From Blautia parvula (lineage in GTDB: Bacteria; Bacillota; Clostridia; Lachnospirales; Lachnospiraceae): a stretch of 64,000 nucleotides of DNA. Positions 1 to 64,000 of the stretch are shown piece after piece. The DNA is taken from positions 1-64,000 of the forward strand of contig NZ_CP084061.1 in NCBI RefSeq assembly GCF_020215665.1, in the 5' to 3' direction. Numbering within the stretch: the stretch's first letter is position 1; every line of letters begins with the position of its first letter. A program made the position numbers and the translations under genes. Under the pieces are notes generated by a model, which ran no database searches, had not been told where the DNA came from, and was given only the letters and a program-made list of their open reading frames with translations.

Positions 1-2
1 TT

Positions 3-209
3 GACATCAAGTCTGCCGAATGGAAAGGGGCGGATATGGATAAGTATCTTAGGCCGGCTACGTTGTTTGGTACAAAATTTGAAGGGTATCTAAACCAGAA
101 AGGGGGAAAGAAGATTGAAGAACCTGGAAGAAACACTGAACCGGATGAAACAGACATTGTGCGACGGGCAATTGAGCAGGGCGCCGGAGCAGAAGGATTT
201 GAATGGTGA
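3..209 (+). CDS. Phage replisome organizer, C-terminal end (partial)
   Basis: An open frame enters from the left edge and ends at TGA, so only the last 68 residues are present. The stretch LRPATLFGTKFEGYLN is typical of the conserved C-terminal domain of phage replisome-organizer proteins, which bind the phage origin and recruit the helicase loader. The next gene starts 95 bases before this one ends, in another frame, and encodes a DnaC-like loader, which fits that role. The DNA-binding N-terminal domain lies outside the window. Confidence 0.75.
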   Translation, partial: DIKSAEWKGADMDKYLRPATLFGTKFEGYLNQKGGKKIEEPGRNTEPDETDIVRRAIEQGAGAEGFEW

Positions 210-948
210 TACCTGCCCAATCTGCCACGGGGAAGAATGGGTGTATGAGCATGACGAGCACGGAGTTGAATACGCCACCCCTTGTAAGTGCCGGGAGCAG
301 AAGGTGATGGACAGACGGCTTCAGTTTGCAGAATTACCTGACAGCCTTAAAGAAATAAGGCTCAACACATTTAATCTGCGGAGATATACAAGGGATGAAT
401 CCAGGGAAATAGCTGCCGTGGCTTGCAAGGGAGTTAAATTCTACTTGGATAATCTGGACGCTATGATAGAGAAAGGCATGGGCCTGTACCTGTGGAGTGA
501 AGAAAAGGGGTCCGGTAAAACGCGTATGGCTGCTAGTATTGCAAATGCACTTATGCATGAGCATGGCATACAGGTCAAGTTTGCCACATCCCTGAATATC
601 CTGCAGGAAATCAAGAGTACCTGGGGACAGAGTGGAAATAAGCAACAGGAAGGCTATCTGCTGGATGCACTGCAGACAGTTAAGGTCCTTGTAATTGATG
701 ATTTCGGGACAGAGGAGACAAAGGACTGGATCAGGGAGAAATTCTATCAGATTCTGAACGAACGGTATCTGAATAAGCTTCCAACCATCCTGACGAGTAA
801 TTTCTCGCTCGACGGTCTGAACTATGACCGCAGGATCACAAACCGGCTGCAGGAAAACACATTTCAGATTCACTTCCCGGAAGAGAGCGTACGGGAGACA
901 ATAGCCAGAGAAAATGCAGATTACATGCTAAATAATGTAGTTGGATAG
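115..948 (+). CDS. DnaC-like helicase loader ATPase
   Basis: This is a 277-residue AAA+ ATPase of the DnaC/IstB type, expected to load the replicative helicase at the phage origin. Cysteine pairs CPIC (34-37) and CKC (57-59) form a probable N-terminal zinc site. Walker A is GSGKT near 132-136, Walker B is VLVIDD near 191-196, and TSN near 228 matches sensor I. The start is TTG, supported by a GGGGG-type ribosome site 8 bases upstream; an ATG 30 bases further in is the alternative. It overlaps the replisome-organizer gene, so the two are probably translationally coupled. Confidence 0.88.
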   Translation: MKNLEETLNRMKQTLCDGQLSRAPEQKDLNGDTCPICHGEEWVYEHDEHGVEYATPCKCREQKVMDRRLQFAELPDSLKEIRLNTFNLRRYTRDESREIAAVACKGVKFYLDNLDAMIEKGMGLYLWSEEKGSGKTRMAASIANALMHEHGIQVKFATSLNILQEIKSTWGQSGNKQQEGYLLDALQTVKVLVIDDFGTEETKDWIREKFYQILNERYLNKLPTILTSNFSLDGLNYDRRITNRLQENTFQIHFPEESVRETIARENADYMLNNVVG

Positions 949-959
949 GGGATAAAGGT

Positions 960-1256
960 ATGATTAATCAGAATACTGAGCAAATAAAGCTTATTGCGGA
1001 AAAATATGGGATAAACAATCAGCTAATAAAGCTGATGGAAGAATGTGGTGAACTGGTAACTGCGGCGGCAAAATATGACCCTCAGCATCGTTATACTATA
1101 GAACATATAGCGGAAGAGGCAGGAGATGTCCGCATTATGATAATGCAGATAGAATACCTCATGGGGATACAGACCACCGTGCAGGAGAGTATGAATAAAA
1201 AGATTAACAGGCAGATAAGCAGAATGAAAGAAAAAGGATTATTGAAGGAGGTATAA
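960..1256 (+). CDS. MazG-like nucleotide pyrophosphohydrolase
   Basis: The 98-residue protein has the all-alpha NTP pyrophosphohydrolase signature: EECGE at 27-31 and EEAGD at 52-56, the paired acidic motifs that bind magnesium. Such enzymes hydrolyse NTPs or dNTPs to monophosphates. In phages they may adjust nucleotide pools or interfere with alarmone signalling; which applies here cannot be read from sequence. It follows the loader by 11 bases and is 1 base from the next gene, so it belongs to the early operon. Confidence 0.8.
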   Translation: MINQNTEQIKLIAEKYGINNQLIKLMEECGELVTAAAKYDPQHRYTIEHIAEEAGDVRIMIMQIEYLMGIQTTVQESMNKKINRQISRMKEKGLLKEV

Positions 1257-1257
1257 C

Positions 1258-1530
1258 ATGGTACACCTGATTGAAAATTATTATGCACTTACAAACAATA
1301 TGGGATTTACCCTTGCCGTCGATAAAGGAAAGACGGACAAGGAAGGAAATAAAATCTACGACACCATAGGATACTGTGGGAGCTTCGAGGAGACAGTTTC
1401 TCTCCTCAGGCGTAAAGTTGTAGACCAACGTCTGCAAAATGGCTCATATGAGCTGTCAGAGGCTCTGGCAGTGATAGAAAATGTGAAAGAAGAGATAAAG
1501 GCGGCGATCACAAATGAGAGCAATCAGTGA
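1258..1530 (+). CDS. Hypothetical phage protein (90 aa)
   Basis: The gene is packed between the MazG-like gene and a cysteine-rich gene that overlaps its end by 17 bases. The ATG follows a GGAGG site (GAAGGAGGTATAACATG), which is a strong start. The product is soluble with mixed charge, an NYYALT start and a helical second half. I do not recognise the family. Position and dense packing argue for a real early phage gene. Confidence 0.7.
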   Translation: MVHLIENYYALTNNMGFTLAVDKGKTDKEGNKIYDTIGYCGSFEETVSLLRRKVVDQRLQNGSYELSEALAVIENVKEEIKAAITNESNQ

Positions 1531-1762
1531 GATGTATATGAGATCCGGAGGCACCGCAAGCCCGAGATACTGTGACGAGTGCCCTAACCTGACCAGCATC
1601 GGGAAGCATTACGACTGCAAACTATACCAGGAGGCCGGGGGTACTAAGCACTGGCAGCCGAGTTGGGTAGCATGTAAGTTCTTCGGGATGGGGCACTTGC
1701 CGGGGATGGTGGCGCCGGAAGAACCAGAACAGGAGATTGATGGGCAGTTAAGCCTATTTTGA
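1514..1762 (+). CDS. Small cysteine-rich phage protein
   Basis: The 82-residue product has CDEC at 20-23 plus Cys35 and Cys54, consistent with one structural zinc. It ends in DGQLSLF, a hydrophobic tail often seen at the ends of small phage proteins. The GGTG-type site before the start is weak; an internal ATG at 1532 is possible. No function can be assigned. Overlap with the preceding gene suggests coupled translation. Confidence 0.65.
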   Translation: MRAISEMYMRSGGTASPRYCDECPNLTSIGKHYDCKLYQEAGGTKHWQPSWVACKFFGMGHLPGMVAPEEPEQEIDGQLSLF

Positions 1763-1780
1763 GTAATAGGAGGCAATTAA

Positions 1781-2161
1781 ATGTCAAAATGTGAGTTTTG
1801 TGGTAATGAGGCAACGCTGTTATGCGATATGCCAGCAAAAAAAATTGTGCACCATGCCAGAGGGCTTGGGTTTAGTACAACCGCATTAACTTGTGATAAA
1901 AAGATTTGTGTTGATTGTACGACGAGAATAAGGGGATTTGATTTTTGTCCGGTGTGTGCAGAAAATAAGGGAGGCCCGGAAAGGGATGGAGGAATAGGAA
2001 TGGATAGATTAACGATTCCTGATGAAAAAATAGACGGGGGATGGAGAAGGACCGTAGTTGATGCAAGAGCGGTTAAAGAAAATGCCATGACATTATATTG
2101 GCAGCTCAAAAAGTACGAGGACACCGGTCTTGCCCCGGAGCGGATTAGAGCAATAGATTAG
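1781..2161 (+). CDS. Zinc-finger phage protein
   Basis: A good GGAGG site precedes the ATG. The first 60 residues carry CEFC (4-7), Cys15, Cys38, CVDC (43-46) and CPVC (56-59), a multi-zinc cluster. The C-terminal part (YWQLKKYEDTGLAPERI) matches a short helical tail very common in small early proteins of Clostridial phages. DNA or RNA binding is plausible but not shown. Confidence 0.7.
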   Translation: MSKCEFCGNEATLLCDMPAKKIVHHARGLGFSTTALTCDKKICVDCTTRIRGFDFCPVCAENKGGPERDGGIGMDRLTIPDEKIDGGWRRTVVDARAVKENAMTLYWQLKKYEDTGLAPERIRAID

Positions 2162-2188
2162 GCCTATGCAAACCAGGCTAAAGAGCTT

Positions 2189-2407
2189 ATGGGGTATAAG
2201 AGAGATGAGGAGCAGGGCCTACTGTTGCGGCTGCCGTGTAAAATGGATGAGAATACTAAAGTATATGAGATATACCGATTCTGTGGGGAAGGGGCATGGG
2301 AGATAGAAGAACATTATATTAAGTTCTCGGATTTGAAAAAGATTGGAATGACTGTATTCCTCACCCACGAAGTTGCTGAAAAGGCGCTGGCAGAAATGGA
2401 GGATTAG
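2189..2407 (+). CDS. Hypothetical phage protein (72 aa)
   Basis: The product reads LLLRLPCKMDENTKVYEIY followed by a VFLTHEVAEKAL end. This combination is typical of small early proteins of Lachnospiraceae phages, where the family normally carries the YEDTG tail seen at the end of the preceding gene. Those two genes may therefore be split pieces of a once longer protein. The ribosome site (AAAGAGC) is weak. No function is known. Confidence 0.6.
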   Translation: MGYKRDEEQGLLLRLPCKMDENTKVYEIYRFCGEGAWEIEEHYIKFSDLKKIGMTVFLTHEVAEKALAEMED

Positions 2408-2465
2408 TCTATGTGTAATGATTTTGAGTGTGTGCATGATCAGTGCGAGTATGTATAACGAAACA

Positions 2466-2627
2466 CTATAAATGTGAATCGAAGAATTTGCCTATCACTT
2501 TTATAAGAAAAACTCCAAGTATTACTAAACCAATAACCGGCATAAATTCTGGACAAATAAACATAAACAACAAAAGTAATAGCCATAAAATACCTTCTAT
2601 TAAAGCTTTCTTTGTGTATTTATCTAT
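2466..2627 (-). pseudogene. Small two-helix membrane protein with lost start codon
   Basis: On the minus strand a GGGAGG ribosome site at 2637-2642 is followed, 9 bases on, by ATA where an ATG is expected. The frame after it encodes DKYTKKALIEG and then two hydrophobic segments, ending in KFFDSHL. A TATAAT box lies upstream at 2650-2655. I see no ATG, GTG or TTG in frame near the ribosome site, so the gene looks inactivated by a start-codon change or uses a rare start. It is antisense to the early operon and AT-rich. A 15-codon plus-strand ORF (2411-2458, MCNDFECVHDQCEYV) ends just before it and may be the stump of a gene broken by this insertion. Confidence 0.4.
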
Positions 2628-2736
2628 AAGAATCGCCTCCCTTTGGTCTATTATACTCTCATAAAGAGTGGAAATCTAGATTACTACGAAATTTATTCTT
2701 CAAAAAAAGGAGGGCCGGGTCAGCAGGCCCGGCAGT

Positions 2737-2829
2737 ATGAAAAAGAAAAGTCTATATGAAAAAGGTTATCGCCCTTTGTTGAGTATTACTATACCGGGAA
2801 AATGTGATGAAACTGTGGTAAAAAGATAA
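2737..2829 (+). CDS. Possible 30-residue phage peptide behind a hairpin
   Basis: The short ORF reads MKKKSLYEKGYRPLLSITIP and ends 10 residues later. A strong GGAGGG site stands 20-odd bases upstream. The gap is filled by an 8-bp GC hairpin (GCCGGGTC, AGCA loop, GGCCCGGC; 2714-2733) that could bring the site close to the ATG. The hairpin lacks a T-tract, so it is not an obvious terminator. Length and context make it a tentative gene. Confidence 0.4.
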   Translation: MKKKSLYEKGYRPLLSITIPGKCDETVVKR

Positions 2830-2853
2830 AAGAATTGTGAAAGGAAAATAAAA

Positions 2854-3150
2854 ATGAATGAAAATGAATTTAATAAAAGAGTAGAAAAGTTTGTGACAGC
2901 ATTGAGAGACTTATATTTAGATGCAGATGAAAGAGAAGGCACTGAAATGCCAAAAATAGAACTGAAAGAGGAGAACCTTACAGATGACTTTACCGCAATG
3001 ATTATAGCGGTAAATCTCTTATATACTTCGATAACCGGTGATGACGAAATGGACCTTATAGGATTTACGCATATGGTAAACCGTCTGATATTCCAATGGT
3101 ATATGGAAAAACAGGAACGGGAGGTGGAAGACCATGAGCAGCCGGAATAA
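2854..3150 (+). CDS. Hypothetical phage protein (98 aa)
   Basis: The product is acidic and mostly helical with no motif I recognise. A GAAAGGAAAA ribosome site precedes the ATG. The last 17 bases overlap the next gene, so the pair is probably co-translated. It lies in the early/middle operon leading to the late regulator. Confidence 0.65.
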   Translation: MNENEFNKRVEKFVTALRDLYLDADEREGTEMPKIELKEENLTDDFTAMIIAVNLLYTSITGDDEMDLIGFTHMVNRLIFQWYMEKQEREVEDHEQPE

Positions 3151-3517
3151 GGAGATGCAGGCCAGGACAGAAGGAATGGCATATGCATTAAAAATCGCCG
3201 GGCAGGGCGGCATAGAAGAATTGGAAAAAGAAATAAAATTCAGGAATCTGACAGGAATTTCCCTGAATTTGTCCAGGAAGGATTTAAATACGGCCAGTGA
3301 GAAAATTAAAGAAATGACAATGGATACCTTTACAATTCTCACAGTTGCCGTTCTTCATGATGAGTTTGGATTCGGTGAGAAACGCTGCCAGAGGTTTATT
3401 GACCGGATGAATAAGAAGGCTGAGTGCATGATTGATGATTTCTGCACCTGGGATGATTATATCCAAACAATAAAAGAAGAATTAAATCTTGAACTGCAAA
3501 TACGATGGAACAAATGA
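3134..3517 (+). CDS. Hypothetical phage protein (127 aa)
   Basis: The middle reads FGFGEKRCQRFIDRMNKKAE, a segment I associate with an uncharacterised family common in Clostridial prophages just upstream of the ArpU-like regulator. The protein is soluble and helical. The start is backed by GGGAGGTGG. No reaction or partner can be named. Confidence 0.7.
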   Translation: MSSRNKEMQARTEGMAYALKIAGQGGIEELEKEIKFRNLTGISLNLSRKDLNTASEKIKEMTMDTFTILTVAVLHDEFGFGEKRCQRFIDRMNKKAECMIDDFCTWDDYIQTIKEELNLELQIRWNK

Positions 3518-3550
3518 CGGTCTTAGAATATCTGGAATGGAGAAAGATAG

Positions 3551-3838
3551 ATGGGAAGAAACGGATCAGGCTACCCGGACCCTACATACGATCAGGCATT
3601 ACCCGCGATCAGGCGGGAGGAAAACATAAGGGCGCGGGAAAAGCGGTACGGCGTAAAACGTGGAGAAACAGTACATATAATCATAGACATTAAGGACGAG
3701 GGACGGAGGACCGTAAAGGTAAGCCGCCGGATGCAGGTTATCAATCTGTATGAGCACCACATTCTCCTCCGGCATAAAACAGGAGCCTGTGAGAGCTATC
3801 AGTATCAAGAGTTTATGCAGATGATGGACAGGAGGTAA
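3551..3838 (+). CDS. Hypothetical phage protein (95 aa)
   Basis: The ATG follows GGAGAAAG closely. The start GSGYPDPTYDQALPAIRREE resembles the YPDPTYD-type small phage proteins found near the late regulator. A competing frame (3505-3693) begins with MTVLEYLEW, also phage-like, but then runs into arginine-rich low-information sequence. A frameshift joining the two is possible but not needed. Function unknown. Confidence 0.6.
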   Translation: MGRNGSGYPDPTYDQALPAIRREENIRAREKRYGVKRGETVHIIIDIKDEGRRTVKVSRRMQVINLYEHHILLRHKTGACESYQYQEFMQMMDRR

Positions 3839-3841
3839 CGG

Positions 3842-4054
3842 ATGAAAGAGATGTTGATTATACTTAAAATAGCATTTGCCCTGTACAAAGAAATAGACAT
3901 GCAGGAAAAGCTTTTAAAACACAGAAACAAGATGCTTGATACATATAAAAAATATCAGAACTGTCCGTTTAAATATAATCAGACGGATAAATGGCGAGAA
4001 GATTTAAAAGCATCCCTGGTAAATGCGAGCAAAGAGATGCAAAACTGGAGGTGA
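3842..4054 (+). CDS. Hypothetical phage protein (70 aa)
   Basis: The gene starts 3 bases after the previous stop, with GGAGG before the ATG. The product is basic and helical, with a hydrophobic start and a coiled-coil-like centre (MQEKLLKHRNKMLDTYKKY). It lacks a recognisable domain. Its stop lies just before the start of the late regulator. Confidence 0.6.
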   Translation: MKEMLIILKIAFALYKEIDMQEKLLKHRNKMLDTYKKYQNCPFKYNQTDKWREDLKASLVNASKEMQNWR

Positions 4055-4058
4055 TGCA

Positions 4059-4475
4059 ATGGACAAAAAGACACTGAGACAGTACAGAGCGCTATTAAAG
4101 GAGCAGATCCTGAATGACAAAGCCATAGACAAGCTATATGAACGTGCATCACAGGTCCCTACTGTTATGGGTAAGGTGGTAGGTTCCAGCCATGACTTTC
4201 CATATACTGAGGTAAGGACATCCGTTCAGATGGATGAGCCAAAGGAAGCATATGAGATTGAACGGCGGCTTAGAATCAGGAAGGAAAGACAGGAACAGAT
4301 TAGGGCGGCAGTTTTGAAAATAGAGCAGTTTATTGCTGTAATTCCAGATAGTAACGCAAGACAAATCTTTGAAATGGCATATATAGAAGGGATAAAGCAA
4401 CATGAAATAGCGGATGAGGTTGGTTATAGCAGGGGAAGGGTTTCGCAGATCATCGACCAGTATTTGAAAGATTAA
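4059..4475 (+). CDS. ArpU/RinA-like late transcription regulator
   Basis: The 138-residue product has a charged helical N-terminal half. Its C-terminal half resembles sigma factor region 4: ARQIFEMAYIEGIKQHEIAD followed by a helix-turn-helix ending in GRVSQIIDQYLKD. Proteins of this type switch on the packaging and structural genes of Gram-positive temperate phages. I chose the ATG at 4059 because GGAGGTGATGCA stands directly before it. It is the last early gene; the terminase genes begin 3.2 kb downstream, beyond an RNA and a cargo module. Confidence 0.75.
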   Translation: MDKKTLRQYRALLKEQILNDKAIDKLYERASQVPTVMGKVVGSSHDFPYTEVRTSVQMDEPKEAYEIERRLRIRKERQEQIRAAVLKIEQFIAVIPDSNARQIFEMAYIEGIKQHEIADEVGYSRGRVSQIIDQYLKD

Positions 4476-4480
4476 CACAA

Positions 4481-4509
4481 TTAACCAAAATAAGTGTTAT
4501 TATTACAAT
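4481..4509 (+). promoter_or_regulatory. Promoter for the structured RNA
   Basis: TTAACC (4481-4486) and TACAAT (4504-4509) are separated by exactly 17 bases, a reasonable sigma-A promoter. Transcription would begin near 4516, at the first hairpin of the non-coding region. Confidence 0.5.
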
Positions 4510-4510
4510 A

Positions 4511-4912
4511 GAGCCAGTGGGCGAAAGCAAACGGCTCACTCGGATGTGGACTATCCTCCTCTTGTTGTTCGGCTGCCGGGTGTCATAGCTCGGTGGCTGG
4601 TTAGCCGGTATCAGATGATACGTCCGGTATTTGGGTAGGGGCAATGTAAGGAACTTATGGTTGCCAGAGTAGTACGGGGTGGGTTGCGTGACTACTATAA
4701 CGTTTGCGGTAAAATCGTTAAACCGTATGTCCCAGGTCTGGGATAGCAGCACCGTTACGGCGGTGCAATGTGTGGAGCATACCATCAATGGCAGATGGAC
4801 AGGGTCGCGCCTTGGGTTCCGGTTCGATTCCGGATGTTCTGCTTCGCCGGAAGGCGATACTCCCCCAATACATTTTTGTGAAAAGTGCCCAACTTCGGTT
4901 GGGTGCTTTTTT
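4511..4912 (+). ncRNA. Candidate structured phage RNA of about 400 nt
   Basis: No convincing ORF spans this region, which is GC-richer than the cargo module to its right and dense in complementary stretches. Examples are GAGCC/GGCTC near 4511-4535, GTATCA-GA-TGATAC near 4609-4622, GCACCG/CGGTGC near 4749-4766, a tRNA-like T-arm (stem TCCGG, loop TTCGATT, stem CCGGA) at 4818-4834, and TCGCC-GGAA-GGCGA near 4843-4856. GCAGA and ACA upstream can pair with TGT and TCTGC around the T-arm. The region has its own promoter and a strong terminator. I cannot match it to a known class; GOLLD and ROOL phage RNAs are longer. A full tRNA cannot be folded here. Confidence 0.55.
4884..4912 (+). terminator. 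Rho-independent terminator of the structured RNA
   Basis: AGTGCCCAAC and GTTGGGTGCT form a 10-bp stem with two G-T wobbles, closed by a TTCG tetraloop and followed by six Ts. Confidence 0.9.
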
Positions 4913-4927
4913 CGTGACATTTAATAA

Positions 4928-4956
4928 TTGATTAATGCGAACAAATGTTCTATAAT
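4928..4956 (+). promoter_or_regulatory. LexA-controlled promoter of the cargo module
   Basis: TTGATT (4928-4933), a 17-base spacer and TATAAT (4951-4956) form a near-consensus sigma-A promoter. Within the spacer, CGAAC-AAAT-GTTCT (4938-4951) matches the Gram-positive LexA (DinR) box CGAAC-N4-GTTCG at nine of ten fixed positions. LexA bound here would block the promoter until DNA damage. A second promoter (TTGTAA, 17 bases, TAAAAT) lies about 40 bases downstream. Confidence 0.75.
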
Positions 4957-5039
4957 GAGGATATCTTCAATGCATTAAAATGTTGTAATGTGCCACAAAT
5001 TGGTGTAAAATAGTAAAAAATGTATTGGAGGATTCTACA

Positions 5040-5975
5040 ATGGTAATTTATTTTGCCAAAATAAATTTAAATTCTAAACATATATATGACGTCTATGACA
5101 ACAAATTAAAAATAAATCATATTTTAGAAGAGTTATTTAGTTGTTTAAAAGATGGTGAGGTTTATGTAAAGTCTGAATTTTCATCTAATGGCATGGAACT
5201 TATTCAAAAAGATACTACATATACAATGGGTATACAGGAAAAGAAGAATTATTGTATACGCGGGTATGTTTTTAAAAAGGCTACGCTACATGCCAAGAAA
5301 TATAATGCTGAGACAAAAAGGTTAGAGATGAGAAATGTAGATAGCGATGAAGCAATCGAATTTTATTTTGATGTTTTAAACGAAACGGTTGGGTTTACGA
5401 GAGCCAATAGATTAGGGTATAAAATGTTTATCGAGGCGTTTCAAGGATTAATAGATAATGCAATAAATAAACACTGTAAAGAAAAATACAAATTTAATAT
5501 AGAGTTGCTTACCGAAGGCATGAATATAGAAGAAATTGTTTATGAATTAGAACGTATTGGAAACATCCAAACACTGAATTTTAGAATACAGCCTCCTAAT
5601 GCAGATTCTGAATTAATGGCGGAAATTAATCGCAATGCAGAGAATACGTTAGAAAAATTTAATGAAGCAAAGCTAGCATCCAAAAGTGTAATATTAACAT
5701 CGTCAAGTACATTGGGATTAAATATTAAGTCTAGGGAAGTTCAAAATCAGTTGAAAGATGTAGCTGGTATTCATTCAAAATTGGATATGAAGACAGCAAC
5801 TAAAAGAGGATATGTGGAAGTATCAGCAATAGATCAATTTGGAATAAATCATTCAACTAAGAGTTCAAAACCTATAACAAAAAGAATTACGGACATTATT
5901 GAATTTGTTGAAGCTTGCAAAGAAGTAATCAAAGCCGAAAGTGGAAAGGGCACTGATAATGTTTCAGGAGATTAA
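5040..5975 (+). CDS. Cargo protein of unknown function, SOS-controlled
   Basis: The 311-residue soluble protein is strikingly AT-rich compared with its neighbours and so probably a late acquisition (moron). The ATG follows GGAGGATTCTACA. The centre reads FYFDVLNETVGFTRANRLGY and a later segment reads GIHSKLDMKTATKRGY. I suspect membership of an uncharacterised family found near phage-exclusion genes (possibly DUF4747) but cannot confirm it. It overlaps a four-helix membrane protein gene by 17 bases and sits under a LexA-type promoter. A cytosolic sensor plus membrane effector resembles the layout of RexAB or Kiwa exclusion systems; this is analogy of architecture only. Confidence 0.7.
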   Translation: MVIYFAKINLNSKHIYDVYDNKLKINHILEELFSCLKDGEVYVKSEFSSNGMELIQKDTTYTMGIQEKKNYCIRGYVFKKATLHAKKYNAETKRLEMRNVDSDEAIEFYFDVLNETVGFTRANRLGYKMFIEAFQGLIDNAINKHCKEKYKFNIELLTEGMNIEEIVYELERIGNIQTLNFRIQPPNADSELMAEINRNAENTLEKFNEAKLASKSVILTSSSTLGLNIKSREVQNQLKDVAGIHSKLDMKTATKRGYVEVSAIDQFGINHSTKSSKPITKRITDIIEFVEACKEVIKAESGKGTDNVSGD

Positions 5976-6678
5976 AAAATATAAAAAATGGAAAGTTTTG
6001 TATAATCTTAAAGAACCAGAAGTAAAAATAAGTATCATAATAACTCTTATTTTTTGCGCTGGGTTATACTTATGTGATTTTGAGAAAAATTTCTCGGTAT
6101 TTGCACAGACAGTATGTGATATTTTGGGAATTGTATGCGGCGGCCTTCTGGGACTAATTGGATTTTCAGTTGCAGGTATTGCATTTATAACGAGTTTGTT
6201 CGATAATAAGCAAATGAAAATTATTGAAGCCACTGGACAAGAAGAAAAAATTGAAAATATTATGATGAGTTATGTGTTCTCGGCATTTATTTCTGGAATT
6301 GTATTTATATTCTTGGTATTTCAAATTATTTTTATTAAAGGTCCAACGCAGCAGATAGAGTCAGTTTTGTTTTGGGTGGTTTCAGTGGCAGATGTATATA
6401 GTATACTTTTCTGTGTGTTTTATATAATTTCTTTGTCATATAATACAATAGAACTTTATAAATTAAAAAATACATATCAGAAAGTAACTGAATTAGAAAA
6501 GTCTTTATATGAATCTGTAAATGAAGTGAGAATAGATTTTATCATCAAAGCATTAATGGAATTGTGTGATGAATCATTAGAATCAATCCATTCAAAGATG
6601 CAAATGTTTATAGAAAACTCTGAAATCAAAGATAAGAATGAAATACTTCAATATCTTAATTCGCATTATAATAAGTGA
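5959..6678 (+). CDS. Four-helix membrane protein, partner of the upstream cargo gene
   Basis: The product has 239 residues with hydrophobic segments near 23-41, 50-85, 103-125 and 140-165. A long charged helical C-terminal tail follows (KVTELEKSLYESVNEV onward), expected in the cytoplasm. The ATG at 5959 has GGAAAGGG upstream and lies inside the end of the first cargo gene, so translation is coupled. No enzyme motif is visible. The size and topology would suit a membrane-damaging or channel-forming exclusion effector. Base composition is as AT-rich as its partner. Confidence 0.7.
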   Translation: MFQEIKKYKKWKVLYNLKEPEVKISIIITLIFCAGLYLCDFEKNFSVFAQTVCDILGIVCGGLLGLIGFSVAGIAFITSLFDNKQMKIIEATGQEEKIENIMMSYVFSAFISGIVFIFLVFQIIFIKGPTQQIESVLFWVVSVADVYSILFCVFYIISLSYNTIELYKLKNTYQKVTELEKSLYESVNEVRIDFIIKALMELCDESLESIHSKMQMFIENSEIKDKNEILQYLNSHYNK

Positions 6679-6786
6679 TATTAGTAAACTCAAAATAGCG
6701 TCTGCTTTCAGGTAAGCTCTTTTTCATGCTTAAAAACAAACACAATTGAGATGCCATTTAAGGTATAATCTACAAGGGGCGATACT

Positions 6787-6960
6787 ATGAAGTGGAAAAT
6801 AAAATTAATGCTGCAACTACTTTCATGGATATTAATACTATGTCTGATAATTTGGATTCCGGAAACAAGTTTCATTGTATTTATCGGGATGGTTATCACT
6901 GCTATTTATAAAAGAATCAAGGATAAACCAATTTTAACATTTAAGATTAAGAAAAAGTGA
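6787..6960 (+). CDS. Small membrane protein (57 aa)
   Basis: The short ORF reads MKWKIKLMLQLLSWILIL, continues hydrophobic to about residue 41, and ends with a basic tail (FKIKKK). AAGGGG stands 8 bases before the ATG and a TATAAT box about 30 bases before it. This is a single- or double-span membrane peptide of the sort often carried as phage cargo. Function unknown. Confidence 0.5.
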   Translation: MKWKIKLMLQLLSWILILCLIIWIPETSFIVFIGMVITAIYKRIKDKPILTFKIKKK

Positions 6961-6978
6961 GTATCAAAAACAGACGGC

Positions 6979-7170
6979 CTATTTAGCCGCCTGTTCTCGA
7001 CAAAGTTCATCCAGTGTTACGCCCAGAGCATCGGCCAAACGTATCAGCGTTGAAACACGCCCATCTCCACGGCGTTCCAGATCTTCGATGGTTCGGAGGG
7101 GAACGCCGCTTAATTCGGAGAGCGCACGGCCGGACAGTCCTTTTTCAGTCCTTATTTGTTTGAGATTCAA
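6979..7170 (-). CDS. XRE-family helix-turn-helix regulator
   Basis: The 63-residue Cro/CI-type domain reads IRTEKGLSGRALSELSGVPL, followed by the recognition helix and LADALGVTLDELC. It uses a TTG start that overlaps the stop of the preceding membrane-peptide gene on the same strand, with GAGGTG upstream, so the two are coupled. It opposes the late operon and could control the divergent promoter region at 7521-7549. A phage Cro/repressor role or a role in a small toxin-type module are both possible. Confidence 0.75.
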   Translation of the reverse strand: MNLKQIRTEKGLSGRALSELSGVPLRTIEDLERRGDGRVSTLIRLADALGVTLDELCREQAAK

Positions 7171-7337
7171 TCCTTGTCACCTCTTTTCTTTACAAAAGAT
7201 ATGATTGACAGAATGAAAAGAATTACTACGAGAACCAGGATGATACAATCAAGCAGGGACAGATTACTGAAGTCAATAAGTTTCAGGGTGATGAAGACAA
7301 TCAATAATGTGGTTGTGGTTTGGTATAAATCTTTCAT
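7167..7337 (-). CDS. Small membrane protein coupled to the XRE regulator
   Basis: A 56-residue product begins MKDLYQTTTTLLIVFITLKL and has a second hydrophobic span (CIILVLVVILFILSIISFV), ending in KKRGDKD. Its TGA overlaps the TTG start of the regulator gene. The region before the ATG lacks a clear ribosome site, which lowers confidence in the start. It forms a small minus-strand operon with the regulator. Confidence 0.55.
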   Translation of the reverse strand: MKDLYQTTTTLLIVFITLKLIDFSNLSLLDCIILVLVVILFILSIISFVKKRGDKD

Positions 7338-7375
7338 TTTAGTTTACAATATGGTATAATGACATTACCCACAAG

Positions 7376-7396
7376 GGGGAGGGGCTTTCGCCCCTC
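7376..7396. repeat. GAAA-loop hairpin between two small genes
   Basis: GAGGGGC and GCCCCTC pair around a four-base loop (GAAA on the minus strand). No T-tract follows on either side, so it looks like a structural or processing element rather than a classical terminator. Confidence 0.45.
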
Positions 7397-7401
7397 AGCG
7401 C

Positions 7402-7488
7402 TTACTTATCATCCAGTATATCCGAGAGCCGGTCAGCTATTTGGATTATCAACCAGATGATGGTGAGCGCTTTTATTATGTCATCCAT
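7402..7488 (-). CDS. 28-residue amphipathic peptide with strong expression signals
   Basis: The ORF encodes MDDIIKALTIIWLIIQIADR and ends in LSDILDDK. It has an excellent AAAGGAGGA ribosome site 8 bases before the ATG and a near-consensus promoter carrying a perfect palindrome just upstream. A hydrophobic centre with acidic ends suggests membrane association. Such tightly controlled short peptides can be type I toxins or phage signalling or inhibitor peptides. I cannot tell which; no antisense RNA promoter was identified with confidence. Confidence 0.6.
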   Translation of the reverse strand: MDDIIKALTIIWLIIQIADRLSDILDDK

Positions 7489-7520
7489 ATTGCATTCCTC
7501 CTTTCCTTTACTATAGATAT

Positions 7521-7549
7521 AGCATACCACGTAAATACGTGGATGTCAA
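7521..7549 (-). promoter_or_regulatory. Minus-strand promoter with palindromic operator
   Basis: Read on the minus strand, TTGACA (7544-7549), a 17-base spacer and TATGCT (7521-7526) form a strong promoter. The spacer is almost entirely the perfect palindrome CCACGTATTTACGTGG (7527-7542), which a dimeric regulator could occupy. The nearby XRE protein is the natural candidate. Confidence 0.7.
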
Positions 7550-7679
7550 GGAGAAATGGAGAATTATTCTAATTAATTTAATGTCCATGAATATAATAGC
7601 GCATTGTTTTGAAAGAGTGTACAGCTTAGAGTTGGACGCCCTTTTTTATTATAAATTTATCAGATGGGAAGGTGAGGTG

Positions 7680-8132
7680 ATGGCAGGGTATGAAAACATA
7701 AAGGATCATGGATTTGATAAGCGAACCGCGGAAGAGCGGCGGGAGCTTGCGATAAAGGCCGGTAGAGCATCGGGTGAGGCCAGGCGCCGGAAGGCGGACT
7801 TCCGTAGAGACATAAATCTGCTTTTGACAACGCTACTTCCGGATGGTGATATATCTGATCAAATGAGAGCTATGGGCCTTGAACCTACGGTAGGAATGGC
7901 AATGCATATGAAAATGGCCGTAGAGGTTTTAAAAAATGGTGATGTAAAAGCATATGAGGCCCTGGCAAAATACGCTGGACAGAGCAGCCATACGGAGGCC
8001 GACGAAAAGGAACAGGCGGCGAAGACAGAGCAAATGAAAGCCCAGGTTGATAAGCTGAATCGAGACGGACAAGATGAAGATGGAGAGGACGGGGTGGAAA
8101 TAGTCAATGATGCGCCAAAAGAAGAAAATTAA
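7680..8132 (+). CDS. Terminase small subunit
   Basis: The 150-residue product begins MAGYENIKDHGFDKRTAEER, with a basic helical N-terminus, a KMAVEVLKNGDVKAYEALAK helix and an acidic tail. It directly precedes and overlaps the large terminase gene by 26 bases, the expected place for the subunit that recognises the packaging site. The ATG at 7680 has GGTGAGGTG upstream; the open frame continues further up but through unrelated promoter sequence. Confidence 0.8.
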   Translation: MAGYENIKDHGFDKRTAEERRELAIKAGRASGEARRRKADFRRDINLLLTTLLPDGDISDQMRAMGLEPTVGMAMHMKMAVEVLKNGDVKAYEALAKYAGQSSHTEADEKEQAAKTEQMKAQVDKLNRDGQDEDGEDGVEIVNDAPKEEN

Positions 8133-9450
8133 GATATCAGAAATAGTCATCCCGAAGTATCTCCCTTTGTTTAATGACCGGACGCATAGGCATATCATCC
8201 TTACTTCCGGGCGTGCAGGAACAAAGTCCAGCTATGTGAGTATCGCAACAGATTTCCGGATTATGGATGAGCATAACGCATCCTGCGTTGTCCTGCGCAA
8301 GCACCATAATAAGCTGCGCAAGACGGTATATAAGGAGATGATACGCGGTATTAACCGTTTGGGAGTCAGTAAAAAACGGTTCAAAATCGGGAAATCTCCG
8401 ATGGAGATAACCTACAAAAAGAATGGAAACACCATTTACTTTTCCGGATCTGACGGTGTGGATGATACAAAAGGTATCATAGATGAGGATAAGCCCATTA
8501 AGCTTGTGGTACTGGACGAGCTGACGGAGTTCTTCGATGACGGCGAGGGAGAGGAAGAACTGGCAAACATCGAGGCTACCTTCGTCCGTGGAAATCAGGG
8601 CGGGTTCCAGATGATTTATCTTTATAATCCACCCAAAAACCCGAATGCCCCCATAAACGAATGGTGTCGTAAGATGGAGGGGAGGCCGGACTGCATCCAT
8701 ATACACACAGATTATAGAGATGTGCCACCAGATTGGCTGGGGCCTGATCTCATTGAGTCAGCGGAGGTCATGGAGCACACAGATCCCAAGATGTATCGTT
8801 GGGTATGGCTTGGAGAGAGCATAGGTATAGACGACCTGGTCTATTACATGGTAAATGTTGAACTTCATTACTACGATGGACTCCCAGAAGATGAGAAAAA
8901 GACAATTGGTGAGATAGGAGTAGGAGTTGACTACGGCCAAAAGAACCCTACGGTATTCGAGGCATTCGGTGTCAGTTACAGCAGGCAGACGTTATGCGGA
9001 TTGGACGAATGGAGTCATTGCGGGCGGGAAGAGGGCCAGAAATCCCCTTCCGAATACGCAAAAGAATTGAAAGATTTTTGTGATAGGCTGGAAAAAGAGT
9101 ATGACCGGGTAGTGAGCTGGGTATTTATTGACCCTTCTGCAGCCGGCCTCATTGAGGAGGTGCGACGGATTATGCCACATATAGATGTTATCCCGGCATT
9201 CAACGATGTAAAGCTTGGGATAAGCAGAGTACAGAAATTCTTTTCTTTCCGCCGGATTTTGATTAACCAGCAAAAACAAACGTTGCTGATTAAAGAATTG
9301 GGGTTATATCAGTATGATTCCAAAAGCGTTGAAAAGGGCAAGGAAGAGGTTGTAAAGCTCAATGACCATGCCGCCGATGCCACAAGGTATCTTGTATGTG
9401 GTATGTGGGGGTTAATATCCATGTTCTTGCCGTTTACAGAACGAGAGTGA
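8107..9450 (+). CDS. Terminase large subunit (PBSX type)
   Basis: This is a 447-residue packaging motor. The ATPase P-loop is SGRAGTKSS near 33-41, and LVVLDELTEF near 137-146 supplies the Walker B acidic pair. The C-terminal nuclease has GVDYGQKNPT and FIDPSAAG, the acidic residues that bind metal for headful cleavage, plus NDHAADATRY near the end. Length and motif order fit PBSX-family terminases. It cuts concatemers and pumps DNA into proheads through the portal encoded next. Confidence 0.95.
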   Translation: MMRQKKKIKISEIVIPKYLPLFNDRTHRHIILTSGRAGTKSSYVSIATDFRIMDEHNASCVVLRKHHNKLRKTVYKEMIRGINRLGVSKKRFKIGKSPMEITYKKNGNTIYFSGSDGVDDTKGIIDEDKPIKLVVLDELTEFFDDGEGEEELANIEATFVRGNQGGFQMIYLYNPPKNPNAPINEWCRKMEGRPDCIHIHTDYRDVPPDWLGPDLIESAEVMEHTDPKMYRWVWLGESIGIDDLVYYMVNVELHYYDGLPEDEKKTIGEIGVGVDYGQKNPTVFEAFGVSYSRQTLCGLDEWSHCGREEGQKSPSEYAKELKDFCDRLEKEYDRVVSWVFIDPSAAGLIEEVRRIMPHIDVIPAFNDVKLGISRVQKFFSFRRILINQQKQTLLIKELGLYQYDSKSVEKGKEEVVKLNDHAADATRYLVCGMWGLISMFLPFTERE

Positions 9451-9451
9451 G

Positions 9452-10837
9452 GTGATAGCAGTGATACAGTATGAGAGCATTAAAAAGGCGCTGGGCGTCG
9501 ATATAGCGGTATCGCCGGAAATGGCTGAATCCATATACCGGTGGCAGCGCATGTATCGTAATAAGCCACCCTGGATAAGCAAAGATGTCAAGGGGTTGAA
9601 CCTGCCTGCAGCCATAAGCAGTGAGTTTGCGAGACTCGTCACAAATGAGGCCAGGATTGAGGTGAGTGGCAGTCCGAGGGCAGACCTGATAAATGAAATG
9701 CTCACGCCATTCAGGGGCAATCTTCGCAAATACGTGGAATTTGCAAGTGCCACTGGTGGTATTTGCTTTAAGCCATACCTTACCGGGGAGAAGGTGGCTG
9801 TAGATATCGTACGGGCCGGTAATTGTTATCCGACGGAGTTTGATTCATCCGGTACGATGACCGGAGCTATCTTCCCGGAATTTAAACGCAAGGGGAAGAA
9901 GTTATACACGCGTTTGGAATACCACAGTCTGCAGGGAGATAAATACATCGTCATCAATCGGGCATTTGTCAGCAGAAAAGCGATTGTCAAAACAGATGAG
10001 ATTGTGCAGCTTGGTATGGAGATCAAGCTGGAGGATGTCGATGAATGGGAAGATATATCCCCATATGAAGAGTTCAGGAATGCGGACTGCGCATTGTTTT
10101 CTTATCTTAAAATCCCGCTTGCCAATAACGTAGATCCTGATTCCCCACTGGGGGTAGCGGTCTATTCCCGGGCGGAAAAACAGATACAGGATGCGGATGA
10201 GATGTATGGAGCAGCTCTTTGGGAGTACCGGTCAAAGGAGACTGCTATTCAGGCGTCAAACGAATACTTCAAAAAGAACCGGCAGGGAGAGGTGCTCCTC
10301 CCGAAAGGGCAGGAGCGTTTGTATTATCCTATGGGTAATGGCATTGCAGACCATACGACAGGAAAGCCTCTGTTCAATGTATACTCCCCGGAAATCAGGG
10401 ATGAAAGCTTTTTTAACGGGTACAATAGGATAATCCAAAAGGTAGAATTTAACAGCGGTCTTGCTTATGGTACTTTGTCAGATCCACAGAATGTAGAAAA
10501 GACTGCTGAAGAGATAAAGAGCAGTAAGCAGCGATCATATTCTACGGTTAAGGACATCCAGAATAGCACTGAGGAGGCCATTCGGTATCTTGTAAAGGCA
10601 ATTGAGGTCTGGGTTGATATGGGCGGGCTTGCCCCGCCTGGAAAAGTAGAGGTGTCCTGTGACTGGGATGACTCATTGATTGTCGATAAAAAGTATGAGC
10701 TGGAGCAACTCAGAGCTGATCTGGCTGCCGGAATCATAGGACCGGTAGAATTCCGTATGAAGCGATATGGAGAGACAGAGGACCAGGCGGTCAAAGCACT
10801 TGCAAAAATCCAATTCCCGGATGATGTACAGGAGTGA
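9452..10837 (+). CDS. Portal protein (SPP1 gp6-like)
   Basis: The 461-residue protein follows the terminase by one base with a GTG start. Features include YRWQRMYRNKPPWI near the N-terminus, an NNVDPDSPLGVAVYSRAEKQ stretch in the centre and a helical acidic C-terminus, as in SPP1-type portals. It forms the dodecameric DNA gate at one capsid vertex and docks the terminase. Gene order terminase-portal-MuF supports the call. Confidence 0.93.
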   Translation: MIAVIQYESIKKALGVDIAVSPEMAESIYRWQRMYRNKPPWISKDVKGLNLPAAISSEFARLVTNEARIEVSGSPRADLINEMLTPFRGNLRKYVEFASATGGICFKPYLTGEKVAVDIVRAGNCYPTEFDSSGTMTGAIFPEFKRKGKKLYTRLEYHSLQGDKYIVINRAFVSRKAIVKTDEIVQLGMEIKLEDVDEWEDISPYEEFRNADCALFSYLKIPLANNVDPDSPLGVAVYSRAEKQIQDADEMYGAALWEYRSKETAIQASNEYFKKNRQGEVLLPKGQERLYYPMGNGIADHTTGKPLFNVYSPEIRDESFFNGYNRIIQKVEFNSGLAYGTLSDPQNVEKTAEEIKSSKQRSYSTVKDIQNSTEEAIRYLVKAIEVWVDMGGLAPPGKVEVSCDWDDSLIVDKKYELEQLRADLAAGIIGPVEFRMKRYGETEDQAVKALAKIQFPDDVQE

Positions 10838-10842
10838 TGTAG

Positions 10843-12480
10843 ATGAGACCGGAGGAAATGGGGAGCCTGCCCCTGCAGGTGGAAAAGCTTTTCTATGGAC
10901 TACAGGATAGGATCATGTCCGATGTAGTCAGACGGATTAAAAAGACAGGTGAAATAACATCCACGGCGGATTATCAGCTAAACCGCATCAAGATACTCGG
11001 AAATTCATCAGAGTTTATCGAGGATGAGTTAAAAAGACTGCTAAATGTCACGTACCCCGAGTTATTTGCCCTATATGATAAGGTGATAGACTGGGAATAT
11101 GTCCGCAACAAAGACATATATGAGCAGGTAAATGGACAATTCACACCGCCAGAAGAAAACAATTGGCTGCAGGAATTGTCCTCTGCAATCGTCAGCCAGA
11201 CAGAAGGCGATATCAAAAACATTACACGATCGCTGGGATTTTCCCTGGATTACGGGGATGGAAAAAAGGTTTTTACTCCGCTGTCAGAATATTACCAAAA
11301 GTATCTTGATCGGGCTTGTCTCGACATTGCGTCAGGCGCTTTTGACTATAACACAGCTTTACGCCGGGTGGTGCGTGAGATGACTTCATCAGGTATCCGT
11401 TCTGTTGATTACGCAAGTGGGTATAGTAACAGGGCACCTGTAGCGGCCAGAAGAGCCGTTATGACAGGCGTGCATAACCTCAGCAATAAAATCAACGAGC
11501 AACTTGCAAAAGAGTTGGAAACGGACGATTTCGAGGTCACAGCACATTATGGTGCCCAGCCAACACATGCAGTCTGGCAGGGCAGAGTGTACAGCCGCCG
11601 AGAACTGGAGTCTATTTGTGGTCTCGGCAGCGTGGCTGGCCTTTGCGGTGCAAACTGTAATCATTCGTACCTGCCTTTTATCAGGGGTATATCGACCAGG
11701 ACCTATACAGATGAGATGCTGGAAGACATCCGCGAGGATGATGCCAGGATCAGGAGATACCGGGGTAAGGAATATGATGGGTATACCTGCCGACAGAGAC
11801 AGCGTGAGATGGAGACAACTATGCGGGCGCAGCGGGAACGTATCAAGTACCTGAAAGAAGGTGGTGACCATGATGCGGTACTGGCGGCTCAAGCGAAGTA
11901 TCTGCAGACTCTGCATGAGTACAAGGGGTTTTCAAAAATCATGGGGCTACAGCCACAGATGGAGCGTGTCTATATGGACGGGCTCGGGCGGATGGCAGGT
12001 GGGAGAATACCCGCGAAAGCAGTTGTAAAATCAGGTAGAAGTGGTATAATAAAGTCAGGAGCAGTAAGCGGTGCGAGAAATCCTTACGGAGATGCAGCGA
12101 ATAAACATGCGGAGAAGTATTATGGCCTTGTAAGGAAAATGAAAACAGATGTGGCAAGGATAGCCAAAACAACAGGCATTCCTGAACAGGATATCCAGTC
12201 AATTAAGGATTATCTTTTTATCCAGAAACATGATTTAGGAGGAAGTGAGAAAAAGCGTTTTGATCCCGATTATATGATAGGTGAATCATGGAAACGTCTG
12301 ATAGACGGTAAGCCGGAATCACACGACTTGACGTTGATTAAGCATGAGATCATGGAAAAGGATTTAATGTCTAAAGGGATGTCCCAGGATGAGGCTCACA
12401 TTGCGGCGACTGCTAAGTATAACTATGATAAGGAGGCTACGTTATTTTATGGTAAAATTAAAAAATTTAAAAAAGAATAA
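10843..12480 (+). CDS. MuF-type minor capsid protein with toxin-like C-terminus
   Basis: Residues 1 to about 390 match phage minor capsid protein 2 (MuF group), including the segment VAARRAVMTGVHNLSNKINE and a cysteine/histidine part (CGLGSVAGLCGANCNH). A linker (KSGRSGIIKSGAVSGARNPY) leads to a separate domain of about 135 residues with LSLOPE-free, polar sequence, HDLGGSEKKRFDPDY and LTLIKHEIMEKDLM. This matches the layout of MuF polymorphic toxins, in which a C-terminal toxin is carried in the virion and delivered with DNA. I do not know the activity of this C-terminal domain. The next overlapping gene is a probable immunity partner. Confidence 0.85.
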   Translation: MRPEEMGSLPLQVEKLFYGLQDRIMSDVVRRIKKTGEITSTADYQLNRIKILGNSSEFIEDELKRLLNVTYPELFALYDKVIDWEYVRNKDIYEQVNGQFTPPEENNWLQELSSAIVSQTEGDIKNITRSLGFSLDYGDGKKVFTPLSEYYQKYLDRACLDIASGAFDYNTALRRVVREMTSSGIRSVDYASGYSNRAPVAARRAVMTGVHNLSNKINEQLAKELETDDFEVTAHYGAQPTHAVWQGRVYSRRELESICGLGSVAGLCGANCNHSYLPFIRGISTRTYTDEMLEDIREDDARIRRYRGKEYDGYTCRQRQREMETTMRAQRERIKYLKEGGDHDAVLAAQAKYLQTLHEYKGFSKIMGLQPQMERVYMDGLGRMAGGRIPAKAVVKSGRSGIIKSGAVSGARNPYGDAANKHAEKYYGLVRKMKTDVARIAKTTGIPEQDIQSIKDYLFIQKHDLGGSEKKRFDPDYMIGESWKRLIDGKPESHDLTLIKHEIMEKDLMSKGMSQDEAHIAATAKYNYDKEATLFYGKIKKFKKE

Positions 12481-12688
12481 TACCACTATCGAAAGTGATA
12501 TCATACCTGAGGATAGCGCTAACAGCGGGCATATCGTAGTTGACCTGGATCAGGGGACCACAATTGATTATTCACTTCCGGAAGGGTATGAATGGTGCAT
12601 GAATCATGTAAACCACGCTAAAAATAAATTGATAGAACTCGCGAAAGAAGAACATTTGTCAGAACAATATTTAGTAATGTGGTACTAA
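12449..12688 (+). CDS. Probable immunity partner of the MuF toxin domain
   Basis: The 79-residue protein starts inside the end of the MuF gene in another frame, with AAGGAGG 13 bases upstream. It reads MVKLKNLKKNNTTIESD at the start and LPEGYEWCMNHVNHAKNKLI in the middle, ending LVMWY. It is not a standard head gene. Position directly behind a variable toxin-like domain, AT-rich composition and a dedicated terminator make it the natural immunity candidate. Direct evidence for binding is lacking. Confidence 0.6.
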   Translation: MVKLKNLKKNNTTIESDIIPEDSANSGHIVVDLDQGTTIDYSLPEGYEWCMNHVNHAKNKLIELAKEEHLSEQYLVMWY

Positions 12689-12720
12689 TACCATCAGTCA
12701 AAATGACTGGTGGTATTTTT
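12688..12720 (+). terminator. Terminator after the immunity-like gene
   Basis: ATACCATCAGTCA and TGACTGGTGGTAT form a 13-bp stem with one wobble and an AAA loop, followed by TTTTTAT. It lies inside the late structural operon. Confidence 0.9.
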
Positions 12721-12745
12721 ATGCCAAATTTTAGGGGGTGTTTGA

Positions 12746-13039
12746 TTGATTACAGTAACTATGGGCCGTACGGGGGTAGATATCAGCGGCCATGCAGGAT
12801 ATGATAAACACGGTCGCGATATTGTGTGTGCTGCGGTATCCGTACTTGCACATAACCTGTTCATATCTCTGGAGGCTTTAACGCCGGATAAGGTATTCGT
12901 AGAAGAGCGGCATGGATACATGAATATAATCTGGAATGACCTGTCTGATAAAGGCAGGATACTGGTAGATTCCTTTTTTCTTGGTATCTGCGATATAGAG
13001 AGGGATTATCCAGGGGTGGAAATCAAATATGGTAAATAA
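12746..13039 (+). CDS. Phage-encoded Prp-like cysteine protease
   Basis: The 97-residue protein matches the Prp/YsxB family: GHAGYDKHGRDIVCAAVSVL contains the catalytic His and Cys. Cellular Prp removes the N-terminal extension of ribosomal protein L27 at LNLQFFA, and in staphylococcal phage 80-alpha it trims capsid and scaffold proteins. Here the gene sits just before scaffold and capsid. In this window the best cleavage motif is LDLQRFA at the start of the tail tube protein. The start is TTG with GGGGGTG upstream. Confidence 0.88.
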   Translation: MITVTMGRTGVDISGHAGYDKHGRDIVCAAVSVLAHNLFISLEALTPDKVFVEERHGYMNIIWNDLSDKGRILVDSFFLGICDIERDYPGVEIKYGK

Positions 13040-13040
13040 G

Positions 13041-13066
13041 CACGCGGGGACGCCCGGGTGTTTTTT
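13041..13066 (+). terminator. Terminator after the Prp gene
   Basis: CAC-G-CGGG pairs with CCCG-G-GTG (one mismatch) around GACG, followed by TTTTTT. It may be leaky, because the structural genes continue on the same strand. Confidence 0.75.
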
Positions 13067-13182
13067 ATTGTCCAATACCGGTTATGACGTTTAAAAGGTC
13101 TCGGAAACTGACCGGCAAGTCATATAAACTGTACAGCCTCCGGAAGACACCGGATATAAAAACGAAGGCGGAAAGGATGAAT

Positions 13183-13815
13183 ATGGATTTAAAAGAATTA
13201 CTTGGGGATGAGCTTTATGCTCAGGTGGATGCGAAACTTGCAGAAGTAAATGGTGCGGATGACAGGAAAGAGAATCCTGTTAAATTTGTGGATTTGTCGG
13301 ACGGAGCATATGTCAGTAAAGAGAAATATACCGGACTGAAAACAGAAGCAGACGGATATAAGAAACAGCTCACCGAGGCAAGCGCCACCATTGAATCTTA
13401 TAAGGGAATGGATATTGAGGGCATTAAAAAATCTGCGGATGAATGGAAACAGAAATATGAGACCGATACGGCGGCACTGAATCAGCAGATTGAGACCCAG
13501 AAGAGGACATTTGCGGCCGAGAAATTCCTCGATGGTCAGAAGATTAAGTCTCCCCTTGCAAAGAAAAGCATTCTCTCAGATTTCATGGCCCAGAATCTTG
13601 AGTTTAAGGATGGTACTTTCGTGGGCGCCGATGACTATATGAAAAAAATGAGAGAACAGTATCCGAATGACTTCGAAATCGAACAGAAGGAAGAGCCGCC
13701 TAAGAAAAACACCTGGGTAAGAGGAACTGCAGGTTCATTCAAACCTACAGCAGTATCTTCAGAAGAAGCATACAGAGAACAGAAGTATAGTAAAAACAAA
13801 TATTACAGGAAGTAA
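13183..13815 (+). CDS. Capsid scaffold protein (GP20-like)
   Basis: The roughly 210-residue acidic, coiled-coil-rich product resembles phage minor structural protein GP20. It has MDLKELLGDELYAQVDAKLA at the start, a long helical stretch (GLKTEADGYKKQLTEASATI) and a basic end (KYSKNKYYRK) that would contact the capsid protein. It directs prohead assembly and is absent from the mature virion. I favour the ATG at 13183 after GGAAAGG; the ATG at 13177 is equally usable. Confidence 0.88.
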   Translation: MDLKELLGDELYAQVDAKLAEVNGADDRKENPVKFVDLSDGAYVSKEKYTGLKTEADGYKKQLTEASATIESYKGMDIEGIKKSADEWKQKYETDTAALNQQIETQKRTFAAEKFLDGQKIKSPLAKKSILSDFMAQNLEFKDGTFVGADDYMKKMREQYPNDFEIEQKEEPPKKNTWVRGTAGSFKPTAVSSEEAYREQKYSKNKYYRK

Positions 13816-13829
13816 AGGAGATATGATAT

Positions 13830-14699
13830 ATGGAATATGGTGGATATAACGTTAATGAGAAATACAGTCCAATTGTAGCCCCTAATTTTTATTTTGATGC
13901 GGTTTTTCAGCCAGGATTGACTTATAGTGACCAGTATCAGGGGGATGCGGAAGGTGCAGGTGCAGTAAAGATTTTCAAATTAGCGGCTAAGGCTGCGAAA
14001 GCGCCCAAAAGTCCGGCTTCTGATTTCGAGCACGGGAATGCAGATAATGACCTGATTCCACTGCTTTTAAATAACTTGCAGCAGGAATCTACAAAAATTT
14101 ACAATGTTCAGGCAGATGCGGTTCCGTATGATATGGCGGATGCACATCTTTCCCAGTCTGTGCAGGTATGCCGTGAGGGATGGCAGATGTCCGGTCTTGC
14201 ATGTCTGGTAAATGAGGGAACAGTAATGGAAGATACAGAGGCGATTACAAAAGCCAATATCGTCTCTAAGATTATTGCCGGAAGGAAATCTATTCGTAAA
14301 CAGAAAGCGTCTGCGAATGTGGTACTTGCATCTGTGGAGACGTATAGTACAATGCTCGAGCAGGCAGGGGATAAGTTTACTCCAGTAATGAACGATGAGA
14401 TTGTAAGGACTGGTCAGATGGGATATTGGCTGGGTATGCTGTGGGTAGAGTGTAATATGATGGATTTGGCAAATGATGCCAAATACTATGATTTTACCGG
14501 TACACTGAAGACAGTTGACCTTACCAAAGTTGATTATATTATGTATGACTGGAGAGGCCTGCATATTGTAGACCTCCTGTCTATGGCACGGCTGAAAGAT
14601 TCCGAGAACTTTAATGGAACTTTAGCACAGGTGGAGATTTGCACAGGATACCGTCTTGGCGATGCTAATTATGCTGTGGTAAAAAAACACGGAGCTTGA
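13830..14699 (+). CDS. Major capsid protein
   Basis: A strong AAAGGAGAT site precedes the ATG. The 289-residue product directly follows the scaffold gene. It has a flexible N-terminal arm (GGYNVNEKYSPIVAPNFYFD), a long backbone helix (ITKANIVSKIIAGRKSIRK) and the LGMLWVECNMMDLA segment seen in HK97-fold capsid proteins of Clostridial siphophages. No N-terminal Prp motif is present. Its end overlaps the next gene. Confidence 0.9.
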   Translation: MEYGGYNVNEKYSPIVAPNFYFDAVFQPGLTYSDQYQGDAEGAGAVKIFKLAAKAAKAPKSPASDFEHGNADNDLIPLLLNNLQQESTKIYNVQADAVPYDMADAHLSQSVQVCREGWQMSGLACLVNEGTVMEDTEAITKANIVSKIIAGRKSIRKQKASANVVLASVETYSTMLEQAGDKFTPVMNDEIVRTGQMGYWLGMLWVECNMMDLANDAKYYDFTGTLKTVDLTKVDYIMYDWRGLHIVDLLSMARLKDSENFNGTLAQVEICTGYRLGDANYAVVKKHGA

Positions 14700-14974
14700 C
14701 AAGTCTGACGGTTACCTCCGTAGCAGGTAGCACGAGCGGCTCTACTAAAATCACGGTAGAGCCGGCGCTGTCAAGTGGTAACAGCTACAAATACAAAATA
14801 GCCGCAAATCCGACTATACCGAATGCAGGACAGGAATGTAAGACTGGGTACACTGCTTGGGATGGTACGGCGGAGATTACAGCAACAGCAGGCCAGAAAA
14901 TTGTTGTTGTCGAGGTGGATGCGGATAACCGCTGCTTTGGAGCTGGAATGGCCGTAATAACCGCCGCAGAATAG
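14696..14974 (+). CDS. Ig-like head decoration protein
   Basis: A TTG start overlaps the capsid stop. The 92 residues (LTVTSVAGSTSGSTKITVEP onward) are beta-rich, small and polar, of the type found as decoration or spike domains on capsids or fused to the capsid protein in related phages. It is likely to sit on the outer head surface. Confidence 0.6.
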   Translation: MTSLTVTSVAGSTSGSTKITVEPALSSGNSYKYKIAANPTIPNAGQECKTGYTAWDGTAEITATAGQKIVVVEVDADNRCFGAGMAVITAAE

Positions 14975-14984
14975 AGGTGAGTAT

Positions 14985-15389
14985 ATGTCACGGGTAGATG
15001 TAGATTATCAGTATTATGCTGATGTTTTTAAGGGAGACGCCCTTACGGAGAGTGATTTAAAAAAACACGGCATGCGGGCGGAGGCCATTGTGAACCGGAT
15101 GACATATGGTCGTATCCATGAATTTGAATTGCGACCGGATGACCTGGAGGCTGTCAAAGCTGCCATATGTGTGGTATCTGAAATTTTGGCCGAGGATCAC
15201 CGGCAGAAAGAAGCAACCGGCGGGAGATTGGTAAAGAGTGTCAATACCGACGGAGAATCCGTGACATATGCGGACACTGCAGACAATCAGCCACCGGAAG
15301 AGGCACTATACAGTAAATGCTGTTTTGAAGCCCGTCTTTACTTGGAAGACACGACACTCTTATATCCGGGGGTGTACTATGATTATTAA
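14985..15389 (+). CDS. Head-tail connector (adaptor)
   Basis: The 134-residue helical protein (DLEAVKAAICVVSEILAEDH in the middle) occupies the slot right after the capsid genes where the gp6/gp15-type adaptor ring beneath the portal is encoded. A GAGGTGAGT site precedes the ATG. The next gene starts 11 bases before its end. Confidence 0.75.
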   Translation: MSRVDVDYQYYADVFKGDALTESDLKKHGMRAEAIVNRMTYGRIHEFELRPDDLEAVKAAICVVSEILAEDHRQKEATGGRLVKSVNTDGESVTYADTADNQPPEEALYSKCCFEARLYLEDTTLLYPGVYYDY

Positions 15390-15792
15390 TGCAGAGGTGA
15401 CCATATATAACCGCAAGGTGAATCCAGATACACGGAAAGTAGAGTATTTCGGGCATGTGTCACCGTGTCATTATTACTGTGAAAACAAGGTGATAACGGG
15501 CGATAAAGGAGATGGCGGCCTGAAGCACGCTGATGTATTTAAAATCCGGATTCCTGCCGAATATCTTGACGGGTATGTGGCGCCGGATGAGTATGCGAAG
15601 CTGCCATACAGCCCTGAGATGACGGCTTGGACTGTAGAAAAAGAAGATCTGTTTATCCTTGGGACGCATGATCTGAGGATAAAGGGGATTGGTGATCTGC
15701 AGAAGACGCACCGGCCATATGGCATGGTAGATAATTATGGAGATAACCGGAAAGGGTTTATCCCACACATAAGATTTGGAGGTTGTAAGTAA
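15379..15792 (+). CDS. Head completion (stopper) protein
   Basis: The real start is the ATG at 15379, inside the adaptor gene; the longer open frame upstream is a shadow. The 137-residue beta-rich product begins MIINAEVTIYNRKVNPDTRK. By position it is the stopper closing the head after packaging. I recall such proteins being annotated DUF6751 in Lachnospiraceae phages, without certainty. Confidence 0.7.
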   Translation: MIINAEVTIYNRKVNPDTRKVEYFGHVSPCHYYCENKVITGDKGDGGLKHADVFKIRIPAEYLDGYVAPDEYAKLPYSPEMTAWTVEKEDLFILGTHDLRIKGIGDLQKTHRPYGMVDNYGDNRKGFIPHIRFGGCK

Positions 15793-16109
15793 TGGCAAAC
15801 TTCCACTTGAAAATTGACCCATCCGACCAAATTCTCCTCAAAAGGAGCTTGGGTAAAAACGGAAGAGGGCAACTGTTTTTTGCTTCTGAGTTTGGCCGTA
15901 AATGCCGGCCATATGTGCCCGAGCTTTCGGGGCGGTTACGGGATAGCATGAGAGCAGAGCCTGGTAGCGTGTCCTGGGATACCCCATACGCAAGGCGGCA
16001 GTTTTATGAGCACAAAAGCAAGGGTATGTGGGCGGAAAAATGCTGGCAGGACCAGAAAAAAAGCATTATTTCATCCACCGCAAAATTCTGCGGAGGGAGG
16101 GCAACATGA
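15792..16109 (+). CDS. Minor capsid/tail completion protein (gp10-like)
   Basis: The ATG overlaps the previous stop. The 105-residue product contains GRKCRPYVPELSGRLRDSM followed by YARRQFYEHKSKGMWAEKCW. This is the pattern of small minor capsid proteins of the HK97-gp10/SPP1-gp16.1 type that join head and tail. Confidence 0.8.
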   Translation: MANFHLKIDPSDQILLKRSLGKNGRGQLFFASEFGRKCRPYVPELSGRLRDSMRAEPGSVSWDTPYARRQFYEHKSKGMWAEKCWQDQKKSIISSTAKFCGGRAT

Positions 16110-16540
16110 GTATTATTGAGTCGATCAGGGATTTTATAGCAACCTGCCCATTTATTGAGGAACTGGATACCATGTTTCCTCCCGTAAATGTGGATAAACT
16201 GGAACCGGAACCGTCTTACAGCATCGAAAGCGTTCCTTCGGACCCTATTGTAAAGCGGTGTATTAACGGAGACAGCATCCGCAGGGTTACTTTTTATCTG
16301 TGCTCCAGAAATCTTTATGGGGCGGAGGAGAACCTGGATACCAGCCAGTTTTATGAGAGCTTTGCTGATTGGCTGGAGGATTGTACCAGGACAAAATGTC
16401 TTCCAGCATTAGGAGATGGGCAGACTGCCAGGGCAATAAAAGCAAATACGCACGGGTACATCAATGATAGTGAGGCAACATATGCCCAGTATCAGATCCA
16501 GTGCGAATTACAATATTATCAAAAAAGAAAGGTAGGATAA
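16106..16540 (+). CDS. Tail terminator/completion protein
   Basis: The 144-residue product starts MSIIESIRDFIATCPFIEEL at the ATG overlapping the previous stop. It sits immediately before the tail tube gene, the normal slot of the tail terminator that caps the tube and docks to the head. Mixed alpha/beta sequence with YSIESVPSDPIV is typical of this group. Confidence 0.75.
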   Translation: MSIIESIRDFIATCPFIEELDTMFPPVNVDKLEPEPSYSIESVPSDPIVKRCINGDSIRRVTFYLCSRNLYGAEENLDTSQFYESFADWLEDCTRTKCLPALGDGQTARAIKANTHGYINDSEATYAQYQIQCELQYYQKRKVG

Positions 16541-16542
16541 GC

Positions 16543-17103
16543 ATGAGAAGATTGGATTTACAGAGGTTTGCGGACACTGAAGCAGTGCAGCGGTATCAGG
16601 AGGCATTGTATATCAATGTTGGTGCAGCAGGTGCGGCCGCAACATACGAACTGTTTGGCACCGGCGTGACCAAAGCGGATGAAAGCTTTGACACGAAAAC
16701 TAAAGAAAGCCGCTACATCAATCAGAAATCTACATCCCAGAGTATTACAGGATACGGATATTCCATCGGTTATGAATATGAGAATATCCCGTCTGAGAAA
16801 GCTGTCAAGCTGATTGATTCTGTGGCAAAAAAGGAGAAAGTGGGATCAGAAGCAGAGACAGATCTGGTGATCGTATCCTTGTACATGCCGAAAGAGGCAA
16901 GTAAGGGATATCCGGCAAGAAAAAGGAGAGTGACCATCTCTCCGGATTCCAATTCTGACAATGACGGAACAATGGTAGGTTCTGGCAGCCTCCTGGGTAA
17001 AACAGACTGGGAGTATGGCACTTTTGATGTGGAGACAAAGGCATTTTCCGTTGATGCTGCAGTTGCTGCCAAGTTTGATGTGACGGCACCGTCGGGAAAT
17101 TAA
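16543..17103 (+). CDS. Major tail tube protein, with -1 frameshift extension to 17201
   Basis: The zero-frame product has 186 residues and the beta-rich composition of TP901/SPP1-type tail tubes (TGYGYSIGYEYENIPSEKAV in the middle). It begins MRRLDLQRFADTE; LDLQRFA closely resembles the Prp cleavage motif LNLQFFA. Just before the stop is the slippery heptamer GGGAAAT, then a hairpin. Slipping back one base gives a 33-residue extension (LNGAPVTTAAVAPAKTAVKR onward), ending at 17201 (219 residues). Several siphophages make long and short tail tube forms this way. Confidence 0.88.
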   Translation: MRRLDLQRFADTEAVQRYQEALYINVGAAGAAATYELFGTGVTKADESFDTKTKESRYINQKSTSQSITGYGYSIGYEYENIPSEKAVKLIDSVAKKEKVGSEAETDLVIVSLYMPKEASKGYPARKRRVTISPDSNSDNDGTMVGSGSLLGKTDWEYGTFDVETKAFSVDAAVAAKFDVTAPSGN

Positions 17104-17137
17104 ATGGTGCTCCGGTAACTACGGCAGCCGTAGCACC
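17094..17137 (+). promoter_or_regulatory. Programmed -1 ribosomal frameshift signal
   Basis: G-GGA-AAT (17094-17100) is a canonical X-XXY-YYZ site in the reading frame and abuts the TAA stop. After a 5-base spacer, GGTGCT (17106-17111) pairs with AGCACC (17132-17137), an inner CGG/CCG pairing adding stability. The -1 frame stays open for 33 codons. Confidence 0.75.
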
Positions 17138-17226
17138 TGCTAAAACGGCCGTAAAAAGAATAGCTAGAAAAACTGTGGAGAGTGAGGCTGGGGCAGAATA
17201 GCCCTGGCCTTTTATGGAGGTAAAAA

Positions 17227-17577
17227 ATGATTATAAATTTTGATGAACTTAACTTTGATGCGACAGACGCAGACACCCTTCAAAAATATCTTGATGCAAT
17301 GCAGAATATTTCAGAAAAGGCAAACAGGCTTGATAAAAACGCTCCGCAGCCAAAACAGTATCTGTATCTTTGTGAGTCCGTTAAAGCATGTTTCGATGGT
17401 ATATTTGGGGCTGGCGCTGGAGAAAAAATCTGTGGTGCCAACAACTCTCTAAGAGCCTGCACAAATGCGTTTAAGGAACTGGTAGAAGAATATAATCACC
17501 AGATGCGCGAACAAGAGAGAGCGAATGAAGCACTCATCGCGGCAATGGAAGTTGAGAAGGCTGTTGATACAGAGTGA
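17227..17577 (+). CDS. Tail assembly chaperone
   Basis: The 116-residue helical acidic protein lies between the tail tube and Gp15-like genes, the gpG/gp14 chaperone position. A GGAGG site precedes the ATG. It probably coats the tape measure during tail assembly. The next gene starts at a GTG overlapping its TGA. Confidence 0.7.
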   Translation: MIINFDELNFDATDADTLQKYLDAMQNISEKANRLDKNAPQPKQYLYLCESVKACFDGIFGAGAGEKICGANNSLRACTNAFKELVEEYNHQMREQERANEALIAAMEVEKAVDTE

Positions 17578-18173
17578 GATTAACAGAACGGCTTCCAGTA
17601 ACTGTGGAGATTGCGGGAGAAGCGTATGCAATCAAAACGGATTTTAGGGATATCCTCCGCTACGACGAGATTATCAGAGGACAGAGTAATGGCAATGCGG
17701 TTTTAGAAGCCATAGATATGCTTTTGGGGGAAGAGGTGCTACGCAAACCGAATATGAGAGCTGACGATATAGCAGATGCAATCGGGTGGTTTGTTAAGTG
17801 TGGAGATATAGGAAAAAAGAGTTCCCTTCCGCGTGCAGCACTGGGCCTTAATAATGCGGTTCCTATGGATTTTGGCGCTGATTCCGCTTTGATCTATACT
17901 GCCTTCCTCCAAACGTACGGGCTTGATCTGTACGATATTCCGTATCTGCACTGGTGGAAATTTAACTGGATGCTGGAGGATATTTCCCCTTCGTGTCGTC
18001 TGTCAAAGGTGATTGAATACCGGACGATAGACACGAAAAATAAAAACTTGTCCAAAGAACAGAAGAAAGCTTATGCGGCCTTACAGCGGTATTTCCGTGT
18101 CCAGGAAAAGAAATCTGAAGAAGATGAAGCTATAGTACAGGCGCTCCTGGAAGGGAGGGACCCCTTTGGATAA
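17574..18173 (+). CDS. Gp15-like tail assembly protein
   Basis: The 199-residue product matches the phage Gp15 family: RLTERLPVTVEIAGEAYAIK at the start, then DFRDILRYDEI and the aromatic core YLHWWKFNWMLEDI. It is coupled by a GTGA overlap with the upstream chaperone gene and lies before the tape measure. It likely acts as the longer chaperone partner that recruits tube subunits. Confidence 0.82.
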   Translation: MRLTERLPVTVEIAGEAYAIKTDFRDILRYDEIIRGQSNGNAVLEAIDMLLGEEVLRKPNMRADDIADAIGWFVKCGDIGKKSSLPRAALGLNNAVPMDFGADSALIYTAFLQTYGLDLYDIPYLHWWKFNWMLEDISPSCRLSKVIEYRTIDTKNKNLSKEQKKAYAALQRYFRVQEKKSEEDEAIVQALLEGRDPFG

Positions 18174-18318
18174 TAACAAAAAGCGCATAAAGATTGTGTG
18201 CCCCTATTGTGGATATAAAATGCCCATAGCTTATGATCCGGCAAGGGTTGTCTGCCAGGGCGTATACATCCAGTGCAAGGGCAGAAAGTGCAAAAAAGAA
18301 TTTGAAATAAGGATTTAA
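18166..18318 (+). CDS. Small zinc-ribbon protein (Com-like)
   Basis: A 50-residue ORF starts with TTG overlapping the Gp15 stop, behind AAGGGAGGGA. It has CPYC (about 13-16) and CKGRKC (about 38-43), a four-cysteine zinc ribbon in a basic protein. This resembles Com-like zinc-finger proteins of phages that bind RNA or DNA. Placed between chaperone and tape measure, it could tune tape-measure translation, but this is inference. Confidence 0.65.
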   Translation: MDNNKKRIKIVCPYCGYKMPIAYDPARVVCQGVYIQCKGRKCKKEFEIRI

Positions 18319-18364
18319 GTGTCAAGTAGAGCCATTATGAGCCGATGACGCTTGCGAAAGGCAG

Positions 18365-21300
18365 GTGGGATTATTGGCTGATGGCAAAATTACGATTGAC
18401 ACAAGTATAGATAATGCTGGGGCGCTAAAAGACCTTAAAAAACTGACAAGTAACGTCAGCCAACAGGGTAACGCAGCAGCAGGGGCAGCGTCCAGTGCTT
18501 TTAGTAAGATTGGTTCCGCCGCGAAGCATTCGGCAGAGATTGCGGTAACGGCTCTTGCCGGTGTTGGTACAGCAATAACAGTAGCCGGCGGTTTTGCCGT
18601 GAAAGTTGGCTCTGATTTCGAGGCTGCCATGTCAAAAGTAGCCGCTGTTTCTGGGGCGACCGGGACAGACCTTAGCAAACTGACCGAAAAAGCTAAGGAG
18701 ATGGGTGCGAAAACAAAATTCTCTGCTTCGGAAGCCGCTGAAGCCATGAATTATATGGCAATGGCCGGTTGGAAAACAGAGGAAATGCTGAATGGTGTAG
18801 AAGGTATCATGAATCTGGCAGCGGCGTCAGGAGAGGATTTAGCATCTACATCTGATATCGTGACGGATGCATTGAGTTCGTTCGGACTGCAGGCCAGTGA
18901 CAGCGGGCATTTTGCGGATATCCTTGCAGCGGCGTCCAGTAATGCGAATACCAATGTGGCCATGATGGGTGAGACGTTTAAGTATGCGGCATCCGTAGCT
19001 GGGGCAATGGGGTATACCGCAGAGGATACAGCTCTTGCAATCGGCTTGATGGCGAACAGAGGTATAAAGGCAGGACAAGCGGGAACTGCACTTAGAAGCA
19101 TCATGACCAGGCTTGCAAAGCCTACGAAAGAAACCCAGGGTGCCATGAATAAGCTTGGTATATCCCTGACAGATTCTGAGGGAAATATGAAGTCCCTGGA
19201 TACCATCATGCAGGATCTGCGTGAGGGATTTTCTGGGCTGAGTGAAGAGGAGAAAGCGGCTACAGCGTCAGCATTAGGAGGCCAGGAGGCAATGTCCGGT
19301 CTGCTGGCTATTGTAGGAGCATCTCCAGAAGAATATGAAAAGCTGCAAAGCGCCATTGAAAATTGTGACGGCACTGCTGAGAGAATGGCAGAAACCATGC
19401 TGGACAATCTGCAGGGAAGCCTAACCATCCTCAAATCATCTCTGGAAGGTCTGGGAATCGAAGTATACGAGAGTATGCAGGAGCCTTTAAAGAATGCTGC
19501 AGATAACGGGATTGCGGACGTTAACAGACTCACAGAGGCTTTTAAGCAGGGCGGATTTGACGCTGCTGTTGAAGAGGCAGGAGACATACTGGCAGGGCTT
19601 GCTACGAAGGTGGCACAATCGGCTCCAAAGATGATAGACGCCTCAGTTTCCGTAGTTAAATCCTTCGTAAAAGGTATTGGCAAAAACAAAATGCAGCTTA
19701 AAGTTGCAGCGAATGATATTGTAAAATCCCTGTGTGACGGACTGGTAAAGCTACTCCCGAAGGAAATGCAGAAACCTGCAAAGAAAGCCTTGGACTCTCT
19801 CGTCAGGACATTCAAGTCCGGGGCTAAAAACCTTTTGAGCGTTGCGCAGTCAGTTTTAAACGCTGTAGGTGCAGTGTTTAAAAGGCTGGGCGGGAATATG
19901 GATGATATTATCCCTACTGTTGTCAGCGTTGTGGCTGCATTTAAAACTTTCAAAGCTGTTAGCGGTCCGGTGTCATCCGTTGTAAGCGTCATCACCAGTT
20001 TGACAGGCGCTGCAAAAGGTGCAGGTCTTGCTACCACTGCCCTGAATGCTATTATGGCTGCAAACCCTGCTACCCTGATTGCCGGTGCCATTGCCCTACT
20101 TGTAGGCGGATTGGCTACATACGCACTCACAGCAGGACGCGCGGATGAGCAACAGGATGTTTTCAATAAGAAAATGGATGAACTTGGTGCTTCCATTGAA
20201 AAGACACAAAATGACTTGGATAGTCTGAAGGATTCCATGTCAAATACCAGTTCATCTATTGAGGCGTCTGGTGCCCCAATAGAAAAGTGGAGGGGGAAAC
20301 TCGAAGAGGCTTTTGATGAAACGGGGCATGTAAAAGAAGGCTGTGAAGATATGGCAAACTATATCTTGGGGCAGCTAAATGATGCTATGGGTACCAATTA
20401 TCATGTTACATCAGAAGGCTTTATTGCTGATAATGATGAAGTTCAGCAATCATTGAAAGATGTAAATAATACCATAGATGAGTATGTGCGTAATCTGAAG
20501 CTAAAATCTTTACAGGAAGCAACATCAAGCCAGTTTACAGAGGCACTTCAAAAACAGGGAGAGGCTCAGGGGGAATTAAACGAGGCTCAAAAAAGATATA
20601 ATGATGCGCTAAAGGATTATTCAAAGGCCGTTGAGAACTATAATAAAAACGGTGATTTAGAAGGCTTTGAAAAGGCGCAGACAAATTTAGAAAATACTAG
20701 GGAAAAATTATCTCAGGCAAGTAAAGCAGCAGTTGACGCTGGAACGGAAATACAAGGTTTGGATGCCGTCATGGATAAGTTGGCGGAAGGAACGCCAGAA
20801 AGTGTACAAGAAGCTCTTAACATGTATTCGCAGATTCCTGTAGAAGCACGTAACGCGGCTGACGGAATAGCCGTAAGTCAAGAAGTTATTCAACAAGCAC
20901 TTGGATCTACAGATTATACGACCATGACAGAAGGGTTTCATCTCGCTGTCATGCAAATAGAAGAATCTGGAGGTGAAATACCAAAGAGTCTCCGCGCATC
21001 CATCTTGCAGGCATTGCTGGCAATGGGAGAACTTGGTGGTGAAGGCAAAGAGCAGATGCAGCGCTCAATGGGTGAAATGCTTGAAGGTATGAGCGGAGAA
21101 ATTCCGGCTTTCAAGGATGCATCTGTTATGACATCTGAAGAAATCCTAAATACATTCCGTGAATACTTAGTTGATAGCGGTGCGTTAGATGGTACAGGAA
21201 AAGATATGATGGATATTCTTTCCGGGGAAATCGCAGATGGTGGACAGACAGCAAAGGAGACGGCGGGGGAAAAGGCTGAGGAAGTCGTGGATGAAACTGT

Positions 21301-22843
21301 CCAAAAAATAAACGAAGGTAAACCCGAAGTAAATGAAGCCGGTGCGGACCTGATGGAAGAAATACCAGAAGGTGCATCCGGGGTTGACACAACTACGGTA
21401 CCGGCAGAAAAAACTGAAGAATCAATAGAGGCGATGACAGAATCGGCTGACGCTGGAAAAGAGCCTGTAAATGCAGCAATGGCGGAAGTGACCGAAGAAG
21501 TGAACAACGGAGCCAGCTCAGTCGATACAACAACGGAACCTTCAGAAACAGGTACAAATGCGGTACAAGCTCTTATAAATGCAATAAATGGCCTGAAAGA
21601 TACCGTTCAGTCAACTTCTGCATCCATCGGATCGGCGGCAAATGCAGGAATTGCCTCAGCTAATATGCCTACAGTATTTGGCACAAACGCACAAGCGGCT
21701 ACGGATATTGCAAATCTTACTCTCATGAATGGGGCAGCACAGGCAGGAGCAAGCGGTGCCAATTTTGGTAATTCCACGAATGCGGCTCTTATGGCGTCAA
21801 ATATGCCAGGTGTATTTGCTGGTCAGGCAAATGGTGCGGCGTCAAATTTTGCATTTGGTATGTTGTCCGGTGCAGGCCAGGGCGCTGCGGCGGCAAGCAG
21901 TGTGGGCAGTTCCGCGGGTATGGCCTTACAAAATTCAGGAATCAGCAGTATGTTCCAGACAACCGGAACAAATGCGACCAACATCTTGAATAGCACCATT
22001 AAAGGGAGCCAGGGTACAATATCCTCAGCAACTAAAAATCTTGGACGTTCTTCCGCATCTGCCCTAAAAGGAGTGAACCTGGGTAGTAATTTCCAGTCTC
22101 AGGCCCGCTCAGCTGTGAATATGTTTTGTGCCGGTATCAGAGGTATTACATCCTCCGCTATAAGTGCGGCAAGAGCATTAGGCACCGGAACTATTCGGGG
22201 ATTGAGCGAGTGTAACCTTTCTACAGAGGGGAGGACACAAGGCTCAAAATTTGCAAGATCATTCAGTGAAGGGATTGATTCAGGTCGAAGTTCTGCGTCT
22301 ACAGCAGCATCCGGTCTTGGCAGTGATGCAGAAAGCAGTCTGAGCGGTTATTCTGGCAGTGGTTATGACATAGGTGTCCAGTTTTCTGCAGGCTTCGCTT
22401 CTGGTATTCGGGCAGGCGGCGGCGGAGTGGCAGCAGCGGCAGCAGACGTTGCAAATCAAGCTGTAGCAGCCGCACAGCGAAACCTTAAAGTAGCATCACC
22501 TTCCAGGGTTATGCGTGCAATAGGACGTTGGTATGACAAGGGACTTGAAGTAGGTATCGACGAAAACAAGCGAGGTGTCGAAAAAGCTGTTGACCGGTTG
22601 TCTGATAAATTGACATTTGACCCAAATTCTTTACTTGCGAAAATGCGAGGAGATTTTGACAACAACCTGAGCCGGATTGCCGGGAATCATTTGGCGAATA
22701 GGTATATCGCCACGGTAACAGCGCCTGAACCGCAGGAACCGGCAAAGGTAGAGCAGACGGTGAATATATATCAGCCTGTGAAATCGCATGTAGAAATGGC
22801 AAGAGAACTGCGGAAAGTAGGAAGGGAGCTGGCATTTGGATGA
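18365..22843 (+). CDS. Tail tape measure protein
   Basis: At 1492 residues this is the longest gene. The N-terminal third matches the TP901-type tape measure core (GSDFEAAMSKVAAVSGATGT, then LADILAAAS-like and GIKAGQAGTALRSIMTRL). Hydrophobic stretches near 515-585 form membrane spans, a coiled-coil section follows near 600-830, and a serine/alanine/glycine-rich repeat region spans 1080-1400. It sets tail length and helps DNA cross the cell membrane. The start is GTG with AAAGG upstream; a TTG nine bases later is the alternative. No lysozyme or peptidase motif was seen. Confidence 0.93.
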   Translation: MGLLADGKITIDTSIDNAGALKDLKKLTSNVSQQGNAAAGAASSAFSKIGSAAKHSAEIAVTALAGVGTAITVAGGFAVKVGSDFEAAMSKVAAVSGATGTDLSKLTEKAKEMGAKTKFSASEAAEAMNYMAMAGWKTEEMLNGVEGIMNLAAASGEDLASTSDIVTDALSSFGLQASDSGHFADILAAASSNANTNVAMMGETFKYAASVAGAMGYTAEDTALAIGLMANRGIKAGQAGTALRSIMTRLAKPTKETQGAMNKLGISLTDSEGNMKSLDTIMQDLREGFSGLSEEEKAATASALGGQEAMSGLLAIVGASPEEYEKLQSAIENCDGTAERMAETMLDNLQGSLTILKSSLEGLGIEVYESMQEPLKNAADNGIADVNRLTEAFKQGGFDAAVEEAGDILAGLATKVAQSAPKMIDASVSVVKSFVKGIGKNKMQLKVAANDIVKSLCDGLVKLLPKEMQKPAKKALDSLVRTFKSGAKNLLSVAQSVLNAVGAVFKRLGGNMDDIIPTVVSVVAAFKTFKAVSGPVSSVVSVITSLTGAAKGAGLATTALNAIMAANPATLIAGAIALLVGGLATYALTAGRADEQQDVFNKKMDELGASIEKTQNDLDSLKDSMSNTSSSIEASGAPIEKWRGKLEEAFDETGHVKEGCEDMANYILGQLNDAMGTNYHVTSEGFIADNDEVQQSLKDVNNTIDEYVRNLKLKSLQEATSSQFTEALQKQGEAQGELNEAQKRYNDALKDYSKAVENYNKNGDLEGFEKAQTNLENTREKLSQASKAAVDAGTEIQGLDAVMDKLAEGTPESVQEALNMYSQIPVEARNAADGIAVSQEVIQQALGSTDYTTMTEGFHLAVMQIEESGGEIPKSLRASILQALLAMGELGGEGKEQMQRSMGEMLEGMSGEIPAFKDASVMTSEEILNTFREYLVDSGALDGTGKDMMDILSGEIADGGQTAKETAGEKAEEVVDETVQKINEGKPEVNEAGADLMEEIPEGASGVDTTTVPAEKTEESIEAMTESADAGKEPVNAAMAEVTEEVNNGASSVDTTTEPSETGTNAVQALINAINGLKDTVQSTSASIGSAANAGIASANMPTVFGTNAQAATDIANLTLMNGAAQAGASGANFGNSTNAALMASNMPGVFAGQANGAASNFAFGMLSGAGQGAAAASSVGSSAGMALQNSGISSMFQTTGTNATNILNSTIKGSQGTISSATKNLGRSSASALKGVNLGSNFQSQARSAVNMFCAGIRGITSSAISAARALGTGTIRGLSECNLSTEGRTQGSKFARSFSEGIDSGRSSASTAASGLGSDAESSLSGYSGSGYDIGVQFSAGFASGIRAGGGGVAAAAADVANQAVAAAQRNLKVASPSRVMRAIGRWYDKGLEVGIDENKRGVEKAVDRLSDKLTFDPNSLLAKMRGDFDNNLSRIAGNHLANRYIATVTAPEPQEPAKVEQTVNIYQPVKSHVEMARELRKVGRELAFG

Positions 22844-23685
22844 CAAGAAAGATAATATTTACATTCCGGAAAGGGGAAGAGGAGCTTGTCTTAGACGACT
22901 CCTCTTTTTCTGTAACGGCATATGAGGGGCTGGAATCAACGGATTACGACCTGTTGACGGAGGAAAATGTTGGCTATGCGGGAGAACGTAAAAGACGGAT
23001 GAAAATACTAAAAAGGCCGATAGCCATAGAATTTGACTATCTCGGATATGAAGACATCCCGGAAGTAAGGCAAAAGCTGATTGGCTTTTTCTCCCCCTAC
23101 AGCAGCGGAATCTTAACTGTTGATTTTATGGGAACAGAGAGAGCCATAGAGTACGAAGTCCAAAAGCTGAAATTCAGCAGCCAGAATGTGTTTGAACCTA
23201 TTTCCTGCCTGCTTGAACTTGTCTGCGTAGATCCTGATTTCCAGACCCCATATCACTTAATGGAGGCAATCAGCACATGGGTGGATGGCTGGAAATGGAA
23301 ATTCAAGCTCCCATTTCACATGAAACGACGCGGAGATCCCAGGGTGAATATTGTAAACGATGGACATGTAGAAACGCCCATAGAGGTAGAATTTCACGGC
23401 CCTGCAGAGAATCCCAGAGTGACAAACCTGACTACGGGAGAATATGTTCAGGTAAACCGGACCCTTACCAGTGATGACGTACTGTTTATCAACACTGCAT
23501 TCCGGAATAAGATTGTGGAGATTGAGAGAAACGGTATCCGGGAGGATGCGTTTGATTATATCGACCTGGGTTCAACCTTCTTCTCCCTGCAGTTGGGGGA
23601 CAACTTGCTGCAGTACAGTACCCAGAACGACTTGAATCCGCAAAGTGTCATAATCCGGTACAAAAAAAGGTATCTGGGAGTATAG
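22840..23685 (+). CDS. Distal tail protein (Dit)
   Basis: The 281-residue product overlaps the tape measure stop and matches siphophage Dit proteins. It has an N-terminal beta galectin-like ring-forming domain (YEGLESTDYDLLTEENVGYA, YEDIPEVRQKLIGFFSPY) and a C-terminal beta domain starting near residue 160. Dit forms the hexameric hub joining tail tube and baseplate. Confidence 0.88.
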   Translation: MTRKIIFTFRKGEEELVLDDSSFSVTAYEGLESTDYDLLTEENVGYAGERKRRMKILKRPIAIEFDYLGYEDIPEVRQKLIGFFSPYSSGILTVDFMGTERAIEYEVQKLKFSSQNVFEPISCLLELVCVDPDFQTPYHLMEAISTWVDGWKWKFKLPFHMKRRGDPRVNIVNDGHVETPIEVEFHGPAENPRVTNLTTGEYVQVNRTLTSDDVLFINTAFRNKIVEIERNGIREDAFDYIDLGSTFFSLQLGDNLLQYSTQNDLNPQSVIIRYKKRYLGV

Positions 23686-23694
23686 GAGGAATAC

Positions 23695-24309
23695 ATGGAA
23701 AGCTATGGTTTTTTTAACGGAGATACCGAGTACGGACAGGACGAGTTCAACCGGTATTTCAAGAATATATATGAGGACGGCTTAAGTAGGGGGAGTAATG
23801 GCAGCCTTACTTTGTCAGCCTCACTAAGCGGCGAATCAGTGATTTTAACGCCCGGTTTTGCTATTATGCAGGGCTTTTTTTATTACAACGACAGCAACAA
23901 GACCATACCGATCACTCGTAATAGCACCTACAAAGTGATCTATCGTCTTGTGCTGCGTTTGGATTATGAGAGTAAAACAATACAGGCCGTGCTCAAAGCA
24001 GGTACTGCCGGCAGTACACCCACAGTACCTGCACTCACGAGAGATGCGTCGCGATATGAACTATCCCTGTATCGTATTGATGTCCCTGTGACCGGTCAGA
24101 TATCCATAACTGATGAGAGATTCAATACTGCGTTATGTGGTGAAATCAGACCGAAAAATTTGGCTGGATACAAAGAAATGGTAGAAGAATTTGATAGGCA
24201 GTTCCAGGCGTGGTTTAAAAACGTGCAGGGAACCGGTTGGCGTAACATTTTTGCACAGGCTACGGAGCCTGGAGGGGCGGTGACAGGAGCCATATGGATA
24301 AGCGGATAA
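23695..24309 (+). CDS. Baseplate/structural protein
   Basis: The 204-residue product starts MESYGFFNGDTEYGQDEFNR and is beta-rich, with ILTPGFAIMQGFFYYNDSN and a long helix near the end (EFDRQFQAWFKNVQG). Proteins of this form occur between Dit and the tail-associated hub in Clostridial siphophages. Its stop overlaps the next gene by 16 bases. The exact role is unknown. Confidence 0.7.
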   Translation: MESYGFFNGDTEYGQDEFNRYFKNIYEDGLSRGSNGSLTLSASLSGESVILTPGFAIMQGFFYYNDSNKTIPITRNSTYKVIYRLVLRLDYESKTIQAVLKAGTAGSTPTVPALTRDASRYELSLYRIDVPVTGQISITDERFNTALCGEIRPKNLAGYKEMVEEFDRQFQAWFKNVQGTGWRNIFAQATEPGGAVTGAIWISG

Positions 24310-25739
24310 ATATACGGTTTTTTGACCCCGATATCAATTTTATCGGAGAGATCACAGACTACACGGCCCTGATCCATGTCAGCAAATGGAAAAGTTATGG
24401 AGATTTTGAAATCCATTCCTCTGTTATGTATGACCGGTTATTTCAGGATGGGAATATCATCATGCTTGACAATGACGCCAGGAAAACAGGGATTATAAAG
24501 TACATCGGGGCGGATGACGAAGAGGGAGGATCTGTGGAACTCAAAGGGTTCTCTCTGCTCCATATGCTCACGCAGAGGATAACAGTCCCGCCAAAGGGGA
24601 AAGCGCATCATGAATTTAACAAGGCCGCGGCAGAAGATATCATGACTGCTTTGGTTAACACAAATGCAGTTTCCCCGGCGGACAGTAAAAGAAAAATCCC
24701 TAAGCTTGTGATAAAGCAAAGCGCCGGCAGGGGTGATCGGCTGACATACCAAACAAGGTATGACGTACTTACTGACTGCCTGGAGGAGTTATGTAGCGCC
24801 TCGGGACTTGGTGTCTGTGTATCGTTGGACCCACAGAATAAGCAATTTGTATTTGAGGTATTAGAAGGTGTGGACCGGACAGTGAATCAAACTGACCGCC
24901 CGCCTATGATCTTTAATGTCAACTACGATAATATTGAAAATCGTGAGTACATTCGGGATAGCAGCGAATACAAAAACTGTGCTTACACTGGAGGACAGGG
25001 AGACGGAGCAAAGCGAGTCATTAAAATCATTGGAAATGAGAAAACCGGTCTTGATCGGTACGAGTTGTTTGTGGATGCCCGGGACGTAGAAGATGAAGCG
25101 AACCTACCGGACCGAGGCAGGGTAAAGCTGGTAGAATGTGAGAAAATATCCTCTTATACCTGCGAGGCCGATGCAGCTCTGTATCAAAAAAAGTGGAACC
25201 TTGGTGATGTGGTCACAACGAAGGATGCAGAGTGGTCCCTTTTACTGCATGAGCGGATCACGGAAGTCATGGAAACACTTGATTCGGACGGGTATGTAGT
25301 TGAGCCAACCTTCGGCACCGCTACGAAATCCATCATAGAGAAAGTTAATGCCGTCAGCGGAGACACTGCGAAAAACGAGAGTATACCTGGTCCTGAAGGA
25401 AAGCAGGGGCCACAGGGGTATAGTATACAGTACCGCTGGGATGGTACAAAACTTGGTGTAAAGCGAGAAGATGAAGGAGCCTATAAATATACTGACCTGC
25501 AGGGACCTGCCGGTAAAGATGGGCAGGACGGCAAAGACGGCATGAGCGTCACATATACACATACACAGATATCAGCTCAAGCCGTGTGGCAGATTGCGCA
25601 CAACCTTAATAAGTATCCCAGTGTTACCGTGGTAGACAGCGCTGGCTCCGTTGTCGTAGGTGATATCCGTTATATTGACCGTAACAACCTCACAGCAACA
25701 TTTACCGCCGGTTTTGCAGGAAAAGCGTATCTCAATTAG
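24294..25739 (+). CDS. Gp37-like tail hub protein with collagen-like segment
   Basis: The 481-residue protein matches the ReqiPepy6 Gp37-like hub family over residues 1 to about 350 (INFIGEITDYTALIHVSKWK at the start). After it come two collagen-like patches (GPEGKQGPQG and GPAGKDGQDGKDG) and a beta domain ending FAGKAYLN. That end domain (WQIAHNLNKYPSVTVVD) resembles the end of the next fibre protein (AITHNLNTQDVTVTV), so both may present the same trimerising or binding fold. Confidence 0.87.
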   Translation: MDKRINIRFFDPDINFIGEITDYTALIHVSKWKSYGDFEIHSSVMYDRLFQDGNIIMLDNDARKTGIIKYIGADDEEGGSVELKGFSLLHMLTQRITVPPKGKAHHEFNKAAAEDIMTALVNTNAVSPADSKRKIPKLVIKQSAGRGDRLTYQTRYDVLTDCLEELCSASGLGVCVSLDPQNKQFVFEVLEGVDRTVNQTDRPPMIFNVNYDNIENREYIRDSSEYKNCAYTGGQGDGAKRVIKIIGNEKTGLDRYELFVDARDVEDEANLPDRGRVKLVECEKISSYTCEADAALYQKKWNLGDVVTTKDAEWSLLLHERITEVMETLDSDGYVVEPTFGTATKSIIEKVNAVSGDTAKNESIPGPEGKQGPQGYSIQYRWDGTKLGVKREDEGAYKYTDLQGPAGKDGQDGKDGMSVTYTHTQISAQAVWQIAHNLNKYPSVTVVDSAGSVVVGDIRYIDRNNLTATFTAGFAGKAYLN

Positions 25740-25747
25740 GAGGAAAA

Positions 25748-27991
25748 ATGGATTTATTAACTAATTTGAATTTGGGTAAGAATGAACTGCAGAATGCAAG
25801 GATACAGAATCTTGCTACTGCACCGGACAGCCCCGTAGAGGGGCAGATATATTGCAACACAACAGATCATGTGGTCTATGTGTATGTTAACGGTGCCTGG
25901 AAAAATATCATATACACCTACACCGGTGAGACATTTACTTTGGCTCTCAAATCAAAGCTGGATGGAATCACCGCAGGGGCAACCAAAGTAGAAAAATCAA
26001 CAACAAACGGAAATATAAAAATCAACGGATCTGAGACGCAGGTTTATGCTCATCCGGGTAGTGGCACAAATCCACATGGTACTACTAAAACTGACCTGGG
26101 ACTTGGGAACGTCGAAAATAAATCGGCGGCCACAATCCTTAACGAGCTGACAAAAGCTAAGATTGTGGAAAAGCTGGGGTTCACGCCTACAAAGATAACT
26201 GTGGGTCTGGATGCAGATAAAGGTACTGCATCAGGGAGTAAAGCACTGTATATTGCCACGGATACAAAAAAGATTTGGTTGGACAATGCCGCAAATACCT
26301 GGCTACAGGTTGGCGGGCAGGATACAATCACATGGGTAAATGTGACTGGAAAACCATCTACATTCCCACCGGCAGCACATAACCATGACAGTGTGTACCT
26401 TGGAATTAATGCTAAAGCCAAAAGTGCTGCCACTGCCGACAGTGTTCTGTGGTCGGGTGTAAGCGGGAAGCCGTCTACTTTTACACCTCCTGTTGCAAGC
26501 GCTACAGTGCTGGGTGGAATTAAAGTAGGGACAAACCTGAGTATCACAACAGATGGTGTACTCAGCGCAAATGATAACCCCACGAGCTATATCGTAAAAC
26601 AGCAGAGATTTACAGCTACAGCAGGACAGACAGCCTTTACTTTGACCGGCGGAAAATATCGACCGGGAATCGGTGCGCTGGCTGTCTTTTTGAATGGGGC
26701 AAAAGTCAGCAATGAGATTGTGACAGAGACGTCGCAGACAGTATTTACACTTAAAACCGGAGTGGATGCGGGTGATACGGTCCTTGCGGAATACGTCGAG
26801 CTGATAAATGTGGAGCCATACCCGGTACATGCTTCGGAACACATGACAGGGGGAACCGATCCGATACCTGTAGCAACACAGTCAGCCGCAGGTTTGGAAT
26901 CCGCCGCGGATAAAAAGAAGCTGGACGGTATTGCTGAAGGAGCAAACAAATATGTTCATCCCGGCAGTGGTACAAATCCACATGGTACCACAAAGTCAGA
27001 TGTTGGGCTTGGAAATGTGCCGAATGTTGCCACGAACGATCAGACACCGACATACACAGAGGCAACCACTCTTGCAAAGCTGACTTCCGGTGAAAAGCTG
27101 TCTGTGGCGCTGGGTAAAATATCGAAGGCCGTCACAGACCTGATCGCGCATATTGCGAATAAGTCAAACCCACATGGCGTTACAAAAGCTCAAGTTGGAC
27201 TGGGGAATGTAGATAATACATCAGATGCAAATAAACCTGTATCCACAGCACAGCAGGCCGCTTTAAATTCAAAGCTTAACACATCCTTAAAAGGAGCCGC
27301 AAACGGCCTTGCAGAGCTGGATAGCACAGGTAAGGTTCCGGCTGCGCAGTTGCCCTCTTTTGTGGATGACGTGCTGGAAGGGTATTACTACAGCAGCAAG
27401 TTTTACAAGGAGGATACGCATACCACAGAGATCACAGGTGAGACCGGAAAAATCTATGTGGATCTTCCGACAAATAAGACATACCGCTGGTCAGGAAGTG
27501 CATTTGTGGTTATCTCAGATACAATCGCTCTCGGTGAAACGGCCTCAACAGCATATCGAGGCGATCGCGGAAAGGTTGCATACGATCACAGCCAGAGTGC
27601 ACACGCCCGGACAGATGCTACTAAAGTAGAAAAGTCAGGAACAAACGGAAACATAAAAATCAATGGATCTGAGTCAGTGGTATATACGCATCCATCTACA
27701 CATGCAGCAAGTATGATTACTCCCGATGCTACGCACCGTTTTGTAACCGATACAGAAAAAGCAGCATGGAATGCACGCCCGAAAAAGTACAGCGCAGATG
27801 TGCCTGCCAGTGCTTCAGCCGCCATAACTCATAACCTCAATACGCAGGATGTCACCGTGACTGTGAGGGAAAAAGCAAGCCCTTACAATGTCGTTTTGTG
27901 CGACGTGCAGGTGACTGGTGTAAATGTAGTCACACTGCTGTTTGCCACGGCTCCGGCCTCTGGTAAATACAGGGTGACCGTGACCGGTTAG
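25748..27991 (+). CDS. Tail fibre protein
   Basis: The 747-residue fibre holds repeated shaft motifs: HPGSGTNPHGTTK followed by DLGLGNV-type sequence appears twice and a variant (SNPHGVTKAQVGLGNVDNTS) once. TKVEKS with NGNIKINGSE also occurs twice. The N-terminus (LNLGKNELQNARIQNLATAP) is the usual virion-attachment start. GYYYSSKFYKEDTHTTEITG marks a conserved fibre module, and the end is the HNLNTQ beta domain. It projects from the baseplate towards the host surface, with the variable lectin-like proteins downstream. Confidence 0.88.
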   Translation: MDLLTNLNLGKNELQNARIQNLATAPDSPVEGQIYCNTTDHVVYVYVNGAWKNIIYTYTGETFTLALKSKLDGITAGATKVEKSTTNGNIKINGSETQVYAHPGSGTNPHGTTKTDLGLGNVENKSAATILNELTKAKIVEKLGFTPTKITVGLDADKGTASGSKALYIATDTKKIWLDNAANTWLQVGGQDTITWVNVTGKPSTFPPAAHNHDSVYLGINAKAKSAATADSVLWSGVSGKPSTFTPPVASATVLGGIKVGTNLSITTDGVLSANDNPTSYIVKQQRFTATAGQTAFTLTGGKYRPGIGALAVFLNGAKVSNEIVTETSQTVFTLKTGVDAGDTVLAEYVELINVEPYPVHASEHMTGGTDPIPVATQSAAGLESAADKKKLDGIAEGANKYVHPGSGTNPHGTTKSDVGLGNVPNVATNDQTPTYTEATTLAKLTSGEKLSVALGKISKAVTDLIAHIANKSNPHGVTKAQVGLGNVDNTSDANKPVSTAQQAALNSKLNTSLKGAANGLAELDSTGKVPAAQLPSFVDDVLEGYYYSSKFYKEDTHTTEITGETGKIYVDLPTNKTYRWSGSAFVVISDTIALGETASTAYRGDRGKVAYDHSQSAHARTDATKVEKSGTNGNIKINGSESVVYTHPSTHAASMITPDATHRFVTDTEKAAWNARPKKYSADVPASASAAITHNLNTQDVTVTVREKASPYNVVLCDVQVTGVNVVTLLFATAPASGKYRVTVTG

Positions 27992-28007
27992 GAGTAGGAG
28001 GACCAGC

Positions 28008-28208
28008 ATGAAGATATTCGGCAAGGAGTTTATATACAATGGGTACAAAGTTTACCACGCTGGTGATAAGCCAACAGCGGCGGACGTGGGAACATATACC
28101 AAGGCTCAGATAGATCAGAAGATAACAGATGGAAATGGAACCAAGATAACAGCGGCAACAACAGCGCCAAGTGCCCCCGCAAAGGGTGAGGTATGGATCA
28201 AAATTTGA
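28008..28208 (+). CDS. Short fibre-associated protein
   Basis: The 66-residue product (MKIFGKEFIYNGYKVYHAGD, then a Thr/Ala-rich linker ending GEVWIKI) has GTYTKAQIDQKITDGNG, as in fibre tips or connectors. A GGAGGACCAGC site precedes the ATG. It may link the long fibre to the exchangeable receptor-binding protein encoded 13 bases later. Confidence 0.65.
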   Translation: MKIFGKEFIYNGYKVYHAGDKPTAADVGTYTKAQIDQKITDGNGTKITAATTAPSAPAKGEVWIKI

Positions 28209-28221
28209 AGGGAGATATATT

Positions 28222-28623
28222 ATGGCAGCAATAAAAAAATCACAGTTTAAGATTAATAATGGGACAGATTGGGACACTTATCACTTTGAGACAGACAGTG
28301 CCCAGACAAAGCACAAAAAAAGTGACGGCACAGAAACCACGGTGGAAGAGGTGCTAAACTCCGCTTTAGGGGGCTTTATGATTCAGACAGGGAAAATACC
28401 GATTACCCCAAAGCCAAATGAACCGACATCTCAACATTTAACGTTTCCAAAAAAATTCAAAAGTGCTCCGGTAGTCATGTTGACTCCATCCAGCGCAGTC
28501 CCCGGAACAGCTATACAAGGCGTGAGCGCAGTAAATGTAGAATCATCTGGTTGTGACGTATATATAACCAGAAATAATAATACTGAAACTAATATAATGT
28601 GGCTTGCTGTTGGGCCTAAGTAA
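28222..28623 (+). CDS. Receptor-binding protein with exchangeable lectin-like C-terminus (expressed copy)
   Basis: The 133-residue product has a constant N-terminus (MAAIKKSQFKINNGTDWDTY to residue 43) that ends at a recombination site encoding VLNSALGG. The remainder (about 84 residues) ends in CDVYITRN and IMWLAVGPK. This part resembles the H-type lectin fold (F-x-F pattern, then G-(F/C)-D and W-x-A-x-G at the end). Three alternative versions lie downstream without this N-terminus. Start: GGGAGATATATT before the ATG. Only the module next to this N-terminus is expressed with it. Confidence 0.85.
   Translation: MAAIKKSQFKINNGTDWDTYHFETDSAQTKHKKSDGTETTVEEVLNSALGGFMIQTGKIPITPKPNEPTSQHLTFPKKFKSAPVVMLTPSSAVPGTAIQGVSAVNVESSGCDVYITRNNNTETNIMWLAVGPK
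28351..28373 (+). repeat. Shufflon site A (plus orientation)
   Basis: GTGCTAAACTCCGC then TTTAGGGGG. It lies at the joint between the constant N-terminus and module 1. The central AAACTCCGCTTT is identical in all four sites. Confidence 0.88.
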
Positions 28624-28625
28624 TC

Positions 28626-28898
28626 CTACATCTTTCCTATTGCAAGCCATGATATTTCTGTATCGGTATCATTTGTTCTTAGCACATATATGTCAAATCC
28701 ATTTGTTGTTGTACCTATTACTCCAACTCCCAGTAATACTTTACCAGCAACAGATGATCTGGGAGTTATGAAGACTTCTGGTTTGCTTTTAAAAGGCGTC
28801 TTAAATGTTACATGTTTTGATGTTTGTTCATTTGGAACCGGCGTTATTGTGGTTTGCCCCGTAAGTAGTGTCATTCCACCTAAAGCGGAGTTTTGCAC
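28626..28898 (-). CDS. Silent lectin-like module 2 (inverted)
   Basis: From site B the minus strand encodes QNSALGGMTLLTGQTTITPV, then a variant of the receptor-binding C-terminus ending FDIYVLRTNDTDTEISWLAI and GKM. Its stop is only 2 bases from the stop of module 1, tail to tail. No ribosome site precedes it, so it is silent until inversion between sites A and B fuses it to the constant N-terminus. The open frame continues further upstream only as antisense of the recombinase gene. Confidence 0.82.
   Translation of the reverse strand: MQNSALGGMTLLTGQTTITPVPNEQTSKHVTFKTPFKSKPEVFITPRSSVAGKVLLGVGVIGTTTNGFDIYVLRTNDTDTEISWLAIGKM
28876..28898 (-). repeat. Shufflon site B (minus orientation)
   Basis: On the minus strand GTGCAAAACTCCGC then TTTAGGTGG. 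Relative to site A it has A instead of T at position 5 and T instead of G at position 21. It directly abuts the recombinase leader hairpin. Confidence 0.88.
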
Positions 28899-28938
28899 AC
28901 GCCTCCTGTCTGGTACAATGATACCGGAAAGGAGGCGT
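28899..28938 (+). promoter_or_regulatory. Hairpin sequestering the recombinase ribosome site
   Basis: ACGCCTCC (from 28899) pairs with GGAGGCGT (28931-28938), with an inner GGTA/TACC pairing. The downstream arm contains the GGAGG ribosome site of the recombinase gene, so the folded leader should limit its translation. Confidence 0.7.
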
Positions 28939-28941
28939 TTT

Positions 28942-29934
28942 ATGGACGCAAGGATGGAGATATTAGAAAATGTACTGCAGGCCGTGGCCGGGATTATACC
29001 GGAAACAGCTCTTGCTGGGCTTGAATCAGCACTGTGCGCAGAGCTTGAAAAGTATGAGGTACAAGAACGAACAACAGAAATGGTGATCCGGGATGGCACG
29101 GCAGAGGGATTGCTGCGGAAATTTTTGGCCACAAAGAGAATTGAAGGGAAAGCAGAGTCGACGATTGAATATTATAGGCAACAGCTCACTATGTTTTTGC
29201 ATAATGTGGGAAAGTTGTTGCCAGAAATAACCACATTCGACCTGAGATTTTACCTGTCAGCTTATAAAGAAAGGAGAAAAGTCAGAAACCGGACGCTGGA
29301 TAATATCCGGAAATGTCTATCAACTTTCTTCACATGGCTGGCAGATGAAGAATTTATCCAGCGGAATCCTTGCAGAGGGCTGAAATCAATCAAGTACAGG
29401 AAAGTCATGAAGAAGGCATTCTCACAGGAAGAACTGGAAAAACTAAAGTCCGCTTGTGAGAATTACCGGGATTTGGCACTTGTGGGATTTCTGTATTCCA
29501 CAGGATGTCGTGTGTCAGAGGCTATATCAATCAATCGTAATAGCCTGGATCTGGAAAAAAGAGAGTTGAATGTAGTGGGAAAGGGCGATAAGGAAAGGAC
29601 AGTATACTTAACAGAGGTGGCCGTAATGTATTTACGGCTGTATTTAAGTGGCAGACAGGATGAAAGTCCAGCCTTATTTATAGGCCGTAGTGGTGGAAGA
29701 TTAACAAAAAACGGGGTGGAAACGGCCTTAAAGAGGATAGGATTGAGGGCGGGGGTTGAAAATGTACATCCTCATAGATTTAGGCGTACGTTGGCGACAA
29801 ATATGATTGACCGGGGAGCGTCATTACAGGATGTCCAAGCCATTCTCGGGCACGAAGATATCCGGACAACACAGGTATATGTATATACAAATCAGCGTAA
29901 TGTTAAAAATTCTCATGAGAAATATGCTGCATAA
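28942..29934 (+). CDS. Shufflon tyrosine recombinase
   Basis: The 330-residue tyrosine recombinase has a SAM-like core-binding domain (LRKFLATKRIEGKAESTIEY) and a catalytic domain with Arg in STGCRVSEA, Lys in VVGKGDKERTV, HPHRFRR (His-x-x-Arg), LGHED and the Tyr of TTQVYVYT. I take the ATG at 28942, directly after AAAGGAGGCG; the longer frame upstream is antisense of module 2. The gene lies among four inverted copies of one site, as Rci does in the R64 shufflon. Being inside the invertible region, its own orientation may change when outer sites recombine. Confidence 0.92.
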   Translation: MDARMEILENVLQAVAGIIPETALAGLESALCAELEKYEVQERTTEMVIRDGTAEGLLRKFLATKRIEGKAESTIEYYRQQLTMFLHNVGKLLPEITTFDLRFYLSAYKERRKVRNRTLDNIRKCLSTFFTWLADEEFIQRNPCRGLKSIKYRKVMKKAFSQEELEKLKSACENYRDLALVGFLYSTGCRVSEAISINRNSLDLEKRELNVVGKGDKERTVYLTEVAVMYLRLYLSGRQDESPALFIGRSGGRLTKNGVETALKRIGLRAGVENVHPHRFRRTLATNMIDRGASLQDVQAILGHEDIRTTQVYVYTNQRNVKNSHEKYAA

Positions 29935-29956
29935 ATAAGGAACCGGCTGTTTTAAA

Positions 29957-29980
29957 GTCTGCGATAGCGCAGGCTTATTT
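29957..29980 (+). terminator. Hairpin after the recombinase gene
   Basis: GTCTGCG-ATAG-CGCAGGC forms a compact stem followed by TTATTTGT, a plausible weak terminator for the recombinase mRNA. Confidence 0.55.
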
Positions 29981-29993
29981 GTCGTGTCTAAAA

Positions 29994-30308
29994 ATGCAAA
30001 ATGAAGAGATCTTAGAGAAGATTACGATAGATGTGCTAAACTCCGCTTTGGGAGGCTTTATGATACAGGCAGGAAGGATAAATATAACTCCTAAGGCTAA
30101 TATGCCAACAACAAAGCATTTAACTTTTCCAAAGCCATTTAAAGAACAAGCGATAGTTTCATTGACCCCTGTCTCAGGTGTACCCGGCCAAAAAGTTCTT
30201 GGTGTGGGTACACTAAACAACACCAGTGAGGGTTGTGATGTTGTTTTGACCAGAACAGAAACTACAGAAACGGTAGTCGCTTGGATAGCAATAGGACCAG
30301 CAAAATAG
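29994..30308 (+). CDS. Silent lectin-like module 3 (direct)
   Basis: From site C the plus strand encodes LNSALGGFMIQAGRINITPK and a third version of the C-terminus, ending CDVVLTRTETTETVVAWIAI and GPAK. A short leader (MQNEEILEKITIDV) precedes the site, with no good ribosome site. It would be expressed after rearrangements that bring site C to the constant N-terminus (for example an A-D inversion after C-D inversion). Its stop is 8 bases from the stop of module 4, tail to tail. Confidence 0.8.
   Translation: MQNEEILEKITIDVLNSALGGFMIQAGRINITPKANMPTTKHLTFPKPFKEQAIVSLTPVSGVPGQKVLGVGTLNNTSEGCDVVLTRTETTETVVAWIAIGPAK
30033..30055 (+). repeat. Shufflon site C (plus orientation)
   Basis: GTGCTAAACTCCGC then TTTGGGAGG. 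Shares T at position 5 with site A and the GGGAGG end with site D. Confidence 0.88.
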
Positions 30309-30315
30309 ACATTGG

Positions 30316-30588
30316 TTACATCGGGCCAATAGCAACCCATGTTAGTATGGTTTCTGTACTGTTTGTTCTTTTGACATAGGCGTCGAATCCATCTTTTGTA
30401 TTGTTGTCAGTACCCACGCCCTGTACTGTAGTACCTGGAACGGATGTTATAGGGGTAAGTATTACATCCGCTTTATCTTTAAAAGGCTTAGGAAATGTTA
30501 CACGCTTCATTGTCGGTTCGTTGGGTTTTGGCGTAATAGTCACTCTGCCCGACTGAATTGCTCTTCCTCCCAAAGCGGAGTTTTGCAC
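30316..30588 (-). CDS. Silent lectin-like module 4 (inverted)
   Basis: The minus strand from site D encodes QNSALGGRAIQSGRVTITPK and a fourth version, ending FDAYVKRTNSTETILTWVAI and GPM. All four modules keep the PITP/NITP start, TFPKPFK centre and W-x-A-x-G end but differ widely between. This is the expected pattern for alternative ligand-binding domains. No ribosome site precedes it. Confidence 0.82.
   Translation of the reverse strand: MQNSALGGRAIQSGRVTITPKPNEPTMKRVTFPKPFKDKADVILTPITSVPGTTVQGVGTDNNTKDGFDAYVKRTNSTETILTWVAIGPM
30566..30588 (-). repeat. Shufflon site D (minus orientation)
   Basis: On the minus strand GTGCAAAACTCCGC then TTTGGGAGG. It is the outermost site and defines the right limit of the invertible locus. 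Confidence 0.88.
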
Positions 30589-30622
30589 ACAGAAAGATGG
30601 TGATTTGAATGGAAATCAGATC

Positions 30623-30647
30623 AAGACCGGTGGCGGTCTTATTTTTA
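30623..30647 (+). terminator. Terminator closing the fibre/shufflon locus
   Basis: AAGACCG-GTGG-CGGTCTT is a perfect 7-bp stem followed by ATTTTTAT. The conjugative element is inserted in or right after this T-tract. Confidence 0.85.
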
Positions 30648-30656
30648 TACAAAAAA
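30642..30656. repeat. ICE left junction (coupling sequence)
   Basis: TTTTTATACAAAAAA here and TTTTTATCAAAAAAA at 62910-62924 flank the element. Tn916-family elements insert into T-rich/A-rich sites and carry short unequal coupling sequences; the difference (TAC versus TC) sits in the centre. Just inside the ends, GATAATCAGA is found in inverted orientation on both sides. Confidence 0.75.
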
Positions 30657-30792
30657 CTTACTAAATTTCTGATTATCTTTTCATAAGTTGGTAAATGCCG
30701 ATATATCCCGTATTTTAGGGCTTTATCGGTATTTTCTTTTTGGAAGATACCTTGCATAAGCTGGCATTTACCAGCATGAAAATGCAACCAAA

Positions 30793-30813
30793 AGTAGTAA
30801 ATGAGTAGTAAAT
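30793..30813. repeat. Left arm-type Int binding sites (DR-2 like)
   Basis: AGTAGTAAAT occurs twice, separated by one base (G). This is the sequence recognised by the N-terminal domain of Tn916 integrase (known site contains GAGTAGTAAAT). Confidence 0.8.
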
Positions 30814-30826
30814 ATAAGCTCCGATA

Positions 30827-32017
30827 TTAACAAGCCAGCCTTTCCAGTTCCGCTTTTGCAGATTGAAATGTACCGTGTGCGTAATAGCCAAGTGTCATGG
30901 TTATGTTAGCGTGTCCCATGAGATATTGCAGGGTGTTTGGGTTCATTCCTCTATTTGCCATATTCGTACAATAAGTATGTCTGAATGAATGTGGTGTGAT
31001 GTTTGGTAACTTATCCGTGTGATACTTGTTATATTTCTTAATCAATCCTCGCACCATACCCTCATAGTTTCCTGCAACTTTAGGCAAGCCCTCACGGTTT
31101 AAGAATAGGAAATTGCTGTAACCACCTACAATCAACGGTTGTGCCTTTCCTCTGTTCTCTAGTATTCTTTGGATTGCTTGATAAGCCCGTTCTGTCAATG
31201 GAAGTTCACGTTTTCCGTTTTTAGTCTTTGGCGTTTCAATATAGTAACCCATTTCGCTATCTTTCAATAACTGGTGGTCTATATTGAGTATTCTGTTCTG
31301 CATATCAATATGCGTCGTCAATCCGCAAAATTCAGAAATACGAAGTCCCGTTTCCAGCAGAAGCACAACCTCATCATAATACTTACTGTAAATCTTGTCC
31401 GTTTCCATAAAGGCAAGCAGGTGTTTTTCCTGCTCTGGTGTAAGGATAACTTTCTGCTCCGTATCATCTTCCAGAACATCACTTAGCTTAAATTCAAACG
31501 GGTTCTTTCTGATACAGTCGTCTTGTATCGCCATATAAAATGACGCTTTCAAGGAACGCTTATAGTTATCAATCGTTTTATAGGCATATCCTTTTTCACT
31601 CATTCTGATAGCCCATTCTTTAGCGTCTGACTGTTTGACGGTATCAATCGCTCTCATACCCAACAGGTCATTTTTTAGAGCGTTCATAAGATACTGTCGT
31701 CCTTTTTCAGTAGCCCTCTTGATGTTCTTTCTTTGACTGTTCTTTTTCTCGTAGAGCTGGCAGACTGTCATTTTACCGCCGACTGTGTCGATACCGTCGT
31801 TAAGGTCTTTTTTTATCTGTGCTTCTTTTTCCCTCAACGATATATCATCACGCTTTCCAGCAGGTGTCTTGTCTGTCGGTACAAGTTTCCAAGAATAGAT
31901 AAACTGTGGCTTTCCGTATATATCGGTATATTTATAAACGTATCTTCCGTCTTTTCGCTGGCTCTCTCCATTACGCAAATTGCGATTTTTACTGTCTTTT
32001 CGTTTTACATTAGACAT
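30827..32017 (-). CDS. int: ICE integrase (Tn916 Int-like tyrosine recombinase)
   Basis: The 396-residue protein follows Tn916 Int throughout: an N-terminal arm-binding domain (GESQRKDGRYVYKYTDIYGK), a core-binding domain (MSEKGYAYKTIDNYKRSLKA) and a catalytic domain with Arg in ETGLRISEFCG, HSFRHTYC, MGHANITMTL and Tyr in LGYYAH. It performs excision and integration of the element, using the arm sites near both ends. It reads toward the left end and lies just inside it. Confidence 0.96.
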   Translation of the reverse strand: MSNVKRKDSKNRNLRNGESQRKDGRYVYKYTDIYGKPQFIYSWKLVPTDKTPAGKRDDISLREKEAQIKKDLNDGIDTVGGKMTVCQLYEKKNSQRKNIKRATEKGRQYLMNALKNDLLGMRAIDTVKQSDAKEWAIRMSEKGYAYKTIDNYKRSLKASFYMAIQDDCIRKNPFEFKLSDVLEDDTEQKVILTPEQEKHLLAFMETDKIYSKYYDEVVLLLETGLRISEFCGLTTHIDMQNRILNIDHQLLKDSEMGYYIETPKTKNGKRELPLTERAYQAIQRILENRGKAQPLIVGGYSNFLFLNREGLPKVAGNYEGMVRGLIKKYNKYHTDKLPNITPHSFRHTYCTNMANRGMNPNTLQYLMGHANITMTLGYYAHGTFQSAKAELERLAC

Positions 32018-32095
32018 AGTGTAAAGCTCCTTTCCGTCATGGAATGAGCCGTGATACGCTATACCTTATTATACCATATCTACGGCTCAATGACA

Positions 32096-32299
32096 TTAGA
32101 TTTCGTCCAATGTATCTATGATTTTTTCAAATTGTTTTCGCTTAATCTGAATACGATTACCGTTCACGATAACCCAGCCAGCGTCAATATTTTCTTCGGC
32201 TAATTTACGCAATTTCTTTTCGCCAATGCGGAAGTATTTAGACGCTTCTTCAATCGTCAGCGTATATTTTTCCCAGATAGGCACATCAGTATTGTTCAT
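32096..32299 (-). CDS. xis: Excisionase (Tn916 Xis-like)
   Basis: The 67-residue protein reads [20 protein letters not shown], then a MerR-like winged-helix part ([20 protein letters not shown]) ending LDEI, as in Tn916 Xis. It binds near the ends and steers Int to excision. It is directly upstream of int on the same strand, with AAAGGGGGTGC before the ATG. Confidence 0.93.
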
Positions 32300-32674
32300 A
32301 ATCTATGCACCCCCTTTACTGTGTGTCATTTTTTACAAGCAGGCAGACGGCTTTGGAAAGCTCCGTTAGTATCTCAACTATTCCCATTCTTGTGGGCAGA
32401 ACCGCACCATGCGGACGTATCATTATTCTGTGAGGATAGGTCGTGGCAAAACGACTTTTCCAACAGTCGCTCTCGGATCACTGCGTGGGTCGCTCGCTTT
32501 CTTTTGAAAAGGTCGTGGCGTACAGTCCCCGTGGCTCGCTATCTCACAAACGTATCTGTCTGCTTTATTCAGTTGTCAAAGAGCTGTGGCGAAAGCGTGT
32601 TGCTTTCATGTAAAAGCAGGGAGCAGAGCAGGAAAGAGGGGATTGAACAAATCATGCTCTGCGGTTACTGCTTG
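32300..32674 (-). other. Non-coding leader region between orf8 and xis
   Basis: About 370 bases without a supported gene. On the minus strand it has TTTGACAACTGAATAAAGC, a possible -35 context, and several GC-rich inverted stretches around the ACGACC repeats. It probably holds the xis-int promoter or a long regulated leader; nothing more specific can be said. Confidence 0.5.
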
Positions 32675-32923
32675 TTATTCTTCCTCGGTTTCTAAAGGTA
32701 TATCAAAGTCCAAAATCATTTTGATAAGGGCTTCTCTGATACGTCCTTTTAATTCCATATCCACGGCAATATAAACATTACCGTATTCATCATAGAGTGA
32801 ACGCAAACAACATTTTGATATGTACGGGTCATAAATTGCCAGTATCTTTTCAATCGCTTTTTCGTCTCCGTCCGTAGCTGACGAAATCAGATAAAATGAC
32901 GGTTTCTTAAAAATGTGCTTCAT
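32675..32923 (-). CDS. Orf8-like helix-turn-helix protein
   Basis: The 82-residue protein begins MKHIFKKPSFYLISSATDGD and continues DEKAIEKILAIYDPYISKCC, the pattern of Tn916 Orf8 (small helix-turn-helix, sigma-related). In Tn916 it belongs to the regulatory block that links cargo transcription to excision. It follows the sigma-like gene by 3 bases. Confidence 0.85.
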   Translation of the reverse strand: MKHIFKKPSFYLISSATDGDEKAIEKILAIYDPYISKCCLRSLYDEYGNVYIAVDMELKGRIREALIKMILDFDIPLETEEE

Positions 32924-32926
32924 TTC

Positions 32927-33346
32927 TTACTTTTCTCCTTTTAGTATTTTTTTCATAAGTTCCAATGAGTTATACCGATTTTGAAATACTCCACTTCTGG
33001 AAATATTCTGCAATTTAGCAATCTCGGTATCGCTCATTTCTAAGAAGTAGTACATGAGTAAGTTCTCACGGTTACGGTCAGACAGCTTTTTCAAGGCTTC
33101 TGCCAATTCATCATCAAGAATACTAATATCGTTGCCACATACATTGAATAATGTATAGTCGCTGTCGTAATCGTCTAAAACGGATAATTTTTCAATCACT
33201 AGTTCTGGAAGTTCACAAAAAGGAATTTCCTTATTTTTTCTCCGTTTTAATTCTTTCTGATAATTTCTTACAATGCCTTTTGTAACTTTCTTTAACTTAC
33301 ATTCAAATTGACATTGTATTGTTTTCTGGAAATCAGACGGCTTCAT
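32927..33346 (-). CDS. Orf7-like sigma-70-type regulator
   Basis: The 139-residue product (MKPSDFQKTIQCQFECKLKK onward) ends in a region-4-type helix-turn-helix (MSDTEIAKLQNISRSGVFQN). It matches Orf7 of Tn916, which promotes transcription into xis/int and, after circularisation, the transfer genes. I chose the ATG at 33346 because GGGGGTGAGATT precedes it; the longer frame crosses the upstream terminator. Confidence 0.85.
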   Translation of the reverse strand: MKPSDFQKTIQCQFECKLKKVTKGIVRNYQKELKRRKNKEIPFCELPELVIEKLSVLDDYDSDYTLFNVCGNDISILDDELAEALKKLSDRNRENLLMYYFLEMSDTEIAKLQNISRSGVFQNRYNSLELMKKILKGEK

Positions 33347-33706
33347 AATCTCACCCCCTTTCCAGCTATGACTTGAAAAGTGTTTATCCCTCTTTCCGCA
33401 CCATATCTGTACAGCAAGGTGTGATTTGCTAAGCTGAAGCCGAAAAAAGTTAGAAAATTTTTTCGGGTACAAAAAAAGCCCGCACAAAACATATAGTCTG
33501 TACGAGCTAAGATATTAAAATATTCAGTTGTATTAGCACATGGATTGCTGTTAAGTTGTTCTTGAGTTTTTGGTAAATTGCTTAAAACACTTCATACACA
33601 ATCCCCCGTATAATAGCATATAACCATTACCTTCAAACAAAGAATACAACCTAATTTTGAAGATTTCTTAAAGATATGAAAAAAGAACGACAAATAAGCC
33701 GTTCTC
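33347..33706 (-). other. Intergenic region between kinase and orf7
   Basis: About 360 bases. It contains the terminator of the immunity operon (33471-33508) and AT-rich sequence otherwise; no ORF with a ribosome site was seen. A promoter for orf7 is expected right of the terminator's T-tract. Confidence 0.5.
33471..33508 (-). terminator. Terminator of the lantibiotic-immunity operon
   Basis: On the minus strand AGCTCGTACA and TGTGCGGGCT form a 10-bp stem with two wobbles, followed by seven Ts. It lies about 200 bases after the kinase stop. Confidence 0.8.
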
Positions 33707-35071
33707 TTATAATGGTAACTTTACAGTAACTTTGGCACCTTTGGTTTCTGTGGAATTATCTAGCAGAAGTTTTCCTTTATGCTGTTTTATAATGATATCA
33801 ACAATATATAAACCCATTCCATAATGCAGTTTAGAGCTCCTACTTTGGTCTGCCATATAGAAACGTTCTTTTGCGTGATCCAATGCCTCTTGCGAAAAGC
33901 CACAGCCACAGTCTGTAATACAGATATTCAAGTAATTGTCCTTGCTATCTACATCTATATATAATGTAGAGTTTTCAGGCGAGTACTCTAAAGAATTTGA
34001 AACCAAATTCATCAATGCTCGTTCCAGTAACATTCTATCCCCAGTTATATTCTGTGGGAAATTATGCTGTGTCTGCTGAATAACAATACCTTTATCTTTG
34101 CAGATGATTTCAGTTTGAGATAAGACATGTTTCCAAAACTCTGGAAAATTTACATCTTCCATTTGTAATTGATAGCCAGCAGATGCTTTAGATATATCAA
34201 TCAAAATTTTTATATACTGTTTCATCTGCTCAGAGCTACTCATTGCATACGATAAATATAGCTTTTGTTCTTCGTCAAGTTCTGTTTCATCTAATAGGTC
34301 AATGTTCCCCTGCATAACAGTTAATGGAGTTTTCAAATCATGAGCTAAAGATGCAATCTGTTCTCTTTGTGCTTTTTCACTTCGCCACTGTTTTTCTAAT
34401 GACCCTTTTAAACTATTTCGCATACTATCAAAGGATATAATCACGTTTTCAAATTCCAATATTTTAGAATGTCCGATAGTAAAATCTAAGTTGTTATTCT
34501 CAATTTCTTTGGTAGCTTCTAAAATAGGTGTCAATTCTTTTCTCAGCTCTTTAGCAAAATGAACAGTCAGATAAACACATACCCCTAAGCTGCTTATAGT
34601 GATTAAAGAAATCATCATAATTTCTGGGGACGGTAAATACTGATTAAATTGTGCATTTAAATATTGAGAACCTATAACATACTGTAAAACAATATATTCA
34701 TCATCTCGAGTAATGAAAATAAACTGTGTTTTACCACTTGTATCCATGAACCCCGTTTTAGCAAACATTAAAGCCTTTTCTTTTTCTTCTTCACTCATAT
34801 TCGTATCTATGTATCCATAGTTTTTAGTTAATCGAAGAAATTTAGTTCCAGTAGGAAAATGTATATCTGATACATTTGGTGTTGCAGTTAGTATCGGTAC
34901 TAAAGCTTTCGTTTGCCGTTCGTTATTATCTGCAAGTGTTACAAGCCCTATACTGGAAGCAAACATCATACAGGCAAAAGGGACGACAACGGACAAGCAT
35001 AGTCCGCCAAGTAGACAAACAAGAAATTTATAAAAAGTTCTTGTAAGTGATGTTTTCATTTTTATTCCCAT
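33707..35071 (-). CDS. Sensor histidine kinase (NisK/CprK-type)
   Basis: The 454-residue kinase has membrane spans near 16-40 and 150-172 enclosing an extracellular sensor region of about 110 residues. HAMP-like sequence follows, then the H-box SLAHDLKTPLTVMQG with His244, and nucleotide-binding motifs including CGCGFS and YGMGLYIVD. Its start overlaps the end of the regulator gene. The large extracellular loop suits direct peptide sensing, as in lantibiotic-responsive kinases. It should phosphorylate the adjacent regulator to induce the immunity operon. Confidence 0.88.
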   Translation of the reverse strand: MGIKMKTSLTRTFYKFLVCLLGGLCLSVVVPFACMMFASSIGLVTLADNNERQTKALVPILTATPNVSDIHFPTGTKFLRLTKNYGYIDTNMSEEEKEKALMFAKTGFMDTSGKTQFIFITRDDEYIVLQYVIGSQYLNAQFNQYLPSPEIMMISLITISSLGVCVYLTVHFAKELRKELTPILEATKEIENNNLDFTIGHSKILEFENVIISFDSMRNSLKGSLEKQWRSEKAQREQIASLAHDLKTPLTVMQGNIDLLDETELDEEQKLYLSYAMSSSEQMKQYIKILIDISKASAGYQLQMEDVNFPEFWKHVLSQTEIICKDKGIVIQQTQHNFPQNITGDRMLLERALMNLVSNSLEYSPENSTLYIDVDSKDNYLNICITDCGCGFSQEALDHAKERFYMADQSRSSKLHYGMGLYIVDIIIKQHKGKLLLDNSTETKGAKVTVKLPL

Positions 35072-35721
35072 CTATAACCTATCCCCCAAACTGTTACGAT
35101 TGGCTGAACACCCGTTTTCTCAAACTTTGACCTTATATTTTTTATATGTGTCGAGATTGTAGAACTATCGCTTTCTCCATAAAGGGAAAATGTAGCTTCG
35201 TATATTTGTTCCTTTGAAAAAACCTGTCCTTTGTTACTAGCAAGATACTCACAAATCAGATATTCACTTTTCGTTAAAGGCACTGGTATATTATCTACCC
35301 GTAATTCTTTTGCAGATAAATCAATTTTTATCCGGTCAAATGTAAGAGCTATATGTCGTTCTCGGTGTTCGCGGCGTAAGTGGGCATTTACTCTTGCCCG
35401 TAATTCTGTAATACGGAATGGTTTTGTCAAATAGTCATCTGCTCCTAATCCAAGACCGAATGTAATATCATTTTCCATTGTCTTAGCAGTCAGAAAGAGG
35501 ATAGGACAGTCCACTAATGAACGGATTTTATCACAATAAGAAAACCCGTCTATATCCGGCATCATAATGTCCAGTATAATCAAGTCATATCTGTTCAGTT
35601 TATCAAGAGGAACCTGTGCGGCGGACGTATAGACTGTAACTAAATGTCCGTCCTTTTGCAGTCCATTTTTCACAAGTTCTAAAATAGGTCGTTCATCATC
35701 AATCATAAGGATTGTTGCCAT
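35062..35721 (-). CDS. OmpR-family response regulator (NisR/CprR-type)
   Basis: The 219-residue product has a receiver domain (ILMIDDERP, phosphoacceptor Asp51 in LDIMMPD, Lys in FLTAKT) and an OmpR-type winged-helix domain (LTKSEYLICEYLASNKGQVF) ending GIGYRWE. The start is the ATG at 35721 behind AGGAGGCGATACT; upstream codons are a read-in. It pairs with the kinase and presumably acts on the promoter ahead of the ABC transporter. Confidence 0.93.
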   Translation of the reverse strand: MATILMIDDERPILELVKNGLQKDGHLVTVYTSAAQVPLDKLNRYDLIILDIMMPDIDGFSYCDKIRSLVDCPILFLTAKTMENDITFGLGLGADDYLTKPFRITELRARVNAHLRREHRERHIALTFDRIKIDLSAKELRVDNIPVPLTKSEYLICEYLASNKGQVFSKEQIYEATFSLYGESDSSTISTHIKNIRSKFEKTGVQPIVTVWGIGYRWE

Positions 35722-35783
35722 AGTATCGCCTCCTAGCTTTTTTAGTATATCATAATCCATAAAGGCAGAAAAACAAAAATCGG

Positions 35784-36593
35784 TCATTGACGCTTTGCAA
35801 TATAGTAGCGGTCATTTATCTGTACTGCAACGGCTTCGGTCTTTTCTGTACCATGAATTTCATAAATATCTTTGTAAATCCATTGTTCCCGATGTTGTCC
35901 GGCGTTTTCCCCATACCAGTCAATTTTTCTTAGTTCCTCCTTTGACAAAGGAATTTTTGTTTCTGCATTAAATATGACATTCTCCGCAAGAATACCAATG
36001 TAACTTCCCAATTCATTATTTGATACAGTATCAGAAGTTACTTGATAAACCGTCCCATCACAAAGAAGCTGCGTTGCATTTTGAGGATTGATTTCAAACT
36101 TTCCACTCATAGATTGCTCTATATCCTTAAAGTCAAAAACTGTATCTGTGCCTTTGATATTTTCATCTATAACAGCTTTGTGATACCCTCCATTTATATC
36201 TACAATCAGATAGTCGTCAGCGTTAGGAGCTGCATACACATTTAAGAATGGAATAATATAGGCGTCATTAGGGGCTTTATCCACTAAATCTGCTAAATCT
36301 GCCAACGTCTGAAAGGTAGCAGTTTTGAGATTTTCTTGAAGTAATATTTTTCCTGATTCGTCTACAGCCGCAAGTTGTCGGATATACCCAATCCATTCCC
36401 CGAGTCCACTATTAGAGACAGTATCCGCTAAAATCGTGTAGTCATTTCCCTTATAGGAAAATTGCGTCACATTTTCCTTATTCAGATAGCATTGCTCTCT
36501 GGAATAGTCCCCGATTTTGTCCTGTAAAGAACAGCCTGCAAGAGATAAACATATAATAACAGCAAACAGCAATATCATCATTTTTTTACTCAT
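35784..36593 (-). CDS. NisI/SpaI-like lantibiotic-immunity lipoprotein
   Basis: The 269-residue protein has a lipoprotein signal (lipobox LAGC, lipidated Cys21). Two related domains follow: one contains TVSNSGLGEWIGYIRQLA and the other TVSNNELGSYIGILAENV. This two-domain layout is that of NisI, which binds the lantibiotic or shields lipid II at the membrane surface. It overlaps the end of the permease gene by 8 bases, so the operon is coupled. It could also be a C. difficile-type peptide-resistance lipoprotein. Confidence 0.8.
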   Translation of the reverse strand: MSKKMMILLFAVIICLSLAGCSLQDKIGDYSREQCYLNKENVTQFSYKGNDYTILADTVSNSGLGEWIGYIRQLAAVDESGKILLQENLKTATFQTLADLADLVDKAPNDAYIIPFLNVYAAPNADDYLIVDINGGYHKAVIDENIKGTDTVFDFKDIEQSMSGKFEINPQNATQLLCDGTVYQVTSDTVSNNELGSYIGILAENVIFNAETKIPLSKEELRKIDWYGENAGQHREQWIYKDIYEIHGTEKTEAVAVQINDRYYIAKRQ

Positions 36594-37329
36594 TTTCTTT
36601 TACTCCTTCCCATCTCTGAAACCACACTAAGCTTATGATAAACAGCACTACTGTAAAAACCAGCATGAGTATAAAACCTAGTTGAAATTCGGGTAAGTTA
36701 GAATGAAACTGCCCCTCATTAACATATCTTAAAACACAATAATCCATAAATCGTACACCCCAGCCCCACGGCAGGAATTTCCAGATAAAATCTCCAAGTC
36801 CTGTAACTAGCAATGCAGATAATAAACTTCCTACAATACCTATGCCCATAGATACACTTTTGCCTAAACTGAAACCAACAGGTATGGAAATAAGATAAAG
36901 TGGTATTACAGACAATATCAACATAATAAGAGGTTTTATATAAAACGAAAATGGCATAACTGGATAGAGTACGGCAAACAAGAAAATACAAAGTATTGTT
37001 GCAAAGGTTGCTAAAACGATAAGATATACTAATTTTCCGATATATACCGCTATACGTGAACGGATCGTACCTAAGATTAACTGAAAATGACCTGCTCCAT
37101 TTTCTAGTTCGACTATCATACCTACAACGATACCAATAACAAATGGAAAAATAATTGCTAACACCTCTAAAAAGGTCGTTACATTTGTCATCTCACTCCA
37201 ACCGGATATATGAAAATATCCTGCAAAAACACCAGCTCCTATTAACGGAAAAAGCACATGGACTAAAAGTAATGGTGTATGTCTGCTTTTAAGCCATTCT
37301 GCTTGAAAACATCTGATAATACTAAACAT
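36586..37329 (-). CDS. LanG-like ABC transporter permease
   Basis: The 247-residue protein has six hydrophobic spans, starting MFSIIRCFQAEWLKSRHTPL, the ABC-2-type pattern of LanE/LanG subunits (AEWLKxRHT near the N-terminus). With the ATPase and the other permease it should expel membrane-inserted lantibiotic into the medium. Its ATG shares a base with the stop of the upstream permease gene. Confidence 0.85.
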   Translation of the reverse strand: MFSIIRCFQAEWLKSRHTPLLLVHVLFPLIGAGVFAGYFHISGWSEMTNVTTFLEVLAIIFPFVIGIVVGMIVELENGAGHFQLILGTIRSRIAVYIGKLVYLIVLATFATILCIFLFAVLYPVMPFSFYIKPLIMLILSVIPLYLISIPVGFSLGKSVSMGIGIVGSLLSALLVTGLGDFIWKFLPWGWGVRFMDYCVLRYVNEGQFHSNLPEFQLGFILMLVFTVVLFIISLVWFQRWEGVKENE

Positions 37330-38072
37330 TAAAGAACCTCCTGCTTTATAAAAGATTTTGCCGTTGACTTTGAAATTGTATATAGTAAAAGCAATGACAA
37401 GCAGATTGTCATAATAACCAACGGTAAAGGAGTTGATAAAGCACTTCCTGTTACTGATTCTCCATTCGGTAATATTCCTAATGTGGGAACCATAAGGCGA
37501 GTAACCCAGCTATAAGGACATATGAACCAAAAACTTGTATTTGCCCCTAATGTTCCCAACATAAAGCTCATTCCGACATTTAATATGAGAGTGGCAAATA
37601 CACCCACTTTTTTTGTAAACCACAAGCATAATGGAATATTCCATATACTTGCCAGAATAATGCAAAGTGTTCCGAACAATGCCTGCATTGGGCTAATTGT
37701 CATAGGTATATCAAAAATGTGTTGAATGATAAAACCACCTGCAACATTGCATAACATCAAAATTGTATTTGCAAGTACAATGTATATTATACAAGTGATT
37801 ATTTTTGCATACCATACTTTTTTTAAGTCAACAGGCAATGACAAAATTGCTCTAAATTTTAATTTGCCGTTATCTCTTTGAATTATCAAAATAGATAATA
37901 GCGTTAAACAACCAGGATATAAGAATACATACCACCAGTTATACGAATTTTGTTGATACCACATAGGAGCAAGTATATTCAGACATAAAGTTAGTATAGG
38001 AGCTAACCATACTAATTTTTTTGCGAATGTATTTTTATGTTTTAAATATTCAGAAGATATATAATTTTTCAT
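37329..38072 (-). CDS. LanE-like ABC transporter permease
   Basis: This is the second 247-residue six-span permease (MKNYISSEYLKHKNTFAKKL at the start), with weak but visible similarity in layout to the following one. The pair of dissimilar permeases of equal size is typical of LanFEG and CprABC systems. It lies 1 base after the ATPase gene. Confidence 0.85.
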   Translation of the reverse strand: MKNYISSEYLKHKNTFAKKLVWLAPILTLCLNILAPMWYQQNSYNWWYVFLYPGCLTLLSILIIQRDNGKLKFRAILSLPVDLKKVWYAKIITCIIYIVLANTILMLCNVAGGFIIQHIFDIPMTISPMQALFGTLCIILASIWNIPLCLWFTKKVGVFATLILNVGMSFMLGTLGANTSFWFICPYSWVTRLMVPTLGILPNGESVTGSALSTPLPLVIMTICLSLLLLYTISKSTAKSFIKQEVL

Positions 38073-38073
38073 T

Positions 38074-38775
38074 TTATCGTTCCTCCTGTGATTTCCTTAC
38101 AACTTCTACAAACAGATTTTCTAAATTTTCATCTTTATTCATCTGTCCTTCATATCCTAAAATACCATTTGAAATGATACCAATATCATCAGCGATAAGC
38201 TGAACCTCTGATAGAATATGACTGGATAGAATAACAGTAATCCCTTTAGAGGGAAAAGAACGAATAAGAGAACGTAATTCTTGTATGCCGATAGGGTCTA
38301 ATCCATTTGTCGGCTCATCTAAAATCAACAATTTGGGACTATTCAACAAAGCGATAGCTATTCCCAAACGTTGTTTCATTCCCATTGAAAATTGTCCAGC
38401 TTTTTTCCTTCCTGTATTTTGCAAATCTACCATTTTTAAAACTTTATCTATTCGGGTTTTAGGAATATTTAGTAATTTTGCACGGACTTCTAAATTTTCT
38501 ACTGCGGAAAGATTTTCATAAAGTGGAGGAGTTTCAATCAAAGCTCCTATCTGTTCTAAATCTTTTCTGTTCCATTCATGTCCATTAAAAAGAACTTTAC
38601 CGCTAGTAGGACGGAGCATACCCGTAATCATTTTCAAAGTGGTAGATTTTCCAGCACCATTTGGACCGAGTAGCCCATATATTGAATTTTCACGGACAGT
38701 TATAGATACATTATTCACTGCCTTTTGCTTTTTGAAATCTTTACATAGGTTATTTGTTTTTAAAATTGCTTTCAT
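38074..38775 (-). CDS. LanF-like ABC transporter ATPase
   Basis: The 233-residue ATPase has Walker A GPNGAGKS at 38-45, signature FSMGMKQR near 131, Walker B LLILDEPTNGLDP and an H-loop in ILSSHIL. Sequence and neighbours match the lantibiotic-protection ATPase family (NisF/SpaF/CprA). The gene heads the minus-strand operon LanF-LanE-LanG-lipoprotein-regulator-kinase. Confidence 0.93.
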   Translation of the reverse strand: MKAILKTNNLCKDFKKQKAVNNVSITVRENSIYGLLGPNGAGKSTTLKMITGMLRPTSGKVLFNGHEWNRKDLEQIGALIETPPLYENLSAVENLEVRAKLLNIPKTRIDKVLKMVDLQNTGRKKAGQFSMGMKQRLGIAIALLNSPKLLILDEPTNGLDPIGIQELRSLIRSFPSKGITVILSSHILSEVQLIADDIGIISNGILGYEGQMNKDENLENLFVEVVRKSQEER

Positions 38776-38868
38776 AATTGTTCATACCCTTTCCTTATTT
38801 TTTAGTTAAAGTATAAAAAGCAAAATTAAAGATTTTATGAAGATTTCAAAATATTATATTTTAATCTA

Positions 38869-38912
38869 GCCGTAGCGTGTAACTTGCAATAAATGCAAAA
38901 TAAAGCTACGGC
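38869..38912. repeat. Hairpin beside the orf13 remnant
   Basis: GCCGTAGC and GCTACGGC form an 8-bp stem with a 28-base AT-rich loop; on the plus strand it is followed by ATTTTTTG. It occupies the place of the hairpin that follows the intact orf13 (TGCACGC pairing near 42543-42570) but differs in sequence. Confidence 0.5.
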
Positions 38913-38922
38913 ATTTTTTGAT

Positions 38923-38983
38923 TTATCCTACAATCTTCCAGTTACTATCCTTATGTAACACAAGTTCATACTGCGATACCTGC
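38923..38983 (-). pseudogene. 3'-end fragment of orf13 (tcpC) duplicated
   Basis: The minus strand encodes QVSQYELVLHKDSNWKIVG and a stop, almost identical to the last 19 residues of the intact orf13 product (QVSQYELVLHKDNNWKIVG). The match stops abruptly. The block from here to the intact gene is therefore framed by a direct repeat of the orf13 end, a sign that the two cargo blocks came in separately. Confidence 0.85.
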
Positions 38984-39042
38984 ATTGTTAAAAAAAGTTT
39001 TTATCTGATAATATTTTCATTAAGTAAAGGAGATGTCACAAA

Positions 39043-39294
39043 ATGAAATTATTTATCGGTGATATTATTCAGAAACTAAGAAAAATAAAAGGTCTAACAC
39101 AAGAACAAGTTGCAAATGCTCTTGGAATAACTACTTCTTCGGTGTCAAAATGGGAAACAAACAATACATATCCTGATATTTCATTACTAAGCCCTTTGGC
39201 AAGACTTTTAGGAACAGCTGTAGATAATGTGTTTAATTTCAAACAAAAATTATCAGAAGAAGAAATTGACACTCTTTTGAATAGAAGCAAATAA
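39043..39294 (+). CDS. XRE-family regulator, probably truncated
   Basis: The 83-residue product is a Cro/CI helix-turn-helix (LRKIKGLTQEQVANALGITT, SSVSKWETN) ending in DNVFNFKQKLSEEEIDTLLN. In full-length relatives this last part leads into a C-terminal domain of some 200 residues or more, which is missing. TAAAGGAGATG precedes the ATG. It points away from the immunity operon and may be a decayed cargo gene or a stand-alone repressor. Confidence 0.7.
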   Translation: MKLFIGDIIQKLRKIKGLTQEQVANALGITTSSVSKWETNNTYPDISLLSPLARLLGTAVDNVFNFKQKLSEEEIDTLLNRSK

Positions 39295-39529
39295 CGCTTT
39301 GGTATGTCATATTGATCTTTCATTAGTAAAAATATATGAATTATTGAGGATCTTTTTACGATTTTTTTAGTATATTTATATTGTAAAAGGCAGGCACTTA
39401 CTAATATTTTCATGTTTCTTCTTTTCTTTATATAAATGTTTTTCCATTATATTCCAAAACTTATTTGCTGATCCGCTCCGCAGGTAACAAATAAGAGCCA
39501 ACAATCTATAAGTTACAATAACCTATAAA

Positions 39530-39714
39530 TTATCGGCTCTGCGTCTTAGCGTCTGGCTCTTTAATAGTCGTTACATTTCCATGCTTTATATTGATTAAAG
39601 TTTCATGCTTGCACTTTGGGCAGAACAAAGGGAAACTTATCAGTTCCGTATCTACCCGTATTTTTGTTCGTGTCTTGTTATTGCAGATGGGCATAATACC
39701 CATGATTGTTTCAT
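39530..39714 (-). pseudogene. Cysteine-rich KTR protein, frameshifted
   Basis: The minus strand starts MKQSWVLCP in one frame and continues in another as ICNNKTRTKIRVDTELISFP, then LFCPKCKHETLI and EPDAKTQSR. Together they match the small cysteine-rich KTR protein commonly found in Tn916-like elements, with two CxxC knuckles. One base is missing where TGCCCATCTGC would need TGCCCCATCTGC. An inverted AGAGCC/GGCTCT terminator overlaps the end. Confidence 0.75.
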
Positions 39715-39730
39715 TACAGAAACACCACCT

Positions 39731-40351
39731 TTATTTTAAAAGTTCATCATAGTATTTTGCGTTTCCTGTCGAGTAATAATTGTAAAAAGCAGTAATTTTA
39801 TTGTCAGAATACACATTAAGGTAATTTAGAATATTTTTCGTCCATTCTAATGAACCTGCTGAATTTGCTGTTACTAAATTTCTGTCTAAAACGGAATTAG
39901 AACAAACGTACAAGCTCTGTCCTGCATAGTTTCTTGAAAAGAAATTTAGATATTCTAGAGAATTACTTGTGTGTTTAAATTTATCTAATATACCATAATC
40001 AGCAAGTGCGAGTGTTGCCCCACAAATAGCACCTACTAAAATATTTTTGTTTAAACATTCTTGTGCTTTTTCCAATATTTCTTGATTTTCTTTACTTCCC
40101 CAAGTGGAAGAACCCGGTAAAAGCAGAGCTGTACTAGCATTGAAGTCAACTTCTGATATACTATAATCTGGAACAATTGTTAATCCTCCTAAAGTTAAGA
40201 CGGGTTCTTTATTAAAACCAACTGTCTTTACTTCAAATTCTTTAGTTCCATTTTTTAATAATTTTTCCATACTGAATGCTTGTAAAATATAACCAATTTC
40301 GCATTCTGCCATGTCGTCTAATAAATATACATATACTTTTTTCATTTTCAC
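39731..40351 (-). CDS. DJ-1/PfpI-family protein
   Basis: The 206-residue protein has the class I glutamine amidotransferase-like fold: VYVYLLDDMAECEIG at the start, TALLLPGSSTWG, and the nucleophile elbow VGAICGATLALA with Cys110. Members include deglycase-like and chaperone-like proteins; substrate cannot be inferred. It is adjacent to, and on the same strand as, a WYL-domain regulator, a pairing seen in accessory regions of Firmicutes. Confidence 0.85.
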   Translation of the reverse strand: MKMKKVYVYLLDDMAECEIGYILQAFSMEKLLKNGTKEFEVKTVGFNKEPVLTLGGLTIVPDYSISEVDFNASTALLLPGSSTWGSKENQEILEKAQECLNKNILVGAICGATLALADYGILDKFKHTSNSLEYLNFFSRNYAGQSLYVCSNSVLDRNLVTANSAGSLEWTKNILNYLNVYSDNKITAFYNYYSTGNAKYYDELLK

Positions 40352-40415
40352 ATCTCCTCATATTTTCGATATAAGAAAATTATATAGCAGGAATAGTGAC
40401 AAATGTATGTCACTA

Positions 40416-41330
40416 TTAAGTGAAATTTTTCTTTATTTTTCTGATATGAGTTAATACCTTTTCTTTGTATTTTTGAGGGGATAATATTTTTACTTTATCG
40501 CAAAGTCCTAAAAGGATTGAGAATGTCATAAAATCATTTTCTTTAATCTCAATTTCTCTTATAAAACAGTCATTGACAGTTTCAACAATTTTTCCTTTAA
40601 AGTATTCATTAACTAAGGTGTCTATTTCTTGTTTATAAGATAGAGTAACCGTAATATTTGTCTGGTTGCGTCTTTTTTCAAAATCAGATAAAAGGTCAGC
40701 TATATTATCTTTGGTTTGAAAAAGTTCTTTTGTTAAAGAAATATTTTTCATTCTTACCACTTTGAACATGCGATAATCATTTTTAGAGGTGTCATATCCA
40801 AAAACATACCAGGAGTACCACCTATAATATGTATGTAATGGGTTTAGAAAAACTTTTTTTGTATGTCCTGCTGAATTAGTATATATAAATTTTATAGTTC
40901 GCTGTTCTTTTGTTGCTTTATTGATTAAGTCTACGCACCTTATAATTTGTGGATTTTCAGTTACAACAGAGAAATCAACATCTGGAAGTGCATTAATATT
41001 GACATCGTTATAAAGATGTTTCATTTTTTCGTAAGTTTCAATGATCTTTTTATTTCCGTAAACAGTTCTTAGACTATTTAAAGCAAGCAAAATATATTCT
41101 TTATTGTTGCTGTCAATAATTTTTTCATCAACCTTAAAATCTTTATTTATTATATAGCCACCATTTACACCTAACTCAGAATAAATCGGTATACCAGCAA
41201 GAGTTAGTGTATCAATATCTCGTAAAATCGTTCTGCGAGATACTTCAAACTTTTGTGCTAATTCATTTGTTGTTACACACTCTCTATTTATTAAATAAAA
41301 GATTATTCCTATCAGACGTTCTATTTTCAT
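40416..41330 (-). CDS. WYL-domain transcriptional regulator (YafY-like)
   Basis: The 304-residue regulator has an N-terminal HTH_11 domain (ECVTTNELAQKFEVSRRTIL) and a WYL domain (YYRWYSWYVFGYDTSKNDYR) that binds a ligand or nucleic acid, followed by a WCX-like end. It probably controls itself and the DJ-1-like gene 64 bases downstream. Confidence 0.88.
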   Translation of the reverse strand: MKIERLIGIIFYLINRECVTTNELAQKFEVSRRTILRDIDTLTLAGIPIYSELGVNGGYIINKDFKVDEKIIDSNNKEYILLALNSLRTVYGNKKIIETYEKMKHLYNDVNINALPDVDFSVVTENPQIIRCVDLINKATKEQRTIKFIYTNSAGHTKKVFLNPLHTYYRWYSWYVFGYDTSKNDYRMFKVVRMKNISLTKELFQTKDNIADLLSDFEKRRNQTNITVTLSYKQEIDTLVNEYFKGKIVETVNDCFIREIEIKENDFMTFSILLGLCDKVKILSPQKYKEKVLTHIRKIKKNFT

Positions 41331-41585
41331 ACTTTCAGCCCTTTAACTGTTTTCTTTGTAATTATATAAATATATTCTTCTGGTGCAGGGCGTTTATTTC
41401 CAAAATTTTTTTTGAAATTTGCCTGCACCTCTGGGTCGGTGCTGTTCATAGTATAGTGGTTCAGCTTCATCAATTGTCGCTTCAATATCCGCCCGAACAT
41501 CAGCCAATGACATACCGCCAGCTTTTGCACCAGCTCTCAAGGCTTTTTTAATATCTCGTTTTTTTAGTCCTATCATAGAGTTCAC
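41327..41585 (-). pseudogene. Spo0A C-terminal-like small protein, frameshifted
   Basis: One frame gives MIGLKKRDIKKALRAGAKAG then GMSLADVRADIEATIDEAE. The adjacent frame gives NSTDPEVQANFKKNFGNKRP then APEEYIYIITKKTVKGLKV. In related small proteins of Clostridia (annotated as Spo0A C-terminal-like) these form one chain, so a frameshift has split the gene near 41460. Its end overlaps the start of the WYL regulator. Confidence 0.6.
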
Positions 41586-41595
41586 TCCTAATAAT

Positions 41596-42216
41596 TTATT
41601 TTTCCAGTAATATTAAACACCCCAAAGGTAAATACATAAACAGTAGTGATAATCGTTGCCATAAGCCCTCAAAAGCTATGATTGTATCTTTGTAGTTTGG
41701 TTTATCTGCCATAACAAAAATCGTAAAAAAGATAAATGCTAGAAGAAAACAAATCATTGAAAATAGTGCAAGTGGTATTTCCTCAATCCGAAACCAATAT
41801 AAGCTAATCAAAAGCGGAGCAAAAGTTAAACATATAAATCTAAGAACCGCCCCGTAACCATGTATTTTTTCAGGGATAGTATTGAGAGATTTTGTTTCTC
41901 CTACCGAAAAAATCCCTGAGAGAATACAGCCACCTATCGCATATATCAATATGACTATAAACAAAATAACAGCTATGTTTTTTGATTTCTGCGAAACAAT
42001 TTCATAAACCTTAAAACCGCTCATTAAAAGAATGATACCGCATAAAACTAGCCATAAGTTGTATATAAAATGTAGTGGAGATTTGTTATTTCCAAGCACG
42101 CTCATTACCTGCATAGAATGACTATAACCTTTATAAAACGGAGCGAGGAAAAAAGGAATAGTTAAATCCAGCAATAAGGCTAATGGTAAGAATAGAGAAA
42201 TGCTATTTTTCATCAT
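41596..42216 (-). CDS. DUF998-like membrane protein
   Basis: The roughly 206-residue protein has six hydrophobic spans and starts MMKNSISLFLPLALLLDLTI, followed by FYKGYSHSMQVMSVLGNNKS, which matches DUF998 proteins of unknown function. It overlaps the AbrB-like gene by 14 bases and is co-transcribed with it. In Firmicutes, DUF998 with an AbrB-type regulator is a frequent pair. Confidence 0.8.
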   Translation of the reverse strand: MMKNSISLFLPLALLLDLTIPFFLAPFYKGYSHSMQVMSVLGNNKSPLHFIYNLWLVLCGIILLMSGFKVYEIVSQKSKNIAVILFIVILIYAIGGCILSGIFSVGETKSLNTIPEKIHGYGAVLRFICLTFAPLLISLYWFRIEEIPLALFSMICFLLAFIFFTIFVMADKPNYKDTIIAFEGLWQRLSLLFMYLPLGCLILLEK

Positions 42217-42439
42217 TAAACCCACCACTCAAACTACCAAGCCCTTTTAAAATTTTTACTGCCAGTTCTTTCATCACATCCGCCTTGACAATCGCTATTC
42301 CTTGTTCTTCGTCGCCAAGAACTAAAAGTGTATCGCCAGCGTTAATATCAAAAATTTCACGGGCTTCTTTTGGGATAACTATTTGTCCCCGTTCTCCAAC
42401 TTTTACCGTTCCAAAAATATGTTGTCCTTTTTTCATCAT
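42203..42439 (-). CDS. AbrB/SpoVT-type regulator
   Basis: The 78-residue protein has the swapped-hairpin AbrB domain (FGTVKVGERGQIVIPKEARE, then IFDINAGDTLLVLGDEEQGI). I take the ATG at 42439 because GGAGGAAA precedes it; the annotated-length frame starts six codons earlier without a site. It likely regulates its own operon with the DUF998-like gene. Confidence 0.85.
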   Translation of the reverse strand: MMKKGQHIFGTVKVGERGQIVIPKEAREIFDINAGDTLLVLGDEEQGIAIVKADVMKELAVKILKGLGSLSGGFNDEK

Positions 42440-42580
42440 TTTCCTCCTTCTTATCATATTTATTTACGAATCATATTTTTCATATTTACATAAATAGTAT
42501 AATGCGAAAAATAAGAATTGTCAATTCCTTATAACATGGATAGCGTGCAAATCTCTTATAGAAATGCACGCCATATTTGC

Positions 42581-43501
42581 TTATCCTACAATCTTCCAGT
42601 TATTATCCTTATGTAGCACAAGTTCATACTGCGATACCTGCGTCGCTTTTGTCTGATTATCAAGGAACTTCACGGCAACCTTGACTTTTACATTGTCCCC
42701 GTCCTTTGTAAAGATAGGGTTTACCAATTCAGAATAAAAGTAGTCCCTGCCGATAGGTTCAAGCACATTTCCCGATACATAGTAAGCAAGTTCTTTTTCT
42801 GTAGCTGTCGGGTAGAGCTTAAAGAATGTTTCCAAAAATGAGGTAGCGTCATTTACGGTATCAGCGTCCACGCTTGCGTCTGCTTCTGGTGTTTTAGGCT
42901 CATAGTCTGATTTTTCGATTGCTGGTGCAAGGGTAGGGTTCTGAACGATTACCATATCCCCGTCAGCGTCCACATGGACTTTCACGGTATAGGTTGCTTT
43001 AATTGCTGTTGTCTGTTCTCCCTCTTTTATCTGCTGATCTACTTCGTAGGTGGCAGAAAAAGTGTCCGTTCCCGACTGTTCGATATTCCACACAATCACA
43101 TCTGTAACCGTGGAACTGGTCGGTATATCGGTTCTAATGGTATCCACATTCAAGTCCTGCAATTCCTTTGTCAGATAACCGTTGATTGCCTGCGTTCTTG
43201 CTTCAATCGCTTCTTTGCTGTTATTCCATGTGTAATAGGACTTCGCAAAATTCTTCACGAAATTTTTTATCCCGTTGGTGTCCTGCAAGCGAAGCTCAAT
43301 GATTTCTTTTTCATGGGTGGTGTGCTGGTCGATAGCCGTAAAATTCTTATACACCCCGAAGCTCACGCTTGCGATAAGCACCACCCACAACGCAATCACG
43401 GTTTTCTTATGTGTGCCTACCTTGACAGTACGCACCTTTTTTTCTTTTGGTTCTTTGATAGTTTCTGTCTGTTTCTTATTCTTCTTAAACATATTTTTCA
43501 A
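42581..43501 (-). CDS. Conjugation channel protein TcpC-like (Tn916 Orf13)
   Basis: The 306-residue protein has one N-terminal membrane span (near 34-50) and a periplasm-side VirB8-like region in two halves, as in TcpC/ConG-type proteins. It matches Orf13 of Tn916 in place and length. It anchors the type IV secretion channel. Its last 19 codons are duplicated at 38923-38983. Confidence 0.9.
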   Translation of the reverse strand: MKNMFKKNKKQTETIKEPKEKKVRTVKVGTHKKTVIALWVVLIASVSFGVYKNFTAIDQHTTHEKEIIELRLQDTNGIKNFVKNFAKSYYTWNNSKEAIEARTQAINGYLTKELQDLNVDTIRTDIPTSSTVTDVIVWNIEQSGTDTFSATYEVDQQIKEGEQTTAIKATYTVKVHVDADGDMVIVQNPTLAPAIEKSDYEPKTPEADASVDADTVNDATSFLETFFKLYPTATEKELAYYVSGNVLEPIGRDYFYSELVNPIFTKDGDNVKVKVAVKFLDNQTKATQVSQYELVLHKDNNWKIVG

Positions 43502-43508
43502 GTCCTTT

Positions 43509-44516
43509 CTATTGTTTTATTCGTCCTGCACCGATTAAGTGCTGTTGCCAGTAACTACTACTTAGGTCTGCATATCCTATCGGATTTCCTGCATGGTACA
43601 TCTGCGTCGGCGAAACAAGAATACCAACGTGCGTTACATAAGTACCAGCGTTATAGGTAGAATGGAAAAATACCAAATCGCCAGCCTTTGCCTGCGAGAG
43701 TGGCAGATGTTGGGTTGCGTCATACTGGGCTTGTGCCGTTCTCGGTAAGGAGATACCAGCTTTTCCATAGCACCATTGCGTAAGTCCCGAACAGTCAAAG
43801 GAAGTGTTGGGATTGCTACCGCCATACACATACTTCCAGCCTTGATATTTCAACGCTTCATTCATGACCTTTTGTGTCAGCTCTCCCGATACCTGCGGAA
43901 CAGTTAAATACTGATTGACTAATTCCACATAAAATTGATTGCCATACTGATAACGCCAGCCACCATTTTTCGCAACGGCTATCGGGTTGGTGTAAGTTAC
44001 TTTCTTTCCACCCGATTTCTCACGGGCGAAGCTCTCTGCAAGATTGTATGTATGTTTCTTTCCGTTTCCTGCCACATATCCCACATAGCCACCGCCATAG
44101 TTATAGGACTGTATCGCTACATTCAAGTCGTCCATACCTTGATTTTTGCAGGAAGAAAGCAGGGACGCAAAATACTTACACCCCTGCTTGATTGAGCTTT
44201 CCGTATCTAAAGAGTTGGGCGGTAAACCAAGACTTTCCGAACTCTGCATAACATCTTCTGCCGTACCGCCACTTTCTACTTGAATGATAGCCAGCAACAC
44301 ATTGACATACTCGGAGATACCGTTTTCTCTGGCGTATTTTTCTACCATAGGCTGATGTTTTAAGACTTCTGCGGATAGGTTCATACCCGTAATGCTAGAA
44401 GAAAAGTTGCTGTTCTCGTCGTCGCTGTCCGCACTAATCAAGACACCAAAGAAAAGCACCAGAGAAAAGAGAATAGGAAACAGACTTCCAATAAGAGCGA
44501 TATGTTTCAATTTCAT
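43509..44516 (-). CDS. CwlT-like bifunctional cell-wall hydrolase (Tn916 Orf14)
   Basis: The 335-residue enzyme has an N-terminal membrane span, then a lysozyme-like domain (NVLLAIIQVESGGTAEDVMQ). A C-terminal NlpC/P60 peptidase follows, with Cys in SFDCSGLTQWCYG and His in TYVTHVGILVS. It opens the peptidoglycan locally for the conjugation channel. Its start overlaps the end of the next backbone gene. Confidence 0.93.
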   Translation of the reverse strand: MKLKHIALIGSLFPILFSLVLFFGVLISADSDDENSNFSSSITGMNLSAEVLKHQPMVEKYARENGISEYVNVLLAIIQVESGGTAEDVMQSSESLGLPPNSLDTESSIKQGCKYFASLLSSCKNQGMDDLNVAIQSYNYGGGYVGYVAGNGKKHTYNLAESFAREKSGGKKVTYTNPIAVAKNGGWRYQYGNQFYVELVNQYLTVPQVSGELTQKVMNEALKYQGWKYVYGGSNPNTSFDCSGLTQWCYGKAGISLPRTAQAQYDATQHLPLSQAKAGDLVFFHSTYNAGTYVTHVGILVSPTQMYHAGNPIGYADLSSSYWQQHLIGAGRIKQ

Positions 44517-46714
44517 TTTTTCTTCTGTCCTTTCTTTGTTACAAGGTTACGGCTTTTCTCTGTGGTCTGCTGGTTCTTCTGGACGCTCTGCGTCTGCTGA
44601 ACCTTTATTCTGCGGTCTTTGGTGTCATTCTGGCGTGTTTCCTGCGATACCACTTTTTCTACATTCTGCCTATGTACTGGCTGTGCCGACTGGGTCGCTT
44701 TTCTATCAGAAGCACCCGAAGATAGCGGACGCTCTTTGATAACATTTGTCTTGACTGGCTCACTTGCTTTAGAAGTCAGAGCTGTGGCAGGGCGTTTGAC
44801 TTCCTGCATTTTTTCAGCACTCGGTTTTGGAATGGTTGAAGCTGTGGCTGGTCTCTCATGGGGACGGGTAGCTCCCGTTGTCGCTGATCCGTCAGCCTTT
44901 CGCTGTGCCTGCCTTACTTCTTGTGCCTTTTGAAGCTCCATACGCTTGTCAGCAATATTTTTCTTACGCTGTTCCTGCTTTTCCAAACGTCCCGTCTGTC
45001 TGGACTGCTGTTCCTGCACCATGCCACGCTTGAAGTCTGATACGCTGGACTTTGCCTTTTCCTTTGCGGAATATACCGCATAAGCTGTTTGTGTCGGCAT
45101 ATCCTTGATATTTTCTTTGACAGCGTTTGCCTTGTCTTTCACTTTATTTTTCGTGTCTAAGACAGCACCCACCTTTGAGCCTGCACGCTGTCCCATACTG
45201 GAAGTAGTATTGCTCCGATTTTCTTTAGAAGCCGTATTTTTTCTTTCGGCTCTTTTGCCAGCAACGGCACTTCCAGCCGCCGCACCAGCAACACCGCCAG
45301 CACTTACAGTCCTTGCAATACGGTGTTCCATACGTCTAGCCCGATGTCGCATAAACAGATATGGTCTGCGGAATATCCTGCGTCCCATGCTTTGACTGTC
45401 GCCAGCATTAAGAGAGAACATACTCATTAAATCGCCCAGCTTCATATAGATACCAGCGAAACACACTATCTGCAAGAACGCTACCATGAAAAACGGGTAA
45501 TCTGTGGAAATGTTATAAAACATACTGGAAATGCTGAACGCCACCGTTACAATGAGCGTAATTCCTGCCCGTGTCATTATGGTATTAAATACCCTCACGA
45601 TTGCCTGCTTTGCCATGCTTTCATAGCTCGGTATCATGGAAAGTAGAAAGCTGATAGGCAAAAACATTGCAAAGATAATAAAAAGTATCTGGCTGAACAA
45701 CATCATACCCGTAAGCAAGAATACAAATATCGTGATACCTAAGTTAAAGAACAAAAGGAAAAACACCATACCCAAACGGTTCACTACCTGCGGTATTGTC
45801 AGATTGTTGTTGTCGTTGTCCTCAATCTCTGTTTTCACGACTTCCTCTCTGGTTTTCCCGTCCTCGTCCTCTGGACTTGCCGATACCAGAGCTTCCACAC
45901 GGTCTGTACCGATTTCTTCTGCGTTGCTGTTCCCGAATTGTAAGAGTAGCCACGGCTGTTCTACTTGAATAGAAAATAAGCTGTCTCGTATCAAGTCCAC
46001 GCTGTCTTTACCCTCACTGTCAGAGTTGGGGAGCATGATTTTTGTTCCCAAGTCCAAAGAAGCGGTGCTGATGTCTGATGAAAATTCATTTATCTTCTTG
46101 ATGTAGTCGGGAGCGTAGGCAATAAATGAAGCGGACAGCACGAACACCACCACAAAGTTGATAACAGCGTGAAGTGCCTTGCTGGTTTCTCTTTTTATCA
46201 GTCCCGTATAGGCAACATAAATTCCCACCACTAAGATAATGAGAAGCAGGAAACCAATATAGAAGCCCGTAGAAGAAAAGCCGTTCTCGGTAACGCCTGC
46301 AAGGGTCTGTATGCTCTGTCCGATACTGTCTGCCATATCGTTGATGAAGTCCAGTTTATAGGCTTCCTGCACCACATAGCCCGTTGCATTGCTCAAATAA
46401 AGGCTTATCGTCCAGACAAAGTTGGTAATACAGTAAAGCCCGTACTGCACCGATTTTCCAATACCGTCCAGCCAGTTCCACGGTAGCCAGCCCCAGCTAT
46501 TATCCACATAGAAATCAAGCTGGTAATTGGAAAGCGGATATTTTGAGTACAGATTTTCTGTATTGACAGTGTCGTCCACAAGCCCCGTCGCATGAGCCAC
46601 CGTCCCAAGCAGAGAGAGAAACACTATGCTGATAAAGATTGCCAGCACAGCCACTTTGACAAAATGAAAGAGCTTCCGTTTTGTCAGAAGCCCCTTTAGC
46701 CTTTCTTTCATCAC
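44513..46714 (-). CDS. Polytopic conjugation membrane protein (Tn916 Orf15)
   Basis: The 733-residue protein has about seven hydrophobic spans in its first 430 residues (N-terminal span near 18-40) and a long charged, basic C-terminal tail rich in Arg, Lys and Gln. This is the layout of Orf15/ConG, the VirB6-like inner-membrane component. It overlaps the VirB4-like gene by 4 bases. Confidence 0.9.
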   Translation of the reverse strand: MMKERLKGLLTKRKLFHFVKVAVLAIFISIVFLSLLGTVAHATGLVDDTVNTENLYSKYPLSNYQLDFYVDNSWGWLPWNWLDGIGKSVQYGLYCITNFVWTISLYLSNATGYVVQEAYKLDFINDMADSIGQSIQTLAGVTENGFSSTGFYIGFLLLIILVVGIYVAYTGLIKRETSKALHAVINFVVVFVLSASFIAYAPDYIKKINEFSSDISTASLDLGTKIMLPNSDSEGKDSVDLIRDSLFSIQVEQPWLLLQFGNSNAEEIGTDRVEALVSASPEDEDGKTREEVVKTEIEDNDNNNLTIPQVVNRLGMVFFLLFFNLGITIFVFLLTGMMLFSQILFIIFAMFLPISFLLSMIPSYESMAKQAIVRVFNTIMTRAGITLIVTVAFSISSMFYNISTDYPFFMVAFLQIVCFAGIYMKLGDLMSMFSLNAGDSQSMGRRIFRRPYLFMRHRARRMEHRIARTVSAGGVAGAAAGSAVAGKRAERKNTASKENRSNTTSSMGQRAGSKVGAVLDTKNKVKDKANAVKENIKDMPTQTAYAVYSAKEKAKSSVSDFKRGMVQEQQSRQTGRLEKQEQRKKNIADKRMELQKAQEVRQAQRKADGSATTGATRPHERPATASTIPKPSAEKMQEVKRPATALTSKASEPVKTNVIKERPLSSGASDRKATQSAQPVHRQNVEKVVSQETRQNDTKDRRIKVQQTQSVQKNQQTTEKSRNLVTKKGQKKK

Positions 46715-49161
46715 TCCACCTCATTTCTTTGTACGGGCGGTCTGGTATCAAAGGCGTGTAACAGTTCTTCAAAGACTGGGTGTATCTGCACCACACCCAC
46801 ACGCCCGTATAAGTCCTGCAATAAGCATTGTCCGTTCTCCAAATCACGAAGCCGTTTCTGGTTGTTCTCGTCGTCCTTGTCGATACCGAAAAACTCTAAG
46901 GTCTGCTTTATCTCATTTATATCCGTGCTTCTAAAGGCAAACTTCAAGCCGATATTGTTTTTCAGACTTTCCTTTGACACGTCGTCAGAAGATTGTGTAA
47001 CGAAATAAACGCCTGCCTGCATAGCTCGTCCAGCACGAACCAGCTTGTTAGAGAGTGTTTCTCCTTGTGCCACATTTAAGAACGCCCACGCTTCGTCCAA
47101 ATCGACAATCTTAAAAATGCTTCTATCCGAATGGATAAAATCAAGGGCAAAGGTACTAATGACAATCAGCATAGACACCGACAACAATTCAATGGTCGTG
47201 TATTCCTCAAAGGTGGTATCTTTATTTGGCAATACTAAGTCCGCTACTTGAATGATATTGAGCTGGTTATCAAGGCTGATAGCATTTTCCACCGTACCGT
47301 CTGAAAACAGCAGGTGTGCAAAGTCGTAGTCCGTGAAGCTGTCGATATGGTCTGCGATATTGCGTGAGATAGCAGTATCTTCCTTTCGCAATTCCTCAAT
47401 AACGTGTAACAGTCCTCTATTTTCACTCTGGGTAACGGAACGAACCGCCTTACGAAGTACGGGGAATTTTTCGCCGTCCCTAGAGGAAATACCCGTGAGG
47501 AATGTCAAGATGTCGATTGCCAGACTTTCAGCGTCTTTTACATTCTTCATAATCACAAACGGGTCAAGAAGTCCTGCATTATCCTTATCGCTGGTAAGGT
47601 TTACGATATTGATTTCATGTGCGATTTCTGGAAGTGTTTCTTTCCAGTTTCCACGCTCACTTTTAGGGTCTAACAGAAGTGCTTGACCGCCAAACAGCAC
47701 CGCATAATATACAAGTAGATTGTTGCAGAATGACTTTCCACCGCCAAGCGAACCGACAAAAGCAGAAGCAAGGGCATTTGTAACTGTTCCTTTTACGCCC
47801 TGCGAAGCTAAAGACGGTTGCAGGTACACATTTCTTCCCGTATCAACGGAATAGCCCATATAGATACCCGTAGTTTCTCCTAACTGCTGTGTAGCACCAA
47901 AACCAAGCCCTGCTAGAAAATCTGATTTTACATACTGCACATAATCATTGATATATCGCTTGCTGGCAGGTAAAAATTCTGAATGAAGCCCCAGCATATC
48001 CCCAGCAGGACGCACCAGTTTTACATTGAAGTCGTCGTAAAAGTCCTTGACTTCATCACAACGGCGTTTCAGCTCGTCAAGATCGGGTGCAGACACCCGT
48101 ATCACGTAGCTTAACTTATACATACTTTCTTTGCTTTGGTCTAAGTCAGTTTCCAGCTCGTCCACGCTGTCTAAAGCGTCCACCACGTTTGAAATGGTTT
48201 CATTTCCTGCTTGATAGGCGTGATTATCCAAATCTTTCAATTCTTTTTTCTTGTTGCGGACGGTCGTTAATGCTTTTCGGTTCTCCACGATTTCTACATT
48301 CATGGAAGTATCAACGGGAAAGATAAACTGCTGTTGCTGGAAATAGAAGATTTCACTTGACGGAAAATCAAGCTCCCCGACAATCGCATTGACGGTAAAA
48401 TAGGACACATAGCTTTCCTTGTCCTCATGCTCCAAGCGTAAATACCGCTGGCTTTCCTCAATCACACACCTTGTCGGACGGATAAGGTCGTAGTATTTTA
48501 TCAGCGTTTCTTTTTTGTAGTTCTTCTTTGGTAGCTGGTACTCATAATCTTCATAAGCGACACCGTCCCTGCCGTAAAGATGTTCCATGAGATACCCAAA
48601 ATCATGGATTTCCAAGCGACGCACCTTAAAGCGACGGGAGATTTTATTTTCCAATAGCTTTTCCATTTTCATATAACGGTTGATTTCATCATTCGGCATG
48701 GAAACAAAGTCATTCATCAGCGTGTGGTTCACTTCATGGAGAAATTCCTTGAACGTCAGCCATGTCGATTTTTTGATGTTCTTCAGATTGAGCTGTTCTT
48801 CCGTAACCATGAGCTTAAAGCCAAGAAAAAAGCGGTAGTCCACTTGATTGTCCCCAATCATAGATACTAACGCTTCGGTCTGCTCGTCTATCTTCTGGTA
48901 AGCAACTTCCTTTAATTTTCCCGTTACCAGCTTCTTTGACTGCTCCTGCATACTTCGTATGGAGCTTTCCGTGGCAATCTGCAACGCATGAATTTTACCC
49001 TCACGGGACTGTGCGATAAGCTGTCGAAAGCTGTCATGCACGATAAATTTCTGCTCTGCGGATAGGAAAGAATAATTGTATGGTATCAGCTCATAGTAGG
49101 CGAACACCTCATTGTCCTTGTTCCAGACAAGGTTATTGTCAATATATTTTATCGGGAACAT
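46711..49161 (-). CDS. VirB4-like conjugation ATPase (Tn916 Orf16)
   Basis: The 816-residue ATPase has Walker A GSLGGGKSFCNN near 469-480 and a Walker B region around KIVDLDEAWAFLN, as in Orf16/ConE. It energises the type IV secretion channel. The gene overlaps the TcpE-like gene by 23 bases. Confidence 0.94.
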   Translation of the reverse strand: MFPIKYIDNNLVWNKDNEVFAYYELIPYNYSFLSAEQKFIVHDSFRQLIAQSREGKIHALQIATESSIRSMQEQSKKLVTGKLKEVAYQKIDEQTEALVSMIGDNQVDYRFFLGFKLMVTEEQLNLKNIKKSTWLTFKEFLHEVNHTLMNDFVSMPNDEINRYMKMEKLLENKISRRFKVRRLEIHDFGYLMEHLYGRDGVAYEDYEYQLPKKNYKKETLIKYYDLIRPTRCVIEESQRYLRLEHEDKESYVSYFTVNAIVGELDFPSSEIFYFQQQQFIFPVDTSMNVEIVENRKALTTVRNKKKELKDLDNHAYQAGNETISNVVDALDSVDELETDLDQSKESMYKLSYVIRVSAPDLDELKRRCDEVKDFYDDFNVKLVRPAGDMLGLHSEFLPASKRYINDYVQYVKSDFLAGLGFGATQQLGETTGIYMGYSVDTGRNVYLQPSLASQGVKGTVTNALASAFVGSLGGGKSFCNNLLVYYAVLFGGQALLLDPKSERGNWKETLPEIAHEINIVNLTSDKDNAGLLDPFVIMKNVKDAESLAIDILTFLTGISSRDGEKFPVLRKAVRSVTQSENRGLLHVIEELRKEDTAISRNIADHIDSFTDYDFAHLLFSDGTVENAISLDNQLNIIQVADLVLPNKDTTFEEYTTIELLSVSMLIVISTFALDFIHSDRSIFKIVDLDEAWAFLNVAQGETLSNKLVRAGRAMQAGVYFVTQSSDDVSKESLKNNIGLKFAFRSTDINEIKQTLEFFGIDKDDENNQKRLRDLENGQCLLQDLYGRVGVVQIHPVFEELLHAFDTRPPVQRNEVE

Positions 49162-49537
49162 AGTTCACACTCCTTACTGCCGTGATTGTTTCATTGAGTA
49201 TCTGCTTATGCAGTTTTACGGCTTTTCCTGCATAAGTGATTTTAGGTCGCAGGGCATAGGTTATCTGTGATTTCAAAAAGCTGTACGGCTTCTTTCCGTC
49301 AAAGGTTTTCTGCGACATAAACCAAGTGAGAGCAACGGGAATACCGAAGTATTTGAGAAATGCTCCCTCAATCATGGAAAGTGGGGGAATATCCCCAAAC
49401 AGAATGATGATAAATTCCGTAATCACAAACCATGTAATCTGTGTAAAGGTAACGGGAAAGGGTAAGTTAAAGTCATTGATTGCATATAAGACTTTTTCCA
49501 CGTTCCAGATACCCGTGTAGCTTTTAATCTTTTTCAA
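49139..49537 (-). CDS. TcpE-like conjugation protein (Tn916 Orf17)
   Basis: The 132-residue protein starts MKKIKSYTGIWNVEKVLYAI and has two hydrophobic spans near 30-75, the TcpE/ConD pattern. It lies between ardA-type genes and the VirB4-like ATPase as in Tn916. Confidence 0.9.
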   Translation of the reverse strand: MKKIKSYTGIWNVEKVLYAINDFNLPFPVTFTQITWFVITEFIIILFGDIPPLSMIEGAFLKYFGIPVALTWFMSQKTFDGKKPYSFLKSQITYALRPKITYAGKAVKLHKQILNETITAVRSVNYVPDKIY

Positions 49538-49572
49538 GTTCTTTCAGCTCCTTTCGTAAGTTTCTAAATAGA

Positions 49573-49604
49573 AAAGGACAGCCATGTTTCAGACTGTCCC
49601 TTAA
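49573..49604 (-). terminator. Terminator-like hairpin after ardA
   Basis: On the minus strand GGGACAGTC is followed, after a short loop, by GGCTGTCC and TTTTC. It would separate the antirestriction genes from the channel genes. Confidence 0.6.
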
Positions 49605-49655
49605 AAGAGAAATACGCTGTCAGTAGCAACAATGCTTGTCGCTGATCTTCCAGCG

Positions 49656-50168
49656 TTAGTATGGTATCTCGCACATACCTCGGCTTGTTTCAATAAAGCA
49701 ACCACCCATATCCAAATCTCGCCCATAGGCTTCATAGTCAATGTAGTTCTGTAAGCTGGGTGGAATATCCCCTAGTGCCTGCAATTCGTCTATGTAGTAA
49801 TAGGCAACGTCTGTCATGGTTTCACAGTCGGGATAATAGTAAATATCGTCCTTGTGTTCCACGACTTCTTCCAGCGTCCCGTAGTGGCTGATAAATTCGT
49901 CCAGACACTCTACGATATAGTCGGGAAGTTCCTCTAGCATTTCATACATTTCATTGAGTTCTTCAATGGAAACATACTCTCCAATCGCAATAGGGAAGTT
50001 GTCGGTATCATGGATAGCATATTCCTCATATTGTTCATTTAAGCCGATTTTTTCTTTCACATCTTCCTCGTCAATAGGAAACGTGAACCAAGCACCGACT
50101 AAATAGACCTCGTTATATTTGCCAAGATTAGCAATATAAACTGCCATATCATCAATCATAAGCACCAC
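49656..50168 (-). CDS. ardA: Antirestriction protein ArdA (Tn916 Orf18)
   Basis: The 170-residue acidic protein matches ArdA: MAVYIANLGKYNEVYLVGAW, then FTFPIDEEDVKEKIGLNEQY and LQNYIDYEAYGRDLDMGG near the end. ArdA mimics DNA and blocks type I restriction enzymes in the recipient. The true start may be one of the internal ATGs in MVLMIDDMAVY. A second ardA-type gene lies 8 bases upstream. Confidence 0.93.
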   Translation of the reverse strand: MVLMIDDMAVYIANLGKYNEVYLVGAWFTFPIDEEDVKEKIGLNEQYEEYAIHDTDNFPIAIGEYVSIEELNEMYEMLEELPDYIVECLDEFISHYGTLEEVVEHKDDIYYYPDCETMTDVAYYYIDELQALGDIPPSLQNYIDYEAYGRDLDMGGCFIETSRGMCEIPY

Positions 50169-50176
50169 CTCATTTC

Positions 50177-50680
50177 CTACGCTGGCAGTTCAAAGACACT
50201 ATGTTCCGTTACAAGATAGCGTCTATTTTCCAGCAAGTGAGAAGCGTAGGCTTCAAAGTCAAAATAGTATGCTTGACAGTCCTCGGACAGATGTTTGAAT
50301 GTCGGGTCATTCATCAGCTTTTGTTTTGCAACATCTATCATGCTTTTACAGTCTGGATAAACTGTAATTACATTCCTGCAAATATAAAGTGCTTCTAAGT
50401 TTTCAAACACGGTAAGAAGTGCTATATATTCTTCCTGCATATCGGCTGGTAGCTGGCGGTACATAAAATCTAATTCGTTGAGCTGATACACGCTGGTATG
50501 TTCGTGGACTTCATCAGCAAAGGGCAGTACCTTTTCGATAATGCGGTAATCCCCACTTTCTGCACCGACACCTAACTTTTCTTCAAACTCTGCAACATCT
50601 ATCGGCAGGTCGAACCAGTATGATGTTGTTTCTTCGCCAGTTGTTCCTCTCGTTTCCACCAGCACCCTTGTTTCCTGCAT
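50177..50680 (-). CDS. Second ArdA-like antirestriction protein
   Basis: The 167-residue acidic protein shares the ArdA plan with its neighbour (YWFDLPIDVAEFEEKLGVGA, later DFEAYASHLLENRRYLVTEH) but is strongly diverged. Tandem divergent ArdA proteins could widen the range of restriction enzymes inhibited. It is co-transcribed with the Orf18 homologue. Confidence 0.85.
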   Translation of the reverse strand: MQETRVLVETRGTTGEETTSYWFDLPIDVAEFEEKLGVGAESGDYRIIEKVLPFADEVHEHTSVYQLNELDFMYRQLPADMQEEYIALLTVFENLEALYICRNVITVYPDCKSMIDVAKQKLMNDPTFKHLSEDCQAYYFDFEAYASHLLENRRYLVTEHSVFELPA

Positions 50681-50895
50681 TGTTCCTCACGTCCTTTCTG
50701 TTGTTTCATCACATCTTTTAAGCTCTGGTACGACATACCAAACACATACTTTGAAAAATCTTCTAACTGTTTTATATCATAATTCGTAAGCGGTAATCGC
50801 TTCATTTCATGCCACACTTTACGCTTGTAAGAGGGCAGGTTAGAAATATAATCACAGCCGACGTTTGCCTGCATATCCTTAAAAATATCGCTCAT
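50599..50895 (-). CDS. Conserved ICE protein of unknown function
   Basis: The 98-residue frame starts MSDIFKDMQANVGCDYISNL and reads LPSYKRKVWHEMKRLPLTNY, which I recognise as a conserved small protein of Tn916-like elements ahead of ardA. Its last 82 bases overlap the second ardA gene in another frame, and the tail is low-complexity, so the end may be a later read-through. Function unknown. Confidence 0.7.
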   Translation of the reverse strand: MSDIFKDMQANVGCDYISNLPSYKRKVWHEMKRLPLTNYDIKQLEDFSKYVFGMSYQSLKDVMKQQKGREEQCRKQGCWWKREEQLAKKQHHTGSTCR

Positions 50896-50923
50896 TTCAT
50901 CACTCCAATCTGATTTTAGGTAA

Positions 50924-50959
50924 GAAAAAAGCAGTCAATCCTAAGACTAACTGCTTTGT
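50924..50959 (-). repeat. Repeated terminator, copy 1
   Basis: A 36-base sequence identical to 55587-55622. AAAGCAGT and ACTGCTTT form an 8-bp stem, with Ts following on the minus strand. It stands right after the hydrolase gene. Confidence 0.85.
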
Positions 50960-50983
50960 GTGTATGGATATAAAATCTAAATT

Positions 50984-51586
50984 CTATTGTATAACTTTTC
51001 TTAGCCAATTATCTCTAAAGAAAATCTGTTCGTTAGTATGAAACCAATGTTCTCCGTCATTCATAACGGTAAGATTTGCACAATGTCTATCAATAAATTT
51101 ATCTACCGTTTGACGTGATGTAAGATTATCATGTTCAGCATACAAAATTTCGGTAGGCGTTTTCCAATTTATCGGGTTTTCCCGAACAAAACATAAATAT
51201 TCCCACGATAATGTTTCGCCAAAATCAGTTGGTATTTCTTTTCTTTCAGAAAGTTCCTTTTCAGACACATTCGCCCAGCTCATCATATCTACTATAAGTT
51301 GTTCCATATCAAGTATAGGCGATATGAATAATGCTTTTTCAATCTTGAAATTCTGTAATGTGTGCATTGTAAAATAAGCTCCGATACTATTAGCAAGTAC
51401 ATATATATAGTCATATTTTTCAGATATCTTATCGTAGACTTCCATAATTTCATTTTTTACAATCCACGGGAAATAGTCATTATAATCTACTCCAAAAACA
51501 TCAAAATCTAAACAAATATTTTTGAACTGTTCGGCTTCAAGATAACTTCCACCTTTACCATGAACATATATCATTGCTTTCTTCAA
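50984..51586 (-). CDS. Alpha/beta hydrolase (cargo)
   Basis: The roughly 200-residue product begins KKAMIYVHGKGGSYLEAEQF, with the oxyanion HGKGG motif, the nucleophile elbow VLANSIGAYF (Ser) and a C-terminal DGEHWF with the His, a typical serine hydrolase of the YqiA/RBBP9-like kind. GGGGG upstream favours a TTG start at 51586; the ATG at 51574 is the alternative. It is not part of the Tn916 backbone and interrupts it between orf19 and the ardA block. Confidence 0.82.
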   Translation of the reverse strand: MKKAMIYVHGKGGSYLEAEQFKNICLDFDVFGVDYNDYFPWIVKNEIMEVYDKISEKYDYIYVLANSIGAYFTMHTLQNFKIEKALFISPILDMEQLIVDMMSWANVSEKELSERKEIPTDFGETLSWEYLCFVRENPINWKTPTEILYAEHDNLTSRQTVDKFIDRHCANLTVMNDGEHWFHTNEQIFFRDNWLRKVIQ

Positions 51587-51659
51587 AAGAATACCCCCAT
51601 AAATCAAAATTTTATATATCCATATTATAACATTCGCATATTAGCACCACAATAAAAAT

Positions 51660-51881
51660 TTATGCACCGATAATCTTGTTGAACAGTTCTAACAGTACAT
51701 CTTTCACACCGCCAGCATTGAACACCAAACCGACAGCAATCAAGGCAACTACCAAGAAGCCGATGAGCTTTGAAAACTCACGCTTGAACCCCAAGTAGAT
51801 ACCGATAACCACAATCGACATAAGCACTAAGCTCTGTGCGTTGCTTAAAAACCATTGATACAAATTTTGCCCGAAATTCAT
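51660..51881 (-). CDS. TcpD-like small membrane protein (Tn916 Orf19)
   Basis: The 73-residue protein has two hydrophobic spans (SLVLMSIVVIGIYLGF and LIGFLVVALIAVGLVFNAGG) and begins MNFGQNLYQWFLSNAQ, as Orf19/TcpD of Tn916. It is a small channel component, three bases from the next upstream gene. Confidence 0.88.
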   Translation of the reverse strand: MNFGQNLYQWFLSNAQSLVLMSIVVIGIYLGFKREFSKLIGFLVVALIAVGLVFNAGGVKDVLLELFNKIIGA

Positions 51882-51882
51882 G

Positions 51883-52017
51883 TTATTTGTCCTCGCTTTC
51901 TTTTAATTTCTTCATTTCATAGTCAGCTTCTTTGCCAACACTTAAAATACACATCAAGGCTACGCCGATACCCGTTCCAACAGATACCAGCAGGAAGTCT
52001 TTCAATAATTCCCACAT
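51883..52017 (-). CDS. DUF3789-like small membrane protein
   Basis: A 44-residue ORF starts MWELLKDFLLVSVGTGIGVA and ends MKKLKESEDK. It has one membrane span and a charged cytoplasmic tail. It lies between relaxase and orf19 as in many Tn916-like elements, with GTGATG before the ATG. The role is unknown. Confidence 0.8.
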   Translation of the reverse strand: MWELLKDFLLVSVGTGIGVALMCILSVGKEADYEMKKLKESEDK

Positions 52018-52030
52018 TTTTTCATCACTC

Positions 52031-53227
52031 CTAACTTTCTACTAAATCTTTTGCAGGGGTCGTCTGCTGTTTGATTATCATTTCATGCTTTTCTGTGAGC
52101 TTTGCCTGCTGTTCGATAGTTTTCATGTAGTCTGTTCCGTTTCCCTTATCAATCCTTTTCAGCATTTTCAAGGTCGGTGCTACCTGCCTTTGTACCCAAC
52201 GAAGCGTGCGGTCTAAGGTATAAGGCTCTGGCTTTGTCGTCAGTTTCAGACTTTGCCGATTATCCCCGATAAACCAAGCCCAGCGCTCGTTGAGTTTCCA
52301 GTCATTTTTTCGCTTGTCGGGTTCTTCATCAACAAACCGCACATACTGGTTGATGATAGAAAAGGCGGTCTGCTCTGCGTCATAATAGGTCAGCAAATCC
52401 CGTACTGCATAGTAAGCACGTTCATTGCGAAGCCGTATCTCAAAACGGTTGATAATTTCGGCTTTTTCCAAAGGTGTCCCTAACTTGACATACTGCTCAT
52501 AGTCTTTTTCATAGATACAGAAATACACATCTGATTTCAGCGAACCAAGATAAAGGGTGCGTCCCATATATTCTCTGTCGTCCTCTCTATGCTTGATAAG
52601 CTCGCCCGACTGATAAAACTTATAGCTTCTGAACTTTCCGATATATTCCCGTTTCCTGCATTTTTCCGCAAGCTCTGGAATATCCAAAATGCCCGTATGG
52701 TCGTTGATAGCAAGGTCAATACGCTTCATCACGCCACCGTTTACGAGTGCGTCCATAAGAAAGTCATACCAGCTTCTTTGCTGTGCCAGCAGGTAACTTT
52801 CAAACTGCCTGCAACCACGCCCCTTTAACTCTAAAAGGACACCTTTTTCTTCGTCAGCCGACGTATAGATAAAGATGTCCCCTAAAGAATAATGCTCCGT
52901 ATAACTGTAATGTCCGTAATCTTCATGGAGCATATAATTGATATTCAGTTTTAATATATCTTTGATGATGTGCTGTATATCCAGCGTGGGAAAACGAATT
53001 TTTACATAATCAAACAGCATGGTAAGCGGTGCTTCTGGATTGAACCTTGCCAGTTCTTTATGCAGAGTTTCCAGAAGTTCCTTTGACGGCTTCATTTTTC
53101 CGCTTTCTATCTTGTTGAGATATTCCCTTGTGATATCAGAAGCCACCGCCAGTCTGCCTTGTGAGATACCGTAAGCAATCCGTTTTTCCCGTAATTCTTT
53201 TATCCATTGTTCTTCATTCAGAACCAT
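52031..53227 (-). CDS. Relaxase, MobT/Rep_trans type (Tn916 Orf20)
   Basis: The 398-residue protein begins with an XRE-type helix-turn-helix (GISQGRLAVASDITREYLNK). The replication-initiator-like catalytic domain follows (GGVMKRIDLAINDHTGILDI, later INRFEIRLRNERAYYAVRDL), as in Orf20 of Tn916 and NicK of ICEBs1. It nicks oriT directly upstream and leads the strand into the recipient. Confidence 0.93.
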   Translation of the reverse strand: MVLNEEQWIKELREKRIAYGISQGRLAVASDITREYLNKIESGKMKPSKELLETLHKELARFNPEAPLTMLFDYVKIRFPTLDIQHIIKDILKLNINYMLHEDYGHYSYTEHYSLGDIFIYTSADEEKGVLLELKGRGCRQFESYLLAQQRSWYDFLMDALVNGGVMKRIDLAINDHTGILDIPELAEKCRKREYIGKFRSYKFYQSGELIKHREDDREYMGRTLYLGSLKSDVYFCIYEKDYEQYVKLGTPLEKAEIINRFEIRLRNERAYYAVRDLLTYYDAEQTAFSIINQYVRFVDEEPDKRKNDWKLNERWAWFIGDNRQSLKLTTKPEPYTLDRTLRWVQRQVAPTLKMLKRIDKGNGTDYMKTIEQQAKLTEKHEMIIKQQTTPAKDLVES

Positions 53228-53347
53228 ACCCCCAATCTGTCAAGTGTGAAGTTTTTTAAGGCGACTTCACAGCCGATTTTTGCTAGGAAACCATGCGATA
53301 AGCCTTATGTTTCCTGTGTTTTTCGTCTATTGTCTATTTGCAAACGT

Positions 53348-53372
53348 ACCCCTCTGTTAGATACCGAGGGGT
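53348..53372. other. Origin of transfer (oriT) core
   Basis: ACCCCTC and GAGGGGT form an inverted repeat around TGTTAGATACC, in the 240-base gap directly before the relaxase gene. Tn916 and ICEBs1 oriT have the same plan (C-run, TAACAG-type centre, G-run). A second inverted repeat (CTGGCGTGGC / GCCACACCAG) follows. Confidence 0.75.
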
Positions 53373-53465
53373 TTTACCTGCTGGCGTGGCTGACGCCACA
53401 CCAGCAACGGCTAGTCCGTGCCGTCGCCTTTCGCTTCGCACGTCGCCGTCCCGTCCTGCCTTGCG

Positions 53466-53876
53466 TTATTCGATTACCAGCGTGAACGCTTCTGGATCAT
53501 CAATAATGTTGTATGAACCGAGCGTGTCCGCTGTCTGTGTATATCGGAAGTGAAACAAAGGCTTTTGTCCTTTCATGGAAAAACGGGAACGGTACACCGT
53601 ACCATATAAAGCGTTTGGCTTTGCTACATCATAGCTGAACAGGATAGAAGTAAAATCATTCTCCCTGCATTTTTTGATGATTTCCTCTGCACACTTTTCT
53701 TTATCTGTTATGATAAGACGGTTGAGCGTAAAGGTAACGTGTTCTTCATGGAAATTTTCTGATGAAGTCCTCATACTTCCTGCTACATCAATCTCACGTC
53801 CCCATTGCAGATAAGAAACCACCACTCCCAGCACAAAAAGTACCGTGATTGTTATGAATTTTCTCTTTTTGCACAT
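53466..53876 (-). CDS. Membrane-anchored ICE protein of unknown function
   Basis: The 136-residue product has an N-terminal membrane anchor (FITITVLFVLGVVVSYLQWG) and an extracytoplasmic beta-rich domain. It sits between oriT and the FtsK-like gene. I recognise the position as variable in Tn916-like elements but cannot name a function. Confidence 0.65.
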   Translation of the reverse strand: MCKKRKFITITVLFVLGVVVSYLQWGREIDVAGSMRTSSENFHEEHVTFTLNRLIITDKEKCAEEIIKKCRENDFTSILFSYDVAKPNALYGTVYRSRFSMKGQKPLFHFRYTQTADTLGSYNIIDDPEAFTLVIE

Positions 53877-53987
53877 ACTGTTACTGTCCTTTCTTGTAGG
53901 GTGTATTATAATACAGTCTACGGTAATACATCTTATTTATCAATACAGTTGTATCTTATAATTCAAAGAAAAGACGAGGTACAGCGT

Positions 53988-54188
53988 ATGCAGGTATATA
54001 TTGATTTAGAAAATCTTTTGAAAGAGAAGAATATCAGTAAAAACAAAGTCTGTGAAGCGTGTAAATTACAGCGGACACAGCTTAATAACTATTGCAAGAA
54101 CAAAGTTTCCAGAATTGACCTCACAATCCTTGCAAAGCTCTGTGATTTTCTGGAATGTTCCCCAAACGACATATTGAAATTGAAGTAG
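53988..54188 (+). CDS. Small XRE regulator (ICE)
   Basis: The 66-residue product is a helix-turn-helix (LLKEKNISKNKVCEACKLQR, TQLNNYCKNK) ending CSPNDILKLK, of the short Cro/CI type. It is on the plus strand, opposite to the transfer genes, with ACGAGG before the ATG. It may repress transfer-gene transcription divergently. Confidence 0.75.
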   Translation: MQVYIDLENLLKEKNISKNKVCEACKLQRTQLNNYCKNKVSRIDLTILAKLCDFLECSPNDILKLK

Positions 54189-54193
54189 GACTG

Positions 54194-55561
54194 TCAGCTT
54201 TCGTTGCTTGCAGTCCTTTTTTCTTCCAGTCTGCCGATTTCTTGTAGAAAATCATGTCCTTTCGGCACTAAAGGCGTGTAAAATTCGCTGATAACACTTG
54301 TCCCTACATCACAATAGCCACGCCCCTTGATACGCTTTTGAAAAAACTGTTTTTTCACATCTGAACCGAACAGCATACCATAACCTAATTCGCTGATACG
54401 CCCCAATCCCACACGGAAATTGAAGTTATCTCTGATACCGTCCGAGAAATATTTTGCGTCTGGACGCTGGCAGGCAACGATAAGGAAATGACCTGCTTGT
54501 CGCCCTAACATAACGATTTTCTTTAACTGGCTAAGTAGGCTCACGCTTTCTTTTGTCCCCAGCATTTCAAAAAATGCCACATATTCATCAAAGATAAGAA
54601 AGCAGGGGGGAAGTCCCAGATAAGCGTAGTTTTCGCCCGTCTTATAGTTCGGGTGTCGCTTCATTTCCTCACTTCGCTGTACCATGCCCTCATAAAAGGC
54701 ATTGACGCAATCTATCATTTCTTCTTTGGTATGATACACATTTCCCATAACTGTTCCCAAGTCTGCAAGGTCAGCGTTCTTCGGGTCTAAGATATAAAGG
54801 ACAGCGTTTGTATGCAGTAAGGCTTCAATAAGCGTCAGCAGAAAATAAGTTTTACCGCCACCAGTCCCACCAGCAATCAGAGCATGGGGAAGTGCGTCAT
54901 ATTCCCAGACAAGATTTTTCATCAATCTAAGACAGCCGTTCTCTGCCCGTACTTCATCAATGGTAATGCGGTTCGCTATCATATCATAAAGCAAGGTATA
55001 TTCGATATAGCCGTCATGCAGGGTCTTGTCGGTCAGCTCACAATATAAGCCACTTTCCAATTTATCCTCTAACCGTAAAAGCTGGTCTTGATATTTCCCT
55101 AGCGTAATTTCACAGCGGATATGAAGCAATCCTTTTTCCATTTGATAATAAATCTTTGGAAACCAGACGATTTTTTCCCTTGATCTGCATTGCAGGTCAG
55201 TAAAAAAACCGCTGTCTTGTACGGTATCGGCTTCATACCACTTGTTTTCCAGTACCATTCTTGCCAGCTTTTGACGGTGCAGGAGCTTCTTGAAACTGTC
55301 GTAACAGAAGCGGTAATACAGAAAAGCGACTAATGCACAAACACCAGTCGCTATCAGTATGGTTATGAAGTTGTAAGGGGAGAGCGTCAAGCCGTTCTCT
55401 AACAAGCTGAAATGTTCCCAATCGGTACGCATGAGCTGTTTCATATTCAGTAGCAGGAGAACCGCCACGAATACAAACAGAAGCGTTCCTATGGAAAAGT
55501 GGTAGACAAGGTGCTTGTCGCTGGCTCTGATACGGTGTCCTTTGTTCCAAATAGTACGCAT
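54194..55561 (-). CDS. TcpA-like FtsK/SpoIIIE coupling protein (Tn916 Orf21)
   Basis: The 455-residue protein has two N-terminal membrane spans (near 27-45 and 67-84). Its FtsK-type motor has Walker A GGTGGGKTYF and Walker B FLIFDEYVAF. This is the coupling protein that delivers the relaxase-DNA complex to the channel. Confidence 0.93.
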   Translation of the reverse strand: MRTIWNKGHRIRASDKHLVYHFSIGTLLFVFVAVLLLLNMKQLMRTDWEHFSLLENGLTLSPYNFITILIATGVCALVAFLYYRFCYDSFKKLLHRQKLARMVLENKWYEADTVQDSGFFTDLQCRSREKIVWFPKIYYQMEKGLLHIRCEITLGKYQDQLLRLEDKLESGLYCELTDKTLHDGYIEYTLLYDMIANRITIDEVRAENGCLRLMKNLVWEYDALPHALIAGGTGGGKTYFLLTLIEALLHTNAVLYILDPKNADLADLGTVMGNVYHTKEEMIDCVNAFYEGMVQRSEEMKRHPNYKTGENYAYLGLPPCFLIFDEYVAFFEMLGTKESVSLLSQLKKIVMLGRQAGHFLIVACQRPDAKYFSDGIRDNFNFRVGLGRISELGYGMLFGSDVKKQFFQKRIKGRGYCDVGTSVISEFYTPLVPKGHDFLQEIGRLEEKRTASNES

Positions 55562-55586
55562 AAATCAATCACTCCTTTCTGGGTAT

Positions 55587-55622
55587 GAAAAAAGCAGTCA
55601 ATCCTAAGACTAACTGCTTTGT
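55587..55622 (-). repeat. Repeated terminator, copy 2
   Basis: Identical over 36 bases to 50924-50959, and again directly downstream of a cargo gene on the minus strand (here the DUF3784-like gene). Confidence 0.85.
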
Positions 55623-55663
55623 ATAATGGATATGAAGTTGTCAAACTTGAAGTTTCTTCTCTA

Positions 55664-55978
55664 TTAGCGGTTATATTTTGCTCCTGCATAAATCAGCAAC
55701 ACCAATCCCACAACAAATCCCAATGCAAAAGCGATAAAACTTAACACTGAATCTGTTATACCGATTATTATAGCAGTCACCAAAAGACCAATTCCAATAA
55801 AGATAACACCCCAACCTGATATTTTACAAAAACCCTTTTTATCACTTGGAGACACTTTGTCATAATGATAACTATGAAGCAAAGTGATTTTTTCCTTTTT
55901 CCACATCAAACAACCAAGATATATAAAAACAAGTGCCAATACACCTATTCCAATCGCAACACCCATCGTTTCCGTCAT
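55664..55978 (-). CDS. DUF3784-like membrane protein (cargo)
   Basis: The 104-residue protein has three hydrophobic spans and starts MTETMGVAIGIGVLALVFIY, with LHSYHYDKVSPSDKKGFCKI between the first two, the DUF3784 pattern. The ATG at 55978 follows GGAGGGG. It is not a backbone gene. It lies between the FtsK-like gene and the IS91-like element, and shares its 3' terminator sequence with the hydrolase cargo gene. Confidence 0.8.
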   Translation of the reverse strand: MTETMGVAIGIGVLALVFIYLGCLMWKKEKITLLHSYHYDKVSPSDKKGFCKISGWGVIFIGIGLLVTAIIIGITDSVLSFIAFALGFVVGLVLLIYAGAKYNR

Positions 55979-56009
55979 AACAATCCCCTCCAAATTCTAA
56001 TTGAACAAA

Positions 56010-56052
56010 ATCGCTGCGCGATGGCCTGCCAAGGCTATGGCATAGCGATTTT
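56010..56052. repeat. Hairpin at the left IS end
   Basis: AAATCGCT and AGCGATTT pair across a GC-rich loop that itself contains GCCT/AGGC pairing. It sits against the left GAAC, mirroring the hairpin at the right end. Confidence 0.55.
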
Positions 56053-56264
56053 CTTTTTTCTATAACAAAACAGTGGAAAGCAAGTCCTAAAAGTAGTATT
56101 GTTAAATCACCACAAAATAACAATCAAACAGGATCGACCTCTCCACTGCCTATGAAAAGAATACCACCATTCCACTTGGTTGGCAAGCGGTTTTATGACC
56201 CCAATGCCCCTCCGTATAAAGCAGTGTTTCTGATAACTACTGATTTTATATGGAGGATTTTATT

Positions 56265-57116
56265 ATGTATGAAAAATATTTAGAACAGCTTGAGGAAGCC
56301 GGGAAAATCCGTAACCTCAAAGAACGTTCCATCAGTTGCTATAAAAACTATGTTTCTTACTTTCTGAAATATCAGAATAAGAATCCCAAAGAACTTACCT
56401 GTCAGGATGTCAGGGCTTTTTTGCTTGCGAAAAAAGAGGAAGGACTGAAAGCCACAACTCTGAATCTTTACAATTCTGCCATCCGTTTTTTCTATCGAAA
56501 TGTCCTGCATATCCTTTGGGATGACATCACAGTTCCACGTATGATCCTAGAACATAAGCTTCCTACTGTACTGACTGCCTCTGAGATTGACCGCCTGTTA
56601 GATGCTGTTGATGATATCAAATATAAGGCTATGTTCGCAGTCATGTATTCCTCAGGTATGAGAGTTTCTGAAGTGATCCATCTTCATTATGACGATATCT
56701 CCCGTTCAAATATGCAGATCCATGTCCGGGATACCAAGAATAGAATGGACCGTTATACCATTCTCTCCAAACGTTGTCTGGATATCCTTACACAATACTG
56801 GTTTGAGAAAGGTCGTCCCCGTGGCATCCTGTTTCCGAATAAATTTACCGGTAATTATCTAACAGTCAGTACTCTGGAACAGGTAATGCGACGGGCAGTA
56901 GCTGATGCAGAACTTCCAAAGGCAGCAACCCCTCACTGTCTCCGCCATAGCTTTGCAACCCATCTGATGGAACAGGGCGTAGAACGGCAGAATATTCAGG
57001 CGCTGCTTGGACACCGTGACCCGAAATCTACGGAAGTTTATCTTCATGTCAGCAACAAATCCCTCATGGGCATTCAAAGCCCTTTTGACAGGAAAGAAGG
57101 TGCTGACCATGAATAA
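56265..57116 (+). CDS. Tyrosine recombinase of the IS91-like element
   Basis: The 283-residue recombinase has Arg in YSSGMRVSEVIHL, ATPHCLRHSFATHL, LLGHRDPKSTEVY with the catalytic Tyr, and an N-terminal SAM-like domain. TATGGAGG stands before the ATG at 56265. Several IS91-family elements carry such a gene ahead of the transposase; it may resolve or assist transposition. Its stop overlaps the transposase start. Confidence 0.9.
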   Translation: MYEKYLEQLEEAGKIRNLKERSISCYKNYVSYFLKYQNKNPKELTCQDVRAFLLAKKEEGLKATTLNLYNSAIRFFYRNVLHILWDDITVPRMILEHKLPTVLTASEIDRLLDAVDDIKYKAMFAVMYSSGMRVSEVIHLHYDDISRSNMQIHVRDTKNRMDRYTILSKRCLDILTQYWFEKGRPRGILFPNKFTGNYLTVSTLEQVMRRAVADAELPKAATPHCLRHSFATHLMEQGVERQNIQALLGHRDPKSTEVYLHVSNKSLMGIQSPFDRKEGADHE

Positions 57117-58260
57117 ACCCACCGTCCAGGATATTTTCCGACATTTTTATACAGCATACCTTGAAAAATATTCTCCATCCCCGGAACAGTCAAAAACTGC
57201 CCGGAACATCTTGAACTGTAAAACAGGAGCTTATGGTGCAAATATCAGTGTATGTGAAGACTGTGGTGCTGTCCAGATCCATTATAATTCCTGTCGTAAC
57301 CGCTGTTGTCCCATGTGTCAGGCAGTCCCAAAGGAAATGTGGATGGATGCCCGCAGGGAAGATGTACTTGATGCACCATATTTCCATCTGGTGTTTACAG
57401 TCCCTGATATTCTGAACCCAGTCATTTACAATAATCAGAAACTGTTATATGACACGCTCTATCATGCGGCTTCCGCTACTATTCAGGAACTGACAGCCGA
57501 CCCAAAGCACCTCGGGGCTTCTGTTGGTTATATCTGCATCCTGCATACATGGGGCTCAGAAATGAATTTTCATCCCCATATCCATACGATACTGCTTGGC
57601 GGCGGCCTGACACCGAAAAATGAGTGGAAAGACAATGGTACGGAGTTTTTTCTCCCTATATGGGCTATCTCCAAAGTATTTCGTGGGAAATATATGGATG
57701 AACTGAAAAATCTCTGGAATACAGATCAGCTTGAGTTTCATGGAACAGCAGAAAAATACCGTAATTATTATGAATTCAAAGAACTTATAGATTCCTGTTA
57801 TGACGCAGAATGGGTTCCTTACTGTAAGAAAACTTTTAACGGTGCACAATCTGTGATTGATTACCTTGGAAAGTATACCCATAGGATCGCTATCAGCAAT
57901 CACCGCATCATCCATATGGATGATGAAAATGTTACTTTTTCCGTTAAGGATTACCGGAAAGAAGGACAATGGAAGGAACTGACCATTTCCGGCATTGAAT
58001 TTATACGGCGTTTTCTGATGCATGTGCCACCCAGACGTTTTGTCAGGATCCGGCATTATGGACTTCTATGTTCCCGCAGCAAACACAAAAAACTCACTTT
58101 ATGCCGGCATCTCCTCGGATGCAAAAAATATCTTTCAAAGCTCAGGGATAAGGAGATGCCGGAAATATTGAAACAGCTATATGGGATAAACATCCATGTA
58201 TGTAAATCCTGCGGTGGACATCTTGGAAAACCACAGCTTCGAATACCGCAAAGGCGTTAA
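57109..58260 (+). CDS. IS91-family HUH transposase
   Basis: The 383-residue protein has an N-terminal zinc cluster (CEDCG, then CRNRCCPMC), the HUH motif FHPHIHTI and the paired tyrosines of YLGKYTHRIAIS, the Y2 signature of rolling-circle IS91 transposases. The ATG overlaps the end of the recombinase gene, giving translational coupling. A second zinc knuckle (VCKSCGG) is near the C-terminus. No disabling change is visible, so it may be active. Confidence 0.94.
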   Translation: MNKPTVQDIFRHFYTAYLEKYSPSPEQSKTARNILNCKTGAYGANISVCEDCGAVQIHYNSCRNRCCPMCQAVPKEMWMDARREDVLDAPYFHLVFTVPDILNPVIYNNQKLLYDTLYHAASATIQELTADPKHLGASVGYICILHTWGSEMNFHPHIHTILLGGGLTPKNEWKDNGTEFFLPIWAISKVFRGKYMDELKNLWNTDQLEFHGTAEKYRNYYEFKELIDSCYDAEWVPYCKKTFNGAQSVIDYLGKYTHRIAISNHRIIHMDDENVTFSVKDYRKEGQWKELTISGIEFIRRFLMHVPPRRFVRIRHYGLLCSRSKHKKLTLCRHLLGCKKYLSKLRDKEMPEILKQLYGINIHVCKSCGGHLGKPQLRIPQRR

Positions 58261-58611
58261 AGCCCATTTCCTATTTATATGTTTTTTTAGCCTCAAAATC
58301 CTGAGGTTTTATTGTTGTACCTATTTATCTGAAAACACGTGATTTCTGTAGCATCTGCATAGGAGATCCTGTATAATTATGGATAAGAGCAAAAGATTGA
58401 AAGTCCATAGGCAGTAGCTGCCCGGACGCTCACTTTGTTCAATTAGGTCAAATCGAAAATGGTGTAAACGAAGGGGCAGTTCACTGGAATGTCAAAACTG
58501 CTTTTTCGTTTACCCCATCATCGATTCTAACCTAAAGGATTTGTCCGTTTCTTCATACCCATATTATAGCAGTTCCATATATCCGTTACAATGAAAATTT
58601 ATTCGGCAAGC
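58261..58611. other. Region between transposase and orf22
   Basis: About 350 bases without a gene. It contains the right end of the IS91-like element, with the GGCAG hairpin near 58409-58422 and GTTC at 58437-58440. A long imperfect inverted repeat (58452-58525) and the downstream end of the orf22 transcript follow. Confidence 0.6.
58452..58525. repeat. Long imperfect hairpin, possible MITE remnant
   Basis: Two 30-base arms (58452-58481 and 58496-58525) match at 24 of 30 positions around a 14-base loop; GTAAACGAA and GCAGTT are identical in both arms. The length and outer position suggest collapsed ends of an insertion element rather than a terminator. Confidence 0.5.
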
Positions 58612-58995
58612 CTATTTTTTCGGCTGTCCCTGCATGTTATTATTCTGTGGACTGCCTGCTTTTTGGTTGCCTTTGTTCTTCAAGACAATATCCTCTGCTT
58701 TTACATACCAGTCCACATCTGCACCACCAAACGTCTTTCTTGATACCGTATCGGCTACGGGATTGACAAGCTCCACGACTGCATTGTACGGAAATTCCCT
58801 TAACGGCACTTCTGGCGGTACAGATACGGGGATAATTCCACCATGCAGACTGCACTTCAAATCATAGATACGCTTTTTAAGCTGGGTACTCGGTGTCCCG
58901 TCCTCATTCTGTAAGAACACATCACGCACCGCTGTAAATTTTAATTCTCCAAATGTTTTCTCTTTGTCAATGACAAACCCGTTTGATAATCTCAT
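58612..58995 (-). CDS. YdcP-like ICE protein (Tn916 Orf22)
   Basis: The 127-residue protein (MRLSNGFVIDKEKTFGELKF onward) belongs to the DUF961/YdcP group, as Orf22 of Tn916, with a Gln/Asn-rich tail. In related elements these small proteins help replication of the excised circle. It follows the other YdcP-like gene by 15 bases. Confidence 0.88.
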   Translation of the reverse strand: MRLSNGFVIDKEKTFGELKFTAVRDVFLQNEDGTPSTQLKKRIYDLKCSLHGGIIPVSVPPEVPLREFPYNAVVELVNPVADTVSRKTFGGADVDWYVKAEDIVLKNKGNQKAGSPQNNNMQGQPKK

Positions 58996-59010
58996 AAATT
59001 CTTCACTCCT

Positions 59011-59337
59011 TTACTTTTCTTCAACTACTACAATATCATCAGCAAGCAACACATAATCGGTATGTCCCATATCCCCGATTGCGTAACCTCTGCCGTATAA
59101 CTTCGGATTGACAAGTTTTACTTTCTGTTCATACTTAAAATGCTTTTCGCCAGCCTGCACGGGAATTTCCACCACAACATTTTCGCCTTTCTGTACGTCA
59201 GAGTAAAGGTTATAGCTTCGTCTAGTTAAGACCCTTCGGTTATTTTTATCTTTTTCAAAGACTGGCTCGCTTTCGCCTGCAAATTCAAGAGTTCCAAAAG
59301 ACTGTGCCATATCTGGCACGACATATTTCATTTCCAT
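59011..59337 (-). CDS. YdcP-like ICE protein (Tn916 Orf23)
   Basis: The 108-residue protein (MEMKYVVPDMAQSFGTLEFA onward) is the second DUF961/YdcP member and the first gene of the transfer operon. GAGGTAAAACAAT precedes the ATG. Its paralogue Orf22 follows. Confidence 0.88.
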   Translation of the reverse strand: MEMKYVVPDMAQSFGTLEFAGESEPVFEKDKNNRRVLTRRSYNLYSDVQKGENVVVEIPVQAGEKHFKYEQKVKLVNPKLYGRGYAIGDMGHTDYVLLADDIVVVEEK

Positions 59338-59575
59338 ATTGTTTTACCTCGTTTCTTTCTATATTTGATAAGTTAATTACAATCAATTTCTTATTCTGGC
59401 GGTTAGGAAAGTACCAGCAATCCCACCGATAGTAAAGGGTAAAATAAATGCTTACGCACCCTTGACTATCCGTGTTCTTGCAGGTTGTTTGCAGACAAGC
59501 CAGAATAAGCGGAAGTCTGCCGTTTGACAGCTTCGGCGGAGAGCGTGATTTTTCTTTCATCATACTGTTACCGCC
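59338..59575 (-). other. Leader region of the transfer operon
   Basis: About 240 bases upstream of orf23. The minus-strand segment GGGTGCGTAAGCATTTATTT is one I associate with the conserved upstream region of Tn916-like transfer operons. A 92-codon frame crosses it but runs into orf23 in another frame and is not supported. The operon promoter is expected here. Confidence 0.5.
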
Positions 59576-62500
59576 TTATGATTTCTTCATTTTACGGCGT
59601 TTGTAAAGATATGTTCCAGCCAGTCCACCAGCAGACGCAAGCAACATCACGACAAATGCCATTACATTTGTACTGTCGCCCGTTTTGGGACTGTCGCTAG
59701 GCTTATTTGGCTTTTCTGGTGTCTGTGGTGTTTCGGGTTTCTCTGGTTCTTCTGGGACTTCTGGCTTTTCCTTAAAGGTAATCGTCTGTCCCTCGTCCTC
59801 AATGTCTTTATGTTCGGTAACTTTCTTCGGCTCGTCTGGATTGCTGAAATCGTACAATTCCTCAAAAGTTACAAGCTGTTTGCCGTCAAGAGAAGTAGCG
59901 TCAAAGGTAAAGGCAACTTCCACTTTCATAGTTTCGCTATCAGCGGTAAAAGTGTAATCACTTTCCACACGTTTTCCATTGATAAGAAGTTCTGCATTTT
60001 CTTCTTTCAATATCTGCCAGCCCACAAGTTTATACTGTGTACCGACTTCCAAGCCCTCTAAGGTTACAGTATCAATGATTGTAACGTCTTTTCCAGCTTC
60101 AAGCTCTTTGTTGCCGTCCTTATTGGTAGCAGTCGTATGAATTTTGATGATACGCTCTGTGATAAGTACCGTCTGTCCGTCGTCCTCAATGTCTTTGTGT
60201 TCCGCAACTTTTACGGGTTCGTCTGGATTGCTCAAATCGTATAATTCCTCGAATGTTACCAGATTTTTACCGCCAAGCTCGGACGCATTGAATGTATAGG
60301 CAATTTCCACTTTCATTTCTTCATCATCAGCGACAAAGGTATAATCGTTTTCAACACGTTTCCCGTCAATGATAAGCTCGGCGTTTTCTTCCTTTAACAT
60401 CTGCCAGCCTTTGAGCTGATATTTTGTGCCTTTGGTAAGTCCGTCTAATTTTACAGTATCTACAATCGTGATTTCTTTTCCAGCAAGGATAGTCTTTTCG
60501 CCGTCCTTGCTGGTCGCTGTGGTATGGATAGAGATTTCTTTTTCGTATTCATCAGTTAAAGTCCCTAAATCAATCACAAGGTTATTTCTTGATACCACGA
60601 TTTCAAAAGGCGGGATAAGCTCAAAGCCTTTGTTGCTTTCACATTTCAATTCTTCAATGATGTAAGTATCATAAAGTAATGCACCCTTGCTGTCGTCTGG
60701 TTCAGAAGTCCCAAACCATACACCGTCCTCGCTGGTCTGTCCTTTGTTGGTATTGTGCTTATGGGAAGCCCAGTCAGCAGAAGTGGAGAATTGCCCGTTA
60801 TCATCAGTTACCACAACATGACTTTCTCCCGTCGTCTTGCTTGTGATCCGAAAGGGAACATCAGCAAGACGCTTGTGTGTACCTGCACCGATTTTTATGC
60901 CCTCAATATCTCCACGCTTAATCTGATTGTAGATAGAATGGGCTTTGTCGGTTAAGTCCACGATTTTTCCATTTTCTGTAATTGTAAAATCAATCTGTTT
61001 TGCACCGTCAGTTAAGTAACCGTTGGGAGCTTCACTTTCAACGATACGGAATTTTCCATAAGGTAAGAGGTCAGAAGAAGTAGAAGCGATACCCTCAATA
61101 TCTGTACGAATAGTTTTTACGACTTCATTTTTCTTGTATAGCTTGCCCTCAACCAAAACAGAATTATCATTTAAGGAAATGATGTCAAAGGCAGTATCTT
61201 TCAAAGTGGCACTTCCTTGTGGCTTTGTATCGCCCGTTTCTAAATCTCGTTTCTGAATTTTGACACCGCCACGGATAACTTTGTCAGATACGGAAAACTG
61301 GTTACTTCCAGATAGTACGGCAAGGTCGCCGTCCTCGGTAATTTGTGTTACATATAAGCCCTTAATCTGTTCGGACTTATCGCCAGCCTGCATATATGCA
61401 CCGTCTAACAAGTAGCCGTTTGGAGCTTTCGTTTCCTCAACGGTTAGCGTTCCAAGTGGAAGAACTGCTTTGCCGTCCTGCATATAGAAGCTGTCGCCAG
61501 ACACCTTGTAAGCGTCCGCTAATTTTGTGATGTAGTGGGTTGTTCCGTCGCTGTCTGTTTCAGAGATTGTCTTTGTAACCCATGTACGAGTAGCTTCGGC
61601 AGGGAGATTGTCTTTCTCATAGAAGCCTGCATAATACTTCCATGTAAATTCCGCACCTGCTAAAGAAGCGTTTCCCTGCGGATTGACTTTCTGTGTTTCC
61701 ATATCAATCTTGAAAAGCTCAATCAAAGTGTCTGTTACTTTTGGTGTATCTGATACTTTCAAAGTCGCTGTCTTTCCAGCTTCAACCTTTAAGGAATATA
61801 CAGTTTTATCTACTTTATATCCTGCTGGTGCGGATAATTCCTTGATATAGACTATGCCTGCTTTTACCTCTGCAACATCTGTATTTCCGTTTTCATCAGT
61901 CGTAAGGGTGGCAAGCTGTTTTGTGCAGTCCTTATCAGCAAAGACACCGTAAGTTGCACCAGCGATTGAGTAATTCCCGTTACCGTCTGTAATGCTGGCA
62001 TTACTGGAAACCTTTTGCAGTTTCGCTTTTCCGACATTCAGTTTCGCCCAGAATTGTCCCAATTCCTGCCCCTCGCCAGAGTAGATATAACCGCCACATT
62101 CATAGCGTCCTTTATTTTCTTTGACAAAGGCTCTTGCACCAGAGAAAACTTCGTCCTGTGTTGCCTTTGGAATTTCATCATAAGAAGCTCGCACGTTATC
62201 ACATTGCCAGCCAAGATGTACGCTCAATCTCTGCCAGACAACACATTGTTCCAACAGATAAACTTGTTTATAGTTCAATTCCTTGTGAGCTTCGCCATAC
62301 TGTTTGACATACTCTAAGGATAACGCCACATCTGAAATCTGGTCGGCACTCATGCGTGAGCTTGCGTCAGCTCTGGTCTTGTAGCCGTTCTTAAAATCTG
62401 TATTGATGTCAATACAGTAAGCGTCCTCTCCCTCAACGGTCAAATGTCCCTCATTAAAGGTAGAACCAATCGAACCGTCATTCATTACTTTTTCAACGAT

Positions 62501-62629
62501 ACCGACACGCTCTTTTGACTCAGTCCAGTATTGTTTACTTTCTGCATGAACGGGTGTAGTCGGTAAAGCAGTAACGACAGTTGCAAGAGCTAAGAAGCCC
62601 GTACACAATCGTTTCCATGTCTTTTTCAT
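59576..62629 (-). CDS. Thioester/VaFE-repeat sortase-anchored adhesin
   Basis: The 1017-residue protein has a signal peptide (1-29, ending VHAES). A thioester domain follows, with Cys in DAYCIDIN and Gln in LLEQCVVWQRL, a pair that can bond covalently to host surfaces. Several SpaA/Cna-B-type isopeptide domains come next (GYLLDGA, YLTDGAK), then two VaFE repeats (TSKDGEKTILAGKEITIVDT and TNKDGNKELEAGKDVTIIDT). The end is a Pro/Glu-rich wall spacer and SPKTGD, a hydrophobic span and basic tail. I start at the ATG at 62629 after AAAGGAGC. It is a surface adhesin carried by the ICE, perhaps aiding mating-pair contact. Confidence 0.9.
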   Translation of the reverse strand: MKKTWKRLCTGFLALATVVTALPTTPVHAESKQYWTESKERVGIVEKVMNDGSIGSTFNEGHLTVEGEDAYCIDINTDFKNGYKTRADASSRMSADQISDVALSLEYVKQYGEAHKELNYKQVYLLEQCVVWQRLSVHLGWQCDNVRASYDEIPKATQDEVFSGARAFVKENKGRYECGGYIYSGEGQELGQFWAKLNVGKAKLQKVSSNASITDGNGNYSIAGATYGVFADKDCTKQLATLTTDENGNTDVAEVKAGIVYIKELSAPAGYKVDKTVYSLKVEAGKTATLKVSDTPKVTDTLIELFKIDMETQKVNPQGNASLAGAEFTWKYYAGFYEKDNLPAEATRTWVTKTISETDSDGTTHYITKLADAYKVSGDSFYMQDGKAVLPLGTLTVEETKAPNGYLLDGAYMQAGDKSEQIKGLYVTQITEDGDLAVLSGSNQFSVSDKVIRGGVKIQKRDLETGDTKPQGSATLKDTAFDIISLNDNSVLVEGKLYKKNEVVKTIRTDIEGIASTSSDLLPYGKFRIVESEAPNGYLTDGAKQIDFTITENGKIVDLTDKAHSIYNQIKRGDIEGIKIGAGTHKRLADVPFRITSKTTGESHVVVTDDNGQFSTSADWASHKHNTNKGQTSEDGVWFGTSEPDDSKGALLYDTYIIEELKCESNKGFELIPPFEIVVSRNNLVIDLGTLTDEYEKEISIHTTATSKDGEKTILAGKEITIVDTVKLDGLTKGTKYQLKGWQMLKEENAELIIDGKRVENDYTFVADDEEMKVEIAYTFNASELGGKNLVTFEELYDLSNPDEPVKVAEHKDIEDDGQTVLITERIIKIHTTATNKDGNKELEAGKDVTIIDTVTLEGLEVGTQYKLVGWQILKEENAELLINGKRVESDYTFTADSETMKVEVAFTFDATSLDGKQLVTFEELYDFSNPDEPKKVTEHKDIEDEGQTITFKEKPEVPEEPEKPETPQTPEKPNKPSDSPKTGDSTNVMAFVVMLLASAGGLAGTYLYKRRKMKKS

Positions 62630-62674
62630 AAATCTAATGCTCCTTTCATTTTGGGTAATAAAATAGCCGTCCAA

Positions 62675-62697
62675 TAAGAACGACTGAAAATAGAAAA
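62675..62697 (-). repeat. Short hairpin upstream of the adhesin gene
   Basis: GGAACG and CGTTCC pair over a short AT-rich loop in the leader region. It could attenuate adhesin transcription, but no clear T-tract was confirmed on the coding strand. Confidence 0.4.
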
Positions 62698-62819
62698 GGA
62701 ACGTCATTTTAGGCGTTCCATAGTCTATGAAATATTCAATTTTTTCTTGTTTTAATACTGATGTGCTGTACCATATCTTTGCATATCTAGGAAAACCTGC
62801 GTATCAAGGCTCATTCGTT

Positions 62820-62840
62820 AGTAGTAAATAAGTAGTAAAT
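62820..62840. repeat. Right arm-type Int binding sites (DR-2 like)
   Basis: AGTAGTAAAT occurs twice separated by A, matching the left pair at 30793-30813 except for that base. About 80 bases from the right end. Confidence 0.8.
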
Positions 62841-62909
62841 TGATGTGTTTGTTTCCTTGAAAATGCTGATAGATACTGTGTTTTAGCGGATAATCAGATT
62901 TTTATTGTG

Positions 62910-62924
62910 TTTTTATCAAAAAAA
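62910..62924. repeat. ICE right junction (coupling sequence)
   Basis: TTTTTATCAAAAAAA pairs with the left junction copy; GATAATCAGA lies just inside. The prophage sequence resumes immediately afterwards with the ribosome site of the lysis cassette. Confidence 0.75.
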
Positions 62925-62947
62925 TCATGAAAGCGAGGAACTTACAT

Positions 62948-63205
62948 GTGACAGAATGGGAAGTATTTGGCGTTATTGTCGCTCTTATAGCCTTTGCAAT
63001 ATCCATAGGGACGCCAATAGTGAAGCTAAACACATCAATCACCCGGTTAATTGACCGGTTAAATATGCTGGATGAGGGGATGGATGAACTGACAGCCAGA
63101 AATAGCAAATCCCATGAGAGGCTGTGGAAGCACAATGAAGAGCAGGATGATAAGCTGCATGACCACGAAACACGAATCACTATATTAGAGAAAAAGGAGA
63201 AATGA
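62948..63205 (+). CDS. Phage membrane-anchored coiled-coil protein
   Basis: The 85-residue product, read from the GTG at 62948 after GCGAGGAA (VTEWEVFGVIVALIAFAISI), has one membrane span and a coiled-coil tail (HERLWKHNEEQDDKLHDHET). Such proteins commonly precede the holin in Clostridial phages and may be holin-associated. An ATG at 62927 is in frame but lies before the ribosome site. Its stop overlaps the holin start. Confidence 0.8.
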   Translation: MTEWEVFGVIVALIAFAISIGTPIVKLNTSITRLIDRLNMLDEGMDELTARNSKSHERLWKHNEEQDDKLHDHETRITILEKKEK

Positions 63206-63513
63206 ACATGGATTTAAGCTTTTTGACAAACTACATTAACCCGGTAATTTTGGGCATCTGCTTGTTAGTGGGGTATGTGATCAAGACCGCGATACCGGCA
63301 ATCAAAAATAGGTACATCCCACTTGCCGCTCTTACGATGGGCACCATTATTGCAATACTTATCAACATGAGCAGTGGCATTAATGCAGAGGTGATTATAA
63401 GCGGTATGACTTCAGGTTTGGCAAGTACGGGCCTTTATGAAATGCTGCGAAATTTGGTTGATAAAGACGGAAAGAAAAAAGCAGAAAATGGACCAGGAGA
63501 AGAGGGCGAGTAA
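63202..63513 (+). CDS. Holin
   Basis: The 103-residue protein has hydrophobic spans near 12-30, 40-55 and 60-80, and a charged C-terminal tail ending GPGEEGE, matching the Hol44-type phage holin family. It forms membrane lesions that release the endolysin at a set time. AAGGAGAA precedes the ATG, which overlaps the previous stop. Confidence 0.88.
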   Translation: MNMDLSFLTNYINPVILGICLLVGYVIKTAIPAIKNRYIPLAALTMGTIIAILINMSSGINAEVIISGMTSGLASTGLYEMLRNLVDKDGKKKAENGPGEEGE

Positions 63514-63540
63514 TCGCTCTCTTTTTATGAAAGGAGCAAT

Positions 63541-64000
63541 ATGGGCGTATTGATAATGGGCAGGGCATCTGCATCCGTGAAGCAGATGCAAAAATATATC
63601 AAGAGTAAAAATCCAGGTGTGGAACAGACCGTACTGGATATGATACCGCTATATCTGACAGAGGGTGAAGTAGAGGGAGTAAAAGGAGATATAGCATTTG
63701 CGCAATCATGTTTGGAGACAGGAAATTTTACCTTCGCCGGATCTGCAGTCAACCTGAGGCAGAATAATTTTTGCGGAATGGGTGTGATGAAAAATGGAGA
63801 GAAAGGTAACAATTTTCCCAGCCCACAATTGGGAATCCGCGCACAGGTCCAGCACCTAAAAGCCTATGCCTGTAACCAACCGCTTAAACAGGGATGTGTA
63901 GACCCGCGTTTTCATTTCGTGAAGCGCGGGATGGCGGAATATGTGGAGTGGCTGGGAATACAAGAAAATCCGAATCACACAGGATGGGCGGCAGGTAAAG
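63541..64000 (+). CDS. Endolysin, glucosaminidase type (partial)
   Basis: The frame begins MGVLIMGRASASVKQMQKYI after AAAGGAGC and is open to the window edge (153 residues). The segment AFAQSCLETGNFTFAGSAVN then LRQNNFCGMG matches the N-acetylglucosaminidase (lysozyme-like) domain with the catalytic Glu in ETGN. It degrades peptidoglycan for lysis. Any cell-wall-binding C-terminus lies outside the window. Confidence 0.85.
   Translation, partial: MGVLIMGRASASVKQMQKYIKSKNPGVEQTVLDMIPLYLTEGEVEGVKGDIAFAQSCLETGNFTFAGSAVNLRQNNFCGMGVMKNGEKGNNFPSPQLGIRAQVQHLKAYACNQPLKQGCVDPRFHFVKRGMAEYVEWLGIQENPNHTGWAAGK

Follow-up and report, generated by a model that had tools for sequence, protein, structure and literature searches.

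Does a tyrosine recombinase encoded among four alternative gene ends shuffle the tail tip of a prophage? The question is raised by a locus at positions 28222-30589 of the window (the whole 64,000-nucleotide stretch of DNA that was analyzed, bases 1-64000 of one 6.25-Mb contig), which, when the sequence was read directly, consisted of a constant half, four alternative ends, and one tyrosine recombinase. A siphovirus-type prophage runs through the window with terminase, portal, and head genes, a tape measure gene (18365-22843), and a distal tail protein gene. After the latter come a Gp37-like baseplate protein, a large fibre-like protein, and the locus itself, and a holin gene lies at 63202. An Rfam scan of the window at gathering thresholds gave no matches. 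The features are, from left to right:

24294-25739, + strand: baseplate/tail protein of the Sipho_Gp37 family (Pfam PF14594, E 9.8e-82)
25748-27991, + strand: large tail-fibre-like virion protein upstream of the locus; best PHROG match unnamed, then structural and tail families
28008-28208, + strand: short ORF with weak tail-fibre similarity (PHROG tail fiber, E 8.2e-6)
28222-28623, + strand: expressed gene for the fibre tip, made up of the 43-codon constant N-terminus and module 1 (Gp53-like_C; PHROG tail fiber, E 1.6e-6)
28222-28350, + strand: constant half, 43 codons, common to L279, L144, and G008, whose slot modules differ
28351-28373, + strand: site A, within the expressed gene, encoding LNSALGG
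in frame to the stop at 28623, + strand: module 1, the slot occupant
28626-28898, − strand: module 2, silent and inverted, stop at 28626, abutting module 1 tail to tail; M2-type in the G098 slot
28876-28899, − strand: site B, inverted repeat
28892-28919, + strand: weak promoter-like site, TTTGCA-16-TACAAT with its second box preceded by TG, which overlaps the flank of site B
28942-29934, + strand: XerA/XerC-like tyrosine recombinase of 330 aa (SAM-like N-terminal domain and PF00589, the latter at E 2.1e-40)
29955-29976, + strand: terminator-like hairpin behind the recombinase
30033-30055, + strand: site C, direct repeat of site A
30036-30308, + strand: module 3, silent, stop at 30308; M3-type module in the L279 slot
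30316-30588, − strand: module 4, silent and inverted, stop at 30316
30566-30589, − strand: site D, inverted repeat
30623-30640, both strands: terminator-like hairpin at the right edge of the locus

Direct reading bore out the anatomy proposed in the initial annotation, namely one expressed gene with a constant N-terminus (28222-28350) and alternative C-terminal modules, four modules alternating plus, minus, plus, minus, modules 1/2 and 3/4 tail to tail (stops at 28623/28626 and 30308/30316), and a complete tyrosine recombinase between modules 2 and 3 (ATG at 28942, stop at 29934). The module length of about 84 residues had to be corrected to 88 to 89 codons counted from the site, and while the 23-bp site at each module stood, the sequence common to all four sites shrank to a 12-bp core. 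The sites, oriented +, −, +, −, have the consensus GTGC.AAACTCCGCTTT.GG.GG, with AAACTCCGCTTT exact at 28356+, 28882−, 30038+, and 30572−; a short asymmetric repeat, in both orientations, is thus found at each end module of the locus. A single codon phase leads from the site into all four modules, each starting with NSALGG. The 12-mer core occurs six times in the 6.25-Mb genome, four times at the locus and as two single copies elsewhere, and in 300 dinucleotide shuffles of 28222-30620 no 12-mer was present more than twice on either strand, against the four observed.

The recombinase scored 232.4 bits against NCBIfam NF040815 (cut-off 220), and its four best solved-structure matches were Xer recombinases. 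Pfam assigned SAM-like and catalytic domains, with residues 1 to 56 falling in no confident family. R190, K214, K217, H278, R281, H304, and Y313, which we take to be the catalytic residues, were invariant in 11 aligned recombinases, the window's included. A ribosome-binding site, AGGAGG, lies at 28930-28935. The TACAAT of the promoter-like site recurs in L029, and such sites are as frequent as expected in the region (7 found and 6.3 expected by shuffling), while terminator-like hairpins numbered 5 where 2.4 were expected. A hairpin over the ribosome-binding site (−26.8 kcal/mol in the window) was rejected as a general feature, the corresponding values being −10.0 in L029 and −7.7, differently paired, in L173.

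The initial annotation had described the modules as lectin-like and suggested structure prediction as a check, and for module 1 the predicted fold agreed. An AlphaFold model of the expressed gene, which covers module 1, was built on a 12-row alignment and was confident from residue 51 on (block means 76 to 96) and poor before, with site A overlapping a low-confidence predicted helix at residues 41 to 48 (block mean pLDDT 61). The predicted fold is an H-lectin-type beta-sandwich resembling H-type-lectin and fibre-tip domains (tailspikes, pyocin fibres, discoidin). Searching solved structures with the sequence of the fibre-tip gene returned two matches, the better at E 0.17; the link to lectin and fibre-tip structures comes from the fold, which supports a sugar-binding-like tip. 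In Pfam, modules 1, 3, and 4 scored 29.7, 30.3, and 27.0 bits for Gp53-like_C, above the curated cut-off of 24.9, and module 2 fell below it (18.7 bits) and just below the H_lectin cut-off (23.9 versus 24.0); a profile search found module 1 at 2e-33. One similar module is present in a Blautia phage; together with named neighbours of the recombinase on the tree described below, it suggests a host in the Lachnospiraceae.

Anatomy, predicted fold, and the exchange among relatives described below agree on a tyrosine-recombinase shufflon of the phage tail-tip protein, as the initial annotation had proposed, and we consider it very probable that the window locus is such a shufflon. We envisage a self-contained system in a siphovirus-type prophage in which the XerA-like recombinase encoded inside the array would recombine the four 23-bp sites. 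Inversion between A and B would place module 2 behind the constant half and inversion between A and D would place module 4 there, whereas module 3 would be reached by inverting first between C and D and then between A and D, or by a single A-with-C deletion. Between direct sites, A and C or B and D, recombination would remove a segment or, in reverse, capture one. The reading frame would be kept at each exchange, since the linker that joins the two halves, LNSA, is encoded by the site. The protein made would be a short fibre tip whose C-terminal domain is H-type-lectin-like, and inversion should therefore vary what the virion tip binds. We infer that the recombinase acts on the four sites; the locus is likely to be active in the strain now, and the tips would differ in ligand, with host binding changing accordingly.

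Related loci carry different ends in the same slot. The same core and lectin-like modules were found in L029, G098, L141, L144, and G008, and in L279 with one change in both copies; L170 equals L141 in sequence where the two overlap, and the module proteins of G008 are identical to those of L144. Across six loci, the window included, the expressed slot holds five module types. It holds M1 in the window and an M2-type end in G098 (93% protein identity to window M2), where the M1-type end is inverted. The module-1/2 segment of G098 is reversed relative to the constant half (94.1% identity over 355 bp and 85.8% over 226 bp), and homology between the window and G098 stops at the edge of the 12-bp core. 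The simplest reading of the G098 arrangement would be inversion; because this phage differs from the window phage outside the locus, including the constant half, the flip need not have occurred in the window phage. In G098 the contig starts at the site, and a scaffold gap of 10 N interrupts module 1. L029 belongs to the phage type of G098 (79% over 5.4 kb); its slot is occupied by K1, its M2-type end is inverted, and at its site C it carries an in-frame module that the lectin-like profile misses.

J1 occupies the slot in L141, whose constant half is of the G098/L029 kind, and also in L144 and G008, whose constant halves are of the window's kind. The J1 and K4 pair therefore stands behind two different constant halves, and between L141 and L144 this pair shows 93.6% identity along 640 bp that end at the site. 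L279 is 87.5% identical to the window over 4.76 kb and has its constant half joined directly to an M3-type end, followed by M4, that is, the window minus the stretch from site A to site C (M1, M2, and the recombinase). This arrangement is most simply read as a possible deletion or capture through direct sites, or as an older two-module state. No recombinase relative was found in the records of G098, L144, L141, L279, and L170 (0 of 5, all possibly fragments), and the complete genome G008 holds distant relatives only (best 29% identity, E 3e-27); with no close recombinase, these two-site loci may not switch by the window enzyme.

How widely the recombinase and the layout occur was surveyed in several samples. 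Matches at E up to 1e-30 were present in 18 of 98 related genomes: the window's own, G019 (52% identity), and 16 others at 32 to 43%. Close recombinases are rare: at E up to 1e-95, one was found in 2 of 397 family genomes, again the window's own and G019, and in G019 the site finder saw no alternating layout. Part of the locus was matched at the DNA level in 3 of 20 genomes of the genus, the window's own included. Searches for recombinase relatives yielded at least 182 loci, or at least 189 once the window and six scaffolds of faecal phages are counted in, some of them duplicates; as both large scans kept the best 80 each and the query alignment already mixed fibre and hsdS kinds, the loci counted are samples. 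With a finder that demands alternation, three or more alternating 11-bp repeats around the recombinase were detected at 66 of the at least 182 sampled loci, and four or more at 45.

Loci were labeled from their surroundings, hsdS by its own profile within 2.5 kb (74 sampled) and fibre in 26 cases including the window, 17 with at least four sites and nine with three. L180, L051, L090, L094, and L065, whose repeats were low-complexity-like or not tied to module ORFs, were dropped by eye from the fibre label before the tree was built. Many of the sampled loci carry hsdS as their cargo, and 33 of 36 representative site-crossing ORFs of hsdS-type loci matched Methylase_S (PF01420). Other loci carry tail proteins. 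Of the 25 fibre loci other than the window, 21 (all but L040, L071, L074, and L176) had their constant halves compared with PHROG; 69 families were matched, the first 25 of which were tail or baseplate wherever named.

In an unrooted quick tree of 100 rows, 98 of them distinct, the 26 fibre-type and 74 hsdS-type sampled recombinases split at one branch (SH-aLRT 100), a support to be taken with care as long branches meet at this split (a tool warning); 0 of 500 label shuffles scored as low. The split recurred with 21 and 71 rows in a quick tree under a mixture model, from which L046, L109, L067, L183, L203, and L047 (long branches) and L192 and L236 (duplicates) were left out. When all 189 sampled rows were placed in one tree, the fibre side held 26/26 fibre, 0/74 hsdS, and 71/89 unlabeled rows. 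The layout was seen in 26 of the 97 sampled fibre-side recombinases, to which 9-base words with strict spacing added 2 of 50. Among rows with enough flank, this stricter test found the layout in 13 of 22 labeled fibre, 24 of 57 hsdS, and 2 of 50 unlabeled rows, with shuffled-flank expectations of 0.1, 0.0, and 0.0, respectively. Because so few unlabeled rows have the layout (2/50), the fibre side as a whole cannot be called shufflons. Among the candidates examined as fibre shufflons, the human-faecal phage scaffolds L271, L272, and L273 were rejected since they carry hsdS (two of them with a four-site layout), L274-L276 from the same source had neither label nor layout, and Terrisporobacter phage TPELB_ph1, with an 'integrase' between tail and holin genes, had no alternating layout.

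Inversion in this recombinase class is seen directly in two pairs. Between L079 and L091, a 427-bp segment is inverted at 98.8% identity with collinear flanks at 99.2% and 94.5%, and between L072 and L073, which are unlabeled and lie on the fibre side of the tree, 330 bp are inverted at 99.4%.

Three other explanations of the window locus were weighed against these data. A formerly active shufflon that is now fixed, its modules kept as silent archives, would account for the single arrangement in the window assembly and for the related two-site loci whose records, possibly fragments, hold no recombinase; such a relic is improbable, however, given that the reading frames of the recombinase and of all four modules are intact and that the site core is identical in four copies. 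Still harder to credit is homologous recombination among phages at a short conserved stretch, the recombinase serving integration or dimer resolution, say. Phages of the group are indeed mosaic, and the four window modules are 45 to 60% identical in pairwise comparison with starts common to all, but opposite orientation and a homology that stops where the 12-bp core begins or ends argue against this explanation, as does the recurrence of family recombinases between inverted sites that differ in sequence and adjoin different modules.

The remaining explanation, which overlaps with the shufflon, makes gain and loss of modules through direct sites the primary activity and inversion secondary. The A-to-C stretch missing from L279, the J1 and K4 pair behind two constant halves with identity ending at the site, and the profile-missed module at site C of L029 all point this way. 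We nevertheless regard it as unlikely, since the alternating orientation (66 of at least 182 loci, by a finder that demands it) and the direct inversion cases make inversion real in the class, and an ancestral two-module locus explains L279 equally.

A broader extension of the tail-tip shufflon is possible, and we advance it tentatively: a phage branch of recombinases, kin of the hsdS-shufflon enzymes, may run portable tail-tip cassettes in which two modules and a recombinase between direct sites would be captured or lost between phages, integron-like. As the site would be phase-locked to the linker between the halves, ends of unrelated sequence could be plugged in. Fibre sites encode, for example, LNSA, INSNL, LNSK, and INGNL. 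HsdS has a conserved stretch NxNL, whose first N and whose L are invariant in 36 sequences and whose second N is present in at least 90%, and by our reading of the site letters it appears to coincide with the recombination site.

The R64 shufflon (Rci) reportedly swaps the C-terminal ends of a pilus-tip protein by inversion, and in Mu and P1 fibre inversion is performed by serine invertases. In these systems and in p15B, as would happen at the window locus, inversion gives a surface-binding protein another C-terminal end. The target in R64 is a pilus tip and the enzymes of Mu, P1, and p15B are serine invertases, whereas the window has a tyrosine recombinase and a tail tip. The window cargo matches fibre-tip families, that of R64 being the pilV pilus adhesin. 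The p15B enzyme Min is a serine invertase as told in PMC6109161.

Shufflons of the present kind, which the initial annotation considered hardly described, are in fact already known from published work: according to the available text, Rin of Bifidobacterium prophages (2018) is a tyrosine-recombinase receptor-binding shufflon with variant arrangements in reads (PMC6109161), and clade 1 prophages of Eggerthella lenta (2022) have a Rin-like shufflon with H-type lectin modules (PMC8778435). Rin, as described there, shares with the window a phage-encoded tyrosine recombinase, a constant receptor-binding half, short repeated sites, and several alternative ends, those of Rin being 95 to 100 residues long (PMC6109161). 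The window likewise joins a constant half to at least two in-frame C-terminal ends, with receptor binding putative from tail context and the predicted fibre-tip fold. In contrast, Rin has an 11-bp site (TTCCCTAACCC) and a recombinase next to small end genes that are in tandem orientation, while the window recombinase, rather than flanking tandem variable genes on one side, sits within the array between tail-to-tail pairs, and its site differs (PMC6109161). Rin variants were shown in reads, whereas for the window exchange is seen between relatives, in assemblies only (PMC6109161). Like the window, the Eggerthella lenta shufflon combines a tyrosine recombinase with small variable genes, which frequently encode H-type lectin domains; unlike the window, it has an 8-bp site (ttccgtat), an actinobacterial host, and variable genes arrayed in tandem next to the recombinase, in the text available (PMC8778435).

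Phase-variable type I restriction loci form the other point of comparison. PsrA of the pneumococcal cod locus, in the available account (PMC7096588), is the tyrosine recombinase of a phase-variable hsdS locus, and such loci resemble the window in encoding their recombinase themselves and in having inverted repeats within the genes that are exchanged. Among the hsdS loci found here, the window's layout, site+ site− recombinase site+ site−, is frequent. Their cargo is a DNA-specificity subunit, as opposed to the tail tip of the window, whose sites lie in genes with Gp53-like_C/H_lectin-like modules and not Methylase_S, and their recombinases fall across the branch from the fibre side, PsrA being compared by description. 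In open-licence literature we found no earlier report of the window layout in phages of this host group.

If the shufflon reading is correct, tyrosine-recombinase tail-tip shuffling extends from Actinobacteria phages to Lachnospiraceae phages (hosts being partly named by relatives), and phylogeny and the common layout tie it to hsdS shuffling. The locus would then offer a compact 2.4-kb system for measuring how fast switching proceeds, whether inversion or deletion is chosen, and how modules are captured, and fibre-based host prediction from one assembled arrangement would overlook three of the four tips. What looks new is the layout, common to hsdS loci, together with the recombinase family.

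The ends that the shufflon sites carry may not all be of one kind. In L029, a relative with the same site core as the window, the end at site C (7070-7378) continues in frame after the site and is missed by the lectin-like profile, which suggests that shufflon sites may accept ends of unrelated sequence. In the window itself, the stretch upstream of site C (MQNEEILEKITIDVLNSALGG, 29994-30055) resembles the last part of another constant half and is perhaps the remnant of an earlier expressed slot, the module position directly behind the constant half.

The ribosome-binding site of the window recombinase is covered by a strong hairpin (28899-28938); the corresponding hairpin is weak or otherwise paired in two relatives. 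In the relative whose module-1/2 segment is inverted with respect to the window, the contig (L263, 1-235) starts exactly at the site core, and module 1 contains a 10-N scaffold gap, a pattern that an assembler might leave where the locus is mixed.

The prophage is interrupted by about 32 kb of other DNA (window, about 30647-62909), which separates the lysis genes from the shufflon; homology between related phages and the window ends at 30645-30654 and picks up again at 62910. This stretch, in which a Tn916-type integrase is encoded (30827-32017, PF02920), is probably a conjugative element.

Among the fibre-type recombinases, labelled by their phage tail tip cargo, that of Acetatifactor muris (L174, NZ_JANJZD010000039.1, 928-9252) is surrounded by copies of an 11-bp site, seven in all and alternating in orientation, and the arrangement is perhaps a larger shufflon. 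Among the loci whose cargo is a type I restriction specificity gene (hsdS), two (L219 and L239) lie in one genome, Allobaculum mucilyticum NZ_CP078089.1, and have an identical 11-bp site and a recombinase of the same kind. The four-site layout (site+ site- recombinase site+ site-) is also found in hsdS loci on human-faecal phage scaffolds (L271, 4206-7111; L272, 404-3447).
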